64,000 nt of DNA from Phycisphaeraceae bacterium (lineage in GTDB: Bacteria; Planctomycetota; Phycisphaerae; Phycisphaerales; UBA1924): the NCBI GenBank assembly GCA_019636655.1, contig JAHBXB010000003.1:1-64000 (forward strand). Direction: 5' to 3'. Within the stretch, counting starts at the first letter, position 1, and each line of letters starts with the position of its first letter. Positions 1 through 64,000 of this stretch are shown piece after piece. The position numbers and the translations under genes are program-made. The notes under the pieces are model-generated. The model worked only from the letters and a program-made list of their open reading frames with translations, was not told the origin of the DNA and did no database searches.

Positions 1-390
1 GACCAGCGCGGCCTGGAACTCCGCCGCCGCTCCCGCGAAACCGCCCGCCGCGCCGCCGCCCTCCTGCTTCGCCTCGCCAACTTCACCCCCGGCCCGCGAC
101 GCTTCACCTCCACCCCGCGGCCATCTCCAACTCCATCACAGCCCACCCCAACTTCGACCTCCTCCCCCTCCGAGCCCATTCAGTCTCACGTTTCCGCTCC
201 CCTCCCCGCCCCTCCGTCACGACCAGTCCCGGCCCCCGCTCCGTCCGCCACTGCACCCCTACCCCAACCTATCTCCGATCATCCCGCCCCACTTCCCCGA
301 ATCCCGCTCCCCCAACTCACCCCCGCCGCGCCCACAGCCCACTCATCCCCTCGCCTCCCCTCCCCAGTCCCCTGCGCCGCCGGCCCCTAG
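1..390 (+). CDS. 3' end of an unknown protein (partial, 5' end outside window)
   Basis: This frame is open from the window edge to a TAG at 388-390. The first 35 or so codons end mostly in C or G and encode a charged, helical Arg/Ala/Leu-rich stretch (for example ELRRRSRETARRAAALLLRL). The remaining 90 or so residues are a low-complexity Pro/Ser/Thr/Ala tail. The gene meets the next one tail to tail, and the two stop codons share bases. I do not recognise a family. In such GC-rich sequence the proline-rich part is open in other frames too, so only the first third is convincing coding sequence. Confidence 0.4.
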   Translation, partial: DQRGLELRRRSRETARRAAALLLRLANFTPGPRRFTSTPRPSPTPSQPTPTSTSSPSEPIQSHVSAPLPAPPSRPVPAPAPSATAPLPQPISDHPAPLPRIPLPQLTPAAPTAHSSPRLPSPVPCAAGP

Positions 391-1019
391 TGCCGCGAGC
401 CCTCGAGGCATTCCGCCGCATCCTCCAGGATGTACGCCGACAGCACATCCGGCTTCCCCGCCGAGACCAGCGACGAGTGCAGCATGAACTCGGCGTGATA
501 CTCCATCGCGCCCGCCACCGATGCGTCCGCCTCCCCAGCCTCGATGAACACATGGATCCCCCATGGATGGTTCGTCCCGTTGTCCGGCTGGATGTTCTCC
601 ACGTGCCACGCCGCGGCTGCCAGGCACCGCCGCCGCCACTCCTCGCGCCCGCGCAGCCGCGCCAGATGCCACGCCGCATGCAGCGAACTCAGTTCCTCCT
701 CTGTCCAAACCTCGATCGGACCCGATGGCTCCCCGAGCAACGGCCCCTGCCCTTGCTCCCCCGATCCAAGCGCCGCCACCACCCTCCCCGGATCCGCCCC
801 ATGATCCAGGAGCATCGACCACAACCTCGCCGCCGGCCCGCCCGACTCAACCGCCGCACCCCTGCGCCCGGCCCGCCACGCGAGGAACGGCCCATCCACC
901 TCGCGCCGATGCCCCGCCTCATCCCGAAACTCTCCGGACGGCGGCATTCCCGGACCAACAGACAGCCCCGCGTACCCCCGCAATCGGTTCGCCCACTGGC
1001 GGGTGTGGACGCTCGGCAT
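387..1019 (-). CDS. Hypothetical protein, 210 aa
   Basis: I do not recognise the family. It is a soluble, mixed-composition protein with no signal peptide or membrane segment. The C-terminal half (about residues 110-210) looks like a compact domain rich in Trp, His and Glu, with stretches such as AWHVENIQPDNGTNHPWG and AMEYHAEFMLHSSLVSAGK. These are unlike random shadow translation. It has no obvious nucleotide-binding or metal-binding signature beyond scattered histidines. The start is the first ATG of the frame. The promoter for the divergent zinc-ribbon gene at 1086 lies just outside its start. It converges on the partial gene at 1-390, with overlapping stops. Confidence 0.65.
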   Translation of the reverse strand: MPSVHTRQWANRLRGYAGLSVGPGMPPSGEFRDEAGHRREVDGPFLAWRAGRRGAAVESGGPAARLWSMLLDHGADPGRVVAALGSGEQGQGPLLGEPSGPIEVWTEEELSSLHAAWHLARLRGREEWRRRCLAAAAWHVENIQPDNGTNHPWGIHVFIEAGEADASVAGAMEYHAEFMLHSSLVSAGKPDVLSAYILEDAAECLEGSRH

Positions 1020-1048
1020 GAAGGATGCTCCAGTCGACGCAAGAACTC

Positions 1049-1076
1049 TTGGCGCAAGTCGGTGCGCGGGTATGCT
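1049..1076 (+). promoter_or_regulatory. Candidate sigma-70-type promoter, nearly leaderless
   Basis: TTGGCG at 1049-1054 and TATGCT at 1071-1076 are separated by 16 bp. The -10-like hexamer ends 9 nt before the ATG at 1086. A transcript starting at the usual distance would therefore have almost no 5' leader, and no Shine-Dalgarno is visible. Confidence 0.4.
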
Positions 1077-1085
1077 AAGCGTGGG

Positions 1086-1385
1086 ATGTCACGCGCCGAC
1101 GCCTCAACACTCTCTCGGTTGCACGAGCGGCTCTGCCCCTCCTGCGGCTACCGCGGCCGGGACCTTCCGGTCGCCAGCGACAGCCACGATTTCGAATGCC
1201 CCTCCTGCGGCGCCGACCTCTACGCCCGCCCCCCGCGCAGCTACGCCGAGATGGAAGGCCTCTCGGGCGCCGACGACTGCGCCACGCTCCTCGATGTCGA
1301 GGACCTCGCCGGTGTTTCTCTACCGGGAGGCCGGCGACGCCGCAGCCTGCTCCGCCGCCTGTGGGCCTGGTTTACCCGCCGCTAG
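1086..1385 (+). CDS. Small zinc-ribbon protein, 99 aa
   Basis: The N-terminal half holds two CPSCG knuckles (CPSCGYRG near residue 17 and CPSCGADLY near residue 39), a four-cysteine zinc ribbon. An acidic middle follows, then a strongly basic C-terminus ending in RRRRSLLRRLWAWFTRR that could touch membrane or nucleic acid. The role is unknown. Only the ATG at 1086 puts the ribbon at the N-terminus; the same frame is open far upstream but without sense. A TATGCT hexamer sits 9 nt before the start. Its 3' end overlaps the convergent glycosyltransferase gene by 66 nt. Confidence 0.7.
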   Translation: MSRADASTLSRLHERLCPSCGYRGRDLPVASDSHDFECPSCGADLYARPPRSYAEMEGLSGADDCATLLDVEDLAGVSLPGGRRRRSLLRRLWAWFTRR

Positions 1386-2279
1386 GTCCACCGCCGCCAT
1401 CCCCGGCTCCAGCAACTCGACCCGCAGCGCCCCCTGCGCCGCCGGCCGCGAAAGCCCAAGTTCACAACTCACCGGCCCCCCCCGCCTGAACCGCTCGGCG
1501 TTGGGCGCCTCGTGCCATCGTCCCGGCGCCCTCGTGGGGTGGTACAGATGAAGCACGATGATCCGGTCAACCCCGACCGCCGCCCGTCCGCCCGACCGGT
1601 GAAACCGCCGGCCGAAGTCGTCGTCCTCCTGCCCGTAGTCCTCGTACCCCTCGTCAAACCCGTTGAGCATCCGGTACGCACCCAGCGACACCGAGAAGTT
1701 CGCGCTCAGCAACTTCGGCTTGTGCGCCTTCCCGAGCCCGAATCGCCGCAGCCACTGCTCGCGTGCGTACCGCCGCTGCCGCCGCGCCAGCATCCCGCCC
1801 TGGGCCGCCGTTACCTCGACAGGCAGCAGCCCCTGCCGCAGCCGGGCCTCGTCGAACCCGTCTGTCTGCTCCGGTGTGAGGTCGACCCGGTACCCGATGA
1901 CCAGGTCCGCCCGCCGTCGCTTCGCCAGGGATGCGTGCAGCAACACCGCGTCCGACGCCGGGCAGCAGTCCCCATCCAGGAGCACCAGCCGCGCCTCGTC
2001 GGGCAACTCCGGCCATCGCGCCAGCGCCGCCCGCACCCCGTTGTTGCGAACCTGGCTCGACCGCCCGCGCCCCGTGAACGGACGCCACACCCGCACGATT
2101 GGAACCCCGAACTCGCTCGACGCCGCGCCGATCGTCTCCAGCAACTCGCGTTCGTCCGTGTCGCACGACACCACGACCCCGTCCGGTCGCCTCGACTGCG
2201 ATGCCACGCCAAGCAGCGTCCGGCGCAGGTGCCGAGGGGTATGAGTGGAGAGGATCACAATGATCGGGGCGTCGCTCAT
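1320..2279 (-). CDS. Family 2 glycosyltransferase, 319 aa
   Basis: A GT-A type glycosyltransferase, predicted to move a sugar from a nucleotide sugar to an unknown acceptor. The first strand IIVILSTHTPRHLRRTLLG and the later VSCDTDE are typical of the GT2 N-terminal Rossmann half. LLDGDC carries the metal-binding DxD-type motif. NGFDEGYEDYGQEDDDFGRR, in the C-terminal half, matches the galactosyltransferase-type C-domain signature (GFDExxxGWGxED-like). The start at MSDAPI places the first strand immediately at the N-terminus; the longer frame adds 37 residues of low-quality sequence. A TACACT hexamer sits 10 nt upstream on the minus strand. The last 66 nt overlap the convergent zinc-ribbon gene. 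Confidence 0.88.
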   Translation of the reverse strand: MSDAPIIVILSTHTPRHLRRTLLGVASQSRRPDGVVVSCDTDERELLETIGAASSEFGVPIVRVWRPFTGRGRSSQVRNNGVRAALARWPELPDEARLVLLDGDCCPASDAVLLHASLAKRRRADLVIGYRVDLTPEQTDGFDEARLRQGLLPVEVTAAQGGMLARRQRRYAREQWLRRFGLGKAHKPKLLSANFSVSLGAYRMLNGFDEGYEDYGQEDDDFGRRFHRSGGRAAVGVDRIIVLHLYHPTRAPGRWHEAPNAERFRRGGPVSCELGLSRPAAQGALRVELLEPGMAAVDLAAGKPGPQAAEQAAASPASR

Positions 2280-2289
2280 CGGCCGCACA

Positions 2290-2295
2290 AGTGTA
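2290..2295 (-). promoter_or_regulatory. Candidate -10 element of the glycosyltransferase gene
   Basis: On the minus strand this reads TACACT and ends 10 nt before the ATG at 2279. The -35 region is weak. No Shine-Dalgarno is seen in the 10 nt between. It fits the leaderless pattern seen at several other genes here. Confidence 0.3.
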
Positions 2296-2468
2296 AGCGA
2301 CGCCGCCCTCCCGCCCTGCCACGGTTCCCGGACGCTGGAAGGCTTGCCCGTTCGTGCGAGCGGTGCCGCCTGTGCCGCGACCCGTTGCACTCAGCCGCCC
2401 CGATCAATGCACGCCCGTCCCCGATCGCTCGATGTCAGGACCGGGCCCTGGGCGGCCCGGAGGCATCC

Positions 2469-2879
2469 ATGACGGCACCCGGCACATGTGTTCGTGCTGA
2501 CGACTACGGCCAGCGCGCCGAGGCAAACGGCCGCCCGGTCCAGGGCTCCACCCGCGGCAGCGTCCGCTTCAGCGCCGAACTCGACCTGGCCGAACTCGAC
2601 GGACGGCGCCGCCCGGGCATGCCCTGGATCGGTCACGGCATCGAGATCAGCCGCTCGGAACTCGTCTTCCTCTCACGCAAGATGTGCTACGAGGAGCGGC
2701 TCCTCCTGGTCGCCGTGCACCTGATCGACGACCGGCCCGTCCCGCTCTTCGGCTCCGTCAACGGATGCGAGTACTACGGCGAGGGGCTCTACCGTACCTC
2801 GCTCTCCCTGCAGGAACTCCCGGAGGAGGACCCTGTCCGCGCCTGGATCAAGGAGATGAGCCACAAGGCGGGCAACTGA
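2469..2879 (+). CDS. PilZ-like domain protein, 136 aa
   Basis: A small soluble protein with an all-beta pattern: FSAELDLAELDGRRR, then WIGHGIEISRSELVFLSRK, then LLLVAVHLI, CEYYGEGLYRTSLSLQEL and a closing helix. The order of a G-x-E-I-S-type strand, a hydrophobic strand and a C-x-x-x-G-x-Y-type strand resembles PilZ domains, which often bind cyclic-di-GMP. The classic RxxxR is not clear, so the assignment is tentative. The start is the ATG that gives a compact protein; the frame is open much further upstream across the divergent glycosyltransferase, which I regard as shadow. It stands just before panC. Confidence 0.6.
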   Translation: MTAPGTCVRADDYGQRAEANGRPVQGSTRGSVRFSAELDLAELDGRRRPGMPWIGHGIEISRSELVFLSRKMCYEERLLLVAVHLIDDRPVPLFGSVNGCEYYGEGLYRTSLSLQELPEEDPVRAWIKEMSHKAGN

Positions 2880-2924
2880 CCGCCGCCAGTTGACCCGGGC
2901 ACGCCACATGCTGAACCTTGCCCC

Positions 2925-3767
2925 ATGGACGTGCTGACGGACGCCAACGACCTGCCACGACTCGCCGGCTGCCGGCTCGTCCCGACCATGGGCGCCCTCC
3001 ACGAGGGCCACCTGAGCCTGCTCCGCGAGGCCCGCCGCCGCGGCGATGGACCGGTCGTCGCGACGATCTTCGTCAACCCGACCCAGTTCGGCCCGTCCGA
3101 GGACCTCTCGAAGTACCCCCGCACACTCGACGCCGACCTCGCCGCCTGCAAGGAGGCCGGCGCCGATGCGGTGTTCGTTCCCAGCGCCGATGTCGTCTAC
3201 CCGCCCGAGTCGCCGCCGCTGGTCCCCGCGCTGCCGCCGGTTGCGACAACCCCAGGACTCGAGGACCGCGTGCGCCCCGGCCACTTCGCCGGAGTCTGCC
3301 AGGTCGTGCTGCGGCTGTTCGACCTGACGCGGCCGAGCCTCGCCGTCTTCGGCGAGAAGGACTGGCAGCAGTTGCAGGTCGTCCGCGCGATGGTGGCGCA
3401 GGAACGTCTGGATGTGCAGATCATCCAGGCGCCGACGCTGCGAGAACCCGGCGGTCTGGCCATGAGCAGCAGGAACCGATTCCTCTCGGAGGACGATCGT
3501 CGGCGTGCTCTGGCAATCAGCGCCGCCCTCTGCGAGGCGCAGCGTGCCCGCGAGGCGGACGAGGCCGAAGGGATGATGGTCGGAGTCCTTGCCGCCGCGG
3601 GGATCCAGCCCGACTATGCCGTGGCGCGCGATGCAGAGAGCCTGCTCCCGCCCTCGCCCGGTCCGGGCGAGTCACGGCCGATCCGTCTGCTGGTCGCTGC
3701 GCGGGTGGGGCCCATCCGGCTGCTGGACAACGCGCCGTGGGAGCCGGCGACGAGGGGTCGCGCATGA
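2925..3767 (+). CDS. panC: Pantoate--beta-alanine ligase (pantothenate synthetase)
   Basis: Catalyses ATP-dependent condensation of pantoate with beta-alanine, the last step of vitamin B5 synthesis, in the cytoplasm. The 280-residue length is normal. The diagnostic nucleotidyl-transferase motif PTMGALHEGHLSLL lies at about residues 20-33 (HxGH type). Pantoate-pocket residues occur in IFVNPTQFGPSEDL. FGEKDWQQLQVV and the KMSKS-like SSRNRFLS (near residue 183) complete the active site. No panB or panD neighbour is present. A strong hairpin begins 7 nt after the stop. Confidence 0.96.
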   Translation: MDVLTDANDLPRLAGCRLVPTMGALHEGHLSLLREARRRGDGPVVATIFVNPTQFGPSEDLSKYPRTLDADLAACKEAGADAVFVPSADVVYPPESPPLVPALPPVATTPGLEDRVRPGHFAGVCQVVLRLFDLTRPSLAVFGEKDWQQLQVVRAMVAQERLDVQIIQAPTLREPGGLAMSSRNRFLSEDDRRRALAISAALCEAQRAREADEAEGMMVGVLAAAGIQPDYAVARDAESLLPPSPGPGESRPIRLLVAARVGPIRLLDNAPWEPATRGRA

Positions 3768-3773
3768 CGCTCA

Positions 3774-3817
3774 GATGGCCATTGCGACGGCTCGCGGCGC
3801 CCGTCGCAATGGCTATC
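3774..3817 (+). terminator. Long hairpin between panC and gcvT
   Basis: The arm gatggccattgcgacgg at 3774-3790 pairs with ccgtcgcaatggctatc at 3801-3817. This gives 17 pairs (16 Watson-Crick, one G-T) around a 10-nt loop. It starts 7 nt after the panC stop and ends 52 nt before gcvT. There is no T-run, so it is either a Rho-dependent or U-less terminator, an mRNA-stabilising end, or a leader element of gcvT. Confidence 0.6.
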
Positions 3818-3869
3818 ATGGCCCGATCGCCGTTCGTTCCATCAGCCTGCTTTTGCCGAGGGATTCGAC

Positions 3870-5024
3870 TTGCTCCGCACGCCGCTGCACCAGTTCCACA
3901 TTGATCACGGGGCCAAGATGGTCGAGTTCGCCGGCTGGGAGATGCCGCTGAGCTACGCGGGGGTGAACGGGTCGCCCGGCGGGCTGACCGAGGAGCACCT
4001 CCAGGTCCGGTCTGCGGGCGGGCTCTTCGACGTGTCGCACATGGGCCGGGTCAAGATGACCGGCCGGCACGCCCGGCGGCTGCTGGAGCGGCTCTGCACG
4101 CGCCGGATCGGCGACATGCAGGTCGGCCAGTGCCGGTACTCACTGGTGTGCAACGAGAACGGCGGCGTGCGCGACGACGTCATCGTGTACCGGAATGACG
4201 ACGACGACTTCCTCGTTGTGGTGAACGCGAGCAATCGCGAGAAACTGCTCGGCCACTTCGAGCAGGTGCGCACCGCAGGGGACATGTCGGTCAAGATCGA
4301 CGACCAGACCGCAGGCACCGCGATGGTGGCCCTGCAGGGCCCGAAGGTGATGCCGCTGATCTCGAAGTTCAGCAACGAGATCCCGTCGCTCAAGCGGTAC
4401 CGGTTCGCGGTGAAGAACCTGCTGGTCCTCAAGCTCGTGGTCAGCCGGACGGGGTACACGGGCGAGGACGGCGTCGAGGTCATCCTGCCCGCAATGGCCG
4501 TCGGGATGGCGATGAAGATGCTGCTCAAGGATGCCGGGATGGACCGCTCCGACGCGATCATCCGTCCGGCGGGCCTCGGCGCGCGGGACACCCTGCGGCT
4601 GGAGGCGGGGATGCCCCTGTACGGCCACGAACTCGGCGAGGAGTTCGACGCGCTCTCATCGGGCCTCGATTTCGCGATCGCGCTCGACAAGGACTCCGAC
4701 GAGCGGGGCGAAAAGTTTATCGGCATGGACGCGCTGCGGCGCATCCGCGACAACGGCGGACCGGCGCGCCGGCTTGTCGGTCTGCGGCTCGAGGGGAAGC
4801 GCAGCGCCCGCCAGGGGATGGCCGTCAAGGCCGGGAGCAAGGCGGTGGGCGTCGTCACCAGCGGCTGCCCGAGCCCGACGCTCGGGTACCCGATCGCCAT
4901 GGCCTATGTGGACAAGGAGTTCGCGGTGGCCGGAACCGAACTTGCCGTGGACACCGGCCGGGAGGCGGTGATGGAGGCGGCAATCGTGCCGATGCCGTTC
5001 TACAAGGCGCCGAAGGTCGGCTAG
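3870..5024 (+). CDS. gcvT: Aminomethyltransferase, glycine cleavage T protein
   Basis: Transfers the methylene group from aminomethylated lipoyl-H protein to tetrahydrofolate, releasing ammonia, in the glycine cleavage system. The 384 residues start with LRTPLHQFHIDHGAKMVEF, typical of GcvT. FDVSHMGRVKMTG follows. The later SRTGYTGEDGVEV and PAGLGARDTLRLEAG motifs bind folate, and the C-terminal domain contains SGCPSPTLGYPIAMAYV. The start is a TTG at 3870 with a GAGGG Shine-Dalgarno about 8 nt upstream; no ATG in frame fits better. gcvH and gcvP are not in the window. A long hairpin lies just upstream. Confidence 0.95.
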   Translation: MLRTPLHQFHIDHGAKMVEFAGWEMPLSYAGVNGSPGGLTEEHLQVRSAGGLFDVSHMGRVKMTGRHARRLLERLCTRRIGDMQVGQCRYSLVCNENGGVRDDVIVYRNDDDDFLVVVNASNREKLLGHFEQVRTAGDMSVKIDDQTAGTAMVALQGPKVMPLISKFSNEIPSLKRYRFAVKNLLVLKLVVSRTGYTGEDGVEVILPAMAVGMAMKMLLKDAGMDRSDAIIRPAGLGARDTLRLEAGMPLYGHELGEEFDALSSGLDFAIALDKDSDERGEKFIGMDALRRIRDNGGPARRLVGLRLEGKRSARQGMAVKAGSKAVGVVTSGCPSPTLGYPIAMAYVDKEFAVAGTELAVDTGREAVMEAAIVPMPFYKAPKVG

Positions 5025-5067
5025 CGTGACGGCAGGACGGCTCGAGCAATGGGGGAGAGACGGCTCG

Positions 5068-6285
5068 ATGCGCAGGCTCTACTTCGACAACGCGGCGACC
5101 AGTTTCCCCAAGCCCGACAGGGTCTTCGAGGCGATGGATGCGTTTGCACGCTCCAACGGCTCCTCGCCCAGGGGCCGGTACCGGGAGGCCCGTGACGCGG
5201 CGGACCTCGTGCAGACGTGCCGCGAGCGGATCGCCACGCTCATCGGCGCGACCAACCCGGAGGGGATCGTGTTCACGCTGAACACGACCGATGCGCTGAA
5301 CCTCGCGATTCACGGCATGGTCGAGCACCGCCGGCGGACCGAGCCGGGGAGGCCGATCCACCTCGTCACCAGTTGGCTCGACCACAACTCGGTGCTGCGG
5401 GTGCTCAACTCGCTCGACGGCCTCGGAGTCGAGCAGACAAGGATCATGCCCGAGCCGGGCACGCACCACGTCACGCCGGGGCAGGTCGCGGCGGCGATCC
5501 GGAAGGACACGCTTCTTGTCGCGGTGAACCACGCCAGCAACGTCACCGGCGCCGTGCAGCCTGTTGCCGAGATCGGCCGGGTCTGCCGCGTTGCGGGGGT
5601 TCCCTTTCTCGTTGATGCGGCCCAGTCGCTCGGCCACGTCCCTGTCGACGTCGGCGAGATCGGGGCGGACCTGCTGGCCTTTCCGGGGCACAAGGGGTTG
5701 CTCGGTCCGACCGGGACGGGTGGGCTGTACATCCGCCGCGGGATGGAACTGCTGCTGGAACCGGTGCGGCAAGGCGGCACCGGGACCAGATCAGAAGAGG
5801 ACGTTCAGCCGCGGATGCTGCCGGACCGGTTTGAGCCGGGGTCGCCGAACACCGTCGGGATTGTCGGGCTTTCCGAGGGGGTTCGGCACCTGCTTGATCA
5901 CGGGGCCGAGTCGGTACGCGAGCACGAGCGGCGTCTCATGGAGCCGATTCTCGAGGGCGTCTCCCAGGGCCGGTTCGAGGGGCTCTCGCTGCTTGGGCCT
6001 CGTGACGCACGCGGTCGCGTCGGGGTGTTCTCGTTCGTGCACGAGTCGCTGTCTCCGGTGCGGATCGCGGACCTGCTCGAGGAGCGGTTCGGCATCCTCA
6101 CACGGGCGGGGCTCCACTGTGCGCCGCTGGCGCACCGGATGCTGGGCACCGATCCGCCACGCGGCGAGGGCGCGGTGCGGCTGAGCCTGGGGCCTTTCCT
6201 GACTGGGGAGGAGGTTGAGTATGCGTGCCGGGCGCTCGAAGAGGTGTGCACCGAGAGGGCGCCGGCGGGGGCGCGGCGGGCGTAG
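5068..6285 (+). CDS. Class V aminotransferase, cysteine-desulfurase-like (EF2568-type)
   Basis: A PLP enzyme of the cysteine desulfurase/selenocysteine lyase group, 405 residues. It opens with RLYFDNAATSFPKPDRVFEAM, shortened here to the key run YFDNAATSFPKP, which is characteristic of the subgroup represented by Enterococcus EF2568. VNHASNVTGAVQPV, DAAQSLGHVPVD and the PLP-lysine segment FPGHKGLLGPTGTGGL follow. RAGLHCAPLAH near the C-terminus supplies the active-site cysteine. I chose the ATG at 5068 because GGGGGAGAG sits 8 nt upstream; a GTG at 5026 would add 14 residues. It lies 43 nt after gcvT. The true substrate is unknown; cysteine desulfuration is the family expectation. Confidence 0.85.
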   Translation: MRRLYFDNAATSFPKPDRVFEAMDAFARSNGSSPRGRYREARDAADLVQTCRERIATLIGATNPEGIVFTLNTTDALNLAIHGMVEHRRRTEPGRPIHLVTSWLDHNSVLRVLNSLDGLGVEQTRIMPEPGTHHVTPGQVAAAIRKDTLLVAVNHASNVTGAVQPVAEIGRVCRVAGVPFLVDAAQSLGHVPVDVGEIGADLLAFPGHKGLLGPTGTGGLYIRRGMELLLEPVRQGGTGTRSEEDVQPRMLPDRFEPGSPNTVGIVGLSEGVRHLLDHGAESVREHERRLMEPILEGVSQGRFEGLSLLGPRDARGRVGVFSFVHESLSPVRIADLLEERFGILTRAGLHCAPLAHRMLGTDPPRGEGAVRLSLGPFLTGEEVEYACRALEEVCTERAPAGARRA

Positions 6286-6289
6286 TCGG

Positions 6290-8477
<2,188 letters not shown>

Positions 8478-8489
8478 CAGGAGGGCGCG

Positions 8490-9029
8490 GTGGAGAAGCC
8501 CAGGGAAGTGGACCGGCGGGTGCTGCACAAGGGGCGGAAGTTCGACCTTGAGCAGGTGACTCTCGCAACGAGTTCCGGCCGGCGGATGACGCGCGAGGTC
8601 GTGCGGCATCCGGGCGCCGTCGTCGTGGTCCCGGTACTGGCGGACGGTCGGCTGGTGATGATCCGCAACTACCGGTTCGCGGTCGGGGAGACGCTCTACG
8701 AGTTCTGCGCGGGAACGCTCGAGCCGCCGGAGCCGCCGGCGGAATGCGCCCGGCGGGAACTGATCGAGGAGACGGGGTACGAGGCGGCCGAGATGGAGGG
8801 GCTCGGATCCTTTTATACGACCTCGGGGATGACCGATGAGAGGATGCACGCCTTCATCGCGCGGCGCCTGACCGAGGTGGGGCAGCGGCTCGAGGAGGAT
8901 GAGCAGATCGAGGTGGTCCTCAAGTCGCCGGAGGAGGCACTGGCGATGGTGGACTCGGGGGAACTGGTGGACGCCAAGTCGATCGTGGCCCTGCTCAGGG
9001 CGCACCGGCTGGGCAGGCTGAGGCCGTAG
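8490..9029 (+). CDS. NUDIX hydrolase, ADP-ribose pyrophosphatase-like
   Basis: Hydrolyses a nucleoside diphosphate linked to another moiety, most likely ADP-ribose. A complete Nudix box (G-x5-E-x7-REUxEExGU) runs over GTLEPPEPPAECARRELIEE plus the following TGY, around residues 76-98. The upstream VVVVPVLADGRLVMIRNYR and downstream SFYTTSGMTDERMHAFIAR are typical of the NudF/ADP-ribose branch. It is 179 residues. The start is a GTG at 8490 with an AGGAGG Shine-Dalgarno about 6 nt upstream. It follows eno by 12 nt and is likely co-transcribed with it. Confidence 0.9.
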   Translation: MEKPREVDRRVLHKGRKFDLEQVTLATSSGRRMTREVVRHPGAVVVVPVLADGRLVMIRNYRFAVGETLYEFCAGTLEPPEPPAECARRELIEETGYEAAEMEGLGSFYTTSGMTDERMHAFIARRLTEVGQRLEEDEQIEVVLKSPEEALAMVDSGELVDAKSIVALLRAHRLGRLRP

Positions 9030-9094
9030 GGCTCGAGGGAACGGCCGGCGGCGGCGATGGTAGAAAGGGTGTGCAAGCAGGACGCGGAGCGGCC

Positions 9095-10150
9095 ATGGGA
9101 TTCCAGGATCGGAGGTACAACGAGAATGTGGGGCGGGGCGGGGGGTTCAGCCGCGCGCTGCGCCGCCTGGCGGTGGGGGAGGACAGTTTCTTTTCGTGGG
9201 CCGTGCCGCTGTTCACAGCGTTCCGGATCCGCGTGCGGGTGCACCTGCTGTTCATCTTGTTCGCCGCGGTGCAGTTGATTCAGTCCATGCGGAGCGACTG
9301 GATCAGTTTCGGGTACCAGGCGTACGCGATCGCGGCGCTGTTTATCGTGGTGCTGCTCCACGAGTTCGGCCATTGCTTTGCCTGCCGGTGGGCGGGCGGG
9401 GAGGCGGACCGGATCCTGATGTGGCCGCTCGGCGGGCTGGCTTCGACGTCGCCGCCGAACCACTGGAAGGCGCACCTGATCACGACGGCTGGGGGGCCGG
9501 CGGTCAACGTGCTGCTGCTCCCGGTGTTCGGCGCGATGGTGGTGGGTGTGGGCGTCGACTGGCATGCGCTGCTGTCGAACCCGTTCGACCCGTACCGGGC
9601 GATCGTGGTGGCGGGCATCACGACGCACACGGAGCGGCTGGTCTTCTGGCTCTACCAGATGAACCTGATGCTGCTGATGTTCAACGTGCTGCTGCCGATG
9701 TACCCGCTGGACGGGGCGAGGCTGCTGCAGGAGGTGCTGTGGAAGTACGTCGGGTACGAGCGGTCGATGTCGATCTCGGTCAACCTCGGGCTGGTGGTGG
9801 CCGTGATCGTCGGGCTGTACGCGCTAACGACGCCGGGGAACTCGATCCTTCTCGGGGTGGCGATTTTCGCGGGGTTCATGTGCGTGAACGAGCGGCGGAA
9901 CCTGCAGTTCATGAGGGACGCGGGCGAGTTCGCACCCTCGTACGCAACCGCGGCGCGGGCGGCGGCTGTCCCACCGAGGCGGGATGCCCGAGCTGAGAAA
10001 CGGGCCGTGCGCGAGGCGGCCCGTGAGGCGGCGGAGCAGGCGGAGATCGACCGGATCCTGGAGAAGATCGCCCGCGAGGGGATGGGGAGACTGACGTCGC
10101 GCGAGCGGCGCACCCTCGAGCAGGCAACGGAGCGGAAGCGACGCGGCTAG
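9095..10150 (+). CDS. Site-2-type intramembrane metalloprotease
   Basis: A multi-pass membrane zinc protease of the S2P/M50 family, 351 residues. HEFGH, in the helix LFIVVLLHEFGHCFACRW (near residue 90), is the HExxH zinc motif. NVLLPMYPLDGARLL (near residue 205) carries the third ligand aspartate in the NPxPxxPLDG-type motif. Around six hydrophobic segments are visible. No PDZ or CBS domain is present. The C-terminal 35 residues (EIDRILEKIAREGMGRLTSR and on) match the tail of the rhomboid encoded next. The start is the ATG giving MGFQDRRY, with GCGGAG upstream. It probably cleaves membrane-embedded regulators. Confidence 0.88.
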   Translation: MGFQDRRYNENVGRGGGFSRALRRLAVGEDSFFSWAVPLFTAFRIRVRVHLLFILFAAVQLIQSMRSDWISFGYQAYAIAALFIVVLLHEFGHCFACRWAGGEADRILMWPLGGLASTSPPNHWKAHLITTAGGPAVNVLLLPVFGAMVVGVGVDWHALLSNPFDPYRAIVVAGITTHTERLVFWLYQMNLMLLMFNVLLPMYPLDGARLLQEVLWKYVGYERSMSISVNLGLVVAVIVGLYALTTPGNSILLGVAIFAGFMCVNERRNLQFMRDAGEFAPSYATAARAAAVPPRRDARAEKRAVREAAREAAEQAEIDRILEKIAREGMGRLTSRERRTLEQATERKRRG

Positions 10151-10195
10151 TCTTTGGCCTTCCGGCGGCTTGTCGTCCGGGATCAGGAAGCGTTC

Positions 10196-11308
10196 ATGGG
10201 GCTGGCGGATCGAGACTACTACAGGGCGAGGAGCGGCGGCGGCGGCGCTGTGCGCCCGAGCGATCGCGTGTGGAGCCTCAAGCCCGTGTCGGTGAACACG
10301 TGGCTGATCGTGATCAACATCCTGGTCTTTGTCGTGGGTGGCACGCTGCTGCACGGCAAGGACTGGTCGGTCGCTGGTTCATGGGCGTTCCCGGAGGGGA
10401 CGACGCAGGAGCAGATGCGGCTGTCGTGGGTGGACGAGAAGGTCACGTTCAAGGTTCCCGATGGGCCGGGGCATATGTTCTACCACCCGGTATACGTGCC
10501 GCGGGTGGACTCGGCGGGGAAGGTCAGGATGGGGCCGGATGGCAAGCCCGCCGCGTACGAGCCGGTGGGGCGGCAGGAGGTGCTGCGGCTGCCGATCCTC
10601 ACGGCGATCGGGCACTTCTCGACGGGGAAGGCGTTCATTCAGTACGAGGTGTGGCGGTTCATCACGTTCCAGTTCCTGCATGCCAACTGGATGCACATCG
10701 CGTTCAACATGCTGGGGCTGTACTTTGTCGGCGGGATGGTCGAGCAGCGGCTGGGGGGGAAGCGGTACCTGGCGTTCTACCTGATGTGCGGCATCTGCGG
10801 CGCGCTGGTGTACCTGTTCCTGAACCTGCTGGGGTACCTCAACATCAACCTGCCGGGGGTGCTGTTCTCGGATCCGTACACGCCGCTGGTGGGGGCGTCG
10901 GCGGGGGTGTTCGGCGTGCTGCTGGCCGCGGCGTATCTGTACCCGCGGGAGATCGTGGATGTGCTGTTCATCCTGCCGATGGAGCTGCGGACGGCGGTGT
11001 ACGCGTTCACGGCGCTGGCGGTGGTGAACCTGTTCATGGGAGGGAACAACGCGGGGGGCGATGCGGCGCACGTGGGCGGGGCGATTGCGGGGGCGTACTT
11101 CATCCGGCACCCGCACCTGCTCAACGAGTTCTTCGACATCTTCGGGAGATCGGCGCCGGCCGCGGCCCGGAAGCCCGGGGTGGCGAGGGCGGTGTTCGAC
11201 GATCCGGAGATCGACCGCATCATGGCCAAGGCGAGCCAGCACGGGCTGGCGAGCCTGAGCGACGGGGAGCGGCGGGCGCTGCGGTCGGCGCGCGAGGGGT
11301 TGGGATGA
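10196..11308 (+). CDS. Rhomboid-family intramembrane serine protease
   Basis: A membrane serine protease of 370 residues. The catalytic serine lies in VGASAGVFGVL and the catalytic histidine in DAAHVGGAIAGAYF. HANWMHIAFNMLGLY holds the helix-2 histidine/asparagine signature. It has an N-terminal soluble extension and a long extramembrane loop (about residues 65-140) between the first membrane segment and the protease core. The tail EIDRIMAKASQHGLASLSDG plus ERRALRSA is the same module as in the preceding site-2 protease, resembling the short DUF6576-type tail of many rhomboids. The ATG at 10196 has AGGAAG about 7 nt upstream. It sits 45 nt after its partner. Confidence 0.92.
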   Translation: MGLADRDYYRARSGGGGAVRPSDRVWSLKPVSVNTWLIVINILVFVVGGTLLHGKDWSVAGSWAFPEGTTQEQMRLSWVDEKVTFKVPDGPGHMFYHPVYVPRVDSAGKVRMGPDGKPAAYEPVGRQEVLRLPILTAIGHFSTGKAFIQYEVWRFITFQFLHANWMHIAFNMLGLYFVGGMVEQRLGGKRYLAFYLMCGICGALVYLFLNLLGYLNINLPGVLFSDPYTPLVGASAGVFGVLLAAAYLYPREIVDVLFILPMELRTAVYAFTALAVVNLFMGGNNAGGDAAHVGGAIAGAYFIRHPHLLNEFFDIFGRSAPAAARKPGVARAVFDDPEIDRIMAKASQHGLASLSDGERRALRSAREGLG

Positions 11309-11357
11309 TCGGCGCGAGTTCTCCCCGCCGGGCGGAGAGCCGGGACGACAGGAACCC

Positions 11358-12632
11358 ATGAGCCTGACGCTGCAGATCGAAGCGCGGTCGCGCCGGTGCC
11401 AGGCCAGGACGGGCCGGGTGGTGACGCCCAACGGGAGTTTCGAGGTGCCGGCGTTCATGCCGGTCGGCACGCGGGCGACCATCAAGGGCGTGCTGCCGTC
11501 GCTGGTGCGGGAGATCGGGGCACAGATCGTGCTCGCGAACACGTACCACCTGATGCTGCGGCCGGGGGAGCGGATCGTCGCCGGGCAGGGGGGGCTGCAC
11601 CGGTTCATGAACTGGTCCGGGCCGATCCTGACGGATTCGGGCGGGTACCAGGCGTATTCGATGGCGGACCTCAACACGGTGACCGACGACGGGGTGACGT
11701 TCCGCTCGGTGGTGGATGGATCGCGGGTTCACCTGTCGCCCGAGCGGGCGATCGAGGTGCAGAACCTGCTCGGGGCGGACATCATCATGGCGTTCGACGA
11801 CTGCCCGCCGAGCGTGGATCCCGGGGCCGCGCCGGTGAACCAGACGCGGCTGCGGGAGGCGGCTCGGCGCGATTCAAGAGGAGCGTCGTACGACCATGCG
11901 AAGCGGCTGAGGGAGGCCAACGAGCGGACGGTGCGATGGCTGGAGCGGTGCCGGGACGCGCACATGGGAGGGCCGCGAGCGGCGGACCAGGCGCTCTTCG
12001 GGATCGTTCAGGGCGGGACGGATCTGGAGCAGCGTGCGTGGTCGGTGTCTCGGGTGTGCGGCATCGAACTGCCGGGGTACGCGATCGGCGGGGTCGCGGT
12101 CGGTGAGGAGTTCGAGCAGATCGCTGGGGTGGTGCGGCACACCGCGCCGCTGCTGCCGGAGAGCAAGCCGCGGTATCTGATGGGCGTGGGGTACGAGCGG
12201 GACCTGCTCGCGGCGGTGTGCGCGGGGGTGGACATGTTCGACTGCGTGCTGCCGACGCGGAACGGCCGGAACGCGAGCGCGTTTACCTCGACGGGGGCGA
12301 TCCGGCTGCGGAACTCGGTGCACGCGGAGGACGGGGGGCCGATCGAGGCGGGGTGTGATTGCCCGGCGTGCGCGGGGGCGGGGGGCGACGGGGGGAGCGA
12401 AAGTCACTTTTCCCGCGCCTATATTCGGCATCTGTTCCTCGCGGAGGAGATGCTCGGACCGATTCTTGTCACGCTGCATAACCTGAGGCACTTCCAGCGC
12501 TTCATGGCTGACCTGAGGCGAACAATCCGCGAGGATGACTGGAGTCGGTTTGTGAAGCGGTGGCCCGTGGCACGCGAGGGGCTTCCGTCGGCGCTGTCCG
12601 CGCCGGTGGGCGGCGTCGGCGAACAGGCGTGA
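11358..12632 (+). CDS. tgt: tRNA-guanine transglycosylase (queuine tRNA-ribosyltransferase)
   Basis: Exchanges guanine-34 for preQ1 in GUN-anticodon tRNAs, a step in queuosine synthesis. The 424-residue protein has the TIM-barrel landmarks FMPVGTRATIKGVLP, LANTYHLMLRPGE, LTDSGGYQAYSM (nucleophile/substrate region), DIIMAFDDCPPS, GIVQGGTDLEQR and YAIGGVAVGE. The zinc site CDCPAC plus the later His in YIRHLFLAEEMLG is present. An extra run of about 20 residues (REAARRDSRGASYDHAKR) and a Gly-rich insert in the zinc loop make it longer than usual. It heads the widespread tgt-yajC-secDF cluster. Confidence 0.96.
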   Translation: MSLTLQIEARSRRCQARTGRVVTPNGSFEVPAFMPVGTRATIKGVLPSLVREIGAQIVLANTYHLMLRPGERIVAGQGGLHRFMNWSGPILTDSGGYQAYSMADLNTVTDDGVTFRSVVDGSRVHLSPERAIEVQNLLGADIIMAFDDCPPSVDPGAAPVNQTRLREAARRDSRGASYDHAKRLREANERTVRWLERCRDAHMGGPRAADQALFGIVQGGTDLEQRAWSVSRVCGIELPGYAIGGVAVGEEFEQIAGVVRHTAPLLPESKPRYLMGVGYERDLLAAVCAGVDMFDCVLPTRNGRNASAFTSTGAIRLRNSVHAEDGGPIEAGCDCPACAGAGGDGGSESHFSRAYIRHLFLAEEMLGPILVTLHNLRHFQRFMADLRRTIREDDWSRFVKRWPVAREGLPSALSAPVGGVGEQA

Positions 12633-12686
12633 TGGCCGCCGGAAGGCCGTTGGCTCTGGCAGTAAGAGCAGTAAGAAAGGTTGAAC

Positions 12687-13208
12687 ATGTTCGAGGCGGC
12701 GGAACTCGGATCTCAGACGGTGTGGACTCTGGCGCAGGCGGGTGGTGGCGAGTTGGTCGCTCCCGGGAATCCGGCGTCGCCGGGCGCGGCAACAGGCCCG
12801 GGCGTAACCACTCCGGGTGCGGGCACGACCGGGGCGGCGGGCGGCGGGCAGGGGCAGACGCCGGGTGGGTTCGGGGGTTTTGGTCTGCTGCCGGTGCTGA
12901 TGCTCGCGTTCCTCGGGTTCATCATCATCTCGTCGGTGATGGGCCAGCGGAAGGAGAAGCGCAAGCGCGAGGCGATGATGTCGTCGCTGTCGCGTCACGA
13001 CCGGGTGCAGACGATCGGCGGGATCATCGGGACGATCGTTGAGCTGAAGTCCGACGAAGTGATCCTGAAGGTTGATGAGAACAGCAACACGCGGATCCGC
13101 TTCTCGAGGGCGGCGATCCAGCAGGTGCTCAAGTCGGCGAACAGCGGTACGCCCGAGCAGCCGGCGCTGGAGGTCAAGGTCGGGCAGCAGCAGGGGGCCG
13201 GCGTGTAA
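12687..13208 (+). CDS. yajC: Preprotein translocase accessory protein YajC
   Basis: A small single-pass protein that associates with SecDF and the Sec channel. It is 173 residues, longer than the usual 100 or so because of an N-terminal Gly/Pro/Thr-rich stretch (about residues 15-60). The membrane helix LLPVLMLAFLGFIIISSVM is followed by the diagnostic cytoplasmic motif RKEKRKREAMMSSLSRHDRV and QTIGGIIGTIVELKSDEVIL. The ATG at 12687 has AGAAAGG upstream; a TTG six bases earlier is also possible. It lies between tgt and secDF, as in many bacteria. Confidence 0.95.
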   Translation: MFEAAELGSQTVWTLAQAGGGELVAPGNPASPGAATGPGVTTPGAGTTGAAGGGQGQTPGGFGGFGLLPVLMLAFLGFIIISSVMGQRKEKRKREAMMSSLSRHDRVQTIGGIIGTIVELKSDEVILKVDENSNTRIRFSRAAIQQVLKSANSGTPEQPALEVKVGQQQGAGV

Positions 13209-13217
13209 GGATTGGTT

Positions 13218-13268
13218 GGGTCGCCCGGTCGGGCGATCCGCGGTGCCCGGGGCGTCCGCTGGGCGCCG
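13218..13268 (+). terminator. Two tandem hairpins between yajC and secDF
   Basis: The first stem is gggtcgccc (13218-13226) with gggcgatcc (13231-13239): nine pairs with one G-T, and a ggtc tetraloop. The second is cggtgccc (13241-13248) with gggcgccg (13261-13268): eight pairs with one G-T. Neither has a T-run. They could attenuate read-through from yajC into secDF or end the tgt-yajC transcript. Confidence 0.4.
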
Positions 13269-13320
13269 GTGCGGCGGGTGAGGTCGGGGGTCACTGGTCT
13301 TCTTAGGGATCCTGAGTCCA

Positions 13321-16300
13321 ATGCGGAAACCCGTTCAAGGCGCGTTCTGGGTACTTGTCTCGGTGCTCATTGCCATCTGGGCCATCGCCGGCGATGCGCC
13401 ACCGAAGGGGTTCCGGATCGGCAAGGTGTCGTTCGGCAAGGACCTTGCCGGTGGCGTGAGCCTGGTGTACCAGGTGGACATCAAGCCGGGGGATCCTCCG
13501 GACACGCTGGCGCGGGTCATGGAGGTGCTCAAGAAGCGGGTGGACCCGGCGGGCAACCTCGAGATCTCGATGTCGGCGCAGGGGTCGGACCGCATCGAGA
13601 TCACGATGCCGCTGCCCAGCGCGCGGAGCAAGGAGCTGCGGGCGAAGTTTGATGAGGCGCTCGCCAGGGCGACCGCGGGGTACGTGACGGACGATGACCT
13701 GCAACTGGTGCTCTCCGACACGCCCGAGGGACGGGAGAAGCGGATCAAGGGGCTGGCGCAGGGGAACGAGGACGTCGCGAGGCTGCTGGCCGAGACGGCC
13801 AGGAAGTACGACGCGATGCTCACGGCCCGGCGGGCCTACGAGGAGCCGAGGCAGCGGGTGCGCGACCTGCAGGCGCAGATCGCCGAGCTCAAGTCCGCCG
13901 CGCCGGAGAACCGGCAGCAGGCGTTGATCGACACCGCGGAGGCGTCGCTGGTGACGGCGGAGAAGCAGCTCAACGCGCTGGCGGCGGCCGCCGCGCCGGC
14001 CGAGCTGGAGTTCGACCGGTCGAAGCAGGAGCTGCTGACGGCGGCGGTCTCGGACCGGGAGATGCTCAGCGCGCTGCGGCGGTCGAAGGCGGCGGTGCGG
14101 CTGCACGACGTGGGGACGAAGTACATCGTGCTGCCGAGCCCGCGGGAGCAGGCGATCGAGCGGCTCAAGGAGCAGCACCACGCGGCGGCGGGGCGGATCG
14201 ACGAGTGCATCGCGGCGTGGGAGACGTACGAGGCGGAGCGGTCGACGCTGGATGATCCGGAGGATCTGAAGCGGCTGCTCCGCGGGGCGGGCGTGCTCAA
14301 CTTCCGCATCACCGTGAAGCCGGGGCAGGTGCCGGACGAGAGCTCGCTGCGGGAGAGCGTGTCGGCCGCCGGGCCGCGGAACGCGGGGAACGAGCAGGTC
14401 GGGTGGTACAAGCTCAACAAGCTGGAGGGGTGGTACTCGGATGCGAACGAGCTGCGGGCGGTGCGGGACAACCCCCGGGGGTTCTTCGCCAGCCGAAACT
14501 TCATCGTTGAGCCGTACGAGGGCGACTACTACATCCTGTGCTACCGCACGGAGGGCAGCCAGTTGACGGAGGCCTCCGGGCAGTGGCGCGTGGCGAACGC
14601 GTACCCGGGGCAGGACCAGATCGGTCGCCCGGCGATCGACTTCGAGATGGACGCGGTGGGGGGGAGCAAGCTGGGCCGGCTGACGGAGAACAACGTCGGC
14701 AACAACATGGCCGTGCTGCTGGACGACGAGGTGTACACGGCGCCGGTGCTGCGGGACCGGATCTCGGTGCGGGGGCAGATCTCCGGGTCGTTCTCGCCGC
14801 GGGAGATCGACTACATCGTGCAGGTGCTGTCGGCGGGCTCGCTCCAGGCGAAGCTGATCCCGGACCCGATCAGCGAGTCGAAGCTGGGGCCGTCGCTGGG
14901 CGCGGACAACCTGCGGAGGGGCTCGGTCGCGCTGGCGATCTCGTTCGTCGCGGTGTCGGCGTTCATGGTGTTCTACTACTTCATGTGCGGGGCCCTGTCG
15001 GTGGTCGCGCTGTTCCTGAACGGCCTGCTGCTGGTGGGGGCGATGGCGCTGCAGCACGCGCCGTTCACGCTGCCGGGGATCGCGGGCGTGGCGCTGACGT
15101 TCGGCATCGCGGTCGACGCGAACGTGCTGATCTACGAGCGCATGCGCGAGGAGCTGATGCACGGGGCGGACGCGCGGACGGCGGTGCGGCTGGGGTACCA
15201 CCGGGCGCTGTCGTCGATCGTCGACGGCAACCTCACCAACCTGATCCCGTGCATCGTACTGGGCTTCGTCGGGACGCCGGAGATCAAGGGGTTCGCGATC
15301 ACGCTGGGCATCGGCGTGGTGACGACGCTGTTCATGCAGCTGTTCGCGACGCGGATGCTGTTCACGCTGTTCGTGGACTACTTCGGGCTCCGCCGGCTGC
15401 GGATGCTGCCGATGGTCGTGCCGGCGATCCACCGGGTGCTGACGCCGAACATCGACTGGCTGGGGCTGCGGTTCTATTTCATCGCGTTCTCGGTGATCAC
15501 GACGCTGCTGAGCATCGGCCTGGTGGCGACCGAGGGGACGCACCTGCTCGACACCGAGTTCCGCGGCGGGACGGCGGTGACCATCACGCTCAAGCGCGAC
15601 CCGCAGACCGGCGAGCAGGTGACGATGAAGCGGGCGCAGGTGGAGGAGCGGCTGAGCAAGATCGCTGCGGAGGCGCCGGCCGGGTCCCCGCTCAAGGAGC
15701 TGGGCAACGCGTCGATCATCGTGGTGAACCCGCGTTCGGACGGGGTGACGTCGAGCGATTTCACGATCAAGACGGTGCTGACGGACTCGGGCGCGGTGCA
15801 GTCGGCCGTGGTCAAGGCGTTCGAGGACCAGATCGAGTCGCAGAAGCGGCTGATGTTCGCCGGGGCGGGCGAGGACGTGAGCAAGGCGCCGGTGTACCCG
15901 GTGCTCGACCCGGTGCTCGGGCGGGTGATCGACCGGCCCGAGGTGACCAACGACGTCTCGGGGTTCTACGGCGGCGTGGCGATCCTGCTCGACGGGATCG
16001 AGCCGCCGGCGCCGATCGAGTCGATCCAGCGGCGGTTTGCGCTCGCGCGGCAGCGGCCGGAGTTCAAGGACACGCTGCTGCGGCAGACGCGGGTGATCAT
16101 CCTGTCGGGCGGGCCGGAGGCGGTCGGCTCGGCGGTGGTCGTGGTGCACGACCCGAACGTTCCGTTCCGCGAACTGCCGCAGTGGCGCCGTGACCTGGCG
16201 TCGGGGGAATGGTCGATCGTCAACGTGGCCCTGACGGAGGAGACGACGCTCGCGAGCGTGCAGAACTTCAGCGCGGCGATCGCGCGGACGTTCCGGGCGC

Positions 16301-16935
16301 AGGCGATCTTCTCGATCGGCCTGAGCACGCTGCTGATCGTCATCTATGTGTGGGTGCGGTTCAACTCGCTGCGGTACTCGCTCGCGGCGATCATCGCGAC
16401 AATCCACGACTGCGTCATCGCGGTGGGGGCGGTGGCCGCGGCGAGTATCCTGTACGAGAAGATGCCCGACGTGGCGAAATCGCTCGGGCTGATGCCGTTC
16501 AAGTTCGACCTGACGCTGGTGGCCGCGGTGCTGACGATCCTCGGGTATTCGCTGAACGACACGATCATCATCATGGACCGGATCCGCGAGGTGAAGGGCA
16601 AGCTGCCCCACGCCGGCCGCGAGATGGTCAACGACGCGATCAACCGGACGCTGAGCCGTACGGTGATCACCTCGGGCACGGTGGCGCTGTCGGCCACGAT
16701 CATTTATGTGTTCGGCGGGGAGGGGGTCCGGTCGTTCGCGTTCGCCATGCTGGTGGGCGTGGTGGCGGGGACGTATTCATCCTTCGGCATCGCGGCGCCG
16801 ATTGTGTGGGTGAAGAAGTATGATCACCTGGGGCCGGGCTCTCCGCACGGGGCGCCCGGGTCGGTGACGGAGTCGGCCTCGATGAACGGGAGCAAGGATG
16901 CACAGGCGCCCCGGGCATTGCAGGAGCGAAGATAG
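13321..16935 (+). CDS. secDF: Fused protein-export membrane protein SecD-SecF
   Basis: Uses the proton gradient to pull exported proteins through the Sec channel. SecD and SecF are fused in one 1204-residue chain. The first membrane helix (about residues 7-23) precedes SecD P1 motifs FGKDLAGGVSLVYQV and VLKKRVDPAGNLEI. The SecD membrane block (about 531-690) contains GIAVDANVLIYERMREE with its key aspartate. SecF starts near 704 and contains LLDTEFRGGTAVTITL; its membrane block contains ILGYSLNDTIIIMDRIRE. Two insertions are large: a coiled-coil-like charged segment at about 100-325 in SecD P1, and a long periplasmic segment at about 760-980 in SecF. The ATG at 13321 gives a proper first helix. 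Confidence 0.95.
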   Translation: MRKPVQGAFWVLVSVLIAIWAIAGDAPPKGFRIGKVSFGKDLAGGVSLVYQVDIKPGDPPDTLARVMEVLKKRVDPAGNLEISMSAQGSDRIEITMPLPSARSKELRAKFDEALARATAGYVTDDDLQLVLSDTPEGREKRIKGLAQGNEDVARLLAETARKYDAMLTARRAYEEPRQRVRDLQAQIAELKSAAPENRQQALIDTAEASLVTAEKQLNALAAAAAPAELEFDRSKQELLTAAVSDREMLSALRRSKAAVRLHDVGTKYIVLPSPREQAIERLKEQHHAAAGRIDECIAAWETYEAERSTLDDPEDLKRLLRGAGVLNFRITVKPGQVPDESSLRESVSAAGPRNAGNEQVGWYKLNKLEGWYSDANELRAVRDNPRGFFASRNFIVEPYEGDYYILCYRTEGSQLTEASGQWRVANAYPGQDQIGRPAIDFEMDAVGGSKLGRLTENNVGNNMAVLLDDEVYTAPVLRDRISVRGQISGSFSPREIDYIVQVLSAGSLQAKLIPDPISESKLGPSLGADNLRRGSVALAISFVAVSAFMVFYYFMCGALSVVALFLNGLLLVGAMALQHAPFTLPGIAGVALTFGIAVDANVLIYERMREELMHGADARTAVRLGYHRALSSIVDGNLTNLIPCIVLGFVGTPEIKGFAITLGIGVVTTLFMQLFATRMLFTLFVDYFGLRRLRMLPMVVPAIHRVLTPNIDWLGLRFYFIAFSVITTLLSIGLVATEGTHLLDTEFRGGTAVTITLKRDPQTGEQVTMKRAQVEERLSKIAAEAPAGSPLKELGNASIIVVNPRSDGVTSSDFTIKTVLTDSGAVQSAVVKAFEDQIESQKRLMFAGAGEDVSKAPVYPVLDPVLGRVIDRPEVTNDVSGFYGGVAILLDGIEPPAPIESIQRRFALARQRPEFKDTLLRQTRVIILSGGPEAVGSAVVVVHDPNVPFRELPQWRRDLASGEWSIVNVALTEETTLASVQNFSAAIARTFRAQAIFSIGLSTLLIVIYVWVRFNSLRYSLAAIIATIHDCVIAVGAVAAASILYEKMPDVAKSLGLMPFKFDLTLVAAVLTILGYSLNDTIIIMDRIREVKGKLPHAGREMVNDAINRTLSRTVITSGTVALSATIIYVFGGEGVRSFAFAMLVGVVAGTYSSFGIAAPIVWVKKYDHLGPGSPHGAPGSVTESASMNGSKDAQAPRALQERR

Positions 16936-16953
16936 CCACGGACGGAGAACACC

Positions 16954-17676
16954 ATGTCGGCGACACCCTGGAGACTGTTCCTCGCCATCGCGGCGCTGGT
17001 GCTGATCTGGATCATGGTGTTCTGGCTCTACGAGCCGCCGCCGCCGCCCGTGTCGTTCGGCGACCGGCCCGCGGGGATCGAGAGCGAAGTGACGGAGGCG
17101 GCGACGGCGGGGGGAGACACGCGGCGTGATCCGGGGCCGCTGGCGGCCAAGCCGGAGCCGGCGCGGCCGGTCGCGGTGTCGTCCTTGCCGGTGCGGACCG
17201 AGGTGAACCCGCAGCCGTATGTGGCGACCCGGGCCTACGTGGTGCAGTCAGGGGATGTGTCGTGGGAGCGGATCGCGGCGCGGGTGCTCGGCGATCGCCG
17301 GCGCGCCGAGGAGATCGCAAGGCAGAACCCCCTGGTGAGCCCCGACAAACTCATTCCCGGCCGGACCGTGCTGCGGGTTCCGGCCGAGCCGGCGGTGGCC
17401 GCGTCGGGTGCGCCGGCGAAACCGCCCGCGAACGTGCCGGTCGCGGCGACGCCGAAGAAGCCCGAGCCGGCGCCGGAAGGGGAGCGGCAGTACACGATCG
17501 CCGCGAAGGACACGCTTTCGGGGATCGCCAAATCGGTGTACGGGCAGTCGTCGCTGTGGGAGGTGATCTACGAGGCGAACCGGGATCGGCTGTCCAGCCC
17601 GAACCGGCTCCCGCTTGGCGTGGTGATCCGGATCCCGCCCAAGCCGGCGGCGGCGGCGGGCGCGCAGGGCGAGTAG
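16954..17676 (+). CDS. LysM-domain membrane-anchored protein, 240 aa
   Basis: It has an N-terminal hydrophobic segment (LFLAIAALVLIWIMVFWLY, about residues 8-26) that anchors the protein with its C-terminus outside. A proline/alanine-rich linker follows. Then come a LysM-like region starting YVVQSGDVSWERIAARVLG and a clearer LysM domain YTIAAKDTLSGIAKSVYG ending in GVVIRIP. LysM domains bind peptidoglycan N-acetylglucosamine, so the protein probably sits at the cell wall. It begins 18 nt after secDF and is likely co-transcribed with it. No catalytic domain is visible. Confidence 0.85.
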   Translation: MSATPWRLFLAIAALVLIWIMVFWLYEPPPPPVSFGDRPAGIESEVTEAATAGGDTRRDPGPLAAKPEPARPVAVSSLPVRTEVNPQPYVATRAYVVQSGDVSWERIAARVLGDRRRAEEIARQNPLVSPDKLIPGRTVLRVPAEPAVAASGAPAKPPANVPVAATPKKPEPAPEGERQYTIAAKDTLSGIAKSVYGQSSLWEVIYEANRDRLSSPNRLPLGVVIRIPPKPAAAAGAQGE

Positions 17677-17745
17677 GCTTGACTCCGTCTTGTGGGCGGA
17701 AGGGGTGGTGACGCGGCGGCCGGCCGCGATTCTCGGAGATGCAGC

Positions 17746-18720
17746 GTGCCAAGCCTCAGGCGAATCCTCGTGACCGGCGGCGCCGGGTTTCTCGGTTCAC
17801 ACCTGTGCGACCGGCTGGTGGCGCAGGGCCACGACGTCATCTGCCTCGACAACTTCTTCACGTCGCAGAAGATCAACATCACGCACCTGCTGGGGAAGCC
17901 GAACTTCGAGTTCATCCGGCACGACGTGACGCAGCCGATCGTTCTGGAGGTGGACGAGATCTACAACCTGGCGTGCCCGGCGGCGCCGGGGCATTACCAG
18001 TACAACCCGATCAAGACGATGAAGACGTCGGTGCTGGGGGCGATCAACATGCTGGGCCTGGCGAAGCGGTGCCGGGCGAAGGTGCTGCAGGCCTCAACCA
18101 GCGAGATCTACGGCGACCCGGAGGTGCACCCGCAGCCGGAGTCGTACCGCGGGGCGGTGAACCCGATCGGGCCGCGGGCGTGCTACGACGAGGGGAAGCG
18201 GGCCGCGGAGACGCTGTTCTTCGACTACCACCGTGCGAACAAGGTGAACATCCGCGTGGTGCGGATCTTCAACACCTACGGGCCGCGGATGCACCCGTAC
18301 GACGGGAGGGTGGTCTCCAACTTCATCCGGCAGGCGCTGGCGGGCGAGGACATCACGATCTTCGGCGACGGGTCGCAGACGCGGTCGTTCTGCTACGTGG
18401 ACGACCTGGTGGAGGTCATCATGCGGATGATGAACGGCCCGGATGCGTTTGTCGGGCCGGTGAACATCGGGAACCCCGGGGAGTTCACCATCAAGGAACT
18501 CGCGGAGCAGGTGATCGAGATGACCGGCGCGAAGAGCAAGTTGGTGCACAAGCCGCTGCCGGCGGACGACCCGACGCAGCGGCAGCCGGACATCACGCTG
18601 GCCAGGTCGAAACTGGGCTGGGAGCCGAAGGTCCAGCTGCGCGAGGGGCTGAAGAAGACCGTGGACTGGTTCCGGTCGATCGACCTGAACCAGTACCGGG
18701 CGCCGACGCCGAACTACTAG
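17746..18720 (+). CDS. UDP-glucuronate decarboxylase (UDP-xylose synthase)
   Basis: An NAD-dependent extended short-chain dehydrogenase that converts UDP-glucuronate to UDP-xylose for surface glycans. The Rossmann motif [18 protein letters not shown] is at residues 6-23. The segments [35 protein letters not shown] and especially [14 protein letters not shown] (Tyr-x3-Lys) are the UXS signature. [20 protein letters not shown] and [10 protein letters not shown] follow. It is 324 residues. The start is a GTG at 17746 with GGAGAT upstream; a longer frame adds 18 poor residues. Confidence 0.92.
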
Positions 18721-18733
18721 CGCGGGCGGGTGG

Positions 18734-20413
18734 TCAGGTGGTGAGGGAGCGGACGACCTCTTCGAGCGTGGTGACGCCGGCGCGGGCCTTGTTGAGGCCG
18801 TCGTGCCGGAGGGTGAAGAGGCATTTGGCGTCGGTGGCCGCGGCGGCGATCCGCGGGGCGTTGACGCGCTGCATGACCATCTCGCGGAGGGGGTCGATCA
18901 TGCCGAGCAGTTCGTAGACGCCGACGCGGCCGCGGTAGCCGGTTCCGCGGCAGGCGCGGCAGCCGTTGCCGGTGCCGCGGACGAAGGTATCGGTCGGGCG
19001 GATCTCGAGGTCGCGTGGGATGGCGGCCTCGTCGGGGCGGTAGGTCTCGGAGCAGTCTGGGCAGACACGGCGAACGAGGCGCTGGGCCAGCACGCCCTCG
19101 AGCGAGGAGGAGACGAGGAAGGGCTCGACGCCCATGTCGAGCAGGCGGGTGGTGGCGCTGCAGGCGTCGTTGGTGTGGAGCGTGGAGAAGACGAGGTGGC
19201 CGGTGAGGGAGGCCTGGATGGCGGTCTCGGCGGTTTCCTTGTCGCGGATCTCGCCGATCATCACGACGTCCGGGTCGTGGCGGAGGATGGAGCGAAGGCC
19301 CGAAGCGAAATCTAGGCCGACCTTGTGGTTGACCTGGATCTGGTTGACGCCGGCGATGTGGTACTCGACGGGGTCCTCGACGGTGATGGCCTTGATCTCG
19401 TCGGTGACGATGCGGTTCAGGGAGGCGTAGAGGGTGGTGCTCTTGCCCGAGCCGGTGGGGCCGGTGACGAGCAGGATGCCGTGGGGGCGGCCGATGAGGG
19501 TGTCCCAGGATTCGAGGACCTCGCGGGGCATCCCGAGCTGGTCGAGTGTCATGGCGACCGCGGACTTGTTGAGGACGCGCAGGACGACCCCCTCGCCGAA
19601 GAGCATGGGGATGACGCTGACGCGGAGGTCGAAGTCCTGGCCCTTGTGGCGGAGGGTGATCCGGCCGTCCTGCGGGCGGCGCTTCTCGGCGATGTTGAGG
19701 CTGGCCATGATCTTCAGGCGGCTGACGATCGCGGTGCCGAAGCGGTGGATGGTGGAGGGGAGGTTGGCCTTCTGCAGGACGCCGTCGATGCGGTAGCGGA
19801 CGGCGAGTTCTCGCTCGTAGGGCTCGATGTGGACGTCGGTGGCCCGCTCGCTGACGGCTTCCATGAGGATGTCGTTGACGAGGCGGACGACGGATGCCTC
19901 CTGGGCCCGCTCGAGTTCGTCGGCGTCGATGGAATCGGCGGCGGAGCCGTTGAGCTCGGTCAGGCCGGCCGCCATCTCGTCGAGGGTGTCGCCGGCGACG
20001 CCGTAGTGATCGCGGATGAAGGTGCGGAGCTCCTCTTCATCGGCGAGGACGACCTCGATGGAGCACCCGGTGAGGAGCTTGAGCTCATCGAACATCGAGA
20101 GTTCGAAGGGATCGCTGGTCGCGACGGTGAGCGAGTCGGCGGTGCGGGCGATGGGGACGCAGTTCTGCTTGTAGACCAGCTTGGCGGGGAGGGCGCTCAG
20201 CACCGTTTCGTCGATCGCGAGTTGTCGCAGGTCGACGACGGGCATGTGGAACTGGTCGCCGATGGCCTGGAGGACCTGGTCGGCGGTGACGATTCCCATG
20301 CGGACCAGGACGCGATCGATCCGCTCGCCGCTGGCCCGCTGGGTCGCGACCGCCTCGTCGAGTTGCGGGCGGCTGATCAGGCCACGATCCAGGAGTAACG
20401 AAGCGATCCCCAT
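18734..20413 (-). CDS. gspE: Type II secretion ATPase GspE (PilB/MshE-like)
   Basis: The cytoplasmic AAA+ motor that drives pseudopilus assembly. It is 559 residues. The N-terminal region (1-150) looks like an MshEN/GspE-N domain, with repeated LLxxGLIS and RMGIVTADQVLQAIGDQFHM patterns that in relatives can bind cyclic-di-GMP. The ATPase has Walker A GPTGSGKSTTLY, the Asp box ITVEDPVEYHI, Walker B DPDVVMIGEIRDKETAETAI and the His box GHLVFSTLHTNDA. The zinc knuckle is VCPDCSETY with CRACRGTGYRGR. It is divergent from the main operon, 1.6 kb away. I start at 20413 because a TAGAAT hexamer ends 7 nt upstream; an ATG at 20422 would add 3 residues. Confidence 0.94.
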   Translation of the reverse strand: MGIASLLLDRGLISRPQLDEAVATQRASGERIDRVLVRMGIVTADQVLQAIGDQFHMPVVDLRQLAIDETVLSALPAKLVYKQNCVPIARTADSLTVATSDPFELSMFDELKLLTGCSIEVVLADEEELRTFIRDHYGVAGDTLDEMAAGLTELNGSAADSIDADELERAQEASVVRLVNDILMEAVSERATDVHIEPYERELAVRYRIDGVLQKANLPSTIHRFGTAIVSRLKIMASLNIAEKRRPQDGRITLRHKGQDFDLRVSVIPMLFGEGVVLRVLNKSAVAMTLDQLGMPREVLESWDTLIGRPHGILLVTGPTGSGKSTTLYASLNRIVTDEIKAITVEDPVEYHIAGVNQIQVNHKVGLDFASGLRSILRHDPDVVMIGEIRDKETAETAIQASLTGHLVFSTLHTNDACSATTRLLDMGVEPFLVSSSLEGVLAQRLVRRVCPDCSETYRPDEAAIPRDLEIRPTDTFVRGTGNGCRACRGTGYRGRVGVYELLGMIDPLREMVMQRVNAPRIAAAATDAKCLFTLRHDGLNKARAGVTTLEEVVRSLTT

Positions 20414-20420
20414 GGGCTCC

Positions 20421-20426
20421 ATTCTA
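20421..20426 (-). promoter_or_regulatory. Candidate -10 element of gspE
   Basis: On the minus strand this reads TAGAAT, five of six matches to the -10 consensus. It ends 7 nt before the ATG at 20413 and overlaps the alternative ATG at 20422. If used, transcription would begin at or next to the start codon. Confidence 0.4.
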
Positions 20427-20449
20427 CGGCCGGCGGAGTGCGGCCTGGG

Positions 20450-21268
20450 TCATGCCGGGAAGGTGCAGCTGGTCTTTTCGGTTTCCCACACGGTGATCGA
20501 CCGGAGGGTCGCGTTGCCGGAGGAGGCCCGGGAGATTGCGGGTTCGAGGAGGCGGAAGCAGACCGCGGCGATGTTCTCGACCGAGGGATTGACCCCGCTG
20601 CCCTCGCGGAACTCGGGGGTGTCGACGTTGAGGTGCGTGTGGTCGAACCGACGGACGATCGTCTCCTGGGTGAGCCGCTCGATGTCGGCGAGGCCGAAGG
20701 CGGGTTCGGGGGCATCGAGAGAGACCTCGACACATGGCTCGACGAGGTAGTTGTGGCCGTGGCCGGCGGGGTTGTTGCACTTGCCGAAGAGTTCGCGGTT
20801 CTGCTCGTCGGTGAGCCCCGCGCAGTGCAGGCGATGGGACGCAGCGAACTCGAACCGCTGGCGGATCAGCGCGCGATTGGTGTCGTGTTGCTGCATCTCG
20901 ACGCAATAGTAGGGGGAGAGCCGCCATCGCACGGAGTGCACGCTGCCTCGCATCGCGGCGTTGAGGCGGGCGAGAAGATCTGGAAGGATGGTTTCCGGGG
21001 GCGAGGTCGGGCGCTCGCGGCAGGCCTGCTCGATCAAGGGGATCGCGGCGGTCCTGACGGCCGCATCCACCACTTTGATATTGACAAAATAGCCGGTGGA
21101 GGGGTCTATCTCGCCCTGGCAGCAGACATCGAGTTCGTAGTGCCGACCGAGGCCTCGCATCGTCGGGAAGGCCGCGAAGGTGTTCGCGGCGTCGCCCCAA
21201 TCGGCCGAGCCGCCCGGCGCCGGGGCCGGGTTAATGGAAAAACGGACGGTGCGGGTGAGGTTGACCAT
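20450..21268 (-). CDS. Tandem 6-pyruvoyl-tetrahydropterin synthase-like protein (QueD family)
   Basis: A 272-residue protein made of two T-fold units. The C-terminal unit carries the family landmarks: FEFAASHRLHCAGL with the first zinc histidine, then KCNNPAGHGHNYLVEPCVEV with the catalytic cysteine and the HGH zinc ligands, then RRFDHTHLNVD and a late Glu. The N-terminal unit keeps the fold pattern (RTVRFSINPAPAP, GRHYELDVCCQGEI) but has Asn in place of the first His and no HGH. It is probably the QueD step of queuosine synthesis or pterin metabolism; tgt is 8 kb away. The start at MVNLTRTVRF is chosen over a 40-residue extension. Confidence 0.85.
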   Translation of the reverse strand: MVNLTRTVRFSINPAPAPGGSADWGDAANTFAAFPTMRGLGRHYELDVCCQGEIDPSTGYFVNIKVVDAAVRTAAIPLIEQACRERPTSPPETILPDLLARLNAAMRGSVHSVRWRLSPYYCVEMQQHDTNRALIRQRFEFAASHRLHCAGLTDEQNRELFGKCNNPAGHGHNYLVEPCVEVSLDAPEPAFGLADIERLTQETIVRRFDHTHLNVDTPEFREGSGVNPSVENIAAVCFRLLEPAISRASSGNATLRSITVWETEKTSCTFPA

Positions 21269-21276
21269 GCAGGCGG

Positions 21277-21282
21277 ATCGTA
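21277..21282 (-). promoter_or_regulatory. Candidate -10 element of the QueD-family gene
   Basis: On the minus strand this reads TACGAT and ends 8 nt before the ATG at 21268. There is no Shine-Dalgarno in the gap and the -35 is weak. It fits the leaderless pattern described in the findings. Confidence 0.3.
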
Positions 21283-21344
21283 TCGGAGGAGCCGGCGATA
21301 GACTGGTGCCGGGTGCGGGTGACGGGTCGGACGGGAGGCTCCTC

Positions 21345-21998
21345 ATGGCAACGAAGTGGTGGTCGGTGGTCCTGGGGGTGCCGGCCATGATCTCGGCGAT
21401 GCTGGCCTCCGGCGGGCTCGTGAACCGCGAACCGCCCGCGGGCGGTGCGCCGCCGGGTGATGCGGCGGCGAAGAGCCCGTATGTGCTTGGCTACACGATG
21501 AAGCGACTTGACGGGACGCCCCAGGATCTTGCGGAGTACAAGGGGAAGGTGGTCCTGATCGTGAACGTCGCGAGCAAGTGCGGCCTGACGCCGCAGTACA
21601 AGGATCTGCAGGCGCTGTACGAGGCGAAGAAGGAGAAGGGGCTCGTGGTCCTGGGGTTTCCGGCCAACAACTTCATGGAGCAGGAGCCGGGGACGGACGC
21701 AGAGATCGCGGCGTTCTGCGAGGCGGAGTATTCGGTGACGTTCCCAATGTTCTCGAAGATCTCGGTGAAGGGGGACGATCAGCACGAGTTGTACCGGCAC
21801 CTGTCGGGCCAGGCGCCGCCGATCGGTGGGGACCCGGAGTGGAACTTCACGAAGTTCCTGGTTGATCGGAACGGGAACGTCGTCGCCCGGATCGCCGCCA
21901 AAACGCGGGTCAACAGCCCGGAGGTGATGAAACGGATCGATGAGTTGCTCGAGGCGGCCGCGGCGGCGCCGGCCGGTGTGGGCGCTTCGCCCGGCTGA
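21345..21998 (+). CDS. Secreted glutathione peroxidase-family thiol peroxidase
   Basis: Reduces peroxides, probably with thioredoxin-type donors. The 217-residue protein has an N-terminal hydrophobic segment (VVLGVPAMISAMLASGGLV) that looks like a signal peptide or anchor, so it should act outside the cytoplasm. The catalytic cysteine sits in VNVASKCGLTPQYKDLQ. The second signature is VLGFPANNFMEQEPG and the third active-site segment is PEWNFTKFLVDRNG with the Trp/Asn pair. It is a cysteine, not selenocysteine, enzyme. The ATG at 21345 has GGGAGG upstream. It is divergent from the QueD-like gene. Confidence 0.92.
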   Translation: MATKWWSVVLGVPAMISAMLASGGLVNREPPAGGAPPGDAAAKSPYVLGYTMKRLDGTPQDLAEYKGKVVLIVNVASKCGLTPQYKDLQALYEAKKEKGLVVLGFPANNFMEQEPGTDAEIAAFCEAEYSVTFPMFSKISVKGDDQHELYRHLSGQAPPIGGDPEWNFTKFLVDRNGNVVARIAAKTRVNSPEVMKRIDELLEAAAAAPAGVGASPG

Positions 21999-22016
21999 GC
22001 GAACTGGCGAGCCGGG

Positions 22017-22045
22017 TTCGCGGATTGGATAAGTCCCTGTACACT
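22017..22045 (+). promoter_or_regulatory. Candidate promoter of the T2SS operon
   Basis: TTCGCG at 22017-22022 and TACACT at 22040-22045 are separated by 17 bp. The hexamer ends 8 nt before the gspF ATG at 22054 and no Shine-Dalgarno is visible, so the operon mRNA may be leaderless. Confidence 0.38.
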
Positions 22046-22053
22046 CCGGGCGG

Positions 22054-23250
22054 ATGCCGACCTTCAAGTACGTTGCGATGACCGCGGGGGGGGAGCGGGT
22101 AGCGGGCTCGCTCGCCGCGGCGAGCGAGCAGTCGCTGCTGCAGGAGCTGGAGGGGCGCAGCCTCACGCCGGTATTGCTGACCAGGCAGGCGGAGACTGAT
22201 TCGCCGGGGACGAGGCGGGTGGCGTCGACGCGGCAGGTGGCGGTGGCGTATGCCCAGCTTGCGGACCTCTTGCGGGCGGGTGTGCCACTGCTGAGGGCGC
22301 TGAGGCTTCTCGCGAACCAGAAGTCGGCTCCGCGGCTGTCGGCGGTGTTCGCGGAAGTCTCCGATGCGGTCGCCTCCGGATCGGACCTCGCGGAGGCGAT
22401 GTCGCAGCACCCCGAGGCGTTCGCGACGATTCATGTCGCGATGGTCCGGGCGGGTGAGAAGGGGGGGTTCCTTGAGGCGGTGCTGGCGCGACTGGGCCAG
22501 TTCCTCAACAGCCAGGCGGACCTGCGGGCCCGGATTCTCGGGAGCCTGATCTACCCGTGCGTGCTGGTGGCGGCGGGGATCCTGGCGATGGGGCTGATCT
22601 TCGGCGTGTTCATCCCGATGTTCCGACAGGTGTTCGACCGGATGCCGCTGGGGTTCCTGACTCGCGCGGTGCTGGCGATCAGCGACGGGGTTCATTCGTA
22701 CGGGCTGGTGCTGCTGCTGGTGCTGGCCGCGGTGGGGGTGGTGGCGTGGAGGGTGTGGCGGCGCGAGGATGTGCGGGCGGCGGTGGAGCGGGCGAGGCTC
22801 AGGCTTCCGGTGCTGGGGCCGCTGACGCGGATGATCGCGGTGGCCCGGTTCTGCCGGATCCTTGGGACGATGCTGGCGAACTCGATTCCGGTCCTTTCGG
22901 CGATGCAGATCGCCCGCGACGCGGCGGGGCTGGCGGCGCTGGAGGAGGCGATCGATGAGGCGACCGAGGCGGTTCGGCAGGGGCAGCCGCTGGCGCCTCC
23001 GCTGCAGAAGTGCGGGCTGTTTCCCGAGGATGTGCTGGAGATGATCTCGGTGGGGGAATCGGCGAACACACTCGACACGGTGCTGGTGACCGTGGCGGAC
23101 ACGCTGGAGGCCCGGCTGGACCGGATGCTGTCGGTGGCGGTCAAGCTCATCGAACCGGCGATGCTGATGATCATGGCGGTCATCATCGGGCTGGTAGCGA
23201 TGGCCCTGATTCTGCCGATGACGCAGATGGGCCGGCACTTGTCCGGCTGA
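22054..23250 (+). CDS. gspF: Type II secretion inner-membrane platform protein GspF
   Basis: The polytopic platform protein that links the GspE motor to pseudopilin assembly. It is 398 residues, the family length. The N-terminal PTFKYVAMTAGGERVAGSL is typical. Two T2SSF domains are visible: AQLADLLRAGVPLLRALRLL with MVRAGEKGGFLEAVLARL, and the second ARFCRILGTMLANSIPVLSA with MISVGESANTLDTVL. Membrane segments lie near residues 165-190, 212-233 and 366-392. It is the first gene of the plus-strand operon; gspE is separate on the minus strand. Confidence 0.95.
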   Translation: MPTFKYVAMTAGGERVAGSLAAASEQSLLQELEGRSLTPVLLTRQAETDSPGTRRVASTRQVAVAYAQLADLLRAGVPLLRALRLLANQKSAPRLSAVFAEVSDAVASGSDLAEAMSQHPEAFATIHVAMVRAGEKGGFLEAVLARLGQFLNSQADLRARILGSLIYPCVLVAAGILAMGLIFGVFIPMFRQVFDRMPLGFLTRAVLAISDGVHSYGLVLLLVLAAVGVVAWRVWRREDVRAAVERARLRLPVLGPLTRMIAVARFCRILGTMLANSIPVLSAMQIARDAAGLAALEEAIDEATEAVRQGQPLAPPLQKCGLFPEDVLEMISVGESANTLDTVLVTVADTLEARLDRMLSVAVKLIEPAMLMIMAVIIGLVAMALILPMTQMGRHLSG

Positions 23251-23376
23251 GCGGCGGGAGAATGGAGCGATGGCCGCGGATCGGTCGATTCATCACCGGA
23301 CTAGACTTGCACGCCTCGCCGCGGGATCGCGGAGATTCCCGTGCCGGATCGCAGACCACAAAGGGAACCTGGAGAC

Positions 23377-23907
23377 ATGGAAGGATCAACGCGCCTGGTT
23401 GTTCGGCGGGTCATACGGCGGGCTCCTCGGGGCTTCACGCTGCTCGAGGTCATGATCGTCATCGTGATCATCCTGGCGATCGCCGGGCTGGTGACGGTGA
23501 ACCTCATGGGCACGAAGCAGGAGGCGACCAAGGGGACCGTGCAGATCCAGCTCAAGAGTTTCAAGGATGCGCTCAAGCAGTTCAACCTGACGTTCAACAG
23601 GTTCCCGACGGACGAGGAGGGGCTGGTGGTGCTCTGGGACAAGTCGGCGCTGTCCGAGGAGGACCAGGGGTCGTGGCGGCCGTACCTCGACGAGGCGACG
23701 CCGAAGGATCCGTGGGGGTCGGAGTGGGGGTACAAGGCTGTCGGCGAGAAGGGGCCGGAGGGGATGTTCGATCTGTGGTCCTACGGACCTGACAAGCAGG
23801 ATGGCACCGAGGACGACATCAGCGTGTGGAAGGCGACCGAGGGAAGCGACTCCGGATCGGGGTCGTCTGGACCTGTCCGACCAACGCCGAGGTCTACCGG
23901 CCAGTAA
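23377..23907 (+). CDS. gspG: Major pseudopilin GspG
   Basis: The main subunit of the T2SS pseudopilus. The prepilin site is RRAPRG / FTLLEVMIVIVIILAIAG, with Gly at -1, Phe at +1 and Glu at +5. The C-terminal domain has the GspG calcium-loop pattern: FNRFPTDEEGLVVL, YLDEATPKDPWGSEWGYK and SYGPDKQDGTEDDI. An extra Ser/Gly/Pro tail of about 20 residues follows. The ATG at 23377 gives a 19-residue basic leader; a GTG at 23341 would lengthen it. It is separated from gspF by 126 nt, a larger gap than elsewhere in the operon, so a secondary promoter or processing site is possible. Confidence 0.94.
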   Translation: MEGSTRLVVRRVIRRAPRGFTLLEVMIVIVIILAIAGLVTVNLMGTKQEATKGTVQIQLKSFKDALKQFNLTFNRFPTDEEGLVVLWDKSALSEEDQGSWRPYLDEATPKDPWGSEWGYKAVGEKGPEGMFDLWSYGPDKQDGTEDDISVWKATEGSDSGSGSSGPVRPTPRSTGQ

Positions 23908-23921
23908 ACGCGTGGGGTCCG

Positions 23922-24551
23922 ATGCATCGCGTGCGGAAGCCAGCCCGGTTGTTCAGGCAGCGGGGTGGCGGGCGCGCGTTCACGGTCATCGAACTGGTCA
24001 TCGCCATTGCGCTGGCGGTGGGGCTGGGCGCGGTGGTGGTGCCGATGACGGTTTCGCGGATGCGCGAAGCGGCGTATCGGGAGGGCGTGGAACGGGTGGG
24101 CACGGCGGTCATGCTGGGGCGGGCCGAGGCGCAGCGGCGAGGCGTGATCATCGAGGTCAGGGCAGGGGTTTCGGGTGACGGCTCGGGGCTGATCTCGCTG
24201 AGCGAGGTCGCGGGCGAGGCCGCTGGGTCCGAAGAGGCGGAGGGGCCGAATGTTGGGCGCGTGATCGGCGAGCCGGTAGAACTGCCCTCGGGCGTGACGG
24301 TGGGCCGGGAGCGTGATCCGGCCGGGCTGGAAGCGGAAGAGATCGTGCTGACGATCTGTCTGCCTGACGGGCGGCTGATTCCATCGGTGGAATCGGTGGT
24401 GCTTGCGGGGGCTGGGGGGCGGCGGGGACGCATCGGAATCAATGCGTGGACCGGGGTCAGCCGCGTGGACGCGGTCGCGGCGGGACCGGGGAGCTCGGAC
24501 GATGCCGGGACCGCGCCAGCGCCGACGGATGCAGAGGCGGGGCGGCCATGA
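23922..24551 (+). CDS. gspH: Minor pseudopilin GspH-like
   Basis: The type IV pilin-like N-terminus GGGRA / FTVIELVIAIALAVGLGAVV has Glu at +5 but Ala, not Gly, at -1. The body has the GspH/FimT-like pattern: a long helix with REAAYREGVERVGTAVMLGR, then beta strands. A segment rich in Gly/Glu (about residues 90-120) is inserted. The last 35 residues are low complexity. It lies 14 nt after gspG and its stop overlaps the gspI start (ATGA). The letter is assigned from position and helix pattern; the body alone is weakly diagnostic. Confidence 0.78.
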   Translation: MHRVRKPARLFRQRGGGRAFTVIELVIAIALAVGLGAVVVPMTVSRMREAAYREGVERVGTAVMLGRAEAQRRGVIIEVRAGVSGDGSGLISLSEVAGEAAGSEEAEGPNVGRVIGEPVELPSGVTVGRERDPAGLEAEEIVLTICLPDGRLIPSVESVVLAGAGGRRGRIGINAWTGVSRVDAVAAGPGSSDDAGTAPAPTDAEAGRP

Positions 24552-25006
24552 GCGGGCGAGGGCGAACCGGTGCGCTGCTGCTGGAGGTGCTGCTGGCACT
24601 GGCGATCATGGTCCCGGCGGGGCTGGCGATCCTGGCACTTGTCGGGCAATCGGGTGACACGCTGATCGCGGCGCGGGAGCGGATGATCGCGGCGGACCTG
24701 GCGAACTCGGCGATGGCGAAGATCGAGGCGGGGGTTGAAACGATCGAGACGCTGGATGGTCCGGTCAAGCCATGGGAGGGCGAAGGGGCGGCGGGGTTCG
24801 CGGATGCGCCGCCGCCCGATCAGGAGTGGGAGCTGCAGATCGAGTCCGAGCCGAGCCCGTTCGCGGGGCTCGTGAGGGTCTCCGTGGTGGCCATCAAGAA
24901 CACCGGCGGCACGGCGCGTCGGCTCGCGTCGTGTCACCGGCTGGTGCGGCTTGGCAGGTCCGGCGATGGGCGTGCGACGGAGTGGCCAGCAGGGGGTACG
25001 AGATGA
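24548..25006 (+). CDS. gspI: Minor pseudopilin GspI-like
   Basis: A small pseudopilin of 152 residues. The prepilin site GRGRTG / ALLLEVLLALAIMVPAGLA has Gly at -1 and Glu at +5; LLLEVLLALAI is typical of GspI. The C-terminal body is short, with LQIESEPSPFAGLVRVSVV. It probably forms the pseudopilus tip complex with GspJ and GspK, which follow. The start codon overlaps the gspH stop by 4 nt, and the stop overlaps gspJ in the same way, indicating translational coupling. Confidence 0.82.
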   Translation: MSGRGRTGALLLEVLLALAIMVPAGLAILALVGQSGDTLIAARERMIAADLANSAMAKIEAGVETIETLDGPVKPWEGEGAAGFADAPPPDQEWELQIESEPSPFAGLVRVSVVAIKNTGGTARRLASCHRLVRLGRSGDGRATEWPAGGTR

Positions 25007-25635
25007 GAGCGAGATCGTCCAGGGCGTTCACGCTGGTGGAGGTGCTCGCCGCCGTGGTGTTGTCGGCGATGCTGCTGGGCTCGATCATGGCGTTCCTGTG
25101 GAACCTCTCAAACCGGCGTTCGCAGATGCGCCGGATGGTGGAGCAGATGCAGGCGGGGGGTGTGGTGCTCGGGCAGATCGAGTCGGATCTCTTCGGGTCG
25201 ATGGCGTGGGATCCGGCGGAGGGCGCGGGGATCAAGGGGTCGTCGTCGGCGCTTCGGGTTCTCTCTCGCGGTGTGTGGCCCGATCAGGGGCGCGTGCATG
25301 CGGACCTGCAGGTGTCGGAGTACGCGGTGGAGAGCCGGAGCGGGGCGGTCACGGCGCGGCGGTGGTCGGCGGAGGAGGGTGTGACCGCGCCGCCGGTGGA
25401 GGTGGTTACGGATCAGCTCGAACGCCTGCGGTTTCGGTACTACGACGGCCGGGAGTGGGTGAGCGAGTTTGACAGCGCCCTAGCGGGGCGTCTGCCGGCG
25501 GCGGTTGAGGTGGGCGTGTGGTTTGCGAGGGGAACCGGCTTCGGCGGTGCGACGACCGAGGCCGAGCCGGTGACGCCGCCGGATCGTCTCCGCGTCATGG
25601 TCGTACCAGATGGGGCGAGCGAGGAGGGGTCATGA
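25003..25635 (+). CDS. gspJ: Minor pseudopilin GspJ-like
   Basis: A 210-residue tip-complex pseudopilin. The prepilin segment ARSSRA / FTLVEVLAAVVLSAMLLGS has Glu at +5 but Ala at -1. The helix continues with NRRSQMRRMVEQMQ. The beta-rich body includes LERLRFRYYDGREWVSEFDS, a segment typical of GspJ (strand, then aromatic-rich turn ending in a W-x-x-x-F/W pattern). It starts with a 4-nt ATGA overlap with gspI and ends with the same overlap into gspK. Confidence 0.85.
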   Translation: MRARSSRAFTLVEVLAAVVLSAMLLGSIMAFLWNLSNRRSQMRRMVEQMQAGGVVLGQIESDLFGSMAWDPAEGAGIKGSSSALRVLSRGVWPDQGRVHADLQVSEYAVESRSGAVTARRWSAEEGVTAPPVEVVTDQLERLRFRYYDGREWVSEFDSALAGRLPAAVEVGVWFARGTGFGGATTEAEPVTPPDRLRVMVVPDGASEEGS

Positions 25636-27158
25636 GCGTGCGAGCGTGCGAATCCGTGGAACGGCGCCGCTCGGCGTTCGCGCTGCTGGCCGTGATGATC
25701 GTGGTGGCGATCGGGGCGATGATCGGCACCACGATGATCTATCTTGCAGAGGCGGAAGGGGTGGGCGCGGCGCAGCAGACGCGGATCGATGAATCGAGAT
25801 CGCTCGCGTGGTCGGGTGTTCAGGCGGTGATGGCCGAGTTGGACGCCCAGCGGCTGGATCTGCTGGCGGGGGAGGATCCGCGGGTGACGCGGGAGTGGGT
25901 GGTCTTCGGTGGGCCAGAATCCGCGGCGACGCTTGGACGGGAGATGCCCCGAGGGATGTACCGCCTGGTGGCCACGGACGAGTCGGCGCTGCCGCTGGAG
26001 TCCGAGCCTGCGCGGATCGATCTGAACTCGGCGACTGAGGCGATGCTGGGGGCAGTCGATGGCGTCGGGAGCACACTGGCGCCGAGGGTGATCGAGTTGC
26101 GCGGTTCCCAGCCGGGCGGGTTCTACAGCCTGCATGACCCGGCGCGTGCCGGGGTGTCTCTCCCGCGAGATGCAGGCGAAACGAGGGCGCGAGGGGGAGA
26201 GGCTGCTGAGAGTCGGGCCGGCGGCGCGGCGGGGGTCGGGCATGTCACGGTGTTCAGCTTTGACCCCAACGTGCAGGGAACTCGATCGCCGAACGGGCGG
26301 GGTGAGTCGATCGGCGCTGCTCGCGTGAACGTGAACCGGGATTGGACCGAGGAGATCGGCCGGCGGGTAGCGGAGCAAGCCGGGGCGGAGGCCGCGGCAC
26401 CGATTGTGGCCGCGATGCAGGGGGGGAGGTCGATCCAATCGCCGGAAGATCTGGCACGGCTGCTCGTTCAATCGGGGCTCGCGCCCGATGTGGTGGGCCG
26501 TGCACTTGATGCGTTGACCACGTCGGACGATCCGTACCTGATCGGTCGGGTGGATCTCAACCGGGCGTCGGCGGCCGTGCTGGCGAGCATTCCGGGGATT
26601 GATTCGGCGGCCGCGGCTGCGATCGTCGAGAGGCGGAGCAGCCTGGGGGCGACCGAACGGGGGAACATCGCGTGGCCTCTGGCGGCGGGGGTTCTGACGC
26701 CGGAGCAGTTCGTTTCGGCGGCTGGCTATGTGACCACGCGGTCGTTGCAGTGGCGGGTGGTTGTGGAGGGTGGAATCGCCGAGCCGGAGAGCGGGAGTGG
26801 TGCGGAGGGAGCAGGCCCGGATGCGGTGCTGCGGGATCGGGTGGTCCTGGAGGCGGTTATTGACGTATCGGGGCCTCGGCCGCGGGTTGCCTATCTGCGG
26901 GATGTGAGCCTGGAGGGAGTGGCCCGGGTGTTGGCGGCCCGGGAGAGTCCTGGGGATGTTCGATCCCCAGGGCCTGAACCAGCCGATGCAACCGAGGAGC
27001 CGGCGCCGGTTCGGGGTTCAATGGGGCCTCGGCCGCCAGAGATCGGCTATTCTGGTGATCAGCCGGGGGTCACTCCGGCCGCGCCGGCGGTGTTGGGCTT
27101 GCCCAGGGACGGGCGGGTCGGTCGTTGGTCTGCCGGGCCGCGAGGAGGATCGCGCTGA
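25632..27158 (+). CDS. gspK: Minor pseudopilin GspK, tip-complex protein
   Basis: At 508 residues it is longer than the usual 300 or so. The N-terminal helix RRRSA / FALLAVMIVVAIGAMIG lacks Glu at +5, as is normal for GspK, and has Ala at -1. Two helix-hairpin-helix-like SAM-fold segments typical of GspK follow: RIDLNSATEAMLGAVDGVGS (near residue 130) and RVDLNRASAAVLASIPGIDS (near 310). A disordered Glu/Gly/Ala insert (about 180-230) and a Pro-rich C-terminal tail (about 450-508) account for the extra length. It overlaps gspJ by 4 nt, and its TGA overlaps the gspL ATG. Confidence 0.9.
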   Translation: MSVRACESVERRRSAFALLAVMIVVAIGAMIGTTMIYLAEAEGVGAAQQTRIDESRSLAWSGVQAVMAELDAQRLDLLAGEDPRVTREWVVFGGPESAATLGREMPRGMYRLVATDESALPLESEPARIDLNSATEAMLGAVDGVGSTLAPRVIELRGSQPGGFYSLHDPARAGVSLPRDAGETRARGGEAAESRAGGAAGVGHVTVFSFDPNVQGTRSPNGRGESIGAARVNVNRDWTEEIGRRVAEQAGAEAAAPIVAAMQGGRSIQSPEDLARLLVQSGLAPDVVGRALDALTTSDDPYLIGRVDLNRASAAVLASIPGIDSAAAAAIVERRSSLGATERGNIAWPLAAGVLTPEQFVSAAGYVTTRSLQWRVVVEGGIAEPESGSGAEGAGPDAVLRDRVVLEAVIDVSGPRPRVAYLRDVSLEGVARVLAARESPGDVRSPGPEPADATEEPAPVRGSMGPRPPEIGYSGDQPGVTPAAPAVLGLPRDGRVGRWSAGPRGGSR

Positions 27159-28753
27159 TGCTCAGGAGGGATCGCCCGCAGGTTTCGATTAACCTCGAGA
27201 ACGACCGTTTGACGGCCGTGCTCGCCGATGTCGTCGGGCCGCAGGTCGAGATCCGGGCGTGGCTCGCGGTGGATGTTCCGGCGGGCATCGACTCGACGGA
27301 TGCGGTGGCGATCGGGAAGTGGGTGGGCGAGACGCTTCGGAGCGCGGGGATGTACCGCGCGGCCCGCGCAGGGGGCGTGGTGTTCGCGGTGCCGCGCGGG
27401 GAGGTGGTGCTCAAGCGGGTTGCGTTCCCACCGGGGACGAGCGAAGCGGATTTACCGGGCATGGTCAGGCTGCAGATGGTGCGGCAGTTGACGATGTCGC
27501 CGGAGAACGCGGCGATTGACTTTGCGAGGATCTCCGCGGTTCCGGCGGGCCCGGGCGGGTGCGTGGTGCTGGCGGGGGCGCTGCAGGGGGACCGGCTTGA
27601 CTGGAGGCGGGCGATTGCGAGGTCGGCGGGGGTGAGGCTTGGCAGGGTGGCGCTGCGATCGGCGGGAGGGGCGGCGTTGCTGGCGGAATCGTCGCAGCGG
27701 CGCGGGGGCGCCACGCTGGGGATCGCGCTTGGGAGCGGGTCGACCGAGTTCATCGTGGTGGAGGATGGGCAACTGGTCTTTGCCCGTGCGACGGACCTGT
27801 ACCGGCCCGATTCGGACGATGATGTCGAAGCCTTCTCACAGCGGGTCGCTGTGGAGGCCAAGCGGACGTGGATGAGCTACCGCGGGGCTCCGGAATCCAG
27901 CGAGATCGAGGCTGTGGCGGTGCTGGGTGCGGATGATGCGGCCAAGAGGGTCGCGGCGCAGTGCCGGGAGTCGCTGGCGCTGCCGAGCGAGGCGACGGAT
28001 TACCCGGAGTTTGTCCGTGCGCCATCGGGGATGTCGCCCGCGGAGCGGAGCGTCATGGCGCCCCTCGCGGGGCTGCTGGCGGAGGAGGCGATCGGGCGGG
28101 ACACACTGAACTTTGCCAGCCCGAAGAAGTCACCCGACACGACGGCGATCAGGCGGCAGCGGATGCTGCTGGCGGCGCTGCTGGCGGTGGTGGTCGGCGG
28201 GGGCCTGCTGACGACCGCGAACCTGGCCGTGTCGAGGCAGCGGGCGCGGCTTGCGGAGCTTGAATCCGAGTTCCAGTCGCTCGCAGCGGAGTACGGGGAG
28301 AGCATCCGGACGCGTGCGAGGGTGGAGCACCTGGACCGATGGGTCGGGTCGCGGGTCGATTGGCTGGCGCATGTGGGAGAACTCACGAGCATGCTCCCCG
28401 AGCCTCGATCGGGCGTGCTGGACCGGCTGGACTGCCACGGCGACGTGCGGGTGACGTTCACGCTGCCGAGCCGGCAGAAGCGATACGCGGCCGGGGCGTG
28501 GGCCAACGAGGTGCAGGCGGTGTTCGACGTGGCGGGGACGGTGAAGCGGCGCGAGGTTGCCGATGCGCTGCGGGACCTGCTGGTGAAGAACAGCGAGTAC
28601 GAACTGCAGACCAGGGGACCGGATACGCCGCAGCGGTTTGACTGGTCGCTGACGACGTCGAACCCGCGGCCGCGGAGCGCCGAGCCTCGGGCGACCGACA
28701 AGGGGGCCCGAACGCGGGGGAAGGCGTGGCCGCGGCGGGGGGGTGAGGCATGA
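27158..28753 (+). CDS. gspL: Type II secretion GspL-like protein (PilM/ASKHA fold plus membrane helix)
   Basis: A 531-residue protein. The N-terminal 330 residues have an actin-like PilM/GspL-cytoplasmic pattern: VSINLENDRLTAVLADVVG, ATLGIALGSGSTEFIVVEDG and AVAVLGADDAAKRVAAQ. A single membrane helix LLAALLAVVVGGGLLTTANL lies near residues 340-360. A coiled-coil segment and a ferredoxin-like periplasmic domain follow, as in GspL/PilN. It probably anchors GspE to the membrane platform. The C-terminal 30 residues are basic and low complexity. The ATG overlaps the gspK stop (TGATG), with GAGGAGG about 9 nt upstream. Confidence 0.85.
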   Translation: MLRRDRPQVSINLENDRLTAVLADVVGPQVEIRAWLAVDVPAGIDSTDAVAIGKWVGETLRSAGMYRAARAGGVVFAVPRGEVVLKRVAFPPGTSEADLPGMVRLQMVRQLTMSPENAAIDFARISAVPAGPGGCVVLAGALQGDRLDWRRAIARSAGVRLGRVALRSAGGAALLAESSQRRGGATLGIALGSGSTEFIVVEDGQLVFARATDLYRPDSDDDVEAFSQRVAVEAKRTWMSYRGAPESSEIEAVAVLGADDAAKRVAAQCRESLALPSEATDYPEFVRAPSGMSPAERSVMAPLAGLLAEEAIGRDTLNFASPKKSPDTTAIRRQRMLLAALLAVVVGGGLLTTANLAVSRQRARLAELESEFQSLAAEYGESIRTRARVEHLDRWVGSRVDWLAHVGELTSMLPEPRSGVLDRLDCHGDVRVTFTLPSRQKRYAAGAWANEVQAVFDVAGTVKRREVADALRDLLVKNSEYELQTRGPDTPQRFDWSLTTSNPRPRSAEPRATDKGARTRGKAWPRRGGEA

Positions 28754-29721
28754 AGCCGGCAACCAGGAGAGTTGTATGGGGTGGAGCCGCCGCGGCGGCG
28801 GTGCTGCTGGGCTGGCAGGGGTACCAGAGGCTGTACCGGATTCCGACCGACGAGCTCTCGGCGCGGATCGGGCAGGTCCGGAAGGAGATCGAGGAGCGGG
28901 AGGCGGAGTCGGACCGGCTGCCTGGCCTTCGCAAGCGGCTCGGTGAGATCGCGTCGACGACGCTGGCACGGAGCGAGGAGGGCGTGGCCGCGGCGATGCG
29001 AACGGCGCTCAATGAGATCGCGGCCGAGTGCCGGCTGGATCAGCCGACGGTGACAACGCGAGAGCCGGTGGCGATCAAGAGCCCGGCATCGAAGGCGGGG
29101 GAGTTGAGCAGCAAGTCGGCGCGGGCCCAGGCGGACTTCTATGCGGTCGAGGCGACGGTGCAGGCGGTCGGCAGCATGGATGCGGTGATCCGTGCCGTTG
29201 CGACGCTCGACCATCAGAAATGGGTGCACCGGATCGATCGGTGGGGGATTCGGCCGGTGGACAAGGCGAGGGAGCGGTTTGAGCTCAGCGTTCAGTTGAC
29301 GACGCTCATGATGCCCGATGTCGCGCCGGCGACCGAGATCGCGTTCGGGGACGGGCGTGTGTGGGAGCCGCTCGCCGATGAGCAGTTCGCGAGGTATCGG
29401 CCGATCCTGGCCAATGCGAACTTCCGCGAGCCGCCTGCGGTGCGGGGGCCTGAGGCTCCGGCGGTCGCCTCCGTGGCGCCCGCGTCGCCGGCCTACGAGG
29501 ACTGGAAAGTAACGGCGGTGGTCCGTGGTCGGCACGGCTGGGAGTTGTGGCTTGCCAACGGCAAGTCGGGGCAGCAGACATCGCTCACTCCGGGCTCGCG
29601 CGTGCTGGATGCGACGTTTGTCGACGCGGCGGGCGAGGATGCGACCATCGAGATCGAGGGAACGAGGTACGTGGTGGAGCTGGGGCGGACGCTCGCAGAC
29701 AGAAGGCCAGCGGTTCGGTAG
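28750..29721 (+). CDS. GspM-like protein with a C-terminal GspC/PilP-like domain
   Basis: A 323-residue bitopic protein. The membrane helix VVWGGAAAAAVLLGWQGYQRL (first 20 used) spans residues 8-27. A coiled coil (LSARIGQVRKEIEEREAESD) and a PilO/GspM-like ferredoxin-type domain follow (about 80-200). The last 65 residues (DWKVTAVVRGRHGWELWLAN then SLTPGSRVLDATFV) have the strand order of the GspC homology region or PilP, the part that touches the secretin N0 domain. No separate gspC is in the window, so one chain may do both jobs. Its ATG overlaps the gspL stop by 4 nt, and gspD follows after 74 nt. Confidence 0.75.
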   Translation: MKPATRRVVWGGAAAAAVLLGWQGYQRLYRIPTDELSARIGQVRKEIEEREAESDRLPGLRKRLGEIASTTLARSEEGVAAAMRTALNEIAAECRLDQPTVTTREPVAIKSPASKAGELSSKSARAQADFYAVEATVQAVGSMDAVIRAVATLDHQKWVHRIDRWGIRPVDKARERFELSVQLTTLMMPDVAPATEIAFGDGRVWEPLADEQFARYRPILANANFREPPAVRGPEAPAVASVAPASPAYEDWKVTAVVRGRHGWELWLANGKSGQQTSLTPGSRVLDATFVDAAGEDATIEIEGTRYVVELGRTLADRRPAVR

Positions 29722-29783
29722 ACTGTCCGGTGTGTGCGGTTGCAGTTGGGGTGCGTCCGGAGCGACGCTGTGTTCCCCGTCAC

Positions 29784-29788
29784 GGAGG
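29784..29788 (+). promoter_or_regulatory. Ribosome binding site fixing the gspD start
   Basis: GGAGG lies 7 nt upstream of the GTG at 29796. It selects this codon over the earlier in-frame ATG at 29547, which lies inside gspM and would precede the signal peptide with 83 residues of poor sequence. Confidence 0.75.
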
Positions 29789-29795
29789 TGCAGCA

Positions 29796-32700
29796 GTGGA
29801 TCGGCAACGACAGCCCAAGCGAACGCGTTTCTCTGGTCCGGCGGCCCTGCTGGTGGCGGTCGGCCTGCCTATCTCGGCATGGGGATGGCATGATCGGGCG
29901 GAGTTGCCGCCGGTGGCTCCGGTGGACCGGGGGGTGGAGTCTCACGGGCAGCCGCCGCGTGCGGAGCCCGCCACAGCGGCGGTCGAGTCCGGCGAGACGG
30001 CGGAACCGCCCAAAGCGCCGGCCGTGAAGGACGTGACGCTGCGGTTCAACTTCAAGGACACGCCGTACGAGCAGATCATGGACTTCGTGGCCCGGCAGAC
30101 GGGGCTGCCGGTGATCCGGGAGACGGAGCTGCCGAAGACTCCGGTGACGTTCATCAGCGCCTCGGACTTTTCGCTCGAGGAAGCGATCGACGTGCTCAAC
30201 CGGATGCTGTTCATGCACGGGGTGCAGCTCCGGCGAGAGGAGAACTTCCTGCTGCTGACCAAGCTGGAGAACATGCGGGCGCTTGGTCCGAAGTTCCTGG
30301 ACCAGGTCCCCGGTGATGTCGCCGCGGCGCAGATCGTGACGGTGGTGGTGCCGCTCCACAACGCGCAGGCCGCGCCGCTTGCCGAGCAGCTCAAGTCGCT
30401 GGTGAGCCCGATCGGTGCGATCACGCCCCTGCCGCAGCAGAACGCGGTGATCCTGGTCGACACGGCGGCGCAGTGCCGGCGGCTGCGATCGGTCATCAAC
30501 GATCTCGATGCCGAGGCGCCGTCGGACATGCAGGTGCAGTTGTTCACTCTGGAGCACGCGAAGGCGGCGGCGGTGTTCAACGCGCTCAAGGGACTGGTGT
30601 CGGAGAAGCGGTCGACGATCATCATCGACAAGGACGGGCAGCAGCGCAAGGTCAACGACGATTCCACGCCGGGCCTCAACCTGCAGCCTGACGATCGGAC
30701 CAACTCGATCGTTGCGGTCGGACCCAAGGCGAGGCTCGATACCGTCAAGCAGTTGATCGCGATGCTCGACCGGCCGGAGGGGGCGGGAGACTCGCGCGAG
30801 GTGATGACGTTTGTGCTGGCGGGGACGTCGCCCGATGAGGCCGCGAAGAGCCTCGGGGCGCTGTTTGCGAAGGTGGACGCTGCGGAGCGTCCGACGCTGC
30901 TGCCGATGGACCAGCAGGGGAAGCTCGCAGTGGTCGGGACGTCGGCCCAGCTGGCGCAGGCCGCGGCGGTCATCGGCGAGTTGGACCCTGGCGCCCAGCC
31001 GACGCTCGGCGTTGGGAAGCCGGCGGCGACACCCGAGACGCGGGCCGCGGTGGTGCACCTGAGCCACGTGACGCCGCAGGCGGCGATGGGGGTGCTCGAG
31101 CGGCTGCTGGTCGGACGGCAGCGGGTCATGCTGCGGTATGCGGCCAGCCCCGATGGAAAGGGGTTAATTGTCAGCGGTCCGACGGAGGATGTGCGGCAAC
31201 TGGAGGCAATCGTCTCGGGGCTTGATACCGCGCCGAGCCTGGACCGGGAGGTGCGGCTGCTCCGGCTTAGCGCACAGCGGCCGGCGGAGGTGCTGAGCCG
31301 GGCCGTCGAGTTGTTCGGCCAGACGACGGTGGCGAAGCGGGAGCCGGTCGCGGCGTCGCTCGATGCGGCGAGCCGCACGGTGACGGTGGTCGGATCGAGG
31401 GAGGCGATCGCGGCATTCGCCGAGGTGCTCCAGACCGTGGAGTCGGGGGCTCGGATTGACCGCGAGACACGGCTGATGGAGCTTCGATACGCCAAGGCCG
31501 AGGAACTGGCGGCGACGCTCCGCGACCTCGTCAAGTCGAGCAGCCTGTTCACCGGCGATGGCGGCGTCGTGCCCGAGCTGGAATCTGTCGAGCAGACCAA
31601 CTCGCTGGTGGTCTCGGCACGCCCGGAGCAGATGACGATCGTTGAGCAGCTCGTTCGTACGCTCGACGCCCAGCAGGCGGGGGAGCGGCCTCCGCTCCGT
31701 GTGCTGCGGCTGACGAGCACGGATGCCGCCGCGATGGCGCAGGTCCTCAACCAGACCTACCAGCAGCGTCCGCCCGAGCAGCGGGTGAAGTTCCCGGTGG
31801 ACATCCAGGCGGACGCGGCGACCAACACGCTGCTGGTTTCGGCGCACGCCGGCCTGTTTCCGGAGATCGAAGGGATCGTCGGCCAGCTCAACGACGCCAA
31901 GCTGGACTCTTCTGGCCGCGAGATCCGGATCTTCCCGCTCAAAGTGGCACCGGCCGAAGAGTTGGCGCGGACGCTCGATCAGATGTACCCGCAGCCGCCG
32001 ATGCCGCTGGATCCGCGGACCCGTCAGCCCCGGCCCGATCTGCAGCCGCCGCGGGAGGTGGTTGTGCGGGCGGATCGTCTGACCAACTCACTGATCGTCG
32101 ATGCGCCGTCGGCGCGTCTGGCGGGCTTCGAGCAGCTGGTGAAGCAGCTTGACCAGCAGAAGCTGCCGGAGAACGTGGAGCTGCGCACGTACCGGGTCCA
32201 GCGGGCGCAGTTGGATGCGGTGGCGTCGACGCTGCGGAGTCTCGCGGCGAGCAACAGCCTGTTGAAGGGGGCGACCGGCGCCGCATCCGGGGTTGGCGCG
32301 GCGATCACCATCACGACCGAACCGATCAGCCGGGCGCTGATTGTCAGCGGGCCGTCGCCGATATTCGCCGAGGTCGAGCGGGTCCTCAAGGAGCTGGACG
32401 CCCCGCCGGCCCAGCCGCCGACGGGGCTCAAGATGTATTCGCTGCAGCACGCGCGGGCCGAGCGGCTGCAGCCGCTGCTGTCGCGGCTGCTCGCGGCGAG
32501 GCTTCGCGAATGGCAGGCGAAGGATGGAGTGGTCGCGGATCCCGCGGCGCTCCTCGATGTGGCATCGGACGCCACGACGAACGCGATGATCATTTCGGCC
32601 CCGGAGTCGATCCAGCAGGTTGCGGGTGAGTTAATTAAGTCACTGGACACACCGGCGGCTGCGACAGGCCGCTCGGTGGTCCGGGTGATCCCGCTCAGCC

Positions 32701-35700
32701 ACGCGAATGCGCAGCAGGCCGCCGCGGCGATCAATGCCGCGTTGCCGTCCATGGATCTGCCATCGGGCGGACGCGTGTCGGTGACCCCGGTGGGCAGCGG
32801 TGATGAGTCTCGGTCGCTGGTTCTGTCCGGTGTTGAGGGGGACCTGAAGCAGATCGAATCGCTGATCAGTTCGCTCGATGTCAAGCCAGCGACGCAGGAC
32901 GCGATCGACGTCCGCACAATCCCGCTCAAGCACGCGCGGGCCGAGTCGGTGGCGCCGATGGTGGAGCAGTTGCTCGCCAGGCCGAGCCTTGTCGACCAGT
33001 TGCCGCAGTGGCAGAAACTGGACTACCTGCGCACGACCAAAGGAGAGCTGGCTCCGGTGCGAGTGGTTGCCGATCGGCGTCTGAACACCGTGGTGATCAC
33101 CGGCCCGGCCGGGGTCATCGAACTGGCGGGGCAGGTGGTGGCGGATCTCGATGTGGAGCCGGAGAGTGCGGATCTCGCGAGACCGGTTCGTGTGATCTCG
33201 ATCGAGAGCGCGGATGCGGCGGCCGTCGCCGCGAACCTGCAGGCCATCTTCGCGGAGGAGACCGGGAACGAGCCGAAGCCGAGCATCCGCGTTGATGCCG
33301 AGAGCAACCTGCTGATCGTGCGGGCGAGCCAGGCCCAGATGGCGACGATCACGCCCGTCATCGAGAAGATCGAGCAGGCGACGGCCAACTCGAGCCGCGA
33401 GTTGCGGCTCATCCCGATCGACAAGTCCAAGGCCGACGCCAGGCTCATCGCCGAGACCTTGCAGCGGCTGCTGGAGCAGCGGGGGGGGATGAAGGTCGAG
33501 GTCATTTCCGCTGAAGAACTCCTGAAACGAGGCGGCTCTGAGAGGCCGGTCGAGGGCGGCTCGGGCAAGGGACGAAGCCTGCTGTGGCCAGCGAATCCGG
33601 CCGCGGGAATCTCCCAGATGCTCGCCGCGGCGGCGCTCGGGCACCCGGGGCCCGGTCCTGCGGTGATGCCATGGGCGTTGGCCGAGGGTTCCGAGCTGGA
33701 CGACGAACCGGCGGAAGGGACCGTGACGATCGCGGTTGATGCGGCGACCAACTCCCTCATCGTGGTTGGGGCGTCGAGGACGGCGAACCGCGTGCTTGCG
33801 CTGGCTCAGCAGCTCGAGCGGCAGATGCCGGGCGAGCCCGGGAAGGTGCGGGTCATCACGCTGCCGGAGGGGGTGGATGCGACCAGCGTGGCGCGGCTCG
33901 TGGGTTCGGTGGTGTCGCAGATCGGGAGCTCAAGTGCAGCGAATCCCGGCGGGTTTTCGGGCAGGGTGTCCGCCGAGGCGGATCCCGCCGGCGGGGCGTT
34001 GATCGTCACTTCGAACGAAACCGACTTCGCGGTGCTGCGGGAGTTGATCGCGGCGGTGTCGAGGCCCGGTCCGTCGGCGAGCCTGACCGTCAAGGTGTAC
34101 TCGCTGTCGAATGTCACCGCGCAGCGGGCTCTTCGCGCTGCGAGCGACCTCCTGAGCGCAGAGCCGCGGGGGTCGCAGGCGCGGCGGCTTCGATCGCTCG
34201 ACCTGAAGATGGAGACGCCGGACGGGAAGCCGGTGTCGGGGATCATCGATCCGGCGTCGGTGCGGATGACCGCCGATCCGGGCGGGAGTGCGCTGATCGT
34301 CGCCGCGCCGCAGGAGGCGATGGTCCTGCTGGATCGGTTCATCTCGATCATCGATCAATCACCGGTTGCTTCGCGCGCAGCGATCCGGCGGTTCGAACTG
34401 AAGAACGCGACGGCGGAAGTGACCGCGACAACGCTGCAGCGTGCGTTCGACGGAGCGAGGCAGGGGGGCTCCGCCGCGGAAACGCCAAGGGCGGTGTTCC
34501 TGGCAGACACGAGGACGAACTCGTTGCTGGTCGCCGGCACCGATGCACAGTTCGCGGAGGCCGAGCGTCTGCTGGTCTCCCTTGATACACCGATGGCCGA
34601 CGATGGGACGCGGGTGGCGATCCTGCCGCTCCAGGTGGCGAGGCCGACGGCCGTGCGGCAGGTGATCGAGAGCGTCCTGATCGGGAGAGATCCCGCGAAG
34701 AAGGAGCGTGTCCAGATCACAGCCGCGGACGACTCGAACATGCTCGTGATCCGGGCGGAGCCGGATCAGATCGAGCAGGCCAAGGGCGTTATCGCGGAGA
34801 TGGATAAGGCGGAGACGGCGGGGCTTCCGATCCGGTCCATCACGCTGAATCGTGCGGATGCGGCGCTGGTGGCCCAGTCGCTGCAGCAGTTTTTCGACGA
34901 ACGCGCCCGCGCGATGAGCCGGCCCGGGCAGCGGGCGAGGCAGCGCCAGGTCGCGGTCGTGGGAGATCGGCGGAGCGGCACGCTCGTGGTGTCGGCGTCG
35001 GACGAGGACTTTGCCCAGGTTGACGGGCTGGTCAAGCAGTTCGACGCGGCGACGTCGCGGGAGCTGCAGATCAAGGTGATCCCGCTGGCGAACGCCCGCG
35101 CTTCGGAGCTTCGGCAGACGATCGACAGCATGGTCTGGCAGGCCGCGATGCGGCTTCTCGACGGGGCCGCGGGCCAGCAGCGGGACTCGCTCATGGTCGA
35201 GGTGGATGAGCGGTCCAACAGCGTGGTGGCGATGGGGAGCGGAGAGGCGCTGGAGACGGTGGAGCGGGTGGTGCGGGCGCTCGACCAGCCGCGGGCCGCG
35301 GAGGCGGCGCTGGCGATCCGCGCGATCCGTGTCGCGAACGCCGATCCGCGCACGGTGGCGCAGGCGATCCAGAGCGTGACGACGACGCCGAGTTGGCCGC
35401 GGTGGCGGGGGCCGGACCCCGATGCGGTCCGTGCCGAGGTGGATCCCCGTTCTCGTGCCGTCGTGCTGATCGGGCGGGCGGACCGGCTTGATCAGGCGGA
35501 GCAGTACGCGAAGCAACTGGATTCCGCGGCGACCGCGCCGGACCAGGCCATCGAGACCATCTCGCTGAAGTTTGCCAGGGCGGACCAGATCGCGGCAAGC
35601 CTCGAGCGATTCTTCAGGGAGCGATCGCGCAGCCAGGGACAGAATGATGCGAGGGTGTCGCTGATCGGTTCGCGCGACGGCAATGTCCTGGTCGTGTCGG

Positions 35701-38700
35701 CGCCGGGCGAGGAGATGGGCATCGTCAAGCAGGTGCTGGCGCAGATGGACCAGCCCGACGAGGGGGAGAACACCCGGCGGGAGCTGTTCCAGCTCAAGAA
35801 CGCTGATGCGAGGGAGTTGGCGACCGCGTTGCAGCAGCAGTTCCCGCGGTCCATGTCGTCGCGCGAGGGGCTGGTCATCGTCACGCCGCAGGCGAGCACG
35901 AACTCGGTCGTGGTGTCGTCGCCGTCCGAGCTGTTCGAGAAGGTGTCGGCGCTCATTGCCCAGCTCGATGCGCCGCCGACGCCGGATAACTCACAGTTTG
36001 TGACCGTGACGCTGGGGTCGGCAAAGGCCGAGGACGTGGCCGAAGCGATCAGGAGGGCGCTGCCGCCGCAGGTGAAGGTGGCGGTGACGCCGGTCCGTCG
36101 GACGAACTCGCTGCTCCTCACCGGGTCGCAGGAGGCGATCAAGATCGTCATGGAGCAGATCGAGAAGCTCGATGCGCAGCCCGCACGCAGCGCCGTCGAG
36201 TTTCGGCGCATCAAGCTCGAGAACGCGGATGCGTACGAACTGGCGCAGGTTGTCCGTTCGCTCGTCTCCCGCCCCGCCGGGCCGACGGACCCGGCGCCGG
36301 TGATCTCGTCGTCGAGCAAGGACAACACGCTCCTGATCTCCGCTACGGTGGACCAGCAGGAGGAGATCCGCAAGATCCTCGACCAGCTCGATGTCCCGAG
36401 CGCGAACACCAGGACGATGGAGTTCGTGCCCCTGAAGTTCGCGGATGCCAGAGCCACCGCGACCGCCCTGGACGTGTTCTTCGGGAAGAGCGCCCCGGAG
36501 GCCGCCTCGCCCGCGGCGAGGAACGTCACGATCATCGCGAATCCGCTCAGCAAGAGCCTGGTCATTGCGGCGGACCAGGGCGAGTGGCCCGCGGTCCGTG
36601 CTCTGCTCGAGAAGCTTGACAACGAGGCGTACGACCAGTCGCGGCGGCTTGAGATCATCTCGCTTCGGCATGCCGACGCGGTCAGCCTGGCGCAGACGCT
36701 CAGCGAGGCGTTTTCGGCCCCGCTGCGGGCCGAGGTGGAGCGGCAGCGGCTCGCGCTGCAGAGATTCCAGGGCGGCGTGCTTGGCGCGATCCCGCGGCTC
36801 AATGGGGGCCGGGAGGCGCCGAGCGTGCTGATCCAGCCGGAGGAGTCGGTGAGCGTCGTCGCCGAGCGGCTGACCAACTCGCTCATCATCTCCGCGGTAC
36901 CGCCGCTGGTCGAGCGCATCCGTGCGGTAGCGACCCAGCTCGATGTGCCCGAGTTCTCGAGCCTTCCCGAGGCGAGGGTGATTCCCCTGCGCATCGGACC
37001 GGCAACGCAGATCGCCAACGCGCTGAGGCAGATGTACACCGACAGCCTTCCCTCCGGACCTGCTTCGCAGCGGGGGTTGCGGTCGGTGGTCATTACGGGT
37101 GAGGACCGGAGCAACACGCTCATCGTGCGGGCGGACGAGTCGCAGTTTGCGCGCATCAAGGTGCTCACGGATTCGCTGCAGCAGGAGGGGGATCGGAGCC
37201 GGACGTCGGTGCGGGTGCTCAGGCTCGCCAACATCCCCGCCGGTCGGGTTATGCTGACCGTCCGGAACACGTTCGCGGCCGTGGCGAAGGAGGGGGGCGA
37301 GGCGCTGGCGCTGGATGTCGACCGCACGGCCAACGCCCTTGTTGTCGCCAGCAGCGAGAAGGTCTACGAACAGATCCGCGCCGTTGTCGAGGAACTCGAC
37401 GCCGCGCCGGCATTCAAGGACGACAAGGGAAATGCGAACGCGGTGCCGGGGCTCGGGCAGACCATCTTCATTATCGACGTCGAGAACAACTCGCCGGAGC
37501 AGATCCGTAAGCAGTTGGAGGATCTCGGGCTCACGCGGCCGCAGCCCCAGGATCGTCCCGGGGTCGTTGGCGAACCGGTCACCATCGTTCCTCTGGCCAG
37601 CCGGAGGGCCCTGGCGGTTGTCGCCTCCCCGCAGGATGGGCAGGCGGTGGCCATGCTGGTTCGGACGCTCGACGCCGCCCCCGCATTCGCCGAGCAGCAT
37701 GTGGCGATCGTTCGGTTAAAGACGGGCCAGGCGCCCGCGATTGCAGCGGCCATGGAGAATCTGATCAAGGCCAGAGGGACGCCGGATTCGGCGAGTTCGC
37801 CCGCCGCGGCGCTTGTTGAGCAGGTGCGTCGGCTGAGCATCCACCGGGACGGCGTGGCGGAGCCGAATCTCGCCCTGGACCTGAGCAAACCGATCCGCAT
37901 CATCGGCGAGACGCAGACCAACTCGATCGTCATCGTATCGGCCCAGGGCAATGTGGGCGCGCTCACGGACCTCGTCAAGCTCCTTGATCGGCTCCCGGTC
38001 GGCGAGGCGGTGGTTGTTCGCTTCTTCCCTCTCCAGAATGCGTCGGCGACCCGGCTGCAGGGTGTCATTCGGGAGCTCTTTGCCCAGGGGGATCGGCTCA
38101 GGCAGACGCCGGCGACGAACATCCGCGGCGAGCCCACCACCGAGGTCGGGCGGGCACTGGCGGGTCAGGTCGCGGTGTCCGTCGATGACAGGACCAACGC
38201 GCTGGTGGTGGCGGGCCGCGAGGAGGCCGTGGCGCTCGTTGAGATCATGGTGAAGCAGCTCGACAGCGACCGGGCCGCATCGTGGATCGAGCCTGTGGTG
38301 ATCCCGCTCCGGCACGCGGACGCGACCAAGCTCGCCAGGGACCTCCGCTCGGTGCTGGTTGATGGCGTGAAGGACTCCCCGGAAGCGACCGCGCTGCAGC
38401 GGCAGGTGGCGAGGATCCGGGTGGCTATCCAGGGCGGTCGGCCGCAGGGACCGGATGCGGCGCCGGCGGGCGCCGATGGCCGTCTGGAAACGGACATCTT
38501 CGCCCCGATGTCGAGCCTTGTCATCCAGCCCGAAGAGCAGCTGAACGCGCTGATCGTCCTGGGAAGCACGGCGAATGTGAGGGCGGTTGCCGAACTCGCC
38601 AAGATGCTCGACGTGCCCGCGGCGGCGGCGGAGAACTCGGTCCGGATCTATCCGCTCCGCTTCGCGGCGGCCGACCGCGTGTCCGGCGTGCTCAGGGATG

Positions 38701-41249
38701 TGTTTCGTCAGCAGGCGGCGGCCGGGACGATCCGCAAAGAGGACGACCTTGTGATCTCGCCCGATCCGCGGACCAACTCGCTGGTTGTCAGCACGAGCCC
38801 GCGGAGTTTCATCATCGTCGAGAAGTTGATGCAGCAACTCGACGGACAGCCGATGTCCCCGACGGTCGGTCTAAGCGTGGTTCCGGTGCCCGATGGCAAC
38901 GTCGTGGAACTGGCGCCGAAGATCGAGCGGCTCATGCGCGACCGGATCGATTCGGCAACCCGCGGCGGGCAGGTCCGGTCACCGAGCGATACGTTCTCCG
39001 TTACGGCGGAGGCGTCGACACACTCGCTGATCGTGGTGGCGACGGACGAGAACCTGCAGATGGTCAAGGATCTGGTGAAGGTCCTTGTGAGCGATGCCCG
39101 GGCGCTCGCCGCGTCGGAGACCGTTGACGTTGTCTCGGCCCACTCGGCCCGTGCGGACGATCTCGCCGCGGCCGTGCGTGAGTTGTACGTCGACAAGCAG
39201 AACGCCAAGCGGGGCGCTGATGCGGTCAAGATCTCCGCCGATGCGAGGCTGAACGCCCTCGTAATCCGGGGTACTCCGGAGGACGTCGCCGCGGTCCGGG
39301 ACCTCGTGGCGAGGCTTGAGGCAACACCCGTCGCCGCGGTCACGGAGATTAAGCGGATCGAGCTGAGACGGGCTGATGCGGCCGACGCCGCTCGCCTGCT
39401 CCAGAACATCCTGGCCGGGCGCCCGATCGCCGGAGGACGGGCTGTCGGGTCCCGGCAGGCTCAGTTGCTGCGGTTCATGCAGCAGGCCGAGGCGACGAAC
39501 ATCAAGGACAAGACCGGCAGGCCGCCGACCGAGGCAGAGATATCGGGCGCGATCCAGGAACAGATCACGCTCACGCCGGAACCGCGGACCAACTCGGTCG
39601 TGATCGTTGCGCCGACGAGGTTGATGCTGCTGATCGAGCAACTGATCGCCGACCTTGATACCACGTCGGCGGGCGAGCGGACGATCGAGATCTTCCGGCT
39701 CAAGAATGCGGATTCGAGGGCGATGGCGGAGGTGCTCCGCGATCTTTTCAACCTACGGCAGCAGGGCAACACGCTTGTGCTCGTGCCGAGCCGGGAGCAG
39801 GAGCCCGAGCAGGAGGGGCCGTCGTTCGGCCCTCCCTCGGGTGTCGTGGCCTCGAACCTCTATCCGTCGTCGGATGAGCGCCAGCAACTGGCCATCACCA
39901 TCGATGCCCGAACCAACAGCCTGCTCGTTTCGGCCACGGTCGAGTACCTGGAAAAGGTCAGGCAGGTGGTCAACGAGCTCGATTCGGTGGAAGCCAGCGA
40001 GCGCGAGCAACTCGTCTACCCGCTGAGGAACACCCGCGCGGTCGACATCGCCCGTACCCTGCGGGACTACTTCAAGGGTGAGGCCGACACGCTGCGGCAG
40101 ACGCTCGGTTCCGACCGGGCCGGCTCGCTGATCCGCCTTCTGGAGCGGGAGGTCACCGTCCAGGGTGACGAGAAGAGCAACCGCCTGATTGTCGGGGTCT
40201 CACCCCGGTACCGCGAGGCGATCGACGCGATCGTGCGAGAGCTGGATTCGACGCCGCCGCAGGTGATGATCCAGGTGCTGCTCGCGGAGGTGTCGCTCGA
40301 TACGGCGAGCCAGTGGGGAGTGGACTTCTCGGTCGGCCCCTTTGGCGGCGAGGGCTACAAGATCGCGTCGCTCGCGGCCGGGACCGGTGTGGCGTCTGCG
40401 CTGGGAGTTCCCAATCTCGCGGTGTCGTCGGTTGACTTTGAACTGTTGATCCGTGCCTTGGAGGTGCAGGGGCGGCTCGAGGTGCTCAGCCGGCCGCAGA
40501 TCCTGGTCAAGAACAACGAGCGGGCCCGGATCCAGGTGGGCGAGAACGTCGCGCTGGCCAATGGCGTCGAGGTGCTCAGCCAGACCGGGAATACCCGGGC
40601 GGATGTGGAGCGTCGCGACATCGGCATCATCCTTAATGTCACGCCATCGATCAGCGCCGACGGGTTTGTGAGCATGGAGGTCCAGCCGGAGATCTCGCGT
40701 TTGAGTTCGCGGACGACGCAGATCAGCGAGGAGTTCCAGGCGCCGGTCATCGATACACGTAAGGTCGAGACCAACGTGTCCGTTCGGGACGGGGAGACGA
40801 TCGTCATCGGAGGCCTGATCCAGTCGCGGGACGATGAGCGTCGCACGAAGATCCCCGTGCTCGGGGACATTCCGATCGTCGGCGATGTGTTCAAGTCGAC
40901 GAATTTCATCCACGAGAAGAACGAGCTGCTGGTGATCCTGACGCCGCGGGTTATCCGCTCCGGCACGCCAAGGGCCGGCGAGATCCTTCGCCAGATGACG
41001 CTCGACGAAATCAAGAAGACCACCGGGGCCGAGCGGGTGCTCGAGTCGCTCCCGCCTCAGGTGCAGGATCCTCGCGGCGAGCCGACGCCGTGGCCAAGCG
41101 ACGAGAGCGGCGCCCAGGAGTTGTGGCTCCCGCCGATCGAGGCCAGGCCATCAGGTGGTGGGAGTGCGCCGCCCATCCGGACGGCGCCTCGCCACAGCCC
41201 CTACGCCCCACCAGATCCCAACAGTGCTTCGGGATCGGGGGAACGCTGA
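29796..41249 (+). CDS. gspD: Giant type II secretion secretin GspD, about 3817 aa
   Basis: The outer-membrane secretin that forms the T2SS exit pore; typical GspD is about 650 residues. A basic start and hydrophobic segment (FSGPAALLVAVGLPISAWGW) form a signal peptide, followed by a Pro/Glu linker. The N0 domain lies at about residues 76-165 (VKDVTLRFNFKDTPYEQIMD onward). About 39 tandem N1-type domains fill residues 180-3489. Each has an opening strand like VRVIPLxxAxA, a helix, then D-x-x-TNSLIVSA, a helix and a closing LD. One ordinary secretin domain follows (3490-3728): VMIQVLLAEVSLDTASQWGV, EVLSRPQILVKNNERARI, TNVSVRDGETIVIGGLIQ, KIPVLGDIPIVGDVFKS and LLVILTPRVI. A Pro-rich tail closes it. 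No frameshift or stop interrupts the frame. The stop overlaps the next gene (TGATG). Confidence 0.95.
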   Translation: MDRQRQPKRTRFSGPAALLVAVGLPISAWGWHDRAELPPVAPVDRGVESHGQPPRAEPATAAVESGETAEPPKAPAVKDVTLRFNFKDTPYEQIMDFVARQTGLPVIRETELPKTPVTFISASDFSLEEAIDVLNRMLFMHGVQLRREENFLLLTKLENMRALGPKFLDQVPGDVAAAQIVTVVVPLHNAQAAPLAEQLKSLVSPIGAITPLPQQNAVILVDTAAQCRRLRSVINDLDAEAPSDMQVQLFTLEHAKAAAVFNALKGLVSEKRSTIIIDKDGQQRKVNDDSTPGLNLQPDDRTNSIVAVGPKARLDTVKQLIAMLDRPEGAGDSREVMTFVLAGTSPDEAAKSLGALFAKVDAAERPTLLPMDQQGKLAVVGTSAQLAQAAAVIGELDPGAQPTLGVGKPAATPETRAAVVHLSHVTPQAAMGVLERLLVGRQRVMLRYAASPDGKGLIVSGPTEDVRQLEAIVSGLDTAPSLDREVRLLRLSAQRPAEVLSRAVELFGQTTVAKREPVAASLDAASRTVTVVGSREAIAAFAEVLQTVESGARIDRETRLMELRYAKAEELAATLRDLVKSSSLFTGDGGVVPELESVEQTNSLVVSARPEQMTIVEQLVRTLDAQQAGERPPLRVLRLTSTDAAAMAQVLNQTYQQRPPEQRVKFPVDIQADAATNTLLVSAHAGLFPEIEGIVGQLNDAKLDSSGREIRIFPLKVAPAEELARTLDQMYPQPPMPLDPRTRQPRPDLQPPREVVVRADRLTNSLIVDAPSARLAGFEQLVKQLDQQKLPENVELRTYRVQRAQLDAVASTLRSLAASNSLLKGATGAASGVGAAITITTEPISRALIVSGPSPIFAEVERVLKELDAPPAQPPTGLKMYSLQHARAERLQPLLSRLLAARLREWQAKDGVVADPAALLDVASDATTNAMIISAPESIQQVAGELIKSLDTPAAATGRSVVRVIPLSHANAQQAAAAINAALPSMDLPSGGRVSVTPVGSGDESRSLVLSGVEGDLKQIESLISSLDVKPATQDAIDVRTIPLKHARAESVAPMVEQLLARPSLVDQLPQWQKLDYLRTTKGELAPVRVVADRRLNTVVITGPAGVIELAGQVVADLDVEPESADLARPVRVISIESADAAAVAANLQAIFAEETGNEPKPSIRVDAESNLLIVRASQAQMATITPVIEKIEQATANSSRELRLIPIDKSKADARLIAETLQRLLEQRGGMKVEVISAEELLKRGGSERPVEGGSGKGRSLLWPANPAAGISQMLAAAALGHPGPGPAVMPWALAEGSELDDEPAEGTVTIAVDAATNSLIVVGASRTANRVLALAQQLERQMPGEPGKVRVITLPEGVDATSVARLVGSVVSQIGSSSAANPGGFSGRVSAEADPAGGALIVTSNETDFAVLRELIAAVSRPGPSASLTVKVYSLSNVTAQRALRAASDLLSAEPRGSQARRLRSLDLKMETPDGKPVSGIIDPASVRMTADPGGSALIVAAPQEAMVLLDRFISIIDQSPVASRAAIRRFELKNATAEVTATTLQRAFDGARQGGSAAETPRAVFLADTRTNSLLVAGTDAQFAEAERLLVSLDTPMADDGTRVAILPLQVARPTAVRQVIESVLIGRDPAKKERVQITAADDSNMLVIRAEPDQIEQAKGVIAEMDKAETAGLPIRSITLNRADAALVAQSLQQFFDERARAMSRPGQRARQRQVAVVGDRRSGTLVVSASDEDFAQVDGLVKQFDAATSRELQIKVIPLANARASELRQTIDSMVWQAAMRLLDGAAGQQRDSLMVEVDERSNSVVAMGSGEALETVERVVRALDQPRAAEAALAIRAIRVANADPRTVAQAIQSVTTTPSWPRWRGPDPDAVRAEVDPRSRAVVLIGRADRLDQAEQYAKQLDSAATAPDQAIETISLKFARADQIAASLERFFRERSRSQGQNDARVSLIGSRDGNVLVVSAPGEEMGIVKQVLAQMDQPDEGENTRRELFQLKNADARELATALQQQFPRSMSSREGLVIVTPQASTNSVVVSSPSELFEKVSALIAQLDAPPTPDNSQFVTVTLGSAKAEDVAEAIRRALPPQVKVAVTPVRRTNSLLLTGSQEAIKIVMEQIEKLDAQPARSAVEFRRIKLENADAYELAQVVRSLVSRPAGPTDPAPVISSSSKDNTLLISATVDQQEEIRKILDQLDVPSANTRTMEFVPLKFADARATATALDVFFGKSAPEAASPAARNVTIIANPLSKSLVIAADQGEWPAVRALLEKLDNEAYDQSRRLEIISLRHADAVSLAQTLSEAFSAPLRAEVERQRLALQRFQGGVLGAIPRLNGGREAPSVLIQPEESVSVVAERLTNSLIISAVPPLVERIRAVATQLDVPEFSSLPEARVIPLRIGPATQIANALRQMYTDSLPSGPASQRGLRSVVITGEDRSNTLIVRADESQFARIKVLTDSLQQEGDRSRTSVRVLRLANIPAGRVMLTVRNTFAAVAKEGGEALALDVDRTANALVVASSEKVYEQIRAVVEELDAAPAFKDDKGNANAVPGLGQTIFIIDVENNSPEQIRKQLEDLGLTRPQPQDRPGVVGEPVTIVPLASRRALAVVASPQDGQAVAMLVRTLDAAPAFAEQHVAIVRLKTGQAPAIAAAMENLIKARGTPDSASSPAAALVEQVRRLSIHRDGVAEPNLALDLSKPIRIIGETQTNSIVIVSAQGNVGALTDLVKLLDRLPVGEAVVVRFFPLQNASATRLQGVIRELFAQGDRLRQTPATNIRGEPTTEVGRALAGQVAVSVDDRTNALVVAGREEAVALVEIMVKQLDSDRAASWIEPVVIPLRHADATKLARDLRSVLVDGVKDSPEATALQRQVARIRVAIQGGRPQGPDAAPAGADGRLETDIFAPMSSLVIQPEEQLNALIVLGSTANVRAVAELAKMLDVPAAAAENSVRIYPLRFAAADRVSGVLRDVFRQQAAAGTIRKEDDLVISPDPRTNSLVVSTSPRSFIIVEKLMQQLDGQPMSPTVGLSVVPVPDGNVVELAPKIERLMRDRIDSATRGGQVRSPSDTFSVTAEASTHSLIVVATDENLQMVKDLVKVLVSDARALAASETVDVVSAHSARADDLAAAVRELYVDKQNAKRGADAVKISADARLNALVIRGTPEDVAAVRDLVARLEATPVAAVTEIKRIELRRADAADAARLLQNILAGRPIAGGRAVGSRQAQLLRFMQQAEATNIKDKTGRPPTEAEISGAIQEQITLTPEPRTNSVVIVAPTRLMLLIEQLIADLDTTSAGERTIEIFRLKNADSRAMAEVLRDLFNLRQQGNTLVLVPSREQEPEQEGPSFGPPSGVVASNLYPSSDERQQLAITIDARTNSLLVSATVEYLEKVRQVVNELDSVEASEREQLVYPLRNTRAVDIARTLRDYFKGEADTLRQTLGSDRAGSLIRLLEREVTVQGDEKSNRLIVGVSPRYREAIDAIVRELDSTPPQVMIQVLLAEVSLDTASQWGVDFSVGPFGGEGYKIASLAAGTGVASALGVPNLAVSSVDFELLIRALEVQGRLEVLSRPQILVKNNERARIQVGENVALANGVEVLSQTGNTRADVERRDIGIILNVTPSISADGFVSMEVQPEISRLSSRTTQISEEFQAPVIDTRKVETNVSVRDGETIVIGGLIQSRDDERRTKIPVLGDIPIVGDVFKSTNFIHEKNELLVILTPRVIRSGTPRAGEILRQMTLDEIKKTTGAERVLESLPPQVQDPRGEPTPWPSDESGAQELWLPPIEARPSGGGSAPPIRTAPRHSPYAPPDPNSASGSGER
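30333..40262 (+). repeat. About 39 tandem N1-like (Secretin_N) domain repeats inside gspD
   Basis: I counted the repeats by the recurring strand D-x-x-(T/S)N-(S/A/T)-L-(I/V)-V-(S/A/R), for example DAATNTLLVSA, ADRLTNSLIVDA, DPRTNSLVVST and DARTNSLLVSA. Each is followed by a helix ending in LD. The average period is about 85 codons. The copies are well diverged, with no long identical DNA between them, so the expansion is old. Repeats 3-5, 9, 11, 15, 16 and 21 have lost the TN pair. Repeats 14, 27, 31, 33, 37 and 38 carry 25-70 residue insertions between the first helix and the TNSL strand. Confidence 0.9.
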
Positions 41250-41770
41250 TGCGAGCCAGACGCCGCGTGAGCGCATGGGGAAGCGTCGGCATCGTGGCCG
41301 CTGGCGTCCTGTCGGGATGCGTGGCGGACGGCCCCGAGCCGCCGCGCCCGCCAAGGGATCTCCCGCCGCAGCCCTCCGGGCTGATCGTTGACCGCATCGT
41401 CATGACAGTCCCAACGATCCCGGAAGACTCGGATCGAAACGGGTACTACGACCTCACGCCGGTGACGGTCTACCTGTTTGATCGCCGGTACATCCCACCC
41501 ATCGCGGTGACGGGGCAGTTCGAGTTTCGGATGCTGGACCAGAAGGACCGTGTCCTCGCGACGTGGCGATTCGACGAGCAGAAGACCGCTGGGGCGCAGC
41601 GCCGGTTCATGGTCGGACCCGGGTACGCGTTTGAACTGAACCTGCTCGACGTCGGGTCTGACCATCTGCCCGTGGATGAGGCCGTGCTGCAGGTCACCTT
41701 TACCCAAGATGGGCAGAAGCCCGTGGCTCCCAGGGCCGGCACCAGCGTTGTCGTGGGGCGGGCGCGGTAG
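41249..41770 (+). CDS. Lipoprotein coupled to the giant secretin, pilotin candidate
   Basis: A 173-residue predicted lipoprotein. The signal peptide ends in the lipobox LSGC, with Cys at residue 24. A Pro-rich stretch follows (PEPPRPPRDLPPQPS), then a beta-rich domain with LIVDRIVMTVPTIPEDSDRN, VYLFDRRYIPPIAVTGQFEF and VLQVTFTQDGQKP. I do not recognise the fold. The ATG overlaps the gspD stop (TGATG), so its translation is tied to that of the secretin. Known secretin pilotins are lipoproteins that carry the secretin to the outer membrane. The role here is inference from position and lipidation, since sequence similarity to GspS or PilF is not evident. Confidence 0.8.
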   Translation: MRARRRVSAWGSVGIVAAGVLSGCVADGPEPPRPPRDLPPQPSGLIVDRIVMTVPTIPEDSDRNGYYDLTPVTVYLFDRRYIPPIAVTGQFEFRMLDQKDRVLATWRFDEQKTAGAQRRFMVGPGYAFELNLLDVGSDHLPVDEAVLQVTFTQDGQKPVAPRAGTSVVVGRAR

Positions 41771-41880
41771 AGTCGTCCACGGCTCTTAGCGCAAACTTGA
41801 CATTCTGTCGGTGGTGGATCTTCCTCCGCCCCGGGACCCTGCTGTCGTGGCCCTCGGTACCGACTCGGGGCAGGTGTTAG

Positions 41881-41886
41881 TATAAT
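41881..41886 (+). promoter_or_regulatory. -10 element upstream of pstS
   Basis: A perfect TATAAT lies 40 nt before the pstS start; the -35 region is poor (TACCGA at 17 bp), as is usual for activator-dependent promoters such as Pho-regulated ones. This would leave a leader of about 34 nt with a GAGGAG Shine-Dalgarno. Confidence 0.5.
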
Positions 41887-41926
41887 GGATGGGTCGCTTC
41901 GGCGGCCGTGGATGAGGAGCACTTCG

Positions 41927-42991
41927 ATGATCTCACTGCTCTCGGGCGCAGCCGCCATTCTCGCATCGGCCTCGGCGATCGTGGGGCTCGATGTGCGGCT
42001 CCAGGGCGCGGGCGCGACATTTCCGAATCCGCTGTACCAACGATGGGTCAGCGAGTTCCAGAAGTCGCACCCGGATGTCCGGATCGACTACCAATCGATC
42101 GGATCGGGTGGTGGCGTCAAGGCGATCACGGAAAAGACGGTTCAGTTCGCCGGTTCGGATGCCCCGCTGAACAAGAAGGAACTCGCCGCTCTTGGCGGCG
42201 CTGACGATGTTGTACAGATCCCCACGTGCGCCGGCGCGGTTGTTCCCGCGTACAACCTCCCCGGGGTGACCGGCGAGGTGAAGTTCACGGGCGAGATTCT
42301 CGCGGACGTCTTCATGGGGAAGATCTCCAACTGGAACGACCCCAGGCTCGCTGAGATCAACAAGGGAATCACGCTTCCGGACTTGGCCATCACGCCGGCG
42401 TGGCGATCTGACGGCAGCGGCACCACCTTTGTCTGGACGAACTACCTGGCGACCCAGAGTGAGACATTCAAGGGCGGCGTGGGAACCGGCAAGCAGGTCG
42501 CTTGGCCGATCGGCCAGGGCGGGAAGGGGAACGAGGGGGTCTCGGCGATCGTGCAGCAGACGCCGGGTTCGCTCGGGTACATCGAGCTGAACTATGCGAC
42601 GGCAAACAAGATCGCATTTGGCTCCATCAAGAACACGGCTGGCCGGTTTGTTCGGGCCACTCCCGAGAGCGTCTCCGCCGCGGGGGCCGGTGTGGCCGAG
42701 GGGTTGACTGGGACGGTCCTGGCCGCCGATCTTTGGAACCAGCCGATCGAGGCGGCGTACCCCGCCGCGGCGTTTACGTACATCATCGTCTACAAGGACC
42801 TCCGCACGGTGAAGACAGCCTCCGAGGCGGAGGCGCTGGTCTCGTTCTTGTGGTGGGCGACCCACGACGGGCAGGCTCTTGCAGTGGACCTGGACTACGC
42901 GCCATTGGCCAAGCCGGTGCAGGACCGGGTCGGCAAGGCGATCAAGGCGATTACCTTTCAGGGCCAGCCGCTGCATGCCGCGGATCGCTGA
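41927..42991 (+). CDS. pstS: Phosphate ABC transporter substrate-binding protein PstS
   Basis: The periplasmic binding protein that delivers phosphate to PstCA. It is 354 residues with signal peptide LLSGAAAILASASAIVG. LQGAGATFPNPLYQRWVSEF opens the mature part, as in all PstS. The phosphate-binding loops are SIGSGGGVKAIT, FAGSDAPLN and RSDGSGTTFVWTNYL. PGSLGYIELNYA follows. The ATG at 41927 has GAGGAG 7 nt upstream; ATGs at 41885 and 41912 lack one. It heads the pstSCAB operon. A small stem follows the stop. Confidence 0.96.
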   Translation: MISLLSGAAAILASASAIVGLDVRLQGAGATFPNPLYQRWVSEFQKSHPDVRIDYQSIGSGGGVKAITEKTVQFAGSDAPLNKKELAALGGADDVVQIPTCAGAVVPAYNLPGVTGEVKFTGEILADVFMGKISNWNDPRLAEINKGITLPDLAITPAWRSDGSGTTFVWTNYLATQSETFKGGVGTGKQVAWPIGQGGKGNEGVSAIVQQTPGSLGYIELNYATANKIAFGSIKNTAGRFVRATPESVSAAGAGVAEGLTGTVLAADLWNQPIEAAYPAAAFTYIIVYKDLRTVKTASEAEALVSFLWWATHDGQALAVDLDYAPLAKPVQDRVGKAIKAITFQGQPLHAADR

Positions 42992-42993
42992 GC

Positions 42994-43013
42994 CAGCACA
43001 ACTCGGCGTGCTG
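42994..43013 (+). other. Small stem-loop between pstS and pstC
   Basis: cagcac at 42994-42999 pairs with gtgctg at 43008-43013 across an 8-nt loop, just after the pstS stop. Such elements often raise the yield of the binding protein over the membrane subunits. The stem is short, so chance is possible. Confidence 0.28.
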
Positions 43014-43045
43014 ACCGCCCCGCCGAATCCGCGAAGGACCAGGAC

Positions 43046-44149
43046 GTGACCCCGCGTGCAAGCCATGGCGTTGCGGCGGGGGCGCCGGCCGACGCGGCAC
43101 GCCGCCGACGCCTACGCGCCGCGGATGCGGCGCTCACCGCGTTCGCACGCGGATGCGGCGTCGCGATCATCGTCATGCTCGTGGCCCTGATCGCCGTGCT
43201 GACAGTGAACTCAGTCCCCAGCATCCGAAGGTTCGGGTGGTCGTTCATCGTGTCCAGCGAGTGGCGGCCGAACGAGATCGAGCGGCCCTTGCGGGATGAA
43301 GCCGGCCGGCCCGTCATCGAGGACGGCGAGGTCGTGACAGAGGTGGTCCGTCCTTCGTTCGGCGCCCTCCCGGTGATCGTCGGCACGGCCGTCAGCTCGC
43401 TGCTGGCGATCGCTGTTGCGGTGCCACTGAGCCTGGGGGCCGCCTTGTTCCTGGTGAGGGTGGCGCCGCGCCTGAGAATCGCGGGGATTCTCTCGTTCCT
43501 CGTCGAGTTCCTCGCGGCGATACCGAGCATCGCGTACGGCATCTGGGGCCTGTTTGTCCTCGCTCCATTCCTGCAGCAGCACTTGGAGCCGGCGATCCGC
43601 CGCGTGCTCGGCGGCGTGCCCGGGTTTCACTGGCTGTTCTTCGAGTCAGTGACCATCGGAAATACGGTGGTTGAGCGCGAGATCCCGCTGACGGGGCGCG
43701 ACATGCTCTGCGGCGGCCTGATCCTCGGGATCATGATCCTTCCCATCATCACGGCGGTCTCCCGGGATGTGCTTCGGGCCGTTCCCAAGGCCCAGATCGA
43801 GGGAACGGTCGCCATGGGGGCCACGTGGTGGCAGTCGAGCGCCGGCATGCTCCGGTACAGCCGGAGCGGGTTGTTCGGCGCCGTCATGCTCGGCCTGGCC
43901 CGCGCTGCCGGTGAGACGATGGCCGTGACGATGGTGATCGGCAACAGCAACCGGATTTCGGCGTCCTTGTTTGCCCCGGCTCAGACCATGTCCAGCCTGA
44001 TCGCCAACGAGTTCGCCGAGGCGAGCGATCTGCACCGCTCGGCGCTGCTCGAAATCGCGATCATCCTCTTGATCATGTCGCTGATCCTGAACATCGTTGC
44101 CCGCTGGTTTGTGGTCGGCGGCTCCGCGCGGACCGCCGCCGCGCACTGA
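43046..44149 (+). CDS. pstC: Phosphate ABC transporter permease PstC
   Basis: A membrane subunit of the high-affinity phosphate importer, 367 residues. The first membrane helix CGVAIIVMLVALIAVLTVNS is at about residues 37-56. The family segment SIRRFGWSFIVSSEWRPNE follows. An extracytoplasmic insertion with Arg/Glu-rich sequence (about 75-105) comes before the permease core. The ABC-contact EAA region reads AVPKAQIEGTVAMGATWWQS and the later segment ARAAGETMAVTMVIGN. The start is a GTG at 43046 with AAGGACCAGGA upstream. It is followed by pstA after 6 nt. Confidence 0.95.
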   Translation: MTPRASHGVAAGAPADAARRRRLRAADAALTAFARGCGVAIIVMLVALIAVLTVNSVPSIRRFGWSFIVSSEWRPNEIERPLRDEAGRPVIEDGEVVTEVVRPSFGALPVIVGTAVSSLLAIAVAVPLSLGAALFLVRVAPRLRIAGILSFLVEFLAAIPSIAYGIWGLFVLAPFLQQHLEPAIRRVLGGVPGFHWLFFESVTIGNTVVEREIPLTGRDMLCGGLILGIMILPIITAVSRDVLRAVPKAQIEGTVAMGATWWQSSAGMLRYSRSGLFGAVMLGLARAAGETMAVTMVIGNSNRISASLFAPAQTMSSLIANEFAEASDLHRSALLEIAIILLIMSLILNIVARWFVVGGSARTAAAH

Positions 44150-44155
44150 CTCCCC

Positions 44156-45016
44156 ATGGCCCATACCGTCAAGGAACTCGTCCGTCGGAACGCGAGCAAC
44201 GCGATGTTCGCGGCGTGCGCGGCGTGCGCGCTGGCGATCGTGGTGACGCTCGGGCTGGTCGTCGGGTACCTTGTCTCGATCGGGGGCGGCGCGCTGACAC
44301 TCGATTTCTTCACGAAGGTGCCGTCGGGCGATGTCGCGGACCCGGGCGGCATGAAGAGCGCGGTTCTCGGGACGCTTGTGCTGGTCGGCATGGCCGCCGT
44401 CGTCGGGGTGCCGATGGGGATGGGCGCGGGGATCTACCTGTCGGAGTACGCGAGCGACCGGTGGCTGGTCCCGCCGGTGCGGTTCATCTCGGATGTGCTG
44501 ACGGGGGTGCCCAGCATCGTCGTCGGCATCCTGGGGTACGAGTTGGTCGTTGTCCCGATGGGGAGCTACAGCGGATGGGCGGGAGCGGCGGCGCTCGCCT
44601 TTATCATGGTCCCGATCGTCGCCCGCACTACGGAAGAGATGCTGCGGCTCGTGCCCGACAGCTACCGCGCCGCGTCGTATGCCCTGGGCGCCAACAAGGC
44701 GCAGACCATCGCGAAGGTGGTGCTGCCGGCGGGAACCGGCAGTCTCGTGACAGGGATCATGCTTGCTCTCGCGCGGGTGGCCGGCGAGACCGCACCGCTG
44801 CTGTTTACCGCACTCGGGACCCGGCTGGATACCCTGGATCCGAGCAGGCCGTTCCCCTCGTTGACGGTGCAGATCTATACCTACGCGACAGGGCCATACC
44901 CTGAACAGAAGAAGCTCGCGTGGGCCGGTATTTTGGTCCTTGTTGCCATGCTGTTCGTGCTCAACGTGTCGATCCGCTACGTCACCGCCCGGTCAGTTCG
45001 AAGGAGAATGATGTGA
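44156..45016 (+). CDS. pstA: Phosphate ABC transporter permease PstA
   Basis: The partner permease of PstC, 286 residues with about six membrane segments. Family motifs are [49 protein letters not shown], the EAA-type loop [20 protein letters not shown] and [16 protein letters not shown]. Its TGA overlaps the GTG start of pstB, with AAGGAG positioned for pstB inside the last pstA codons. Confidence 0.95.
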
Positions 45017-45996
45017 GCAGGATCGGCGAACCCTCGATTCGGCCGCCGCGGGAGTCCACGGCGACGCCCCCGGCCCGGGAAGGGACGCCGGCTCAGCCCG
45101 GGCGTCCGGCTCGCCCTGAGCGTCCAACGATCGATCTTTCGAATGCGGCAGCCGCCACCTCGCGGCGGACCTATTCAGTCCTCGAGGCGATCCGAGCGGA
45201 TCAGCCGCATTCGCCCGCTATACACCCGGAGGTGCTGGCGGTTGATCCGGTACTCGAGGTTCGCGATTTTTCGCTCTACTACGGGCAGCACAAGGCGCTG
45301 CACTCGGTTCGGCTCGTCGTGCCGCGCGGCCGCGTCACCGCGCTCATCGGACCATCGGGCTGCGGCAAGTCCACCTTGCTCCGGTCGGTCAATCGGCTGA
45401 ACGACCTCGTCGACGGTGTTCGAACCGAGGGGGACATCATCGTTCGCGGCCGCGGCATCTACGGCCCGGGGGTTGATGTCATCGATCTCCGGCGGCGGAT
45501 GGGGATGGTGTTTCAGAAGTCGAATCCGTTCCCGATGTCCATCTTCGAGAACGTCGTGTACGGGCTGCGGATCCACGGTGAACGGCGGAAGCGGGTATTG
45601 GAGGAGGCGTGCGAGCGGAGCCTCCGGGCCGCGGCGCTCTGGGATGAAGCGAAGGATCGGCTGCACCAGTCGGCGCTCGGGATGTCGGGCGGTCAGCAGC
45701 AGCGGCTGTGCATCGCGAGGGCTATCGCCGCTGAACCAGAGGTGCTGCTGATGGACGAGCCGTGTTCCGCGCTCGATCCGATCGCGACCCTCCGGATCGA
45801 AGAACTGATCGACGAGATCAGCACCCGCTACACCGTCCTGATCGTGACGCACAACATGCAGCAGGCGGCGCGGGTGAGCGACTACACGGCGTTCATGTAT
45901 CTCGGCCGGCTGGTCGAGTTTGGACCGACCGATCACGTCTTCCAGACTCCATCCCTTCCAGAAACTGAACAGTACATCACGGGCCGGTTCGGCTGA
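45013..45996 (+). CDS. pstB: Phosphate ABC transporter ATPase PstB
   Basis: The ATPase that powers phosphate import, 327 residues. A 70-residue Pro/Ala/Arg-rich N-terminal extension precedes the usual start of the domain ([20 protein letters not shown]). Walker A is [20 protein letters not shown], the Q-loop [19 protein letters not shown], the signature [18 protein letters not shown], Walker [17 protein letters not shown] and the H-loop [13 protein letters not shown]. The GTG at 45013 has AAGGAG 6 nt upstream and overlaps the pstA stop by 4 nt, so the extension is likely real. phoU is not adjacent. Confidence 0.95.
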
Positions 45997-46083
45997 GCCG
46001 TCAATTGCCGGGCGGAGGGTGGTTTGGATCGGAGCAGACGAACACCGCTCTCGCCGCGTCCGGAACATGCCGATCGATGGGTC

Positions 46084-46113
46084 TATCATCGCGATACGGT
46101 GCCGCCAGGCACC
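46084..46113 (+). promoter_or_regulatory. Possible promoter and 5' hairpin upstream of sucA
   Basis: TATCAT at 46084-46089 resembles a -10 box; the -35 is poor. About 9 nt later, ggtgcc and ggcacc (46098-46113) form a perfect 6-bp stem with a gcca loop, near where a transcript would begin. The start codon is 45 nt further on. Confidence 0.25.
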
Positions 46114-46158
46114 CGTGACCATGCCTCCAGGCAGACTCGACCCTGACGAGGGATTCGG

Positions 46159-49074
46159 ATGAGTGCGGCCCCATCGACCTCTCCGCGACCAGTTTCGCCC
46201 GCGATCAACGGTTGGAACGGCGCATTTCTCGAAGCCCAATACGAACAGTACAAGGCCGATCCGGAGTCCGTTCCTGCGGACCTTCGGTCGTTTTTCCAGG
46301 GGTTTGACCTGGCGATGGCCCGGTCGTCCGGCGGCGCGGCCGGGCCGGAGTTAGCGGGGACTCGCCCCGAGGCGACGCTCCACTTTCAGAACGCGGTCAC
46401 CAACCTGATCGACGCCTACCGCCGGCGTGCGCACATCTGTGCCAGGCTCGATCCCTTTGGGCGGACCAGAGAGCGGCCCATCGGGATCTCACTTGCCCAG
46501 CACAACCTGCGGGAGCAGGATCTTGACCGGCCCGTTGATGCCTCGGGGCTTCCGCTGCCGGCCGGGTCGACCCTCCGCGGCGTGGTCGCCTTCCTGGAGA
46601 AGACCTACTGCCGGAGCATCGGCGCCGAGTTCATGCACGTCTCGGATCAGGCCGAGCGGCAGTGGCTTATCGAGCGGTTCGAGCGCGATGGCGGCACGAT
46701 CCCGCTGACCCGTGGCGAGCGGGTGCACATCCTCGAACAACTCACCCGCGCCGAGATGTTCGAGAAGTTCCTCGGCAAGCGGTACCCCACGGAGAAGCGG
46801 TTCAGCCTGGAGGGCGGCGAGTCGCTCATCGTCCTGCTCGACCGGGCGATCGAGGCGGGCGGCGAACTGGGCGTCGAGGAGGTCGTGATGGGGATGCCCC
46901 ACCGCGGCCGTCTGAACGTGCTGAACAACACGCTCGGCAAGACCTACGAGCAGATCTTTACCGAGTTTGAGGACAACTTCGACTCGGGCGACATCGACGG
47001 CGGCGGCGATGTGAAGTACCACCGTGGCTATTCCGGCGAGCGGCATCTGCGCACCGGCAAGGTCGTCCACCTCGCGATGGCGAGCAACCCGAGCCACCTC
47101 GAGAGCGTCAACGGCGTGGTCGAGGGGCGGTGCCGGGCCAAGCAGCGCCTGCGGGTCGATACCGAGCGACGGCGGGTCATCCCGCTGCTCATCCACGGCG
47201 ACGCCGCGGTCATCGCCCAGGGTGTGGTGGCGGAGGTGCTGAACTTCTCCCAGCTCGAGGGCTACACGACGGGCGGAACGATTCACGCGGTCTTGAACAA
47301 CCTGATCGGGTTCACAACCGGGCCCGAGGATGCCAGGTCCAGCCGGTACTGCACCGACCTGGCGCTGAGCATCGAGGCGCCCGTCTTCCACGTGAACGGC
47401 GAGGACCCGGAGGCGGTCGTAGCGTGCGCCCAGATCGCCGCGGAGTACCGCCAGCGGTTCCGCAAGGATGTCTTCATCGACATGTGGTGCTTCCGGCGCT
47501 ACGGCCACAACGAGACCGACGAGCCCTCGTTTACCCAGCCCATACTGGCCGATCTGATCAAGCAGAAGCGGGGCGTGCTCACGGAGTACACCGAGCGTCT
47601 GCTCGCGGATGGCGTGATCACCCAGGTCGACATCGAGACCAACACCAAGCGGATCGACATGGTTCTCGAGCAAGCCCAGGCCGCGACCAAGCTCAAGCCG
47701 ACCGCGCCCGTGATCGATCCTGGTTCCAAGAGGTGGGCCGGCGTGAGCCGCCTGTACTCGTTTGCTCCGGTCAAGACGGCCGTCGGCATGGACGCGATCA
47801 AGGAGGTCTGCGCCGCGCTCGGGCGGGTCCCCGATGGCTTCAACCTGAACCCGAAACTCAAGAAGCTCCTCGACGAGCGGGCCGCGATCCCCACGGCCGG
47901 GATGGTCTCGTACGCGGATGCGGAGTCGCTCGCGTTCGGGACACTGCTGCTCGACGGGCACGGGGTACGGGTGAGCGGGCAGGACAGCCGGCGTGGCACC
48001 TTCAGCCACCGGCACGCCGTGCTGCGGGACTGCAAGTCCGGAGCGACGTTCACGCCGCTCAACAGCATGCGGCCGATGGCCGGCAGGCCGGATGACGCCG
48101 GGAAGCCCGGCGAGGACGGCCTGCTGACCCAGGGCAAGCTCTGCGTCTATGACAGCCCGCTCTCCGAGTTCGCGGTCATGGCATTCGACTACGGGTACTC
48201 GCTGGCGGATCCGAGGATGCTGGTGTGCTGGGAGGCGCAGTTCGGCGACTTCTGCAACGGCGCCCAGATCATCATCGACCAGTACCTCGCTGCCGCCGAG
48301 CTGAAGTGGGAGCGGTGGTCCGGCCTGGTGCTGCTGCTTCCCCACGGCTACGAGGGCGCGGGCCCCGAGCACTCGTCGGCCCGGCTCGAGCGCTTCCTGC
48401 TGCTCTGCTCGAACGACAACATGGAAGTGGTCTACCCGGCCAGCGCGGCGCAGCTCTTCCACATGTTCCGCCGCCACCTCAAACAAGCCTTCCGCAAGCC
48501 GCTTGTCGTCATGACGCCCAAGAGCATGCTCCGCGACCAGGCGTACGCGAGCCCGCTGAGCGAACTGCTCAACGGCTCGTTCCATGAGCTGGTGGACGAC
48601 CCCGCGTTCGACGGCAAGGCCGATCGGCGAGGGGTCAAGCGGGTGCTGCTCTGCTCCGGCAAGGTCGGCCACGAACTCACCGCGCGGCGTGCGGCGCTGG
48701 GCCGGACAGATACCGCGGTTGTCCGCGTTGACCAGTTGTACCCGTTCCACACCGATCTTGCGAAGACCATCCTCGCCTCCTACCCCAACGCTGTGGAGCA
48801 CGCCTGGGTCCAGGAGGAGCCACGCAATATCGGGGCGTTCCACGCCATGTTTGATGTGTTCCGCACCCGCCTTGGGATCGATCTCGGGTACATCGGGCGA
48901 GAGGAGAGCGCCTCTCCCGCCGTGGGCTCCAAGCACAAGCACAAGGAGCAGCAGGAGGACCTGATCTCCGAAGCGATCGGTCCTCTCCCGGCCCCGGGGA
49001 CCAAGCCGAATCCTGCCAACGGCATGGCCGCCGCCGTAGGACCCGCACCCAAGAAGACGGCTTCCCGCGCGTGA
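46159..49074 (+). CDS. sucA: 2-oxoglutarate dehydrogenase E1 component
   Basis: The thiamine-diphosphate-dependent decarboxylase of the TCA cycle 2-oxoglutarate dehydrogenase complex, 971 residues. The N-terminal segment FLEAQYEQYKADPESVPADL is the E2-contact region. KRFSLEGGESLIVLLDRAIE, VVMGMPHRGRLNVLNNTLGK, VKYHRGYSGERH and LESVNGVVEG are classic. The ThDP site lies around HGDAAVIAQGVVAEVLN. MWCFRRYGHNETDEPSFTQP follows. The C-terminal transketolase-like half has RGTFSHRHAVLRD, SPLSEFAVMAFDYGYSL and LLPHGYEGAGPEHSSARLER. E2 follows after 93 nt; no E3 gene is in the window. Confidence 0.97.
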   Translation: MSAAPSTSPRPVSPAINGWNGAFLEAQYEQYKADPESVPADLRSFFQGFDLAMARSSGGAAGPELAGTRPEATLHFQNAVTNLIDAYRRRAHICARLDPFGRTRERPIGISLAQHNLREQDLDRPVDASGLPLPAGSTLRGVVAFLEKTYCRSIGAEFMHVSDQAERQWLIERFERDGGTIPLTRGERVHILEQLTRAEMFEKFLGKRYPTEKRFSLEGGESLIVLLDRAIEAGGELGVEEVVMGMPHRGRLNVLNNTLGKTYEQIFTEFEDNFDSGDIDGGGDVKYHRGYSGERHLRTGKVVHLAMASNPSHLESVNGVVEGRCRAKQRLRVDTERRRVIPLLIHGDAAVIAQGVVAEVLNFSQLEGYTTGGTIHAVLNNLIGFTTGPEDARSSRYCTDLALSIEAPVFHVNGEDPEAVVACAQIAAEYRQRFRKDVFIDMWCFRRYGHNETDEPSFTQPILADLIKQKRGVLTEYTERLLADGVITQVDIETNTKRIDMVLEQAQAATKLKPTAPVIDPGSKRWAGVSRLYSFAPVKTAVGMDAIKEVCAALGRVPDGFNLNPKLKKLLDERAAIPTAGMVSYADAESLAFGTLLLDGHGVRVSGQDSRRGTFSHRHAVLRDCKSGATFTPLNSMRPMAGRPDDAGKPGEDGLLTQGKLCVYDSPLSEFAVMAFDYGYSLADPRMLVCWEAQFGDFCNGAQIIIDQYLAAAELKWERWSGLVLLLPHGYEGAGPEHSSARLERFLLLCSNDNMEVVYPASAAQLFHMFRRHLKQAFRKPLVVMTPKSMLRDQAYASPLSELLNGSFHELVDDPAFDGKADRRGVKRVLLCSGKVGHELTARRAALGRTDTAVVRVDQLYPFHTDLAKTILASYPNAVEHAWVQEEPRNIGAFHAMFDVFRTRLGIDLGYIGREESASPAVGSKHKHKEQQEDLISEAIGPLPAPGTKPNPANGMAAAVGPAPKKTASRA

Positions 49075-49167
49075 TCCTCAGCGGGCCATTCGGTCGTTCA
49101 CAGTCTGACCATTACTCCGCCGACGACGAGCACCACGTTCCAGTCGGTCACTGACCCCCAAGACCAC

Positions 49168-50454
49168 ATGCCGACCAACATCATCATCCCCGAGATGGGC
49201 GAGTCCGTCCGCACCGGCGTTGTCGCCAGTTGGCTGAAGAAGCCCGGTGAGTACGTGAACCGCGACGATCCGGTCATGGAGCTGGAGACCGACAAGATCA
49301 CCATGGAGGTGCGAGCCCCGGTCGCGGGAGCTCTGACCCCGCTGGCAAGCGTCGGCGAAACGGTTCCGGTCGGCGCAGTGGTTGGGCGCATCGACGAGAG
49401 TGATCGGCCCCCGGCCGCGAACGGGAAGTCAGCCGCGGCCCCCGTCGAGGCGTCGGCGAAACCCGCCCCGGCCCCCGCGGCTCCCCCCGCCCAACAGCCG
49501 GCCGTCGCGACAGCCTCCGAGGTTCGGGCGACGCCCTTGGCCCGTAAGGTGGCCGAGCAGCACGCCGTGGACCTGGCGAAGGTCAAGGGCACCGGCGCCG
49601 GCGGTCGGATTCGCGAGCAGGACGTCATGGCGGCAATTGACTCAAAGGAATCGAGCCCGGCTGCTGCACCGCCCATCGACGCCCGCGCGGCGTCGGGCAC
49701 CCCCTCGCCGGCATCCACGGCTGGCGCCGGCACCAAGTCGGCCCGCCGCGAGCGGATGAGTCCGCTCCGGCAGCGGATCGCCGCGCGGCTTGTCGAGGCC
49801 CAGCACACCGCGGCGATGCTCACCACCTTCAACGAGGTGGACATGACGGCCGTGATGGACCTCCGGAAGAAGTACAAAGAGGCCTTCGAGAAGAAGCACG
49901 GCATCGGGCTGGGGTTCATGCCCTTCTTTGTCAAGGCGGTGGTGCAGGCGCTGCGTGCGTTCCCCGCGGTCAACGCGTCCATCGTTCAGGGTGACGGCGG
50001 TGCGGAGGTTGAGTACCACGATTACTGCGACATCGCCGTGGCGGTCGGGACTCCCAAGGGACTCGTCGTGCCGGTGCTGCGGGGGTGCGAGTCGCTCTCG
50101 TTTGCGGCTATCGAGTCGGGGGTGAAGGACCTTGCGACCCGCGCCCGCGACGGCAAGCTCTCGCTCGATGACCTGCAGGGGGGGACGTTCACCATCACCA
50201 ATGGCGGGATCTACGGTTCGCTGATGTCGACGCCGATCCTCAATCCGCCACAGTCCGGCATTCTCGGGATGCACGCGATCAAGAGCCGCGCCGTGGAGCA
50301 CCCCTCCAAGCCGGGCGAGGTGGCGATCCGCCCGATGATGTACCTCGCGCTCTCCTACGACCACCGGCTGATCGACGGTTCCGAGGCCGTGCAGTTCCTT
50401 GTCACGGTCAAGAACGCGATCGAACAACCCGAGCGGCTGCTGCTTGAAGTCTGA
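49168..50454 (+). CDS. sucB: Dihydrolipoamide succinyltransferase, E2 of 2-oxoglutarate dehydrogenase
   Basis: Transfers the succinyl group from E1-bound lipoate to CoA and forms the core of the complex. It is 428 residues. The lipoyl domain (1-75) has the modified lysine in [19 protein letters not shown] Pro/Ala linker follows. The peripheral-subunit-binding domain (about 113-150) is [20 protein letters not shown] with [12 protein letters not shown]. The catalytic domain (from about 195) begins [20 protein letters not shown] and has the active-site His-Asp in [17 protein letters not shown]. The ATG gives the exact N-terminus [13 protein letters not shown]. Confidence 0.97.
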
Positions 50455-50458
50455 TCGC

Positions 50459-51334
50459 ATGCACGACATCTTCAACGCGGCCAAGCCGGTGATTGGGATG
50501 GTCCATGTTCAGGCTCTGCCGGGCTCTCCCGGTTCGGGCTTGTCCATCGATCGCCTCGCGGCCAACGCCGCCGACGAGGCCTCGCTCTTGGCCGCGGCCG
50601 GATTCGACGGACTGATCATCGAGAACATGCACGATCGGCCGTATGTCCACGCCGACCACGGGCCCGAGATCGTCGCGGCGATGACGGCCGTCGGGCTGCG
50701 GGTGCGAGAGGCCTGGGCCCGGGGGACATCCCGCCGCGCACCGAGCGGTCGACGGGGGCTGCCAATCGGCGTCCAGGTCCTCAGCGGTGGGCATCGCGAG
50801 GCCCTGGCGATCGCCCTGGCGATCGGCGGTTCGTTCATCCGTGCGGAGAACTTCGTGTTCGCCCACGTCGCCGATGAAGGGCTACATGAACGAGCGGTCG
50901 CGGGGCCGCTCCTTCGATACCGTCGCACGATCGGCGCCGACGACGTGCGGATCTTCTGCGATATCAAGAAGAAGCACGCGTCCCACGCGATCACCGGCGA
51001 TGTGTCGATCGGCGAGACCGCGAAGGCCGCCGAGTTCTTCGGGGCCGACGGCGTGATCGTGACGGGCGCCTCCACCGGTGAGCCGACCGCATTGGAAGAC
51101 GTTGCGGAGGCCCGTCAGGGCTCGTCGATTCCTGTCATCGTCGGCTCCGGCGTGACGCCCGAGACCGTTGCGCCGCTGCTCGACTATGCCGATGCGCTGA
51201 TCGTTGGATCTTCGATCAAGCGCGGCGGGCTCTGGTCCAACCCGATCGATCCCGGACGCGCCGCTGCGGTCGTCGCCGCCGTCAAGGCTTGCCGCCCCCG
51301 CCGGCCTACCCCGGCACGGGCAGGGCGTCGGTGA
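50459..51334 (+). CDS. BtpA/SgcQ-family TIM-barrel protein
   Basis: A 291-residue barrel protein of the BtpA family, named for a cyanobacterial factor needed for stable photosystem I but widespread in non-photosynthetic bacteria, where its reaction is uncertain. Motifs are VIGMVHVQALPGSPG, GFDGLIIENMHDRPY, PIGVQVLSGGHREALAIALA, FIRAENFVFAHVADEGLHER, DVRIFCDIKKKHASHAI and DADALIVGSSIKRGG (shortened as YADALIVGSSIKRGG). It starts 4 nt after sucB, so it may be co-transcribed with it. Its last 29 nt overlap the convergent MoxR gene. Confidence 0.88.
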   Translation: MHDIFNAAKPVIGMVHVQALPGSPGSGLSIDRLAANAADEASLLAAAGFDGLIIENMHDRPYVHADHGPEIVAAMTAVGLRVREAWARGTSRRAPSGRRGLPIGVQVLSGGHREALAIALAIGGSFIRAENFVFAHVADEGLHERAVAGPLLRYRRTIGADDVRIFCDIKKKHASHAITGDVSIGETAKAAEFFGADGVIVTGASTGEPTALEDVAEARQGSSIPVIVGSGVTPETVAPLLDYADALIVGSSIKRGGLWSNPIDPGRAAAVVAAVKACRPRRPTPARAGRR

Positions 51335-52319
51335 TCTCGCGCAGCACGGCCGAGACCTGACCATCATCGGTCGAGCCGGAGATGGTGTCCCTCGCGATGA
51401 CGCGGTGGGAGCAGACGGGGATGATGTTGTCGACGATGTCGTCCGGAATGACATAATCGCGCCCGTGGAGGACCGCAGTCGCACGGGCTGCTTGCGCCAA
51501 GGCCAGCGACCCCCTGGGGGACATGCCAAGCGAGAGTTCGGGGCTTCGCCGCGTCTCGGCCGCGAGCGACACGATGTAGTCCGCCAGCGATCGATCCAGC
51601 CGCGCGTGGTCGACTTCGACTTGGAGCGCCAGGACCGACTGGCTGTCCATGATGGGCAGGAGGCCGGCGAGCGCATGGTCAGCGGGGCGCAGATCCAGCA
51701 CTCGCGCCTCCTCGTCGGCGGTGGGATACCCGAGGCTGAGCCTCATGAGGAACCGGTCGAGCTGGTTCTCAGGCAGCGGGTAGGTGCCGTCGAATCCTGA
51801 GGGGTTCTGAGTGGCGACCACCATGAACGGGGGCTCGAGCCGGTGGGTGCGTCCGTCGACCGTGACCGAGCCTTCGTTCATGGCCTCAAGAAGCGCGGTC
51901 TGGGTCCGCGGCGGAGTCCGGTTGATCTCGTCCGCAAGCACGATATTGGCGAACAGGGGGCCGCGGACGAACTCGAACGCCTGCGTCTGCCGGCTGAGAA
52001 CGGTCGTGCCAACGATGTCGGCGGGCAGCATGTCGGGGGTCAACTGGATCCGCGAGAACCCGCAGTTGATGCTCCGGGCCAGGGCATGGGCCAGAAGTGT
52101 CTTGCCGACCCCGGGCACATCCTCGATCAGCACGTGCCCGCGTGCGAGCAGGCAGCACAACAGCCGGTCAACCGCACGCGGGTTCCCAAGAAAAACCCGG
52201 GCGATGTTGGCCCGCAGACGCTCCACAAGACCGGCCGCGGCATCAAGTCCGGCCCGCGAACCGGTTCCATTCACGTTTGGGGGGGAGGTATGCACGCTGG
52301 ATTGTTCGCTCCTGGCCAC
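51306..52319 (-). CDS. MoxR-family AAA+ ATPase
   Basis: A chaperone-like AAA+ ATPase, 337 residues. Walker A is HVLIEDVPGVGKTLLAHALA. RIQLTPDMLPADIVGTTVL, Walker B FANIVLADEINRTPPRTQTA, the sensor-1 segment FMVVATQNPSGFDGTYPLPE and QLDRFLMRLSLGYP are all typical of MoxR. Relatives usually sit beside a DUF58 protein and von Willebrand A proteins. Here no DUF58 gene adjoins it, although a von Willebrand A gene lies 3.2 kb away. The start is a GTG at 52319 with AGGGA about 8 nt upstream; a GTG 8 codons further in is also possible. Confidence 0.94.
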   Translation of the reverse strand: MARSEQSSVHTSPPNVNGTGSRAGLDAAAGLVERLRANIARVFLGNPRAVDRLLCCLLARGHVLIEDVPGVGKTLLAHALARSINCGFSRIQLTPDMLPADIVGTTVLSRQTQAFEFVRGPLFANIVLADEINRTPPRTQTALLEAMNEGSVTVDGRTHRLEPPFMVVATQNPSGFDGTYPLPENQLDRFLMRLSLGYPTADEEARVLDLRPADHALAGLLPIMDSQSVLALQVEVDHARLDRSLADYIVSLAAETRRSPELSLGMSPRGSLALAQAARATAVLHGRDYVIPDDIVDNIIPVCSHRVIARDTISGSTDDGQVSAVLREITDALPVPG

Positions 52320-52338
52320 TTCGTGTTCCCTGTCCCGT

Positions 52339-52344
52339 TACTCT
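52339..52344 (+). promoter_or_regulatory. Candidate -10 element of the CGYNLRG membrane-protein gene
   Basis: TACTCT ends 7 nt before the ATG at 52352. The intervening aaggggc could also serve as a Shine-Dalgarno, so this example of the short-leader pattern is ambiguous. Confidence 0.25.
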
Positions 52345-52351
52345 AAGGGGC

Positions 52352-53329
52352 ATGGAGGTCCCGGACCGGGAATCTGAGCCGCGATCGGGCAGCCCCCTGG
52401 CAGCCAGTCTGGGCAGCCAGCTTGGGGGTGATTTGCCGTGTGTCGTCTGCGGGTACAACCTGCGCGGGGTATCGATCCGCTCGGTCTGCCCCGAATGCGG
52501 GACGGGGGTACGGGCGACGATTCTGGCCGTTGTGGACCCGCACGCGACTGAGCTGCAACCGATCGCCTGGCCGCGTGCGATGACGATCGGCCTTGTGATG
52601 TGGTCGGCATCGGCCCTGCTGGCTGCGTTGCTCGGCTGGATCCCGCATGCGAGCCAGCTGTTGGCCGGTGCGATCGATCGGCCTGCCCTGGAGATCCAGT
52701 CAAGCGAACTCACCGGGCTCATGGGGTTGTGCGTGGTCCTTTCCGGGATCGGTGCGATCGCTTTCGTTCGTCCGCACCGAGGGCTGGCGAGGCGGCACAT
52801 CGCGGCCGCCGCGTTCGCCGTGGCGCTGTACATCCCGTTGGCGTGGGTTGTCATTACCCTGTGCGAGGTCGATTCCGCGAGGACGGGCCGTTACCTGACG
52901 AACTGGCAGCCGGATCCGTCCCGTTTGGTGTGGCGCATCGTGATGGCTGTTCTGATCGCGGCGATCTCGCTGGGTCTGCGTCCGAACGCGAGGGCCCTTG
53001 TCGCCCGTTCGCTGGTGTTGAGGTCGGGCCGCGTGGATCGTCAGACCCTGTTCGCCCTCGCGGCCGCGGCGCTCCTGGCTGGGGGCGGCGACGTCGTTGC
53101 ATACCTGTCGCTCTCGTGGTCCGGCGCGGTGGCCGAGACGATGCGGCTCTTCGCCATCATTCTCATCGTTCTGGGGTCTTCGCTGCTGACGCTCGGTCTC
53201 GCCGGGGCTCTGGTCGATTGTGTCCGCATGGGAAGGGCCATCATCCGGCCGGGACCATCGATTCATGACGTGCTGGCCAGCGGCAAGCCGCGGGCGCCCG
53301 AGCCGCCGGGCGGGGCGGCCACGATCTGA
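52352..53329 (+). CDS. Zinc-ribbon multi-pass membrane protein, 325 aa
   Basis: The N-terminal cytoplasmic zinc ribbon has CVVCGYNLRGVS followed by VCPECG (about residues 31-50). This head is very common on planctomycete membrane proteins. About seven hydrophobic segments follow, including IGLVMWSASALLAALLGWI, LMGLCVVLSGIGAIAFV, AAAFAVALYIPLAWVVITLC, VMAVLIAAISLGL, LFALAAAALLAGGGDVVAYL and LFAIILIVLGSSLLTLGLAG. I know no function. It is divergent from the MoxR gene by 32 nt, and the zincin gene follows after 13 nt. Confidence 0.82.
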   Translation: MEVPDRESEPRSGSPLAASLGSQLGGDLPCVVCGYNLRGVSIRSVCPECGTGVRATILAVVDPHATELQPIAWPRAMTIGLVMWSASALLAALLGWIPHASQLLAGAIDRPALEIQSSELTGLMGLCVVLSGIGAIAFVRPHRGLARRHIAAAAFAVALYIPLAWVVITLCEVDSARTGRYLTNWQPDPSRLVWRIVMAVLIAAISLGLRPNARALVARSLVLRSGRVDRQTLFALAAAALLAGGGDVVAYLSLSWSGAVAETMRLFAIILIVLGSSLLTLGLAGALVDCVRMGRAIIRPGPSIHDVLASGKPRAPEPPGGAATI

Positions 53330-53342
53330 CCAGTCCATTGCC

Positions 53343-53813
53343 ATGCACGAACACGCCCGCGAACATTTCGACCGCATCCTGGAGGACGCCATCGACTCCC
53401 TTCCCCCGCAGTTTCAGGGGATGCTGCAGGAGGTCTCGATTGTCGCTCTCGATCACCCCACGCCCGAGATGATCGATGTGCTGAGACGGGAGGGGACGAT
53501 TGGGCCGGACGATCGTGGCGACGACCTGTGCGGATTGCACACCGGCACCGCACGGACGGAGCGGTCAATCGACATCGAGGGAGGGCGGCTGCCGGACCAG
53601 ATCCACATCTTCCGAGAGGGGATCACTGCCCTTGCCCTGAGCACTGACGACCAAGACGGGGACTGGCGCGTCTGGGAGCGGGCGGTGCTGGCGGGGCAGA
53701 GCGGTGACCTGGACGACGACGTCTACGAGGAGGCGAGGATCACGCTGCTCCACGAGATCGGTCACCACTTCGGGCTGGATGAATCGGACTTGGACGACCT
53801 GGGTTACGCGTGA
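53343..53813 (+). CDS. Small zincin-like metallopeptidase
   Basis: A 156-residue soluble protein of the minimal-zincin family (Zincin_1 type). FDRILEDAIDSLPPQFQGML opens the family fold. HIFREGITALAL lies in the middle. The zinc motif HEIGHHFGLDESDLDDLGYA closes the chain, with HExxH plus a downstream Asp/Glu ligand and the C-terminal LGY typical of the group. The physiological substrate is unknown. The ATG at 53343 gives the family start; an open extension of 41 residues upstream lies inside the preceding gene. Confidence 0.88.
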   Translation: MHEHAREHFDRILEDAIDSLPPQFQGMLQEVSIVALDHPTPEMIDVLRREGTIGPDDRGDDLCGLHTGTARTERSIDIEGGRLPDQIHIFREGITALALSTDDQDGDWRVWERAVLAGQSGDLDDDVYEEARITLLHEIGHHFGLDESDLDDLGYA

Positions 53814-53825
53814 CCGCAGCGGCCG

Positions 53826-54395
53826 CTAGACCGTCTCGATTTCCTTCGTCTTGGAGTTGATCGCGTCGTCGGTCGCCGTCTCGTACTTCTTCAGAAGGTC
53901 CTGGATTTCCTTCTTCAGGGTCTCAATCTCGTCTTCGGGGACGTGCTTGGCCGGGTTCTTCCCGAGGGCTTCCGCGTGCTTGTTGGCATCGCGCCTGGCG
54001 TTGCGGATAGAGATCTTCGTCTCTTCGCCGAGTTTCTTGCAGTGGGCGATGAGCTGCTTGCGGCGATCACCGGAGAGCGGCGGCACGTTCAGGCGGATCT
54101 GCTTGCCGTCGACCATCGGCGTGAGCCCCAGCCCCGAGGCCTCGATCGCCCGCTTCATCTCGTTGATCGCCCCGGCATCAAAGGGCCGGAGCAGGAGCTG
54201 GGTCGGCTCAGGCACCGAGATCGCCGCGATCGCCTTCATGTCGGTCATCGTCCCGTAGTAGTCGACTTTGATGTACTCGACCAGCGCCGCGGACGCCCGC
54301 CCGGTCCGCATCCCTTTGAGCTCTTTCTTGAGGTAGTCGACCGCCTTGGTCATCGATTCTTCGGTTTCCAGCAGAATAGTGTCGGGATCGGACAT
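53826..54395 (-). CDS. frr: Ribosome recycling factor
   Basis: With EF-G it splits the post-termination ribosome. It is 189 residues with the tRNA-mimic three-helix bundle pattern. MTKAVDYLKKELKGMRTGRA and SAALVEYIKVDYYG open domain I and II. ISVPEPTQLLLRPFD, GLGLTPMVDGKQIRLNVPPL, SGDRRKQLIAHCKKLGEETK and ISIRNARRDANK are diagnostic. It lies downstream of pyrH on the minus strand, the classic pyrH-frr order. tsf and rpsB, often upstream, are not here. Confidence 0.97.
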   Translation of the reverse strand: MSDPDTILLETEESMTKAVDYLKKELKGMRTGRASAALVEYIKVDYYGTMTDMKAIAAISVPEPTQLLLRPFDAGAINEMKRAIEASGLGLTPMVDGKQIRLNVPPLSGDRRKQLIAHCKKLGEETKISIRNARRDANKHAEALGKNPAKHVPEDEIETLKKEIQDLLKKYETATDDAINSKTKEIETV

Positions 54396-54480
54396 GGTGT
54401 GCTTCTCTGGAGGGTCAAAGCCTGACGGTCGCGACGCAGCAAAGGATATGGGCGAACTCCCGCCCCGTATACCTCCCCGA

Positions 54481-55224
54481 TCAGTTGGTGACGAGCGTCC
54501 CGACGGCCGGGGCGTCGGGCGTCCCCTCGGTGATCGCGCGGCGGATGTTCCCGCACGCCTTGAAGTCGAACACCAGGACCGGGATGTGGTTCTCGCGGCA
54601 CATCGCGATCGCCTGCATGTCCATCACTCCGAGCCGGCGCTCAATCGCCTCGTCGAACGTCAGACGGTCGTACCGACGGGCCGATGGAGTCGTCTTGGGA
54701 TCGGCGGTGTAGACGCCGTCCACCTTGGTCGCCTTCATCAGCAACTGGCATTCGAGCTCGGTGGCCCGGAGGGCGGCGCAGGTATCCGTGGTGCAGAAGG
54801 GATTGCCGGTACCGGCGACCAGGATCACGACGCGGTTCTTTTCGAGGTGCCGCAGGGCCCGGCCGCGGATGAACGGCTCGGCCACCGCGCGAATGTCGAT
54901 AGCGGACATGACCCTCGATGCAACCCCGATGTGCAGCAGGGCCTCCTTCAGGGCCAGCCCGTTCATGACTGTCGCGAGCATCCCCATGTAGTCCGCGGTC
55001 GCCTGGTGGATGTGGGCGGCCTTTGCGAACTTCGCCCCGCGGACAAAGTTGCCGCCCCCGACCACGACGGCAAGCTGGGTGCCTGTCTCCCAGGCCGCCT
55101 TGACTTCGGAAGCGATCAACTCCAGTTCAGCGGGATCGATCCCCTGTCCCCCGGGAGGGCAGAAGGCCTCTCCGCTCAGCTTGAGGAGGACGCGGCGGAA
55201 GGTGGGGGTGTGGGATTGGGCCAT
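54481..55224 (-). CDS. pyrH: Uridylate (UMP) kinase
   Basis: Phosphorylates UMP to UDP; a hexameric amino-acid-kinase fold enzyme of 247 residues. RVLLKLSGEAFCPPGGQGID, VVVGGGNFVRGAKFA, DYMGMLATVMNGLALKEAL, ILVAGTGNPFCTTDTCAALR and LLMKATKVDGVYTADP cover the nucleotide and UMP sites. It is the first gene of the pyrH-frr unit. A perfect 13-bp hairpin covers its Shine-Dalgarno (see the entry at 55230-55283), suggesting control of translation. Confidence 0.97.
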   Translation of the reverse strand: MAQSHTPTFRRVLLKLSGEAFCPPGGQGIDPAELELIASEVKAAWETGTQLAVVVGGGNFVRGAKFAKAAHIHQATADYMGMLATVMNGLALKEALLHIGVASRVMSAIDIRAVAEPFIRGRALRHLEKNRVVILVAGTGNPFCTTDTCAALRATELECQLLMKATKVDGVYTADPKTTPSARRYDRLTFDEAIERRLGVMDMQAIAMCRENHIPVLVFDFKACGNIRRAITEGTPDAPAVGTLVTN

Positions 55225-55229
55225 TGGCG

Positions 55230-55283
55230 CTCCGGTTGCATGATCGCTTGTTTGCCCAGCCTAGCCCCCGCATGCAACCGGAG
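55230..55283 (-). promoter_or_regulatory. SD-sequestering hairpin in the pyrH leader
   Basis: On the minus strand, ctccggttgcatg (55283-55271) pairs perfectly with catgcaaccggag (55242-55230) across a 28-nt loop. The 3' arm ends in GGAG, the Shine-Dalgarno 5 nt before the pyrH ATG, and the 5' arm supplies CTCC. A second cggttgc copy at 55290-55284 could pair with the same 3' arm, giving a competing fold. Confidence 0.6.
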
Positions 55284-55492
55284 GCAACCGATAGAGTAGA
55301 GTGTTCCATACGCGGTCCGAACTTGATAGCCGTGATATCGAACCCGGTCAGTGGCCGGTGCGAACAGTGGTGAGGTGGCTGGGGAGTTGAGAGGATCGCG
55401 CGCACGCCTCCCGTGGCGGGTTGCCGTGCGGCCTTTCGGAATGCCAATGCCGTTGAGACCGGCGGCCGGTCCGACCGATCTACAAGGACGCC

Positions 55493-56536
55493 ATGCCCAG
55501 TTCGCAGCCAGCATCCCTCGGCGCCAGACCAGCCGCCCCCAGGCAGGCTGGTCCCCCTCACGCGATCGGCACAGCGGCCGAGGAGCCGGGTGTTCCGCAG
55601 CCAACAAAGAACTTCTCGCTGACTCGATTCCTGTTCCGTGGCTCGGTGGTCGGGACCGTGGCGTCCGTGCTGGTGCACCTTTGCTTTGTCCTTATTTCCG
55701 CCATTCTGCTCTTCGAGGTCGCCCGGGGTGGCAGCCTGGGGGGGCGCACCGGCGGGGATGTCACGATCACGATGGAGACCGGCGCAGAACTGGGCCAACT
55801 CCCCGGGAGCACGATCGAGGTCGGGACGCCCAGTATCGGCGAGATCAAGTCCGGCGACGACCTCCCGGCAGGGCCGGCCCTTGGGGGCCTTTCGGATTCG
55901 GCCGAGCCGGGCGCCGGCCTTGGCGGCAACCTTGGCGACATCGCCGGGCTCCGCGGCGGGGGCGATGCCATCGGTGACGGCGACGGGCTTGGCGGCGGCG
56001 GGGCGGGCGGTGGCTCGGCCAAGTTCTTCGGTGTTGAGGCGAAGGGCTCGCGGTTCGCGTACGTCTGCGATGTTTCCGGTTCGATGTCGGACGCCGGGAA
56101 ACTGGCGTTCCTGAAAGAGGAGCTTGCAGAGTCCATCAGTTCCATGATGGAGCACATGAGTTTCGCGGTCTGCCCGTTTTCCTCCGAGGCGTTCATGCTG
56201 GGTGGGCGCGCGAAATGGACCGTTGCTTCGGACGAGGGCAAGCGGTGGGCGCTGGCCAAGATCGGAGACCTCTCCGCCCAGGGGGGGACCAACCCCGGGC
56301 CCGCGTTCGAGATGATCTTTGAAATGAAACCGCGGCCGGAAGCGATCTACTTCATGACCGATGGGCTCTTTGACGCCTCGGTCGCCCAGCAACTGGCGTG
56401 GCTTAACCGGGGGAGCAGGCGGATCCCGATCCACTGCATCGCCTTCGTCAGCAGGGATTCCGAGCTTACGATGAAGGACATCGCCGAGCGGTCCGGCGGG
56501 ACGTACACGTTCATCGAGGGTCCGCGACGGAAATGA
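55493..56536 (+). CDS. Membrane-anchored von Willebrand factor A domain protein
   Basis: A 347-residue protein. A disordered Pro/Ala-rich head (1-40) precedes one membrane segment (VGTVASVLVHLCFVLISAIL, about residues 52-71). A Gly/Asp-rich linker (about 75-175) follows, and the von Willebrand A domain is exported. Its MIDAS is complete: DVSGSMS near residue 193, the Thr in GGTNPGPAFE and the Asp in YFMTDGLFD. Such domains bind partner proteins through a metal ion. The start has AAGGA upstream. Its TGA overlaps the ATG of the next gene, and it leads a five-gene run of envelope proteins of unknown role. The 268-nt divergent gap to pyrH must hold its promoter. Confidence 0.85.
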   Translation: MPSSQPASLGARPAAPRQAGPPHAIGTAAEEPGVPQPTKNFSLTRFLFRGSVVGTVASVLVHLCFVLISAILLFEVARGGSLGGRTGGDVTITMETGAELGQLPGSTIEVGTPSIGEIKSGDDLPAGPALGGLSDSAEPGAGLGGNLGDIAGLRGGGDAIGDGDGLGGGGAGGGSAKFFGVEAKGSRFAYVCDVSGSMSDAGKLAFLKEELAESISSMMEHMSFAVCPFSSEAFMLGGRAKWTVASDEGKRWALAKIGDLSAQGGTNPGPAFEMIFEMKPRPEAIYFMTDGLFDASVAQQLAWLNRGSRRIPIHCIAFVSRDSELTMKDIAERSGGTYTFIEGPRRK

Positions 56537-57708
56537 GACGCCTCAGCCGAGCATCGGCCCTCTCGCTCATGCTGGCGCTGTGCCCCGCTGTCGGCGCCCA
56601 GGTTGAGATCCGCGGCGAACCTGCGGCGCGTCGGGCTGTCGTTGAGCAGGTCGGCGTCGAGGGCGTGCTGATCCGCCCCGAGGGAATGTCGGCCGCCGGC
56701 GTTCCGGTGCTGGCGGGTTGGGATCGCGTCCGCAGCGTCTCTGGAGCGATGTCCACCGCGGCCGTGCCGTTCCTGCCGATCGCGGATGCCGCATTTCGGG
56801 CCCGTACCAGGCTTGAGCGGGGCGATATCCCCGCCGCGGCGCCCTTGTTCGAGCAGTTATACCTCGCCTATCAAGCGGGGAAGGGGCCGACCGCGGCGGT
56901 GGTTGCCGAGGGAACACTCCGGTGCAGGCTCTCCAAGGGTGAAACGGCCGAGGCCGTGTGGCCCTGGCTGTCATGGATCGACGCCCGAAAGCCTGCCGCA
57001 GACGAACTCCGCGCGGATTGGATCGGCGGCACTCTTGATCGAGCGGCCCTCGCCGACGACGGCACGGACCTGGTTCCCGCGCTGGCGCCGATCTTCCTGC
57101 CCGACGAACGCACGGCCGCTCTTCGCGACGATCCGCGGTGGTCCCGGTTTGAATCCGGGGACCGCGTTGTGACGGCTCTCGCGATGCTGTACCAGGCCGC
57201 CGCGACTGAGGCGATGAAGGGATCGCCCGTGTCGGTGGCCCCGGCGATTCGCGCCGCCGGCGAACACGCTGGGGTGCGATTCGTCGCCGAAATTGTCAAG
57301 GCGGTGTCCGCGGATGCGGGCGAGCGCCGCGAGGCCCGAGTGCTCCTCACCGAGCGAATGAACGGAGTCTGGCTGGGGGCCGATGTCAGGCCGGCGCGCG
57401 CGGCATGGATCGAGGCGTGGTGCCGAGCCGGGATCGGCCGGTCGCTGCTCAAGGAGCCGGACATCGATGACCGCCGGCGCGGCGTGATCGAACTGCTGCA
57501 CGTTCCGGCCCGGTTCGGCGATATCCAGCCGCGTCTTGCCGCCGTAGCGCTCGCCCTTGCCGCGGAGGAGATGCACCTGTCAGGGGACGATACCGCCGCG
57601 GCGTCCATCGTCTTTGAACTTCGAGGGCGATTCCCGCGAGACCCCGCGGCCGGGTGGGAAGGCCTCGCCGCAATCCCACAGCCCACGGAGGGGCGGCCGC
57701 CACGGTAG
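56533..57708 (+). CDS. Exported helical protein of unknown function, 391 aa
   Basis: The signal peptide is SALSLMLALCPAVGA, cleaved before QVEIRG. The mature N-terminus (VVEQVGVEGVLIRPEGMSAA and ILAGWDRVRSV-like VLAGWDRVRSVSG) has short strands resembling a small beta domain. The remaining 300 residues are alanine-rich helical hairpins like TPR or Sel1-type repeats (AAAPLFEQLYLAYQAGKGPT; ELRADWIGGTLDRAALADD). I do not recognise a catalytic motif. It overlaps the von Willebrand A gene by 4 nt and the next gene starts 2 nt after its stop, so they are surely co-expressed and likely act in one complex. Confidence 0.75.
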   Translation: MRRLSRASALSLMLALCPAVGAQVEIRGEPAARRAVVEQVGVEGVLIRPEGMSAAGVPVLAGWDRVRSVSGAMSTAAVPFLPIADAAFRARTRLERGDIPAAAPLFEQLYLAYQAGKGPTAAVVAEGTLRCRLSKGETAEAVWPWLSWIDARKPAADELRADWIGGTLDRAALADDGTDLVPALAPIFLPDERTAALRDDPRWSRFESGDRVVTALAMLYQAAATEAMKGSPVSVAPAIRAAGEHAGVRFVAEIVKAVSADAGERREARVLLTERMNGVWLGADVRPARAAWIEAWCRAGIGRSLLKEPDIDDRRRGVIELLHVPARFGDIQPRLAAVALALAAEEMHLSGDDTAAASIVFELRGRFPRDPAAGWEGLAAIPQPTEGRPPR

Positions 57709-57710
57709 AC

Positions 57711-60461
57711 ATGACCCGCCGCACCGATCCAACTCCAGGGGTCCGCGGAACCGGGCGGTGGCACGCGCTGGTGGTGGCCGGCACGCTGTCGCTGCTCGCG
57801 GGCACGCCGAGCACAATCGCACAAGCGGACGCCGAATCGGAGATCACCTCCCGGGGATCGCCGGATGCCGCGGTGGAGGGATACCTCGATCGGCTCGGGC
57901 TTCGCGAGCTTCTCGCCTCCCAGTTGTCGGATCGACTGCGTCAGACCGGCGGCGATGAGCGAAAGAAGATCGCCGACCGGCTCTCGGCCATCTACGTGGA
58001 GCTGTTGACGTCGGCGCCCACCGACGAGGCAAGGCGGGGATTCGAGGCGAAGGCGAGGGAACTCCTTCGGCTCGTCCCTGAGGCAGACTCCTACGAACTC
58101 CGGATCAACCTTTCCCGGGCCTCCTACCTGCATGCCGAGGAGATCGCGGAGCGGGCCCGGCTGCGGCTGACGACTCCCGAGGAAAACAGCGAAGCGGACA
58201 AGACTCTGCGGACGGCGCGGGCCGAGTTCCTCGACGTCGCCACCAAGACGCATGCGCGGGTGGAGTTGCTCGAGCGCCAGGAACAGGCCGGGCGGGAGTC
58301 CGAACAACTCTCCCGCGAACTCGCCGAGGCGCGGCGACTGCGCTCTCTTGCCTTCTACTTCGCCGGGTGGACCGACTATTACCTTGCGTTCCTATCCACC
58401 GGTGAACCGGCCGTGAGGCAGGCGTCGGATGCGATGCGTTCGTTCGGGTGGCTGCTCAACTCCCGCGGCGGCAACACGGCCTCGCTCGAGCGAGTGCAGC
58501 CGGAGATGTTCAAGTACGAGCACATTGCACGGGCCGCGCTGGGGTGCGCCCTGGCTTCGGGGATCCGCGGCAATGATGTGGAAGCGATGCGGTGGCTCCG
58601 GGCCTTGTCGGAGGCTCCCTCGCTGCCACCGTCGGTTCGCGATCAACTCTTCCTTCGCCGCCTTTCGGTGCTCGGCGAGGCGAAGCGGTGGAGCGATCTG
58701 GACGTTGAGGTGCGGCGGGAGCGCAAGTCCGACCGCGACGGCGGCGGCGCTGGCGTCATTCCGCTCCAGGCTCCGGCCGCGCGGCTCCTGGCCGTGCTGA
58801 CGCTCGAGGCCGATCGGAGGATCGTCGGTGATGTGCTGGATCGGCTCTCGCGGATCGCGCTCGCGGATCTGACCGCTCGGGGCGAGATCGGCCAGGTGCT
58901 CGATCTCGTGCAGCGGTACGGGACCGCCCCGATTGGCGAGAACGGGTTTATCGTCAACTTTGTCCGCGGCGTTCAGACCTACGAGCAGGCACGCTCCGAG
59001 CATAAGGAAGCCGCTCCCACCAGCGCCGAAGAGCCGTGCACCGTAGACGCGATCGTCACCAAGTACAAACAAGCGGCCGCGCTGCTGGAGGCGGGGCTGC
59101 GGCAGCCGGACGCTGGGGCGTTCGGCGCGGAGCGGGCACGGGCGGCGAGGTACCTGGGGTTGTCGCTCTTCTACGCCGGAGAGTTCCAGGCGGCCGCTGA
59201 TCGATTCCTCGAAGCATCCCGCGACTCTTCGCTTCGGGACGACGCCGAGGAGTCCATGTGGCTGGCGATCTCGGCGTTGGACCGCGCCGCAAGGCTCGGC
59301 GCCGTCGGCGCGGCCACTCGACGAGACGAGGCCGCGGCCCTGTTCCTGCAGACCTACGGGGACTCGGACCGTTCGGCGCGGCTGCTGAACGCCCTCGGCA
59401 CGTCCGGGATCATCAGCGAAGAGGCGGCGATCCGGATACTCCTTGGTGTGCCGAGATCATCACCGTCGTACGACACCTCGCGCCGGCAGGCGGCCCGATT
59501 GCTTTACGCCGCGTACCGCGCGGCAGCCGCGGACACGAGGGACTTCGCGGCGGTGCGGTTCCTGTCGGTTGCCGAGGAGCTGCTGGCCGCGGAGAAGAGG
59601 GCGGCGTTCGAAGCACCGGACGCCGACAAGGCCGCCGCGGCGGAGAAGGTCGTTACGCGTGCCCGTCAGATCCTGGACGCTTCGCTCAGCACCGGCACGG
59701 TCGACGCCGCGAGGGCTGCCGCGGCGTTTGACGCAATCGAGGAGGTCTCCGATCGGTCCAGCGTTGACCTCGCACCTACCAAGGCGGAACTCCTGTACCG
59801 GCGGATGCAGCTCGCGCTCCGCACCGGCGACCCCGCGCAGGCGCGAGCCACCCTTCAATCGCTGCGAGAGGCTGGCGGTCCGTACGCCGAGGCCGGCGAC
59901 CGGCTCCTCTATCTTGAGGCCGTGAGGGCGTGGAGAAGGGACCCGGCGGATGGCGATGCCCGCGAGTCCGTCATCGAACTCGGTTCGCGGATCATCGACG
60001 TGCTTGGCGCACCGGAAAAGGCGCTGAAGGAGCCGGGGGCGCTCGCGCTGTACGCCACCGTCGCCGAGGCCGCGGCCGCCGAGTTCGCTGAGTCCGGCGA
60101 GACGAGCGCCCGATCGCTGGCGATCCGGCTCGACAGGGAGATCCTGCAGGTCGAGCCCCGGGCCGAGGGGCCGCTCCGCCGCCTCGCAGTGAGTGCGGAG
60201 GCGACGGGTGATTCCACGACCGCGCTGGAGTGCTGGATCACGCTCGCCGCGGGGCTCAAGCCCGCATCGGATCCCTGGTTCGAGGCACGGTACAACACGA
60301 TCCGACTGCTACTCACCGTGGACCCAGCCAAGGGTGGCGATGCGTTCCGGCAGCACAAGGCGCTGTACCCGGAGTTGGCGCCGGATCCCTGGCGGTCCAG
60401 GTTCCAGGCGCTGCAAGCCCGTATCCCGCCGCCCGCGGCCCCGGTGGGAGAGACGCCGTGA
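57711..60461 (+). CDS. Exported TPR-like helical-repeat protein, 916 aa
   Basis: A basic start and hydrophobic segment WHALVVAGTLSLLAGTPST look like a signal peptide. The rest is almost entirely alpha-helical with TPR-like hairpins: ARAARYLGLSLFYAGEFQAA then ADRFLEASRDSSLRDDAEES, AELLYRRMQLALRTGDPAQA, and AVSAEATGDSTTALECWITL near the end. No enzymatic motif is visible. Such scaffolds usually hold multiprotein assemblies. The ATG at 57711 follows the previous stop by 2 nt. The TGA overlaps the GTG of the next gene by 4 nt. Confidence 0.78.
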   Translation: MTRRTDPTPGVRGTGRWHALVVAGTLSLLAGTPSTIAQADAESEITSRGSPDAAVEGYLDRLGLRELLASQLSDRLRQTGGDERKKIADRLSAIYVELLTSAPTDEARRGFEAKARELLRLVPEADSYELRINLSRASYLHAEEIAERARLRLTTPEENSEADKTLRTARAEFLDVATKTHARVELLERQEQAGRESEQLSRELAEARRLRSLAFYFAGWTDYYLAFLSTGEPAVRQASDAMRSFGWLLNSRGGNTASLERVQPEMFKYEHIARAALGCALASGIRGNDVEAMRWLRALSEAPSLPPSVRDQLFLRRLSVLGEAKRWSDLDVEVRRERKSDRDGGGAGVIPLQAPAARLLAVLTLEADRRIVGDVLDRLSRIALADLTARGEIGQVLDLVQRYGTAPIGENGFIVNFVRGVQTYEQARSEHKEAAPTSAEEPCTVDAIVTKYKQAAALLEAGLRQPDAGAFGAERARAARYLGLSLFYAGEFQAAADRFLEASRDSSLRDDAEESMWLAISALDRAARLGAVGAATRRDEAAALFLQTYGDSDRSARLLNALGTSGIISEEAAIRILLGVPRSSPSYDTSRRQAARLLYAAYRAAAADTRDFAAVRFLSVAEELLAAEKRAAFEAPDADKAAAAEKVVTRARQILDASLSTGTVDAARAAAAFDAIEEVSDRSSVDLAPTKAELLYRRMQLALRTGDPAQARATLQSLREAGGPYAEAGDRLLYLEAVRAWRRDPADGDARESVIELGSRIIDVLGAPEKALKEPGALALYATVAEAAAAEFAESGETSARSLAIRLDREILQVEPRAEGPLRRLAVSAEATGDSTTALECWITLAAGLKPASDPWFEARYNTIRLLLTVDPAKGGDAFRQHKALYPELAPDPWRSRFQALQARIPPPAAPVGETP

Positions 60462-63103
60462 CGACTCGACCACCCAACTCCGGCTTCGCCGGGCCTCGGC
60501 CCCCGCCGATCGAGAAGTACCTGGATTCCGAGGCGCTGCAACGCGGCCCCTTCGGGTTGCTGGGAGTGACGCCGGATGCGTGCTCGGACGAGCATCTTGT
60601 GGCCGCGGTGCAGCGGCAACTGGCACGAGTCGATGCGCACCCCGAGGCCGAGTCGGCGGAAGCCCAGAAGGTGCGGCACGCGATCTACGCCGCCGCAGCG
60701 GCTCTGAGGGATCCGTACCAGAGAGCTGAACTCGTCAGCGCCTGGGCTGGGCCGCCACGCAGTGCTCCCGCCGCGCCGCTCCCTCGGCCGCGTGTCGAGC
60801 CCGTGCACGAGCCGGAGCCTCAGTGGCGGGAGGATCGTGCTACAACCCGCGCGGTGTATCCAATCATTGGAATGGCAGTGGGGGGGTTGTTCTTTCTGGC
60901 CGCCCTGCTGGCGCTGCTGCTGCTGGCGAGCGGGAACCCGGCCGGAACAAGTCCCGCAGGTACAACGACCACGACGCCGGCAGCCCCGGCATCACCGCCG
61001 GCCTCTACGCCGACCGCCCCAACTCTCATCCCGGCTTCGGCTCCTTCACCAAGCGTTTCCGCGCCGGGAGCCCCGGCACCCCGCGTGCCGACGGCCTTTG
61101 TCGATGCGCCCGCGGCCGTTCGAGGGCTCAAGGCTGCGGCAGATTCTGTCCGCAAGAACCCGGAGGAATCGCTAGCCGTCGTCGAGGCAGCAATAGGACC
61201 GATTGGGAGCGGTTGGCCGCGCCTGGATCAGGCACGCCAGCGCGTAGCGGTCGGCGCGATCGTCGAGATTCTCTACGCCCTCGCAAGTTCCACTGAGGCC
61301 AGCGATCGGCTCATCACGGCGATCGCGGCGGGGGTGGCACCGCTCGCGGCCGGCCGCCCGCTGTCGCCCGATGAGGTCTGGCCGGCTGCGTGGTCCGCGG
61401 GGATGCTCTGCCGCCTCTCGCAGGAGCGGGTTCTGAGCACCGCACTCTCGGCGCGGATCGAGCAGGCGCTGGATGACGCTCTCGGGCCGGAGCGGCCTCG
61501 CCGTGAGGCAACGTTCGAGGCCGGAGCGATCGCCGCGCTCCAGCGGATGCCCGAGTGGCTGCTGGCACCCGCAGATGGGAACCGCAGCGCCGCGGACACG
61601 ACGGCCGCGTGCAACGCCTGGGCCGACGCGGTCGCGGCGCTTGTTTCCGACGGTGATGTCGAACGGTTCCTCGTCGACGGGCTCGAGCGGGTGCTGCTCA
61701 ACAGCCCGGAGCCCGACGCCGACCCCAGCGCATTCGCCGCGATCCAGTCCCTTGCGGTGCAGATCAAGTGGCGCCGCGGCGGCCCTGCTCGCACACGCCT
61801 GCTCGACTGGTTCCGCGACCAGCGGGTCTCCGTGGCCGACCTGTACGTGCTCACCACCGCGCTCGCCACCGCCTCCTCGGCGGAGAGCGTCGTGGCCACC
61901 ATGGTCCTCCCGTCCTCCGCGTCCTTTGTCGACCGAGAGAAGCTCCGCACGCAATACGCGGGAGCATGGAATGTCGCGGAGGCAGCCGGTGGCACCAAGG
62001 CGACACGCGACTGGACGCTTGCAGTCACCGATATCCTGCAGCGGACGGTCCGCCCCTCGAACGATATCGAAGCGCTGGCCGGTGCTGTCGAACTCGCGCG
62101 GCTCAATCTCGCCGCGAGGCTGCTCTGGCAGGGAGATCCCGCCGGCGCCGCGGACCAGTTCAGCCGTGTCGGTCAGTACCTGGACCTGGCGCCGGATCCG
62201 AGCCGCACGCCCGGCAAGATCGCGGTCGCGTCGTCTCGCGGTGGCACGGACGGGCAGTGGGCGGTGTCGTACCTCGCCGCCGGAATGAACATCCCCGTCC
62301 GAATGGAGCGCCTGGAAGAACTCCAGCGTGGCAGCGGGGGGGCTCTTGGGGTTGTGGACGCCGAAGTCCTGGCCGAGGCGGCCTGCTTCGCGCCCGGGGG
62401 CGAAGGAAAAGTGCGGCACGCCGCCCAGGGCGCCGCGGCCAAGTTCGCAAGCCTGCCGACCATGACCGCCGCCATGCTGGAGGTCCTCCCAAGGGCGCCG
62501 CGGATCGAGTCGGTCTCCGAACTGATTTCCAAGGTCTCCGGCCGGTCCCTGCCGCCCACTTCCGATCCGGCGTGGAGCCTTGCTGCACGTCGAGCCCTGG
62601 TCGAGCGGCTGATCGAACAACTCGCCTCAGGAGGCGCCGGGATCTCAGTCAATGTCGACCGGCTCGCCAACGCGCTTGCCCGCACCTATGAGCCCGGAGA
62701 GTTCGGGCCGTCGGACGAGGACGAGACGCATCCGATCACCACCTCCGGGCCCGAGGCGCTCTGGCGATCATTGCATGCCGAGGCCGAACGCCTCGTCCCG
62801 AACCTCCAGTTCCCGATGTCGCTCGAACAGATCGACAACCGACGCGCGGGTCGGCGGGCCCTCGCATCGGGCCCCGTACAGGCTTGGGCCGCCGAGCAGG
62901 TGAGCGTTGCGGAGGTCTTTGCTTACGTCACGGTCGGCGAGCGATCAAGCCGCGCGCCCACGGTCGCCCTGATCTTGGAGGACATGACCACCAGGCGTCG
63001 AGAGGCACGGCACATCTTCGAGCAGATCCACGCCTCCGAGCGGGCGATGCTCCGGCTCTGGCTCCTTCGCTTGGGACAGGAGAGCGCATGGACGGGATCC
63101 TGA
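60458..63103 (+). CDS. Membrane protein with a degenerate J-like head and large exported domain, 881 aa
   Basis: The cytoplasmic head (about residues 25-95) reads GPFGLLGVTPDACSDEHLVA, then a basic helix and AIYAAAAALRDPYQRAELVS. This is the helical pattern of a J domain (LGVxPDAxxxxL, then LxDPxxR) but without the HPD tripeptide. One membrane helix follows (YPIIGMAVGGLFFLAALLAL, about 133-152). A Thr/Pro/Ala-rich linker (about 160-215) leads to a 660-residue exported alanine-rich helical domain of unknown fold. The GTG at 60458 overlaps the preceding stop by 4 nt with GGGAG upstream; an ATG start is not available. The end overlaps the next gene by 16 nt. Confidence 0.75.
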   Translation: MTTRPPNSGFAGPRPPPIEKYLDSEALQRGPFGLLGVTPDACSDEHLVAAVQRQLARVDAHPEAESAEAQKVRHAIYAAAAALRDPYQRAELVSAWAGPPRSAPAAPLPRPRVEPVHEPEPQWREDRATTRAVYPIIGMAVGGLFFLAALLALLLLASGNPAGTSPAGTTTTTPAAPASPPASTPTAPTLIPASAPSPSVSAPGAPAPRVPTAFVDAPAAVRGLKAAADSVRKNPEESLAVVEAAIGPIGSGWPRLDQARQRVAVGAIVEILYALASSTEASDRLITAIAAGVAPLAAGRPLSPDEVWPAAWSAGMLCRLSQERVLSTALSARIEQALDDALGPERPRREATFEAGAIAALQRMPEWLLAPADGNRSAADTTAACNAWADAVAALVSDGDVERFLVDGLERVLLNSPEPDADPSAFAAIQSLAVQIKWRRGGPARTRLLDWFRDQRVSVADLYVLTTALATASSAESVVATMVLPSSASFVDREKLRTQYAGAWNVAEAAGGTKATRDWTLAVTDILQRTVRPSNDIEALAGAVELARLNLAARLLWQGDPAGAADQFSRVGQYLDLAPDPSRTPGKIAVASSRGGTDGQWAVSYLAAGMNIPVRMERLEELQRGSGGALGVVDAEVLAEAACFAPGGEGKVRHAAQGAAAKFASLPTMTAAMLEVLPRAPRIESVSELISKVSGRSLPPTSDPAWSLAARRALVERLIEQLASGGAGISVNVDRLANALARTYEPGEFGPSDEDETHPITTSGPEALWRSLHAEAERLVPNLQFPMSLEQIDNRRAGRRALASGPVQAWAAEQVSVAEVFAYVTVGERSSRAPTVALILEDMTTRRREARHIFEQIHASERAMLRLWLLRLGQESAWTGS

Positions 63104-64000
63104 GACCGCCCCTACTCCAGCTCGTGCTCATTGCGGCCGCATGCGGTCTGCCCGCGACGATCGCGCCCGCCGCGCCTCCGGCCACGCCGCCCTCTTCCGA
63201 GCACAAGCTCCCGTCCGTTCCTGTCACCGATCTCGCCGGCCGACTGGCCGCTCTGAGCCCCGATGATCCGATGCCGTACTTCCTGCTCGGTGAGGAGGTG
63301 CTGTCCGAGTCGCTGGGCCGCAGATCCGAGCCGAACCAGGCGGGACTGTCGCTGGCCCGTCGGCTCTTCATCCTGTCCTACTCGCTCGACCAGCGACTCC
63401 CCAAGCCCCGGCAGGCCCGGCTTGGCCCGAGCGCCTGCTTGGCCCTTGCCGCGAGCGTGACCGACGACGCCCAACGCCGCTGGCTCTGGGCCCTCGCACG
63501 CTCGATGGACCCGGCCATCGCCAAGGCGGACCGCAGCCAGGGCGACCCGGCGGTCGATGCGGTGCGTGAAGACGTGGCCCTCGACCTGTGCACCGCCTTG
63601 GGTTTCATGCGAGCCGGCGAAGGCCGCCGTGCCGAGGCCGTCCTCCGACGGCCGGGCGTCTCGGAACTCCTGGACCGCTACGACGCCATGATCAGCCCGA
63701 TGGAGATCCGCGGCGGGGCCGACCTCGTCCGGCGCCTTATCGCCCAGTGGCCAAGTTGCCCCGAGTGCAAGAACCGACGCGTTGTCAACCGCCCGGGCGA
63801 CCCCAACGGCCGGCCGGTCCTCTGCCTGAACTGCGGCGGCAACCCCGGTCCTCGGTTCTCCGATGACGAACTGCTCGCACAACTCCGGCTAGAGTCCGCC
63901 CTGCTGAGCGGCATCCAGCGCTCGTGGGCCGCCCAGGTTGTCGTCGACCGCGGCGCCCCCCTTCGCGACCTGGGCCCGGCGGAGTTGGCCCCGGCCTTCG
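63088..64000 (+). CDS. Exported protein with a C-terminal zinc ribbon (partial, 3' end outside window)
   Basis: The frame is open from the ATG at 63088 to the window edge, 304 codons. ACAGGAGA gives a Shine-Dalgarno. The N-terminus (LQLVLIAAACGLPATIAPAA) looks like a signal peptide. A helical segment of about 170 residues follows, with TPR-like hairpins (LARRLFILSYSLDQRLPKPR; LAASVTDDAQRRWLWALARS). Then comes a zinc ribbon: CPEC near residue 228 and CLNCGG near residue 247. A charged stretch continues to the edge. It overlaps the preceding gene by 16 nt and belongs to the same run of envelope genes. Function unknown. Confidence 0.75.
   Translation, partial: MDGILRPPLLQLVLIAAACGLPATIAPAAPPATPPSSEHKLPSVPVTDLAGRLAALSPDDPMPYFLLGEEVLSESLGRRSEPNQAGLSLARRLFILSYSLDQRLPKPRQARLGPSACLALAASVTDDAQRRWLWALARSMDPAIAKADRSQGDPAVDAVREDVALDLCTALGFMRAGEGRRAEAVLRRPGVSELLDRYDAMISPMEIRGGADLVRRLIAQWPSCPECKNRRVVNRPGDPNGRPVLCLNCGGNPGPRFSDDELLAQLRLESALLSGIQRSWAAQVVVDRGAPLRDLGPAELAPAF

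Follow-up and report, generated by a model that had tools for sequence, protein, structure and literature searches.

The gene at positions 29796-41249 of the window (the whole stretch of 64,000 nucleotides of Phycisphaeraceae DNA that was analysed) encodes a GspD-type secretin, referred to below as the giant, which is conserved and old and whose periplasmic part is lengthened to 39 N1 domains. The GspD type of secretin is already known; what is new is the number of periplasmic domains, usually about four, which comes to some forty in this protein and to as many as about sixty in one of its relatives. To our knowledge, no GspD-type secretin longer than the giant was known, and no description of a secretin of this kind was found among the open-access literature matches listed.

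The gene is one uninterrupted frame on the forward strand, as an earlier note on this DNA had stated, running from a GTG start at 29796 to a stop codon that ends at 41249 (3817 aa); the strong Shine-Dalgarno sequence claimed in the same note was located as a GGAGG at 29784-29788, upstream of the GTG. The encoded protein begins with a signal-peptide-like N-terminus, judged by eye (29796-29885), and continues with an N0-like domain (residues 84-144, 30045-30227), 39 contiguous N1 domains (residues 184-3486, 30345-40253; recognised by Pfam, by a trained profile and by the predicted fold of five of them) and a Secretin barrel/gate domain (residues 3554-3721, 40455-40958). The last of these, the normal secretin domain expected at the end of the protein, was matched by Pfam Secretin with E 5.1e-49 and is kept across 12 aligned giants. 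The proposed order of N0, N1 tract and secretin is correct, N0 being a tentative assignment from a weak match to Pfam type_II_gspD_N0 below its cut-off (16.8 bits, cut-off 27) in the expected place and from its conservation in the relatives, among which the row of locus L036 is too short to show it.

The N1 domains were counted in two ways. Pfam Secretin_N matched 33 stretches of the giant (1064.9 bits in total), while a profile started from one repeat and grown over 12 giants recognised 39 domains at E <= 0.001, a figure to be read with caution, since the giant and 11 relatives had themselves served to train this profile; the independent count is the 33 of Pfam. The trained profile gave no matches in 240 composition shuffles and none in 12 reversed proteins. 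The figure of about 39 N1-like domains put forward from the sequence alone stands, and the search with the Secretin_N and Secretin profiles matched the 33 stretches and, besides them, one Secretin domain. The tract is compact: 35 of the 38 linkers between N1 domains measure 7-10 aa, and no gap between domains exceeds 40 aa.

Comparison with known structures supported the assignment of the repeats. A profile of five mid-tract N1 domains (A3) matched the GspD of PDB entry 5wq7, which comprises 15 chains, with 3.3e-24 over three consecutive N-domains. When the five repeats were modelled with AlphaFold2 as a single chain, five clean beta-alpha-beta-beta-alpha units were obtained (pLDDT 87, pTM 0.36), whose best matches in Foldseek were T2SS secretins, with a poor superposition (TM 0.27, rmsd 33.6 Å). 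The single-chain model of the last four N1 domains with the barrel (pLDDT 79, pTM 0.46) gave 5zdh as its best match (4.7e-28, TM 0.36, rmsd 20.4 Å). By their predicted fold, the domains of the tract are true N1 domains; a fixed arrangement of the domains like that in GspD finds no support in these single-chain models.

The giant is the last gene of a T2SS operon with the order GspF, GspG/H/I-like, GspJ, GspK-like, GspL/PilM-like, GspM-like, giant. Upstream of these genes, and on the strand opposite to the giant, lies the GspE ATPase (18734-20422, reverse strand; Pfam T2SSE, E 5.6e-132). The forward-strand genes start with GspF (22054-23250; T2SSF, E 3.5e-50), followed by three pseudopilins recognised by eye from their N-terminal sequences, namely a GspG-like major pseudopilin (23377-23907, GFTLLEVM), a GspH-like one (23922-24551, FTVIEL) and a GspI-like one (24548-25006). 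The GspJ pseudopilin (24772-25635, with a true start probably near 25000) was matched by Pfam T2SSJ and N_methyl, the GspK-like minor pseudopilin (25518-27158) by HHH_3 and weakly by T2SSK, and the GspL/PilM-like protein (27125-28753) by PilM_2 (E 2e-8), whereas the GspM-like protein (28750-29721; profile A5) was recognised by its place and by weak Pfam matches. Searches with tblastn recovered GspK and GspL from all 11 relative loci, and GspJ and GspM from 10 of the 11, the exception being L036. No GspC gene was recognised in the T2SS gene neighbourhood of the giant. The C-terminal region of the GspM-like protein looks, by eye, like an HR domain of the GspC/GspB type; Pfam T2SSB matched two of 11 members (best 0.0033), and PDB searches gave no support for homology of this part to GspC. 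The neighbours are of the T2SS type, including GspJ and the GspK-like protein, and a type IV pilus neighbourhood is absent at the giant, the four PilT matches over the cut-off all lying on other contigs of the genome, outside the operon of the giant; they bear neither way on a role in uptake. Elsewhere in the window, a SecDF-like protein of 1204 aa is encoded at 13321-16935, and two long overlapping frames (57654-60461 and 60230-63103, 935 and 957 aa) have no Pfam match at E 0.01.

Directly downstream, a small lipoprotein-like gene (41249-41770, forward strand; LSGC motif seen by eye) has its ATG overlapping the stop codon of the giant. Because the gene product looks like a lipoprotein and 10 of the 11 relative loci have a homologue adjoining the giant, it is a candidate pilotin. 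The GspM-like protein is a partner of the giant: profile A5 was matched in all of the 12 genomes with a giant, compared with one of nine without (G020, weak, 4e-9), which argues that the giant travels with it. T2SSF, present with 7-20 matches each in all 21 near genomes, is mute about loss of the operon from the genomes without a giant because it occurs there in so many copies.

The same architecture is present in other Phycisphaerae, where the earlier note proposed to look for it. Within the near genomes (the genome under study and 20 relatives), 12 of 21 have a giant frame, of 3569-4834 aa; nine of the 20 relatives lack it, and some of these are fragmented MAGs, so that absence can be a gap. 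In a survey of the class, taken from the titles of the named relatives to be Phycisphaerae, 223 of 298 genomes matched the C-terminal profile A1 at 1e-45, and frames of at least 2300 aa were found in at least 78 of the 298, the longest one listed reaching 6169 aa. The giant was also considered as a trait of all planctomycetes and rejected as such at the sensitivity used: in a search of 294 genomes of the phylum (E <= 1e-70), the 26 homologues listed that do not belong to the class have frames of 513-1413 aa. One record with the title Gemmataceae holds a frame of 1968 aa with nine N1 domains. A Secretin_N survey of the phylum, in which up to 19 candidates per genome were scored and which is therefore no measure of domain number, pointed to a protein of 2701 aa outside the class (G451, locus L166) with 15 N1 domains detected and no detected barrel; a similar protein of 1515 aa with six N1 domains detected occurs in G465 (L167).

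The named genomes with giants are mostly MAGs of Phycisphaerales or Phycisphaerae, together with some titled Verrucomicrobia, with frames up to 4311 aa. The titles Akkermansia muciniphila, Cyanobacteria and Leptolyngbya (L066, L048 and L051) look like those of mislabelled MAGs. Frames above 1600 aa occur, by our count of the matches listed, in 28 of the 116 genomes of one verrucomicrobial order (above 2300 aa in 26), and among 240 genomes sampled from the verrucomicrobial phylum the long frame was found only in the query genome (E <= 1e-60). In a quick tree of 131 secretin domains (LG+G4, support by SH-aLRT only, midpoint root), a branch with support 99 parts 102 rows, comprising the giants and the two-gene forms described below, from 29 rows of ordinary length; the protein of G407, 1318 aa and long-branched, is placed with the giants. 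The verrucomicrobial giants (L120-L122) lie nested, with support 83-94, among the rows of the class, and the order of the N1 domains in the verrucomicrobial G610 is collinear with that in G017 (21 of 22 domains), G061 (18 of 18) and G062 (20 of 21). Taken with the collinearity, this nested position points to a possible gene transfer.

Within the giant, the N1 domains have a median identity to one another of about 27%. When reciprocal best domains were compared between proteins, all 39 were collinear with those of the relatives G004 and G006, at median identities of 57% and 49%, and 31-38 were collinear with those of eight further relatives; with G017, only nine of 13 were. Since a one-to-one domain order is kept between genera while the domains of one protein are so divergent, the N1 tract is, to judge from its sequence, old and maintained. 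A recent tandem expansion was ruled out by the same internal identity of about 27% and by the orthology of the domains between genera. The tracts of relatives differ by blocks of whole domains, and the fetched one-gene giants contain between 24 and 61 N1 domains, the highest number belonging to the longest relative, with the frame of 6169 aa (G062, L126). Compared with families f6, f8, f15, f16, f17, f19 and f22 and with the verrucomicrobia, the order of the N1 domains in the giant agrees only slightly better than random, and orthology of single domains is not claimed at that distance.

Natural two-gene forms of the giant also exist. They were studied in families f17 and f19, at 20 loci (L140-L162) picked for frames of about 1500-1900 aa, and in 18 of these loci the N1 tract is divided between two adjacent genes. 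The exceptions are L151 (G201), whose upstream tract lies in two frames of 1638 and 1298 aa (a broken gene or a sequencing error), and L155, where the second gene stands alone in the examined sequence. The upstream gene encodes N1 domains and no barrel (2384-3583 aa in 15 complete frames), and the downstream gene, of 1518-1908 aa, encodes 11-15 N1 domains and the barrel. In 14 of the 18 two-gene loci, a match to the GspM profile precedes the upstream gene, N0-like sequence could be read by eye in three of five upstream N-termini inspected, and a simple hydrophobicity test found a hydrophobic stretch after a near-start methionine in all 18 downstream proteins.

The break between the two genes falls within one N1 domain. 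The tails of the upstream proteins match the first part of the N1 profile (up to position 42) in 18 of 18 cases, equalled by at most one of 200 shuffles, and the heads of the downstream proteins match it through to position 66-68 in 17 of 18, equalled by at most two of 200; it should be noted that each half-domain match, taken singly, is weak (3 to 16 bits) and that the criteria for the halves were set after the sequences had been seen. Twelve of the 17 head matches start at model position 32-45 and five at 8-24; the head of L156 does not stand out from its shuffles (14 of 200 as good), and the upstream tail of L145 carries, in addition, one more, nearly whole N1 domain. The loop that holds the break is also the one that receives all the insertions of at least 15 aa seen in 519 N1 domains of 12 giants, all at model positions 25 or 31. 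The upstream proteins end in a basic stretch: over their last 25 residues the net charge is 0 to +11, and above zero in 17 of 18.

Four one-gene relatives (G022, G094, G117 and G121) show a gap of 214-418 aa in the domain count, respectively 14, 10, 11 and 11 domains before the barrel. Judged by eye, this gap opens with the first half and closes with the second half of an N1 domain; when six half-domain queries were compared with the four proteins, 10 of 24 matches fell in the gap and the others in other domains or in the barrel, and each protein has another large gap elsewhere. The sequence within the gap (L123, L127, L163, L164) appears by eye to be of low complexity, with hydrophobic, signal-peptide-like pieces. 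We read the two-gene forms as having arisen by fission or fusion at one loop, the step between one and two genes being less certain. The sequences favour the view that the two proteins of a two-gene locus make one structure, because the break lies inside a single N1 domain.

Taken together, it is rather probable that the giant is the GspD outer-membrane channel of a T2SS with its N-domains stacked as rings into a long tube, the periplasmic part having grown to 39 N1-type domains, where three are usual. By analogy with known secretins, ring stacking of the 39 N1 domains is likely: about fifteen copies of the protein would assemble so that each N-domain forms one ring of the stack. The barrel would sit in the outer membrane, and the tube would descend from it to N0, whose end would meet the inner-membrane platform (GspE, F, L and M). 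At about 2.5-4 nm per ring, an estimate from published secretins, its length would be roughly 100-150 nm, and our best inference is a tube of stacked rings measuring roughly 100 nm. In the two-gene forms the tube would consist of two stacked segments, the joining N1 domain taking one half from each chain. Consecutive N-domains are described as forming stacked rings in PulD and in Thermus PilQ (PMC6882859, PMC5745081); PulD with its bound partner has an ordered barrel that reaches about 20 nm into the periplasm (PMC6882859), and Thermus thermophilus PilQ has six stacked N-domain rings and a length of 350 Å (PMC5745081). The ring stack proposed in the earlier note fits these cases as well as the GspD match over three N-domains, and the two-gene breaks, which that note did not have, add to the evidence; the proposal is partly supported, the stacking itself being what we infer.

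One alternative is that only a few domains adjacent to the barrel form rings and that the other 30 or more hang as a flexible chain, which would connect the outer membrane with the inner one or with the cell wall, or bind substrate. The absence of a fixed inter-domain arrangement in the single-chain models (pTM 0.36) speaks for such a tether or scaffold, as do the variable N1 number and the occurrence elsewhere of N1-tract proteins without a detected barrel; since the latter exist in other planctomycetes, N1 tracts may serve without a channel. However, linkers that nearly all measure 7-10 aa are unlike those of a loose tether, the identity and order of each domain are conserved between genera, and a break inside a domain, as in the two-gene forms, would be needless for a plain chain, so that we consider this alternative rather improbable.

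Less probable again is a polyprotein, cleaved after export into a secretin of normal size and separate N1 products. The existence of natural two-gene forms would agree with it, and so would the low-complexity, signal-peptide-like pieces found 10-14 domains before the barrel in four one-gene relatives, but the giant itself lacks any such stretch, and the secretin part of the two-gene forms retains 11-15 N1 domains. As for a sequencing or assembly artefact or a chance frame, long open frames do occur on both strands of this GC-rich DNA, and yet this possibility is negligible: it is refuted by homologues in independent genomes, including the one-contig assemblies G275, G051, G181 and G022, and the GC content at the three codon positions of the gene is 0.70/0.47/0.86. 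No repeated 24-mers were found in the DNA of the whole gene, which is therefore not a collapsed or inflated tandem array.

If the stacked-ring tube is correct, its likely use would be to move large material, secreted enzymes or a polymer, through an envelope presumably deeper than an ordinary secretin can span, without letting the cargo leak into the periplasm. The bridging of a wide planctomycete periplasm, which the earlier note had offered as the purpose, fared less well and is weakly supported. An enlarged periplasm is described in Planctopirus, which belongs to another planctomycete class; against this purpose stand the short frames of the 26 out-of-class homologues listed, the possession of the giant by some verrucomicrobia, its absence from nine of 20 near relatives (some of them fragmented MAGs) and the variation from 24 to 61 N1 domains among one-gene giants, because of which a fixed ruler is also disfavoured. 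In PMC8882080, Phycisphaeraceae are said to be without the crater structures of other planctomycetes, and an uptake of whole polysaccharides is given as proposed for planctomycetes; that the giant T2SS serves such an uptake is speculation. It is a doubtful, though conceivable, extension that these proteins form a new class of conduit of 35-60 rings and about 100-200 nm, in some lineages assembled out of two segments that are secreted separately and held together by a split N1 domain. In Phycisphaerae and some of the Verrucomicrobiota, such a conduit would carry macromolecules (perhaps whole polysaccharide, as in "selfish feeding") between the outer membrane and an inner membrane far away from it.

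Should the rings stack, this would be by far the longest secretin channel known to us, and would show that secretin length evolves through gain and loss of whole domains. The depth of the envelope of these bacteria would become testable, as would the crossing of large polymers or enzymes, and the split-domain forms would exemplify a natural channel built from two chains in register.

Among known systems, the T2SS secretin GspD/PulD is closest to the giant, sharing with it the N1-type domains, the secretin domain, the N0-like start and the GspE-M operon, and GspD structures are the best matches of both models of the giant. The usual architecture of GspD has three N1-type domains, compared with 39 here, and the matched PDB GspD chains that reach the barrel have at most 657 aa, compared with 3817. 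The GspD family TIGR02517 scored 1101.4 bits on the giant (cut-off 351.35), a sum over 19 stretches that is inflated by the repeats; by the same inflation TIGR02515 (PilQ; 384.1 bits, cut-off 284.35), below the GspD score, and TIGR02516 (T3SS; 341.4 bits, cut-off 238.45) also exceeded their cut-offs. The planctomycete proteins of G451 and G465 share long N1 tracts with the giant and differ in that a secretin domain was not detected in them. The secretin DR_0774 of Deinococcus radiodurans (PDB 8co1) is among the best PDB matches of the tract (E 7.4e-21), its chain being of 740 residues. Thermus thermophilus PilQ, the secretin of a type IV pilus and of DNA uptake, offers a parallel in form, a lengthened periplasmic stack of N-domains such as the giant would also possess; it differs in having six rings rather than 40, and in belonging to a pilus rather than to a T2SS operon.
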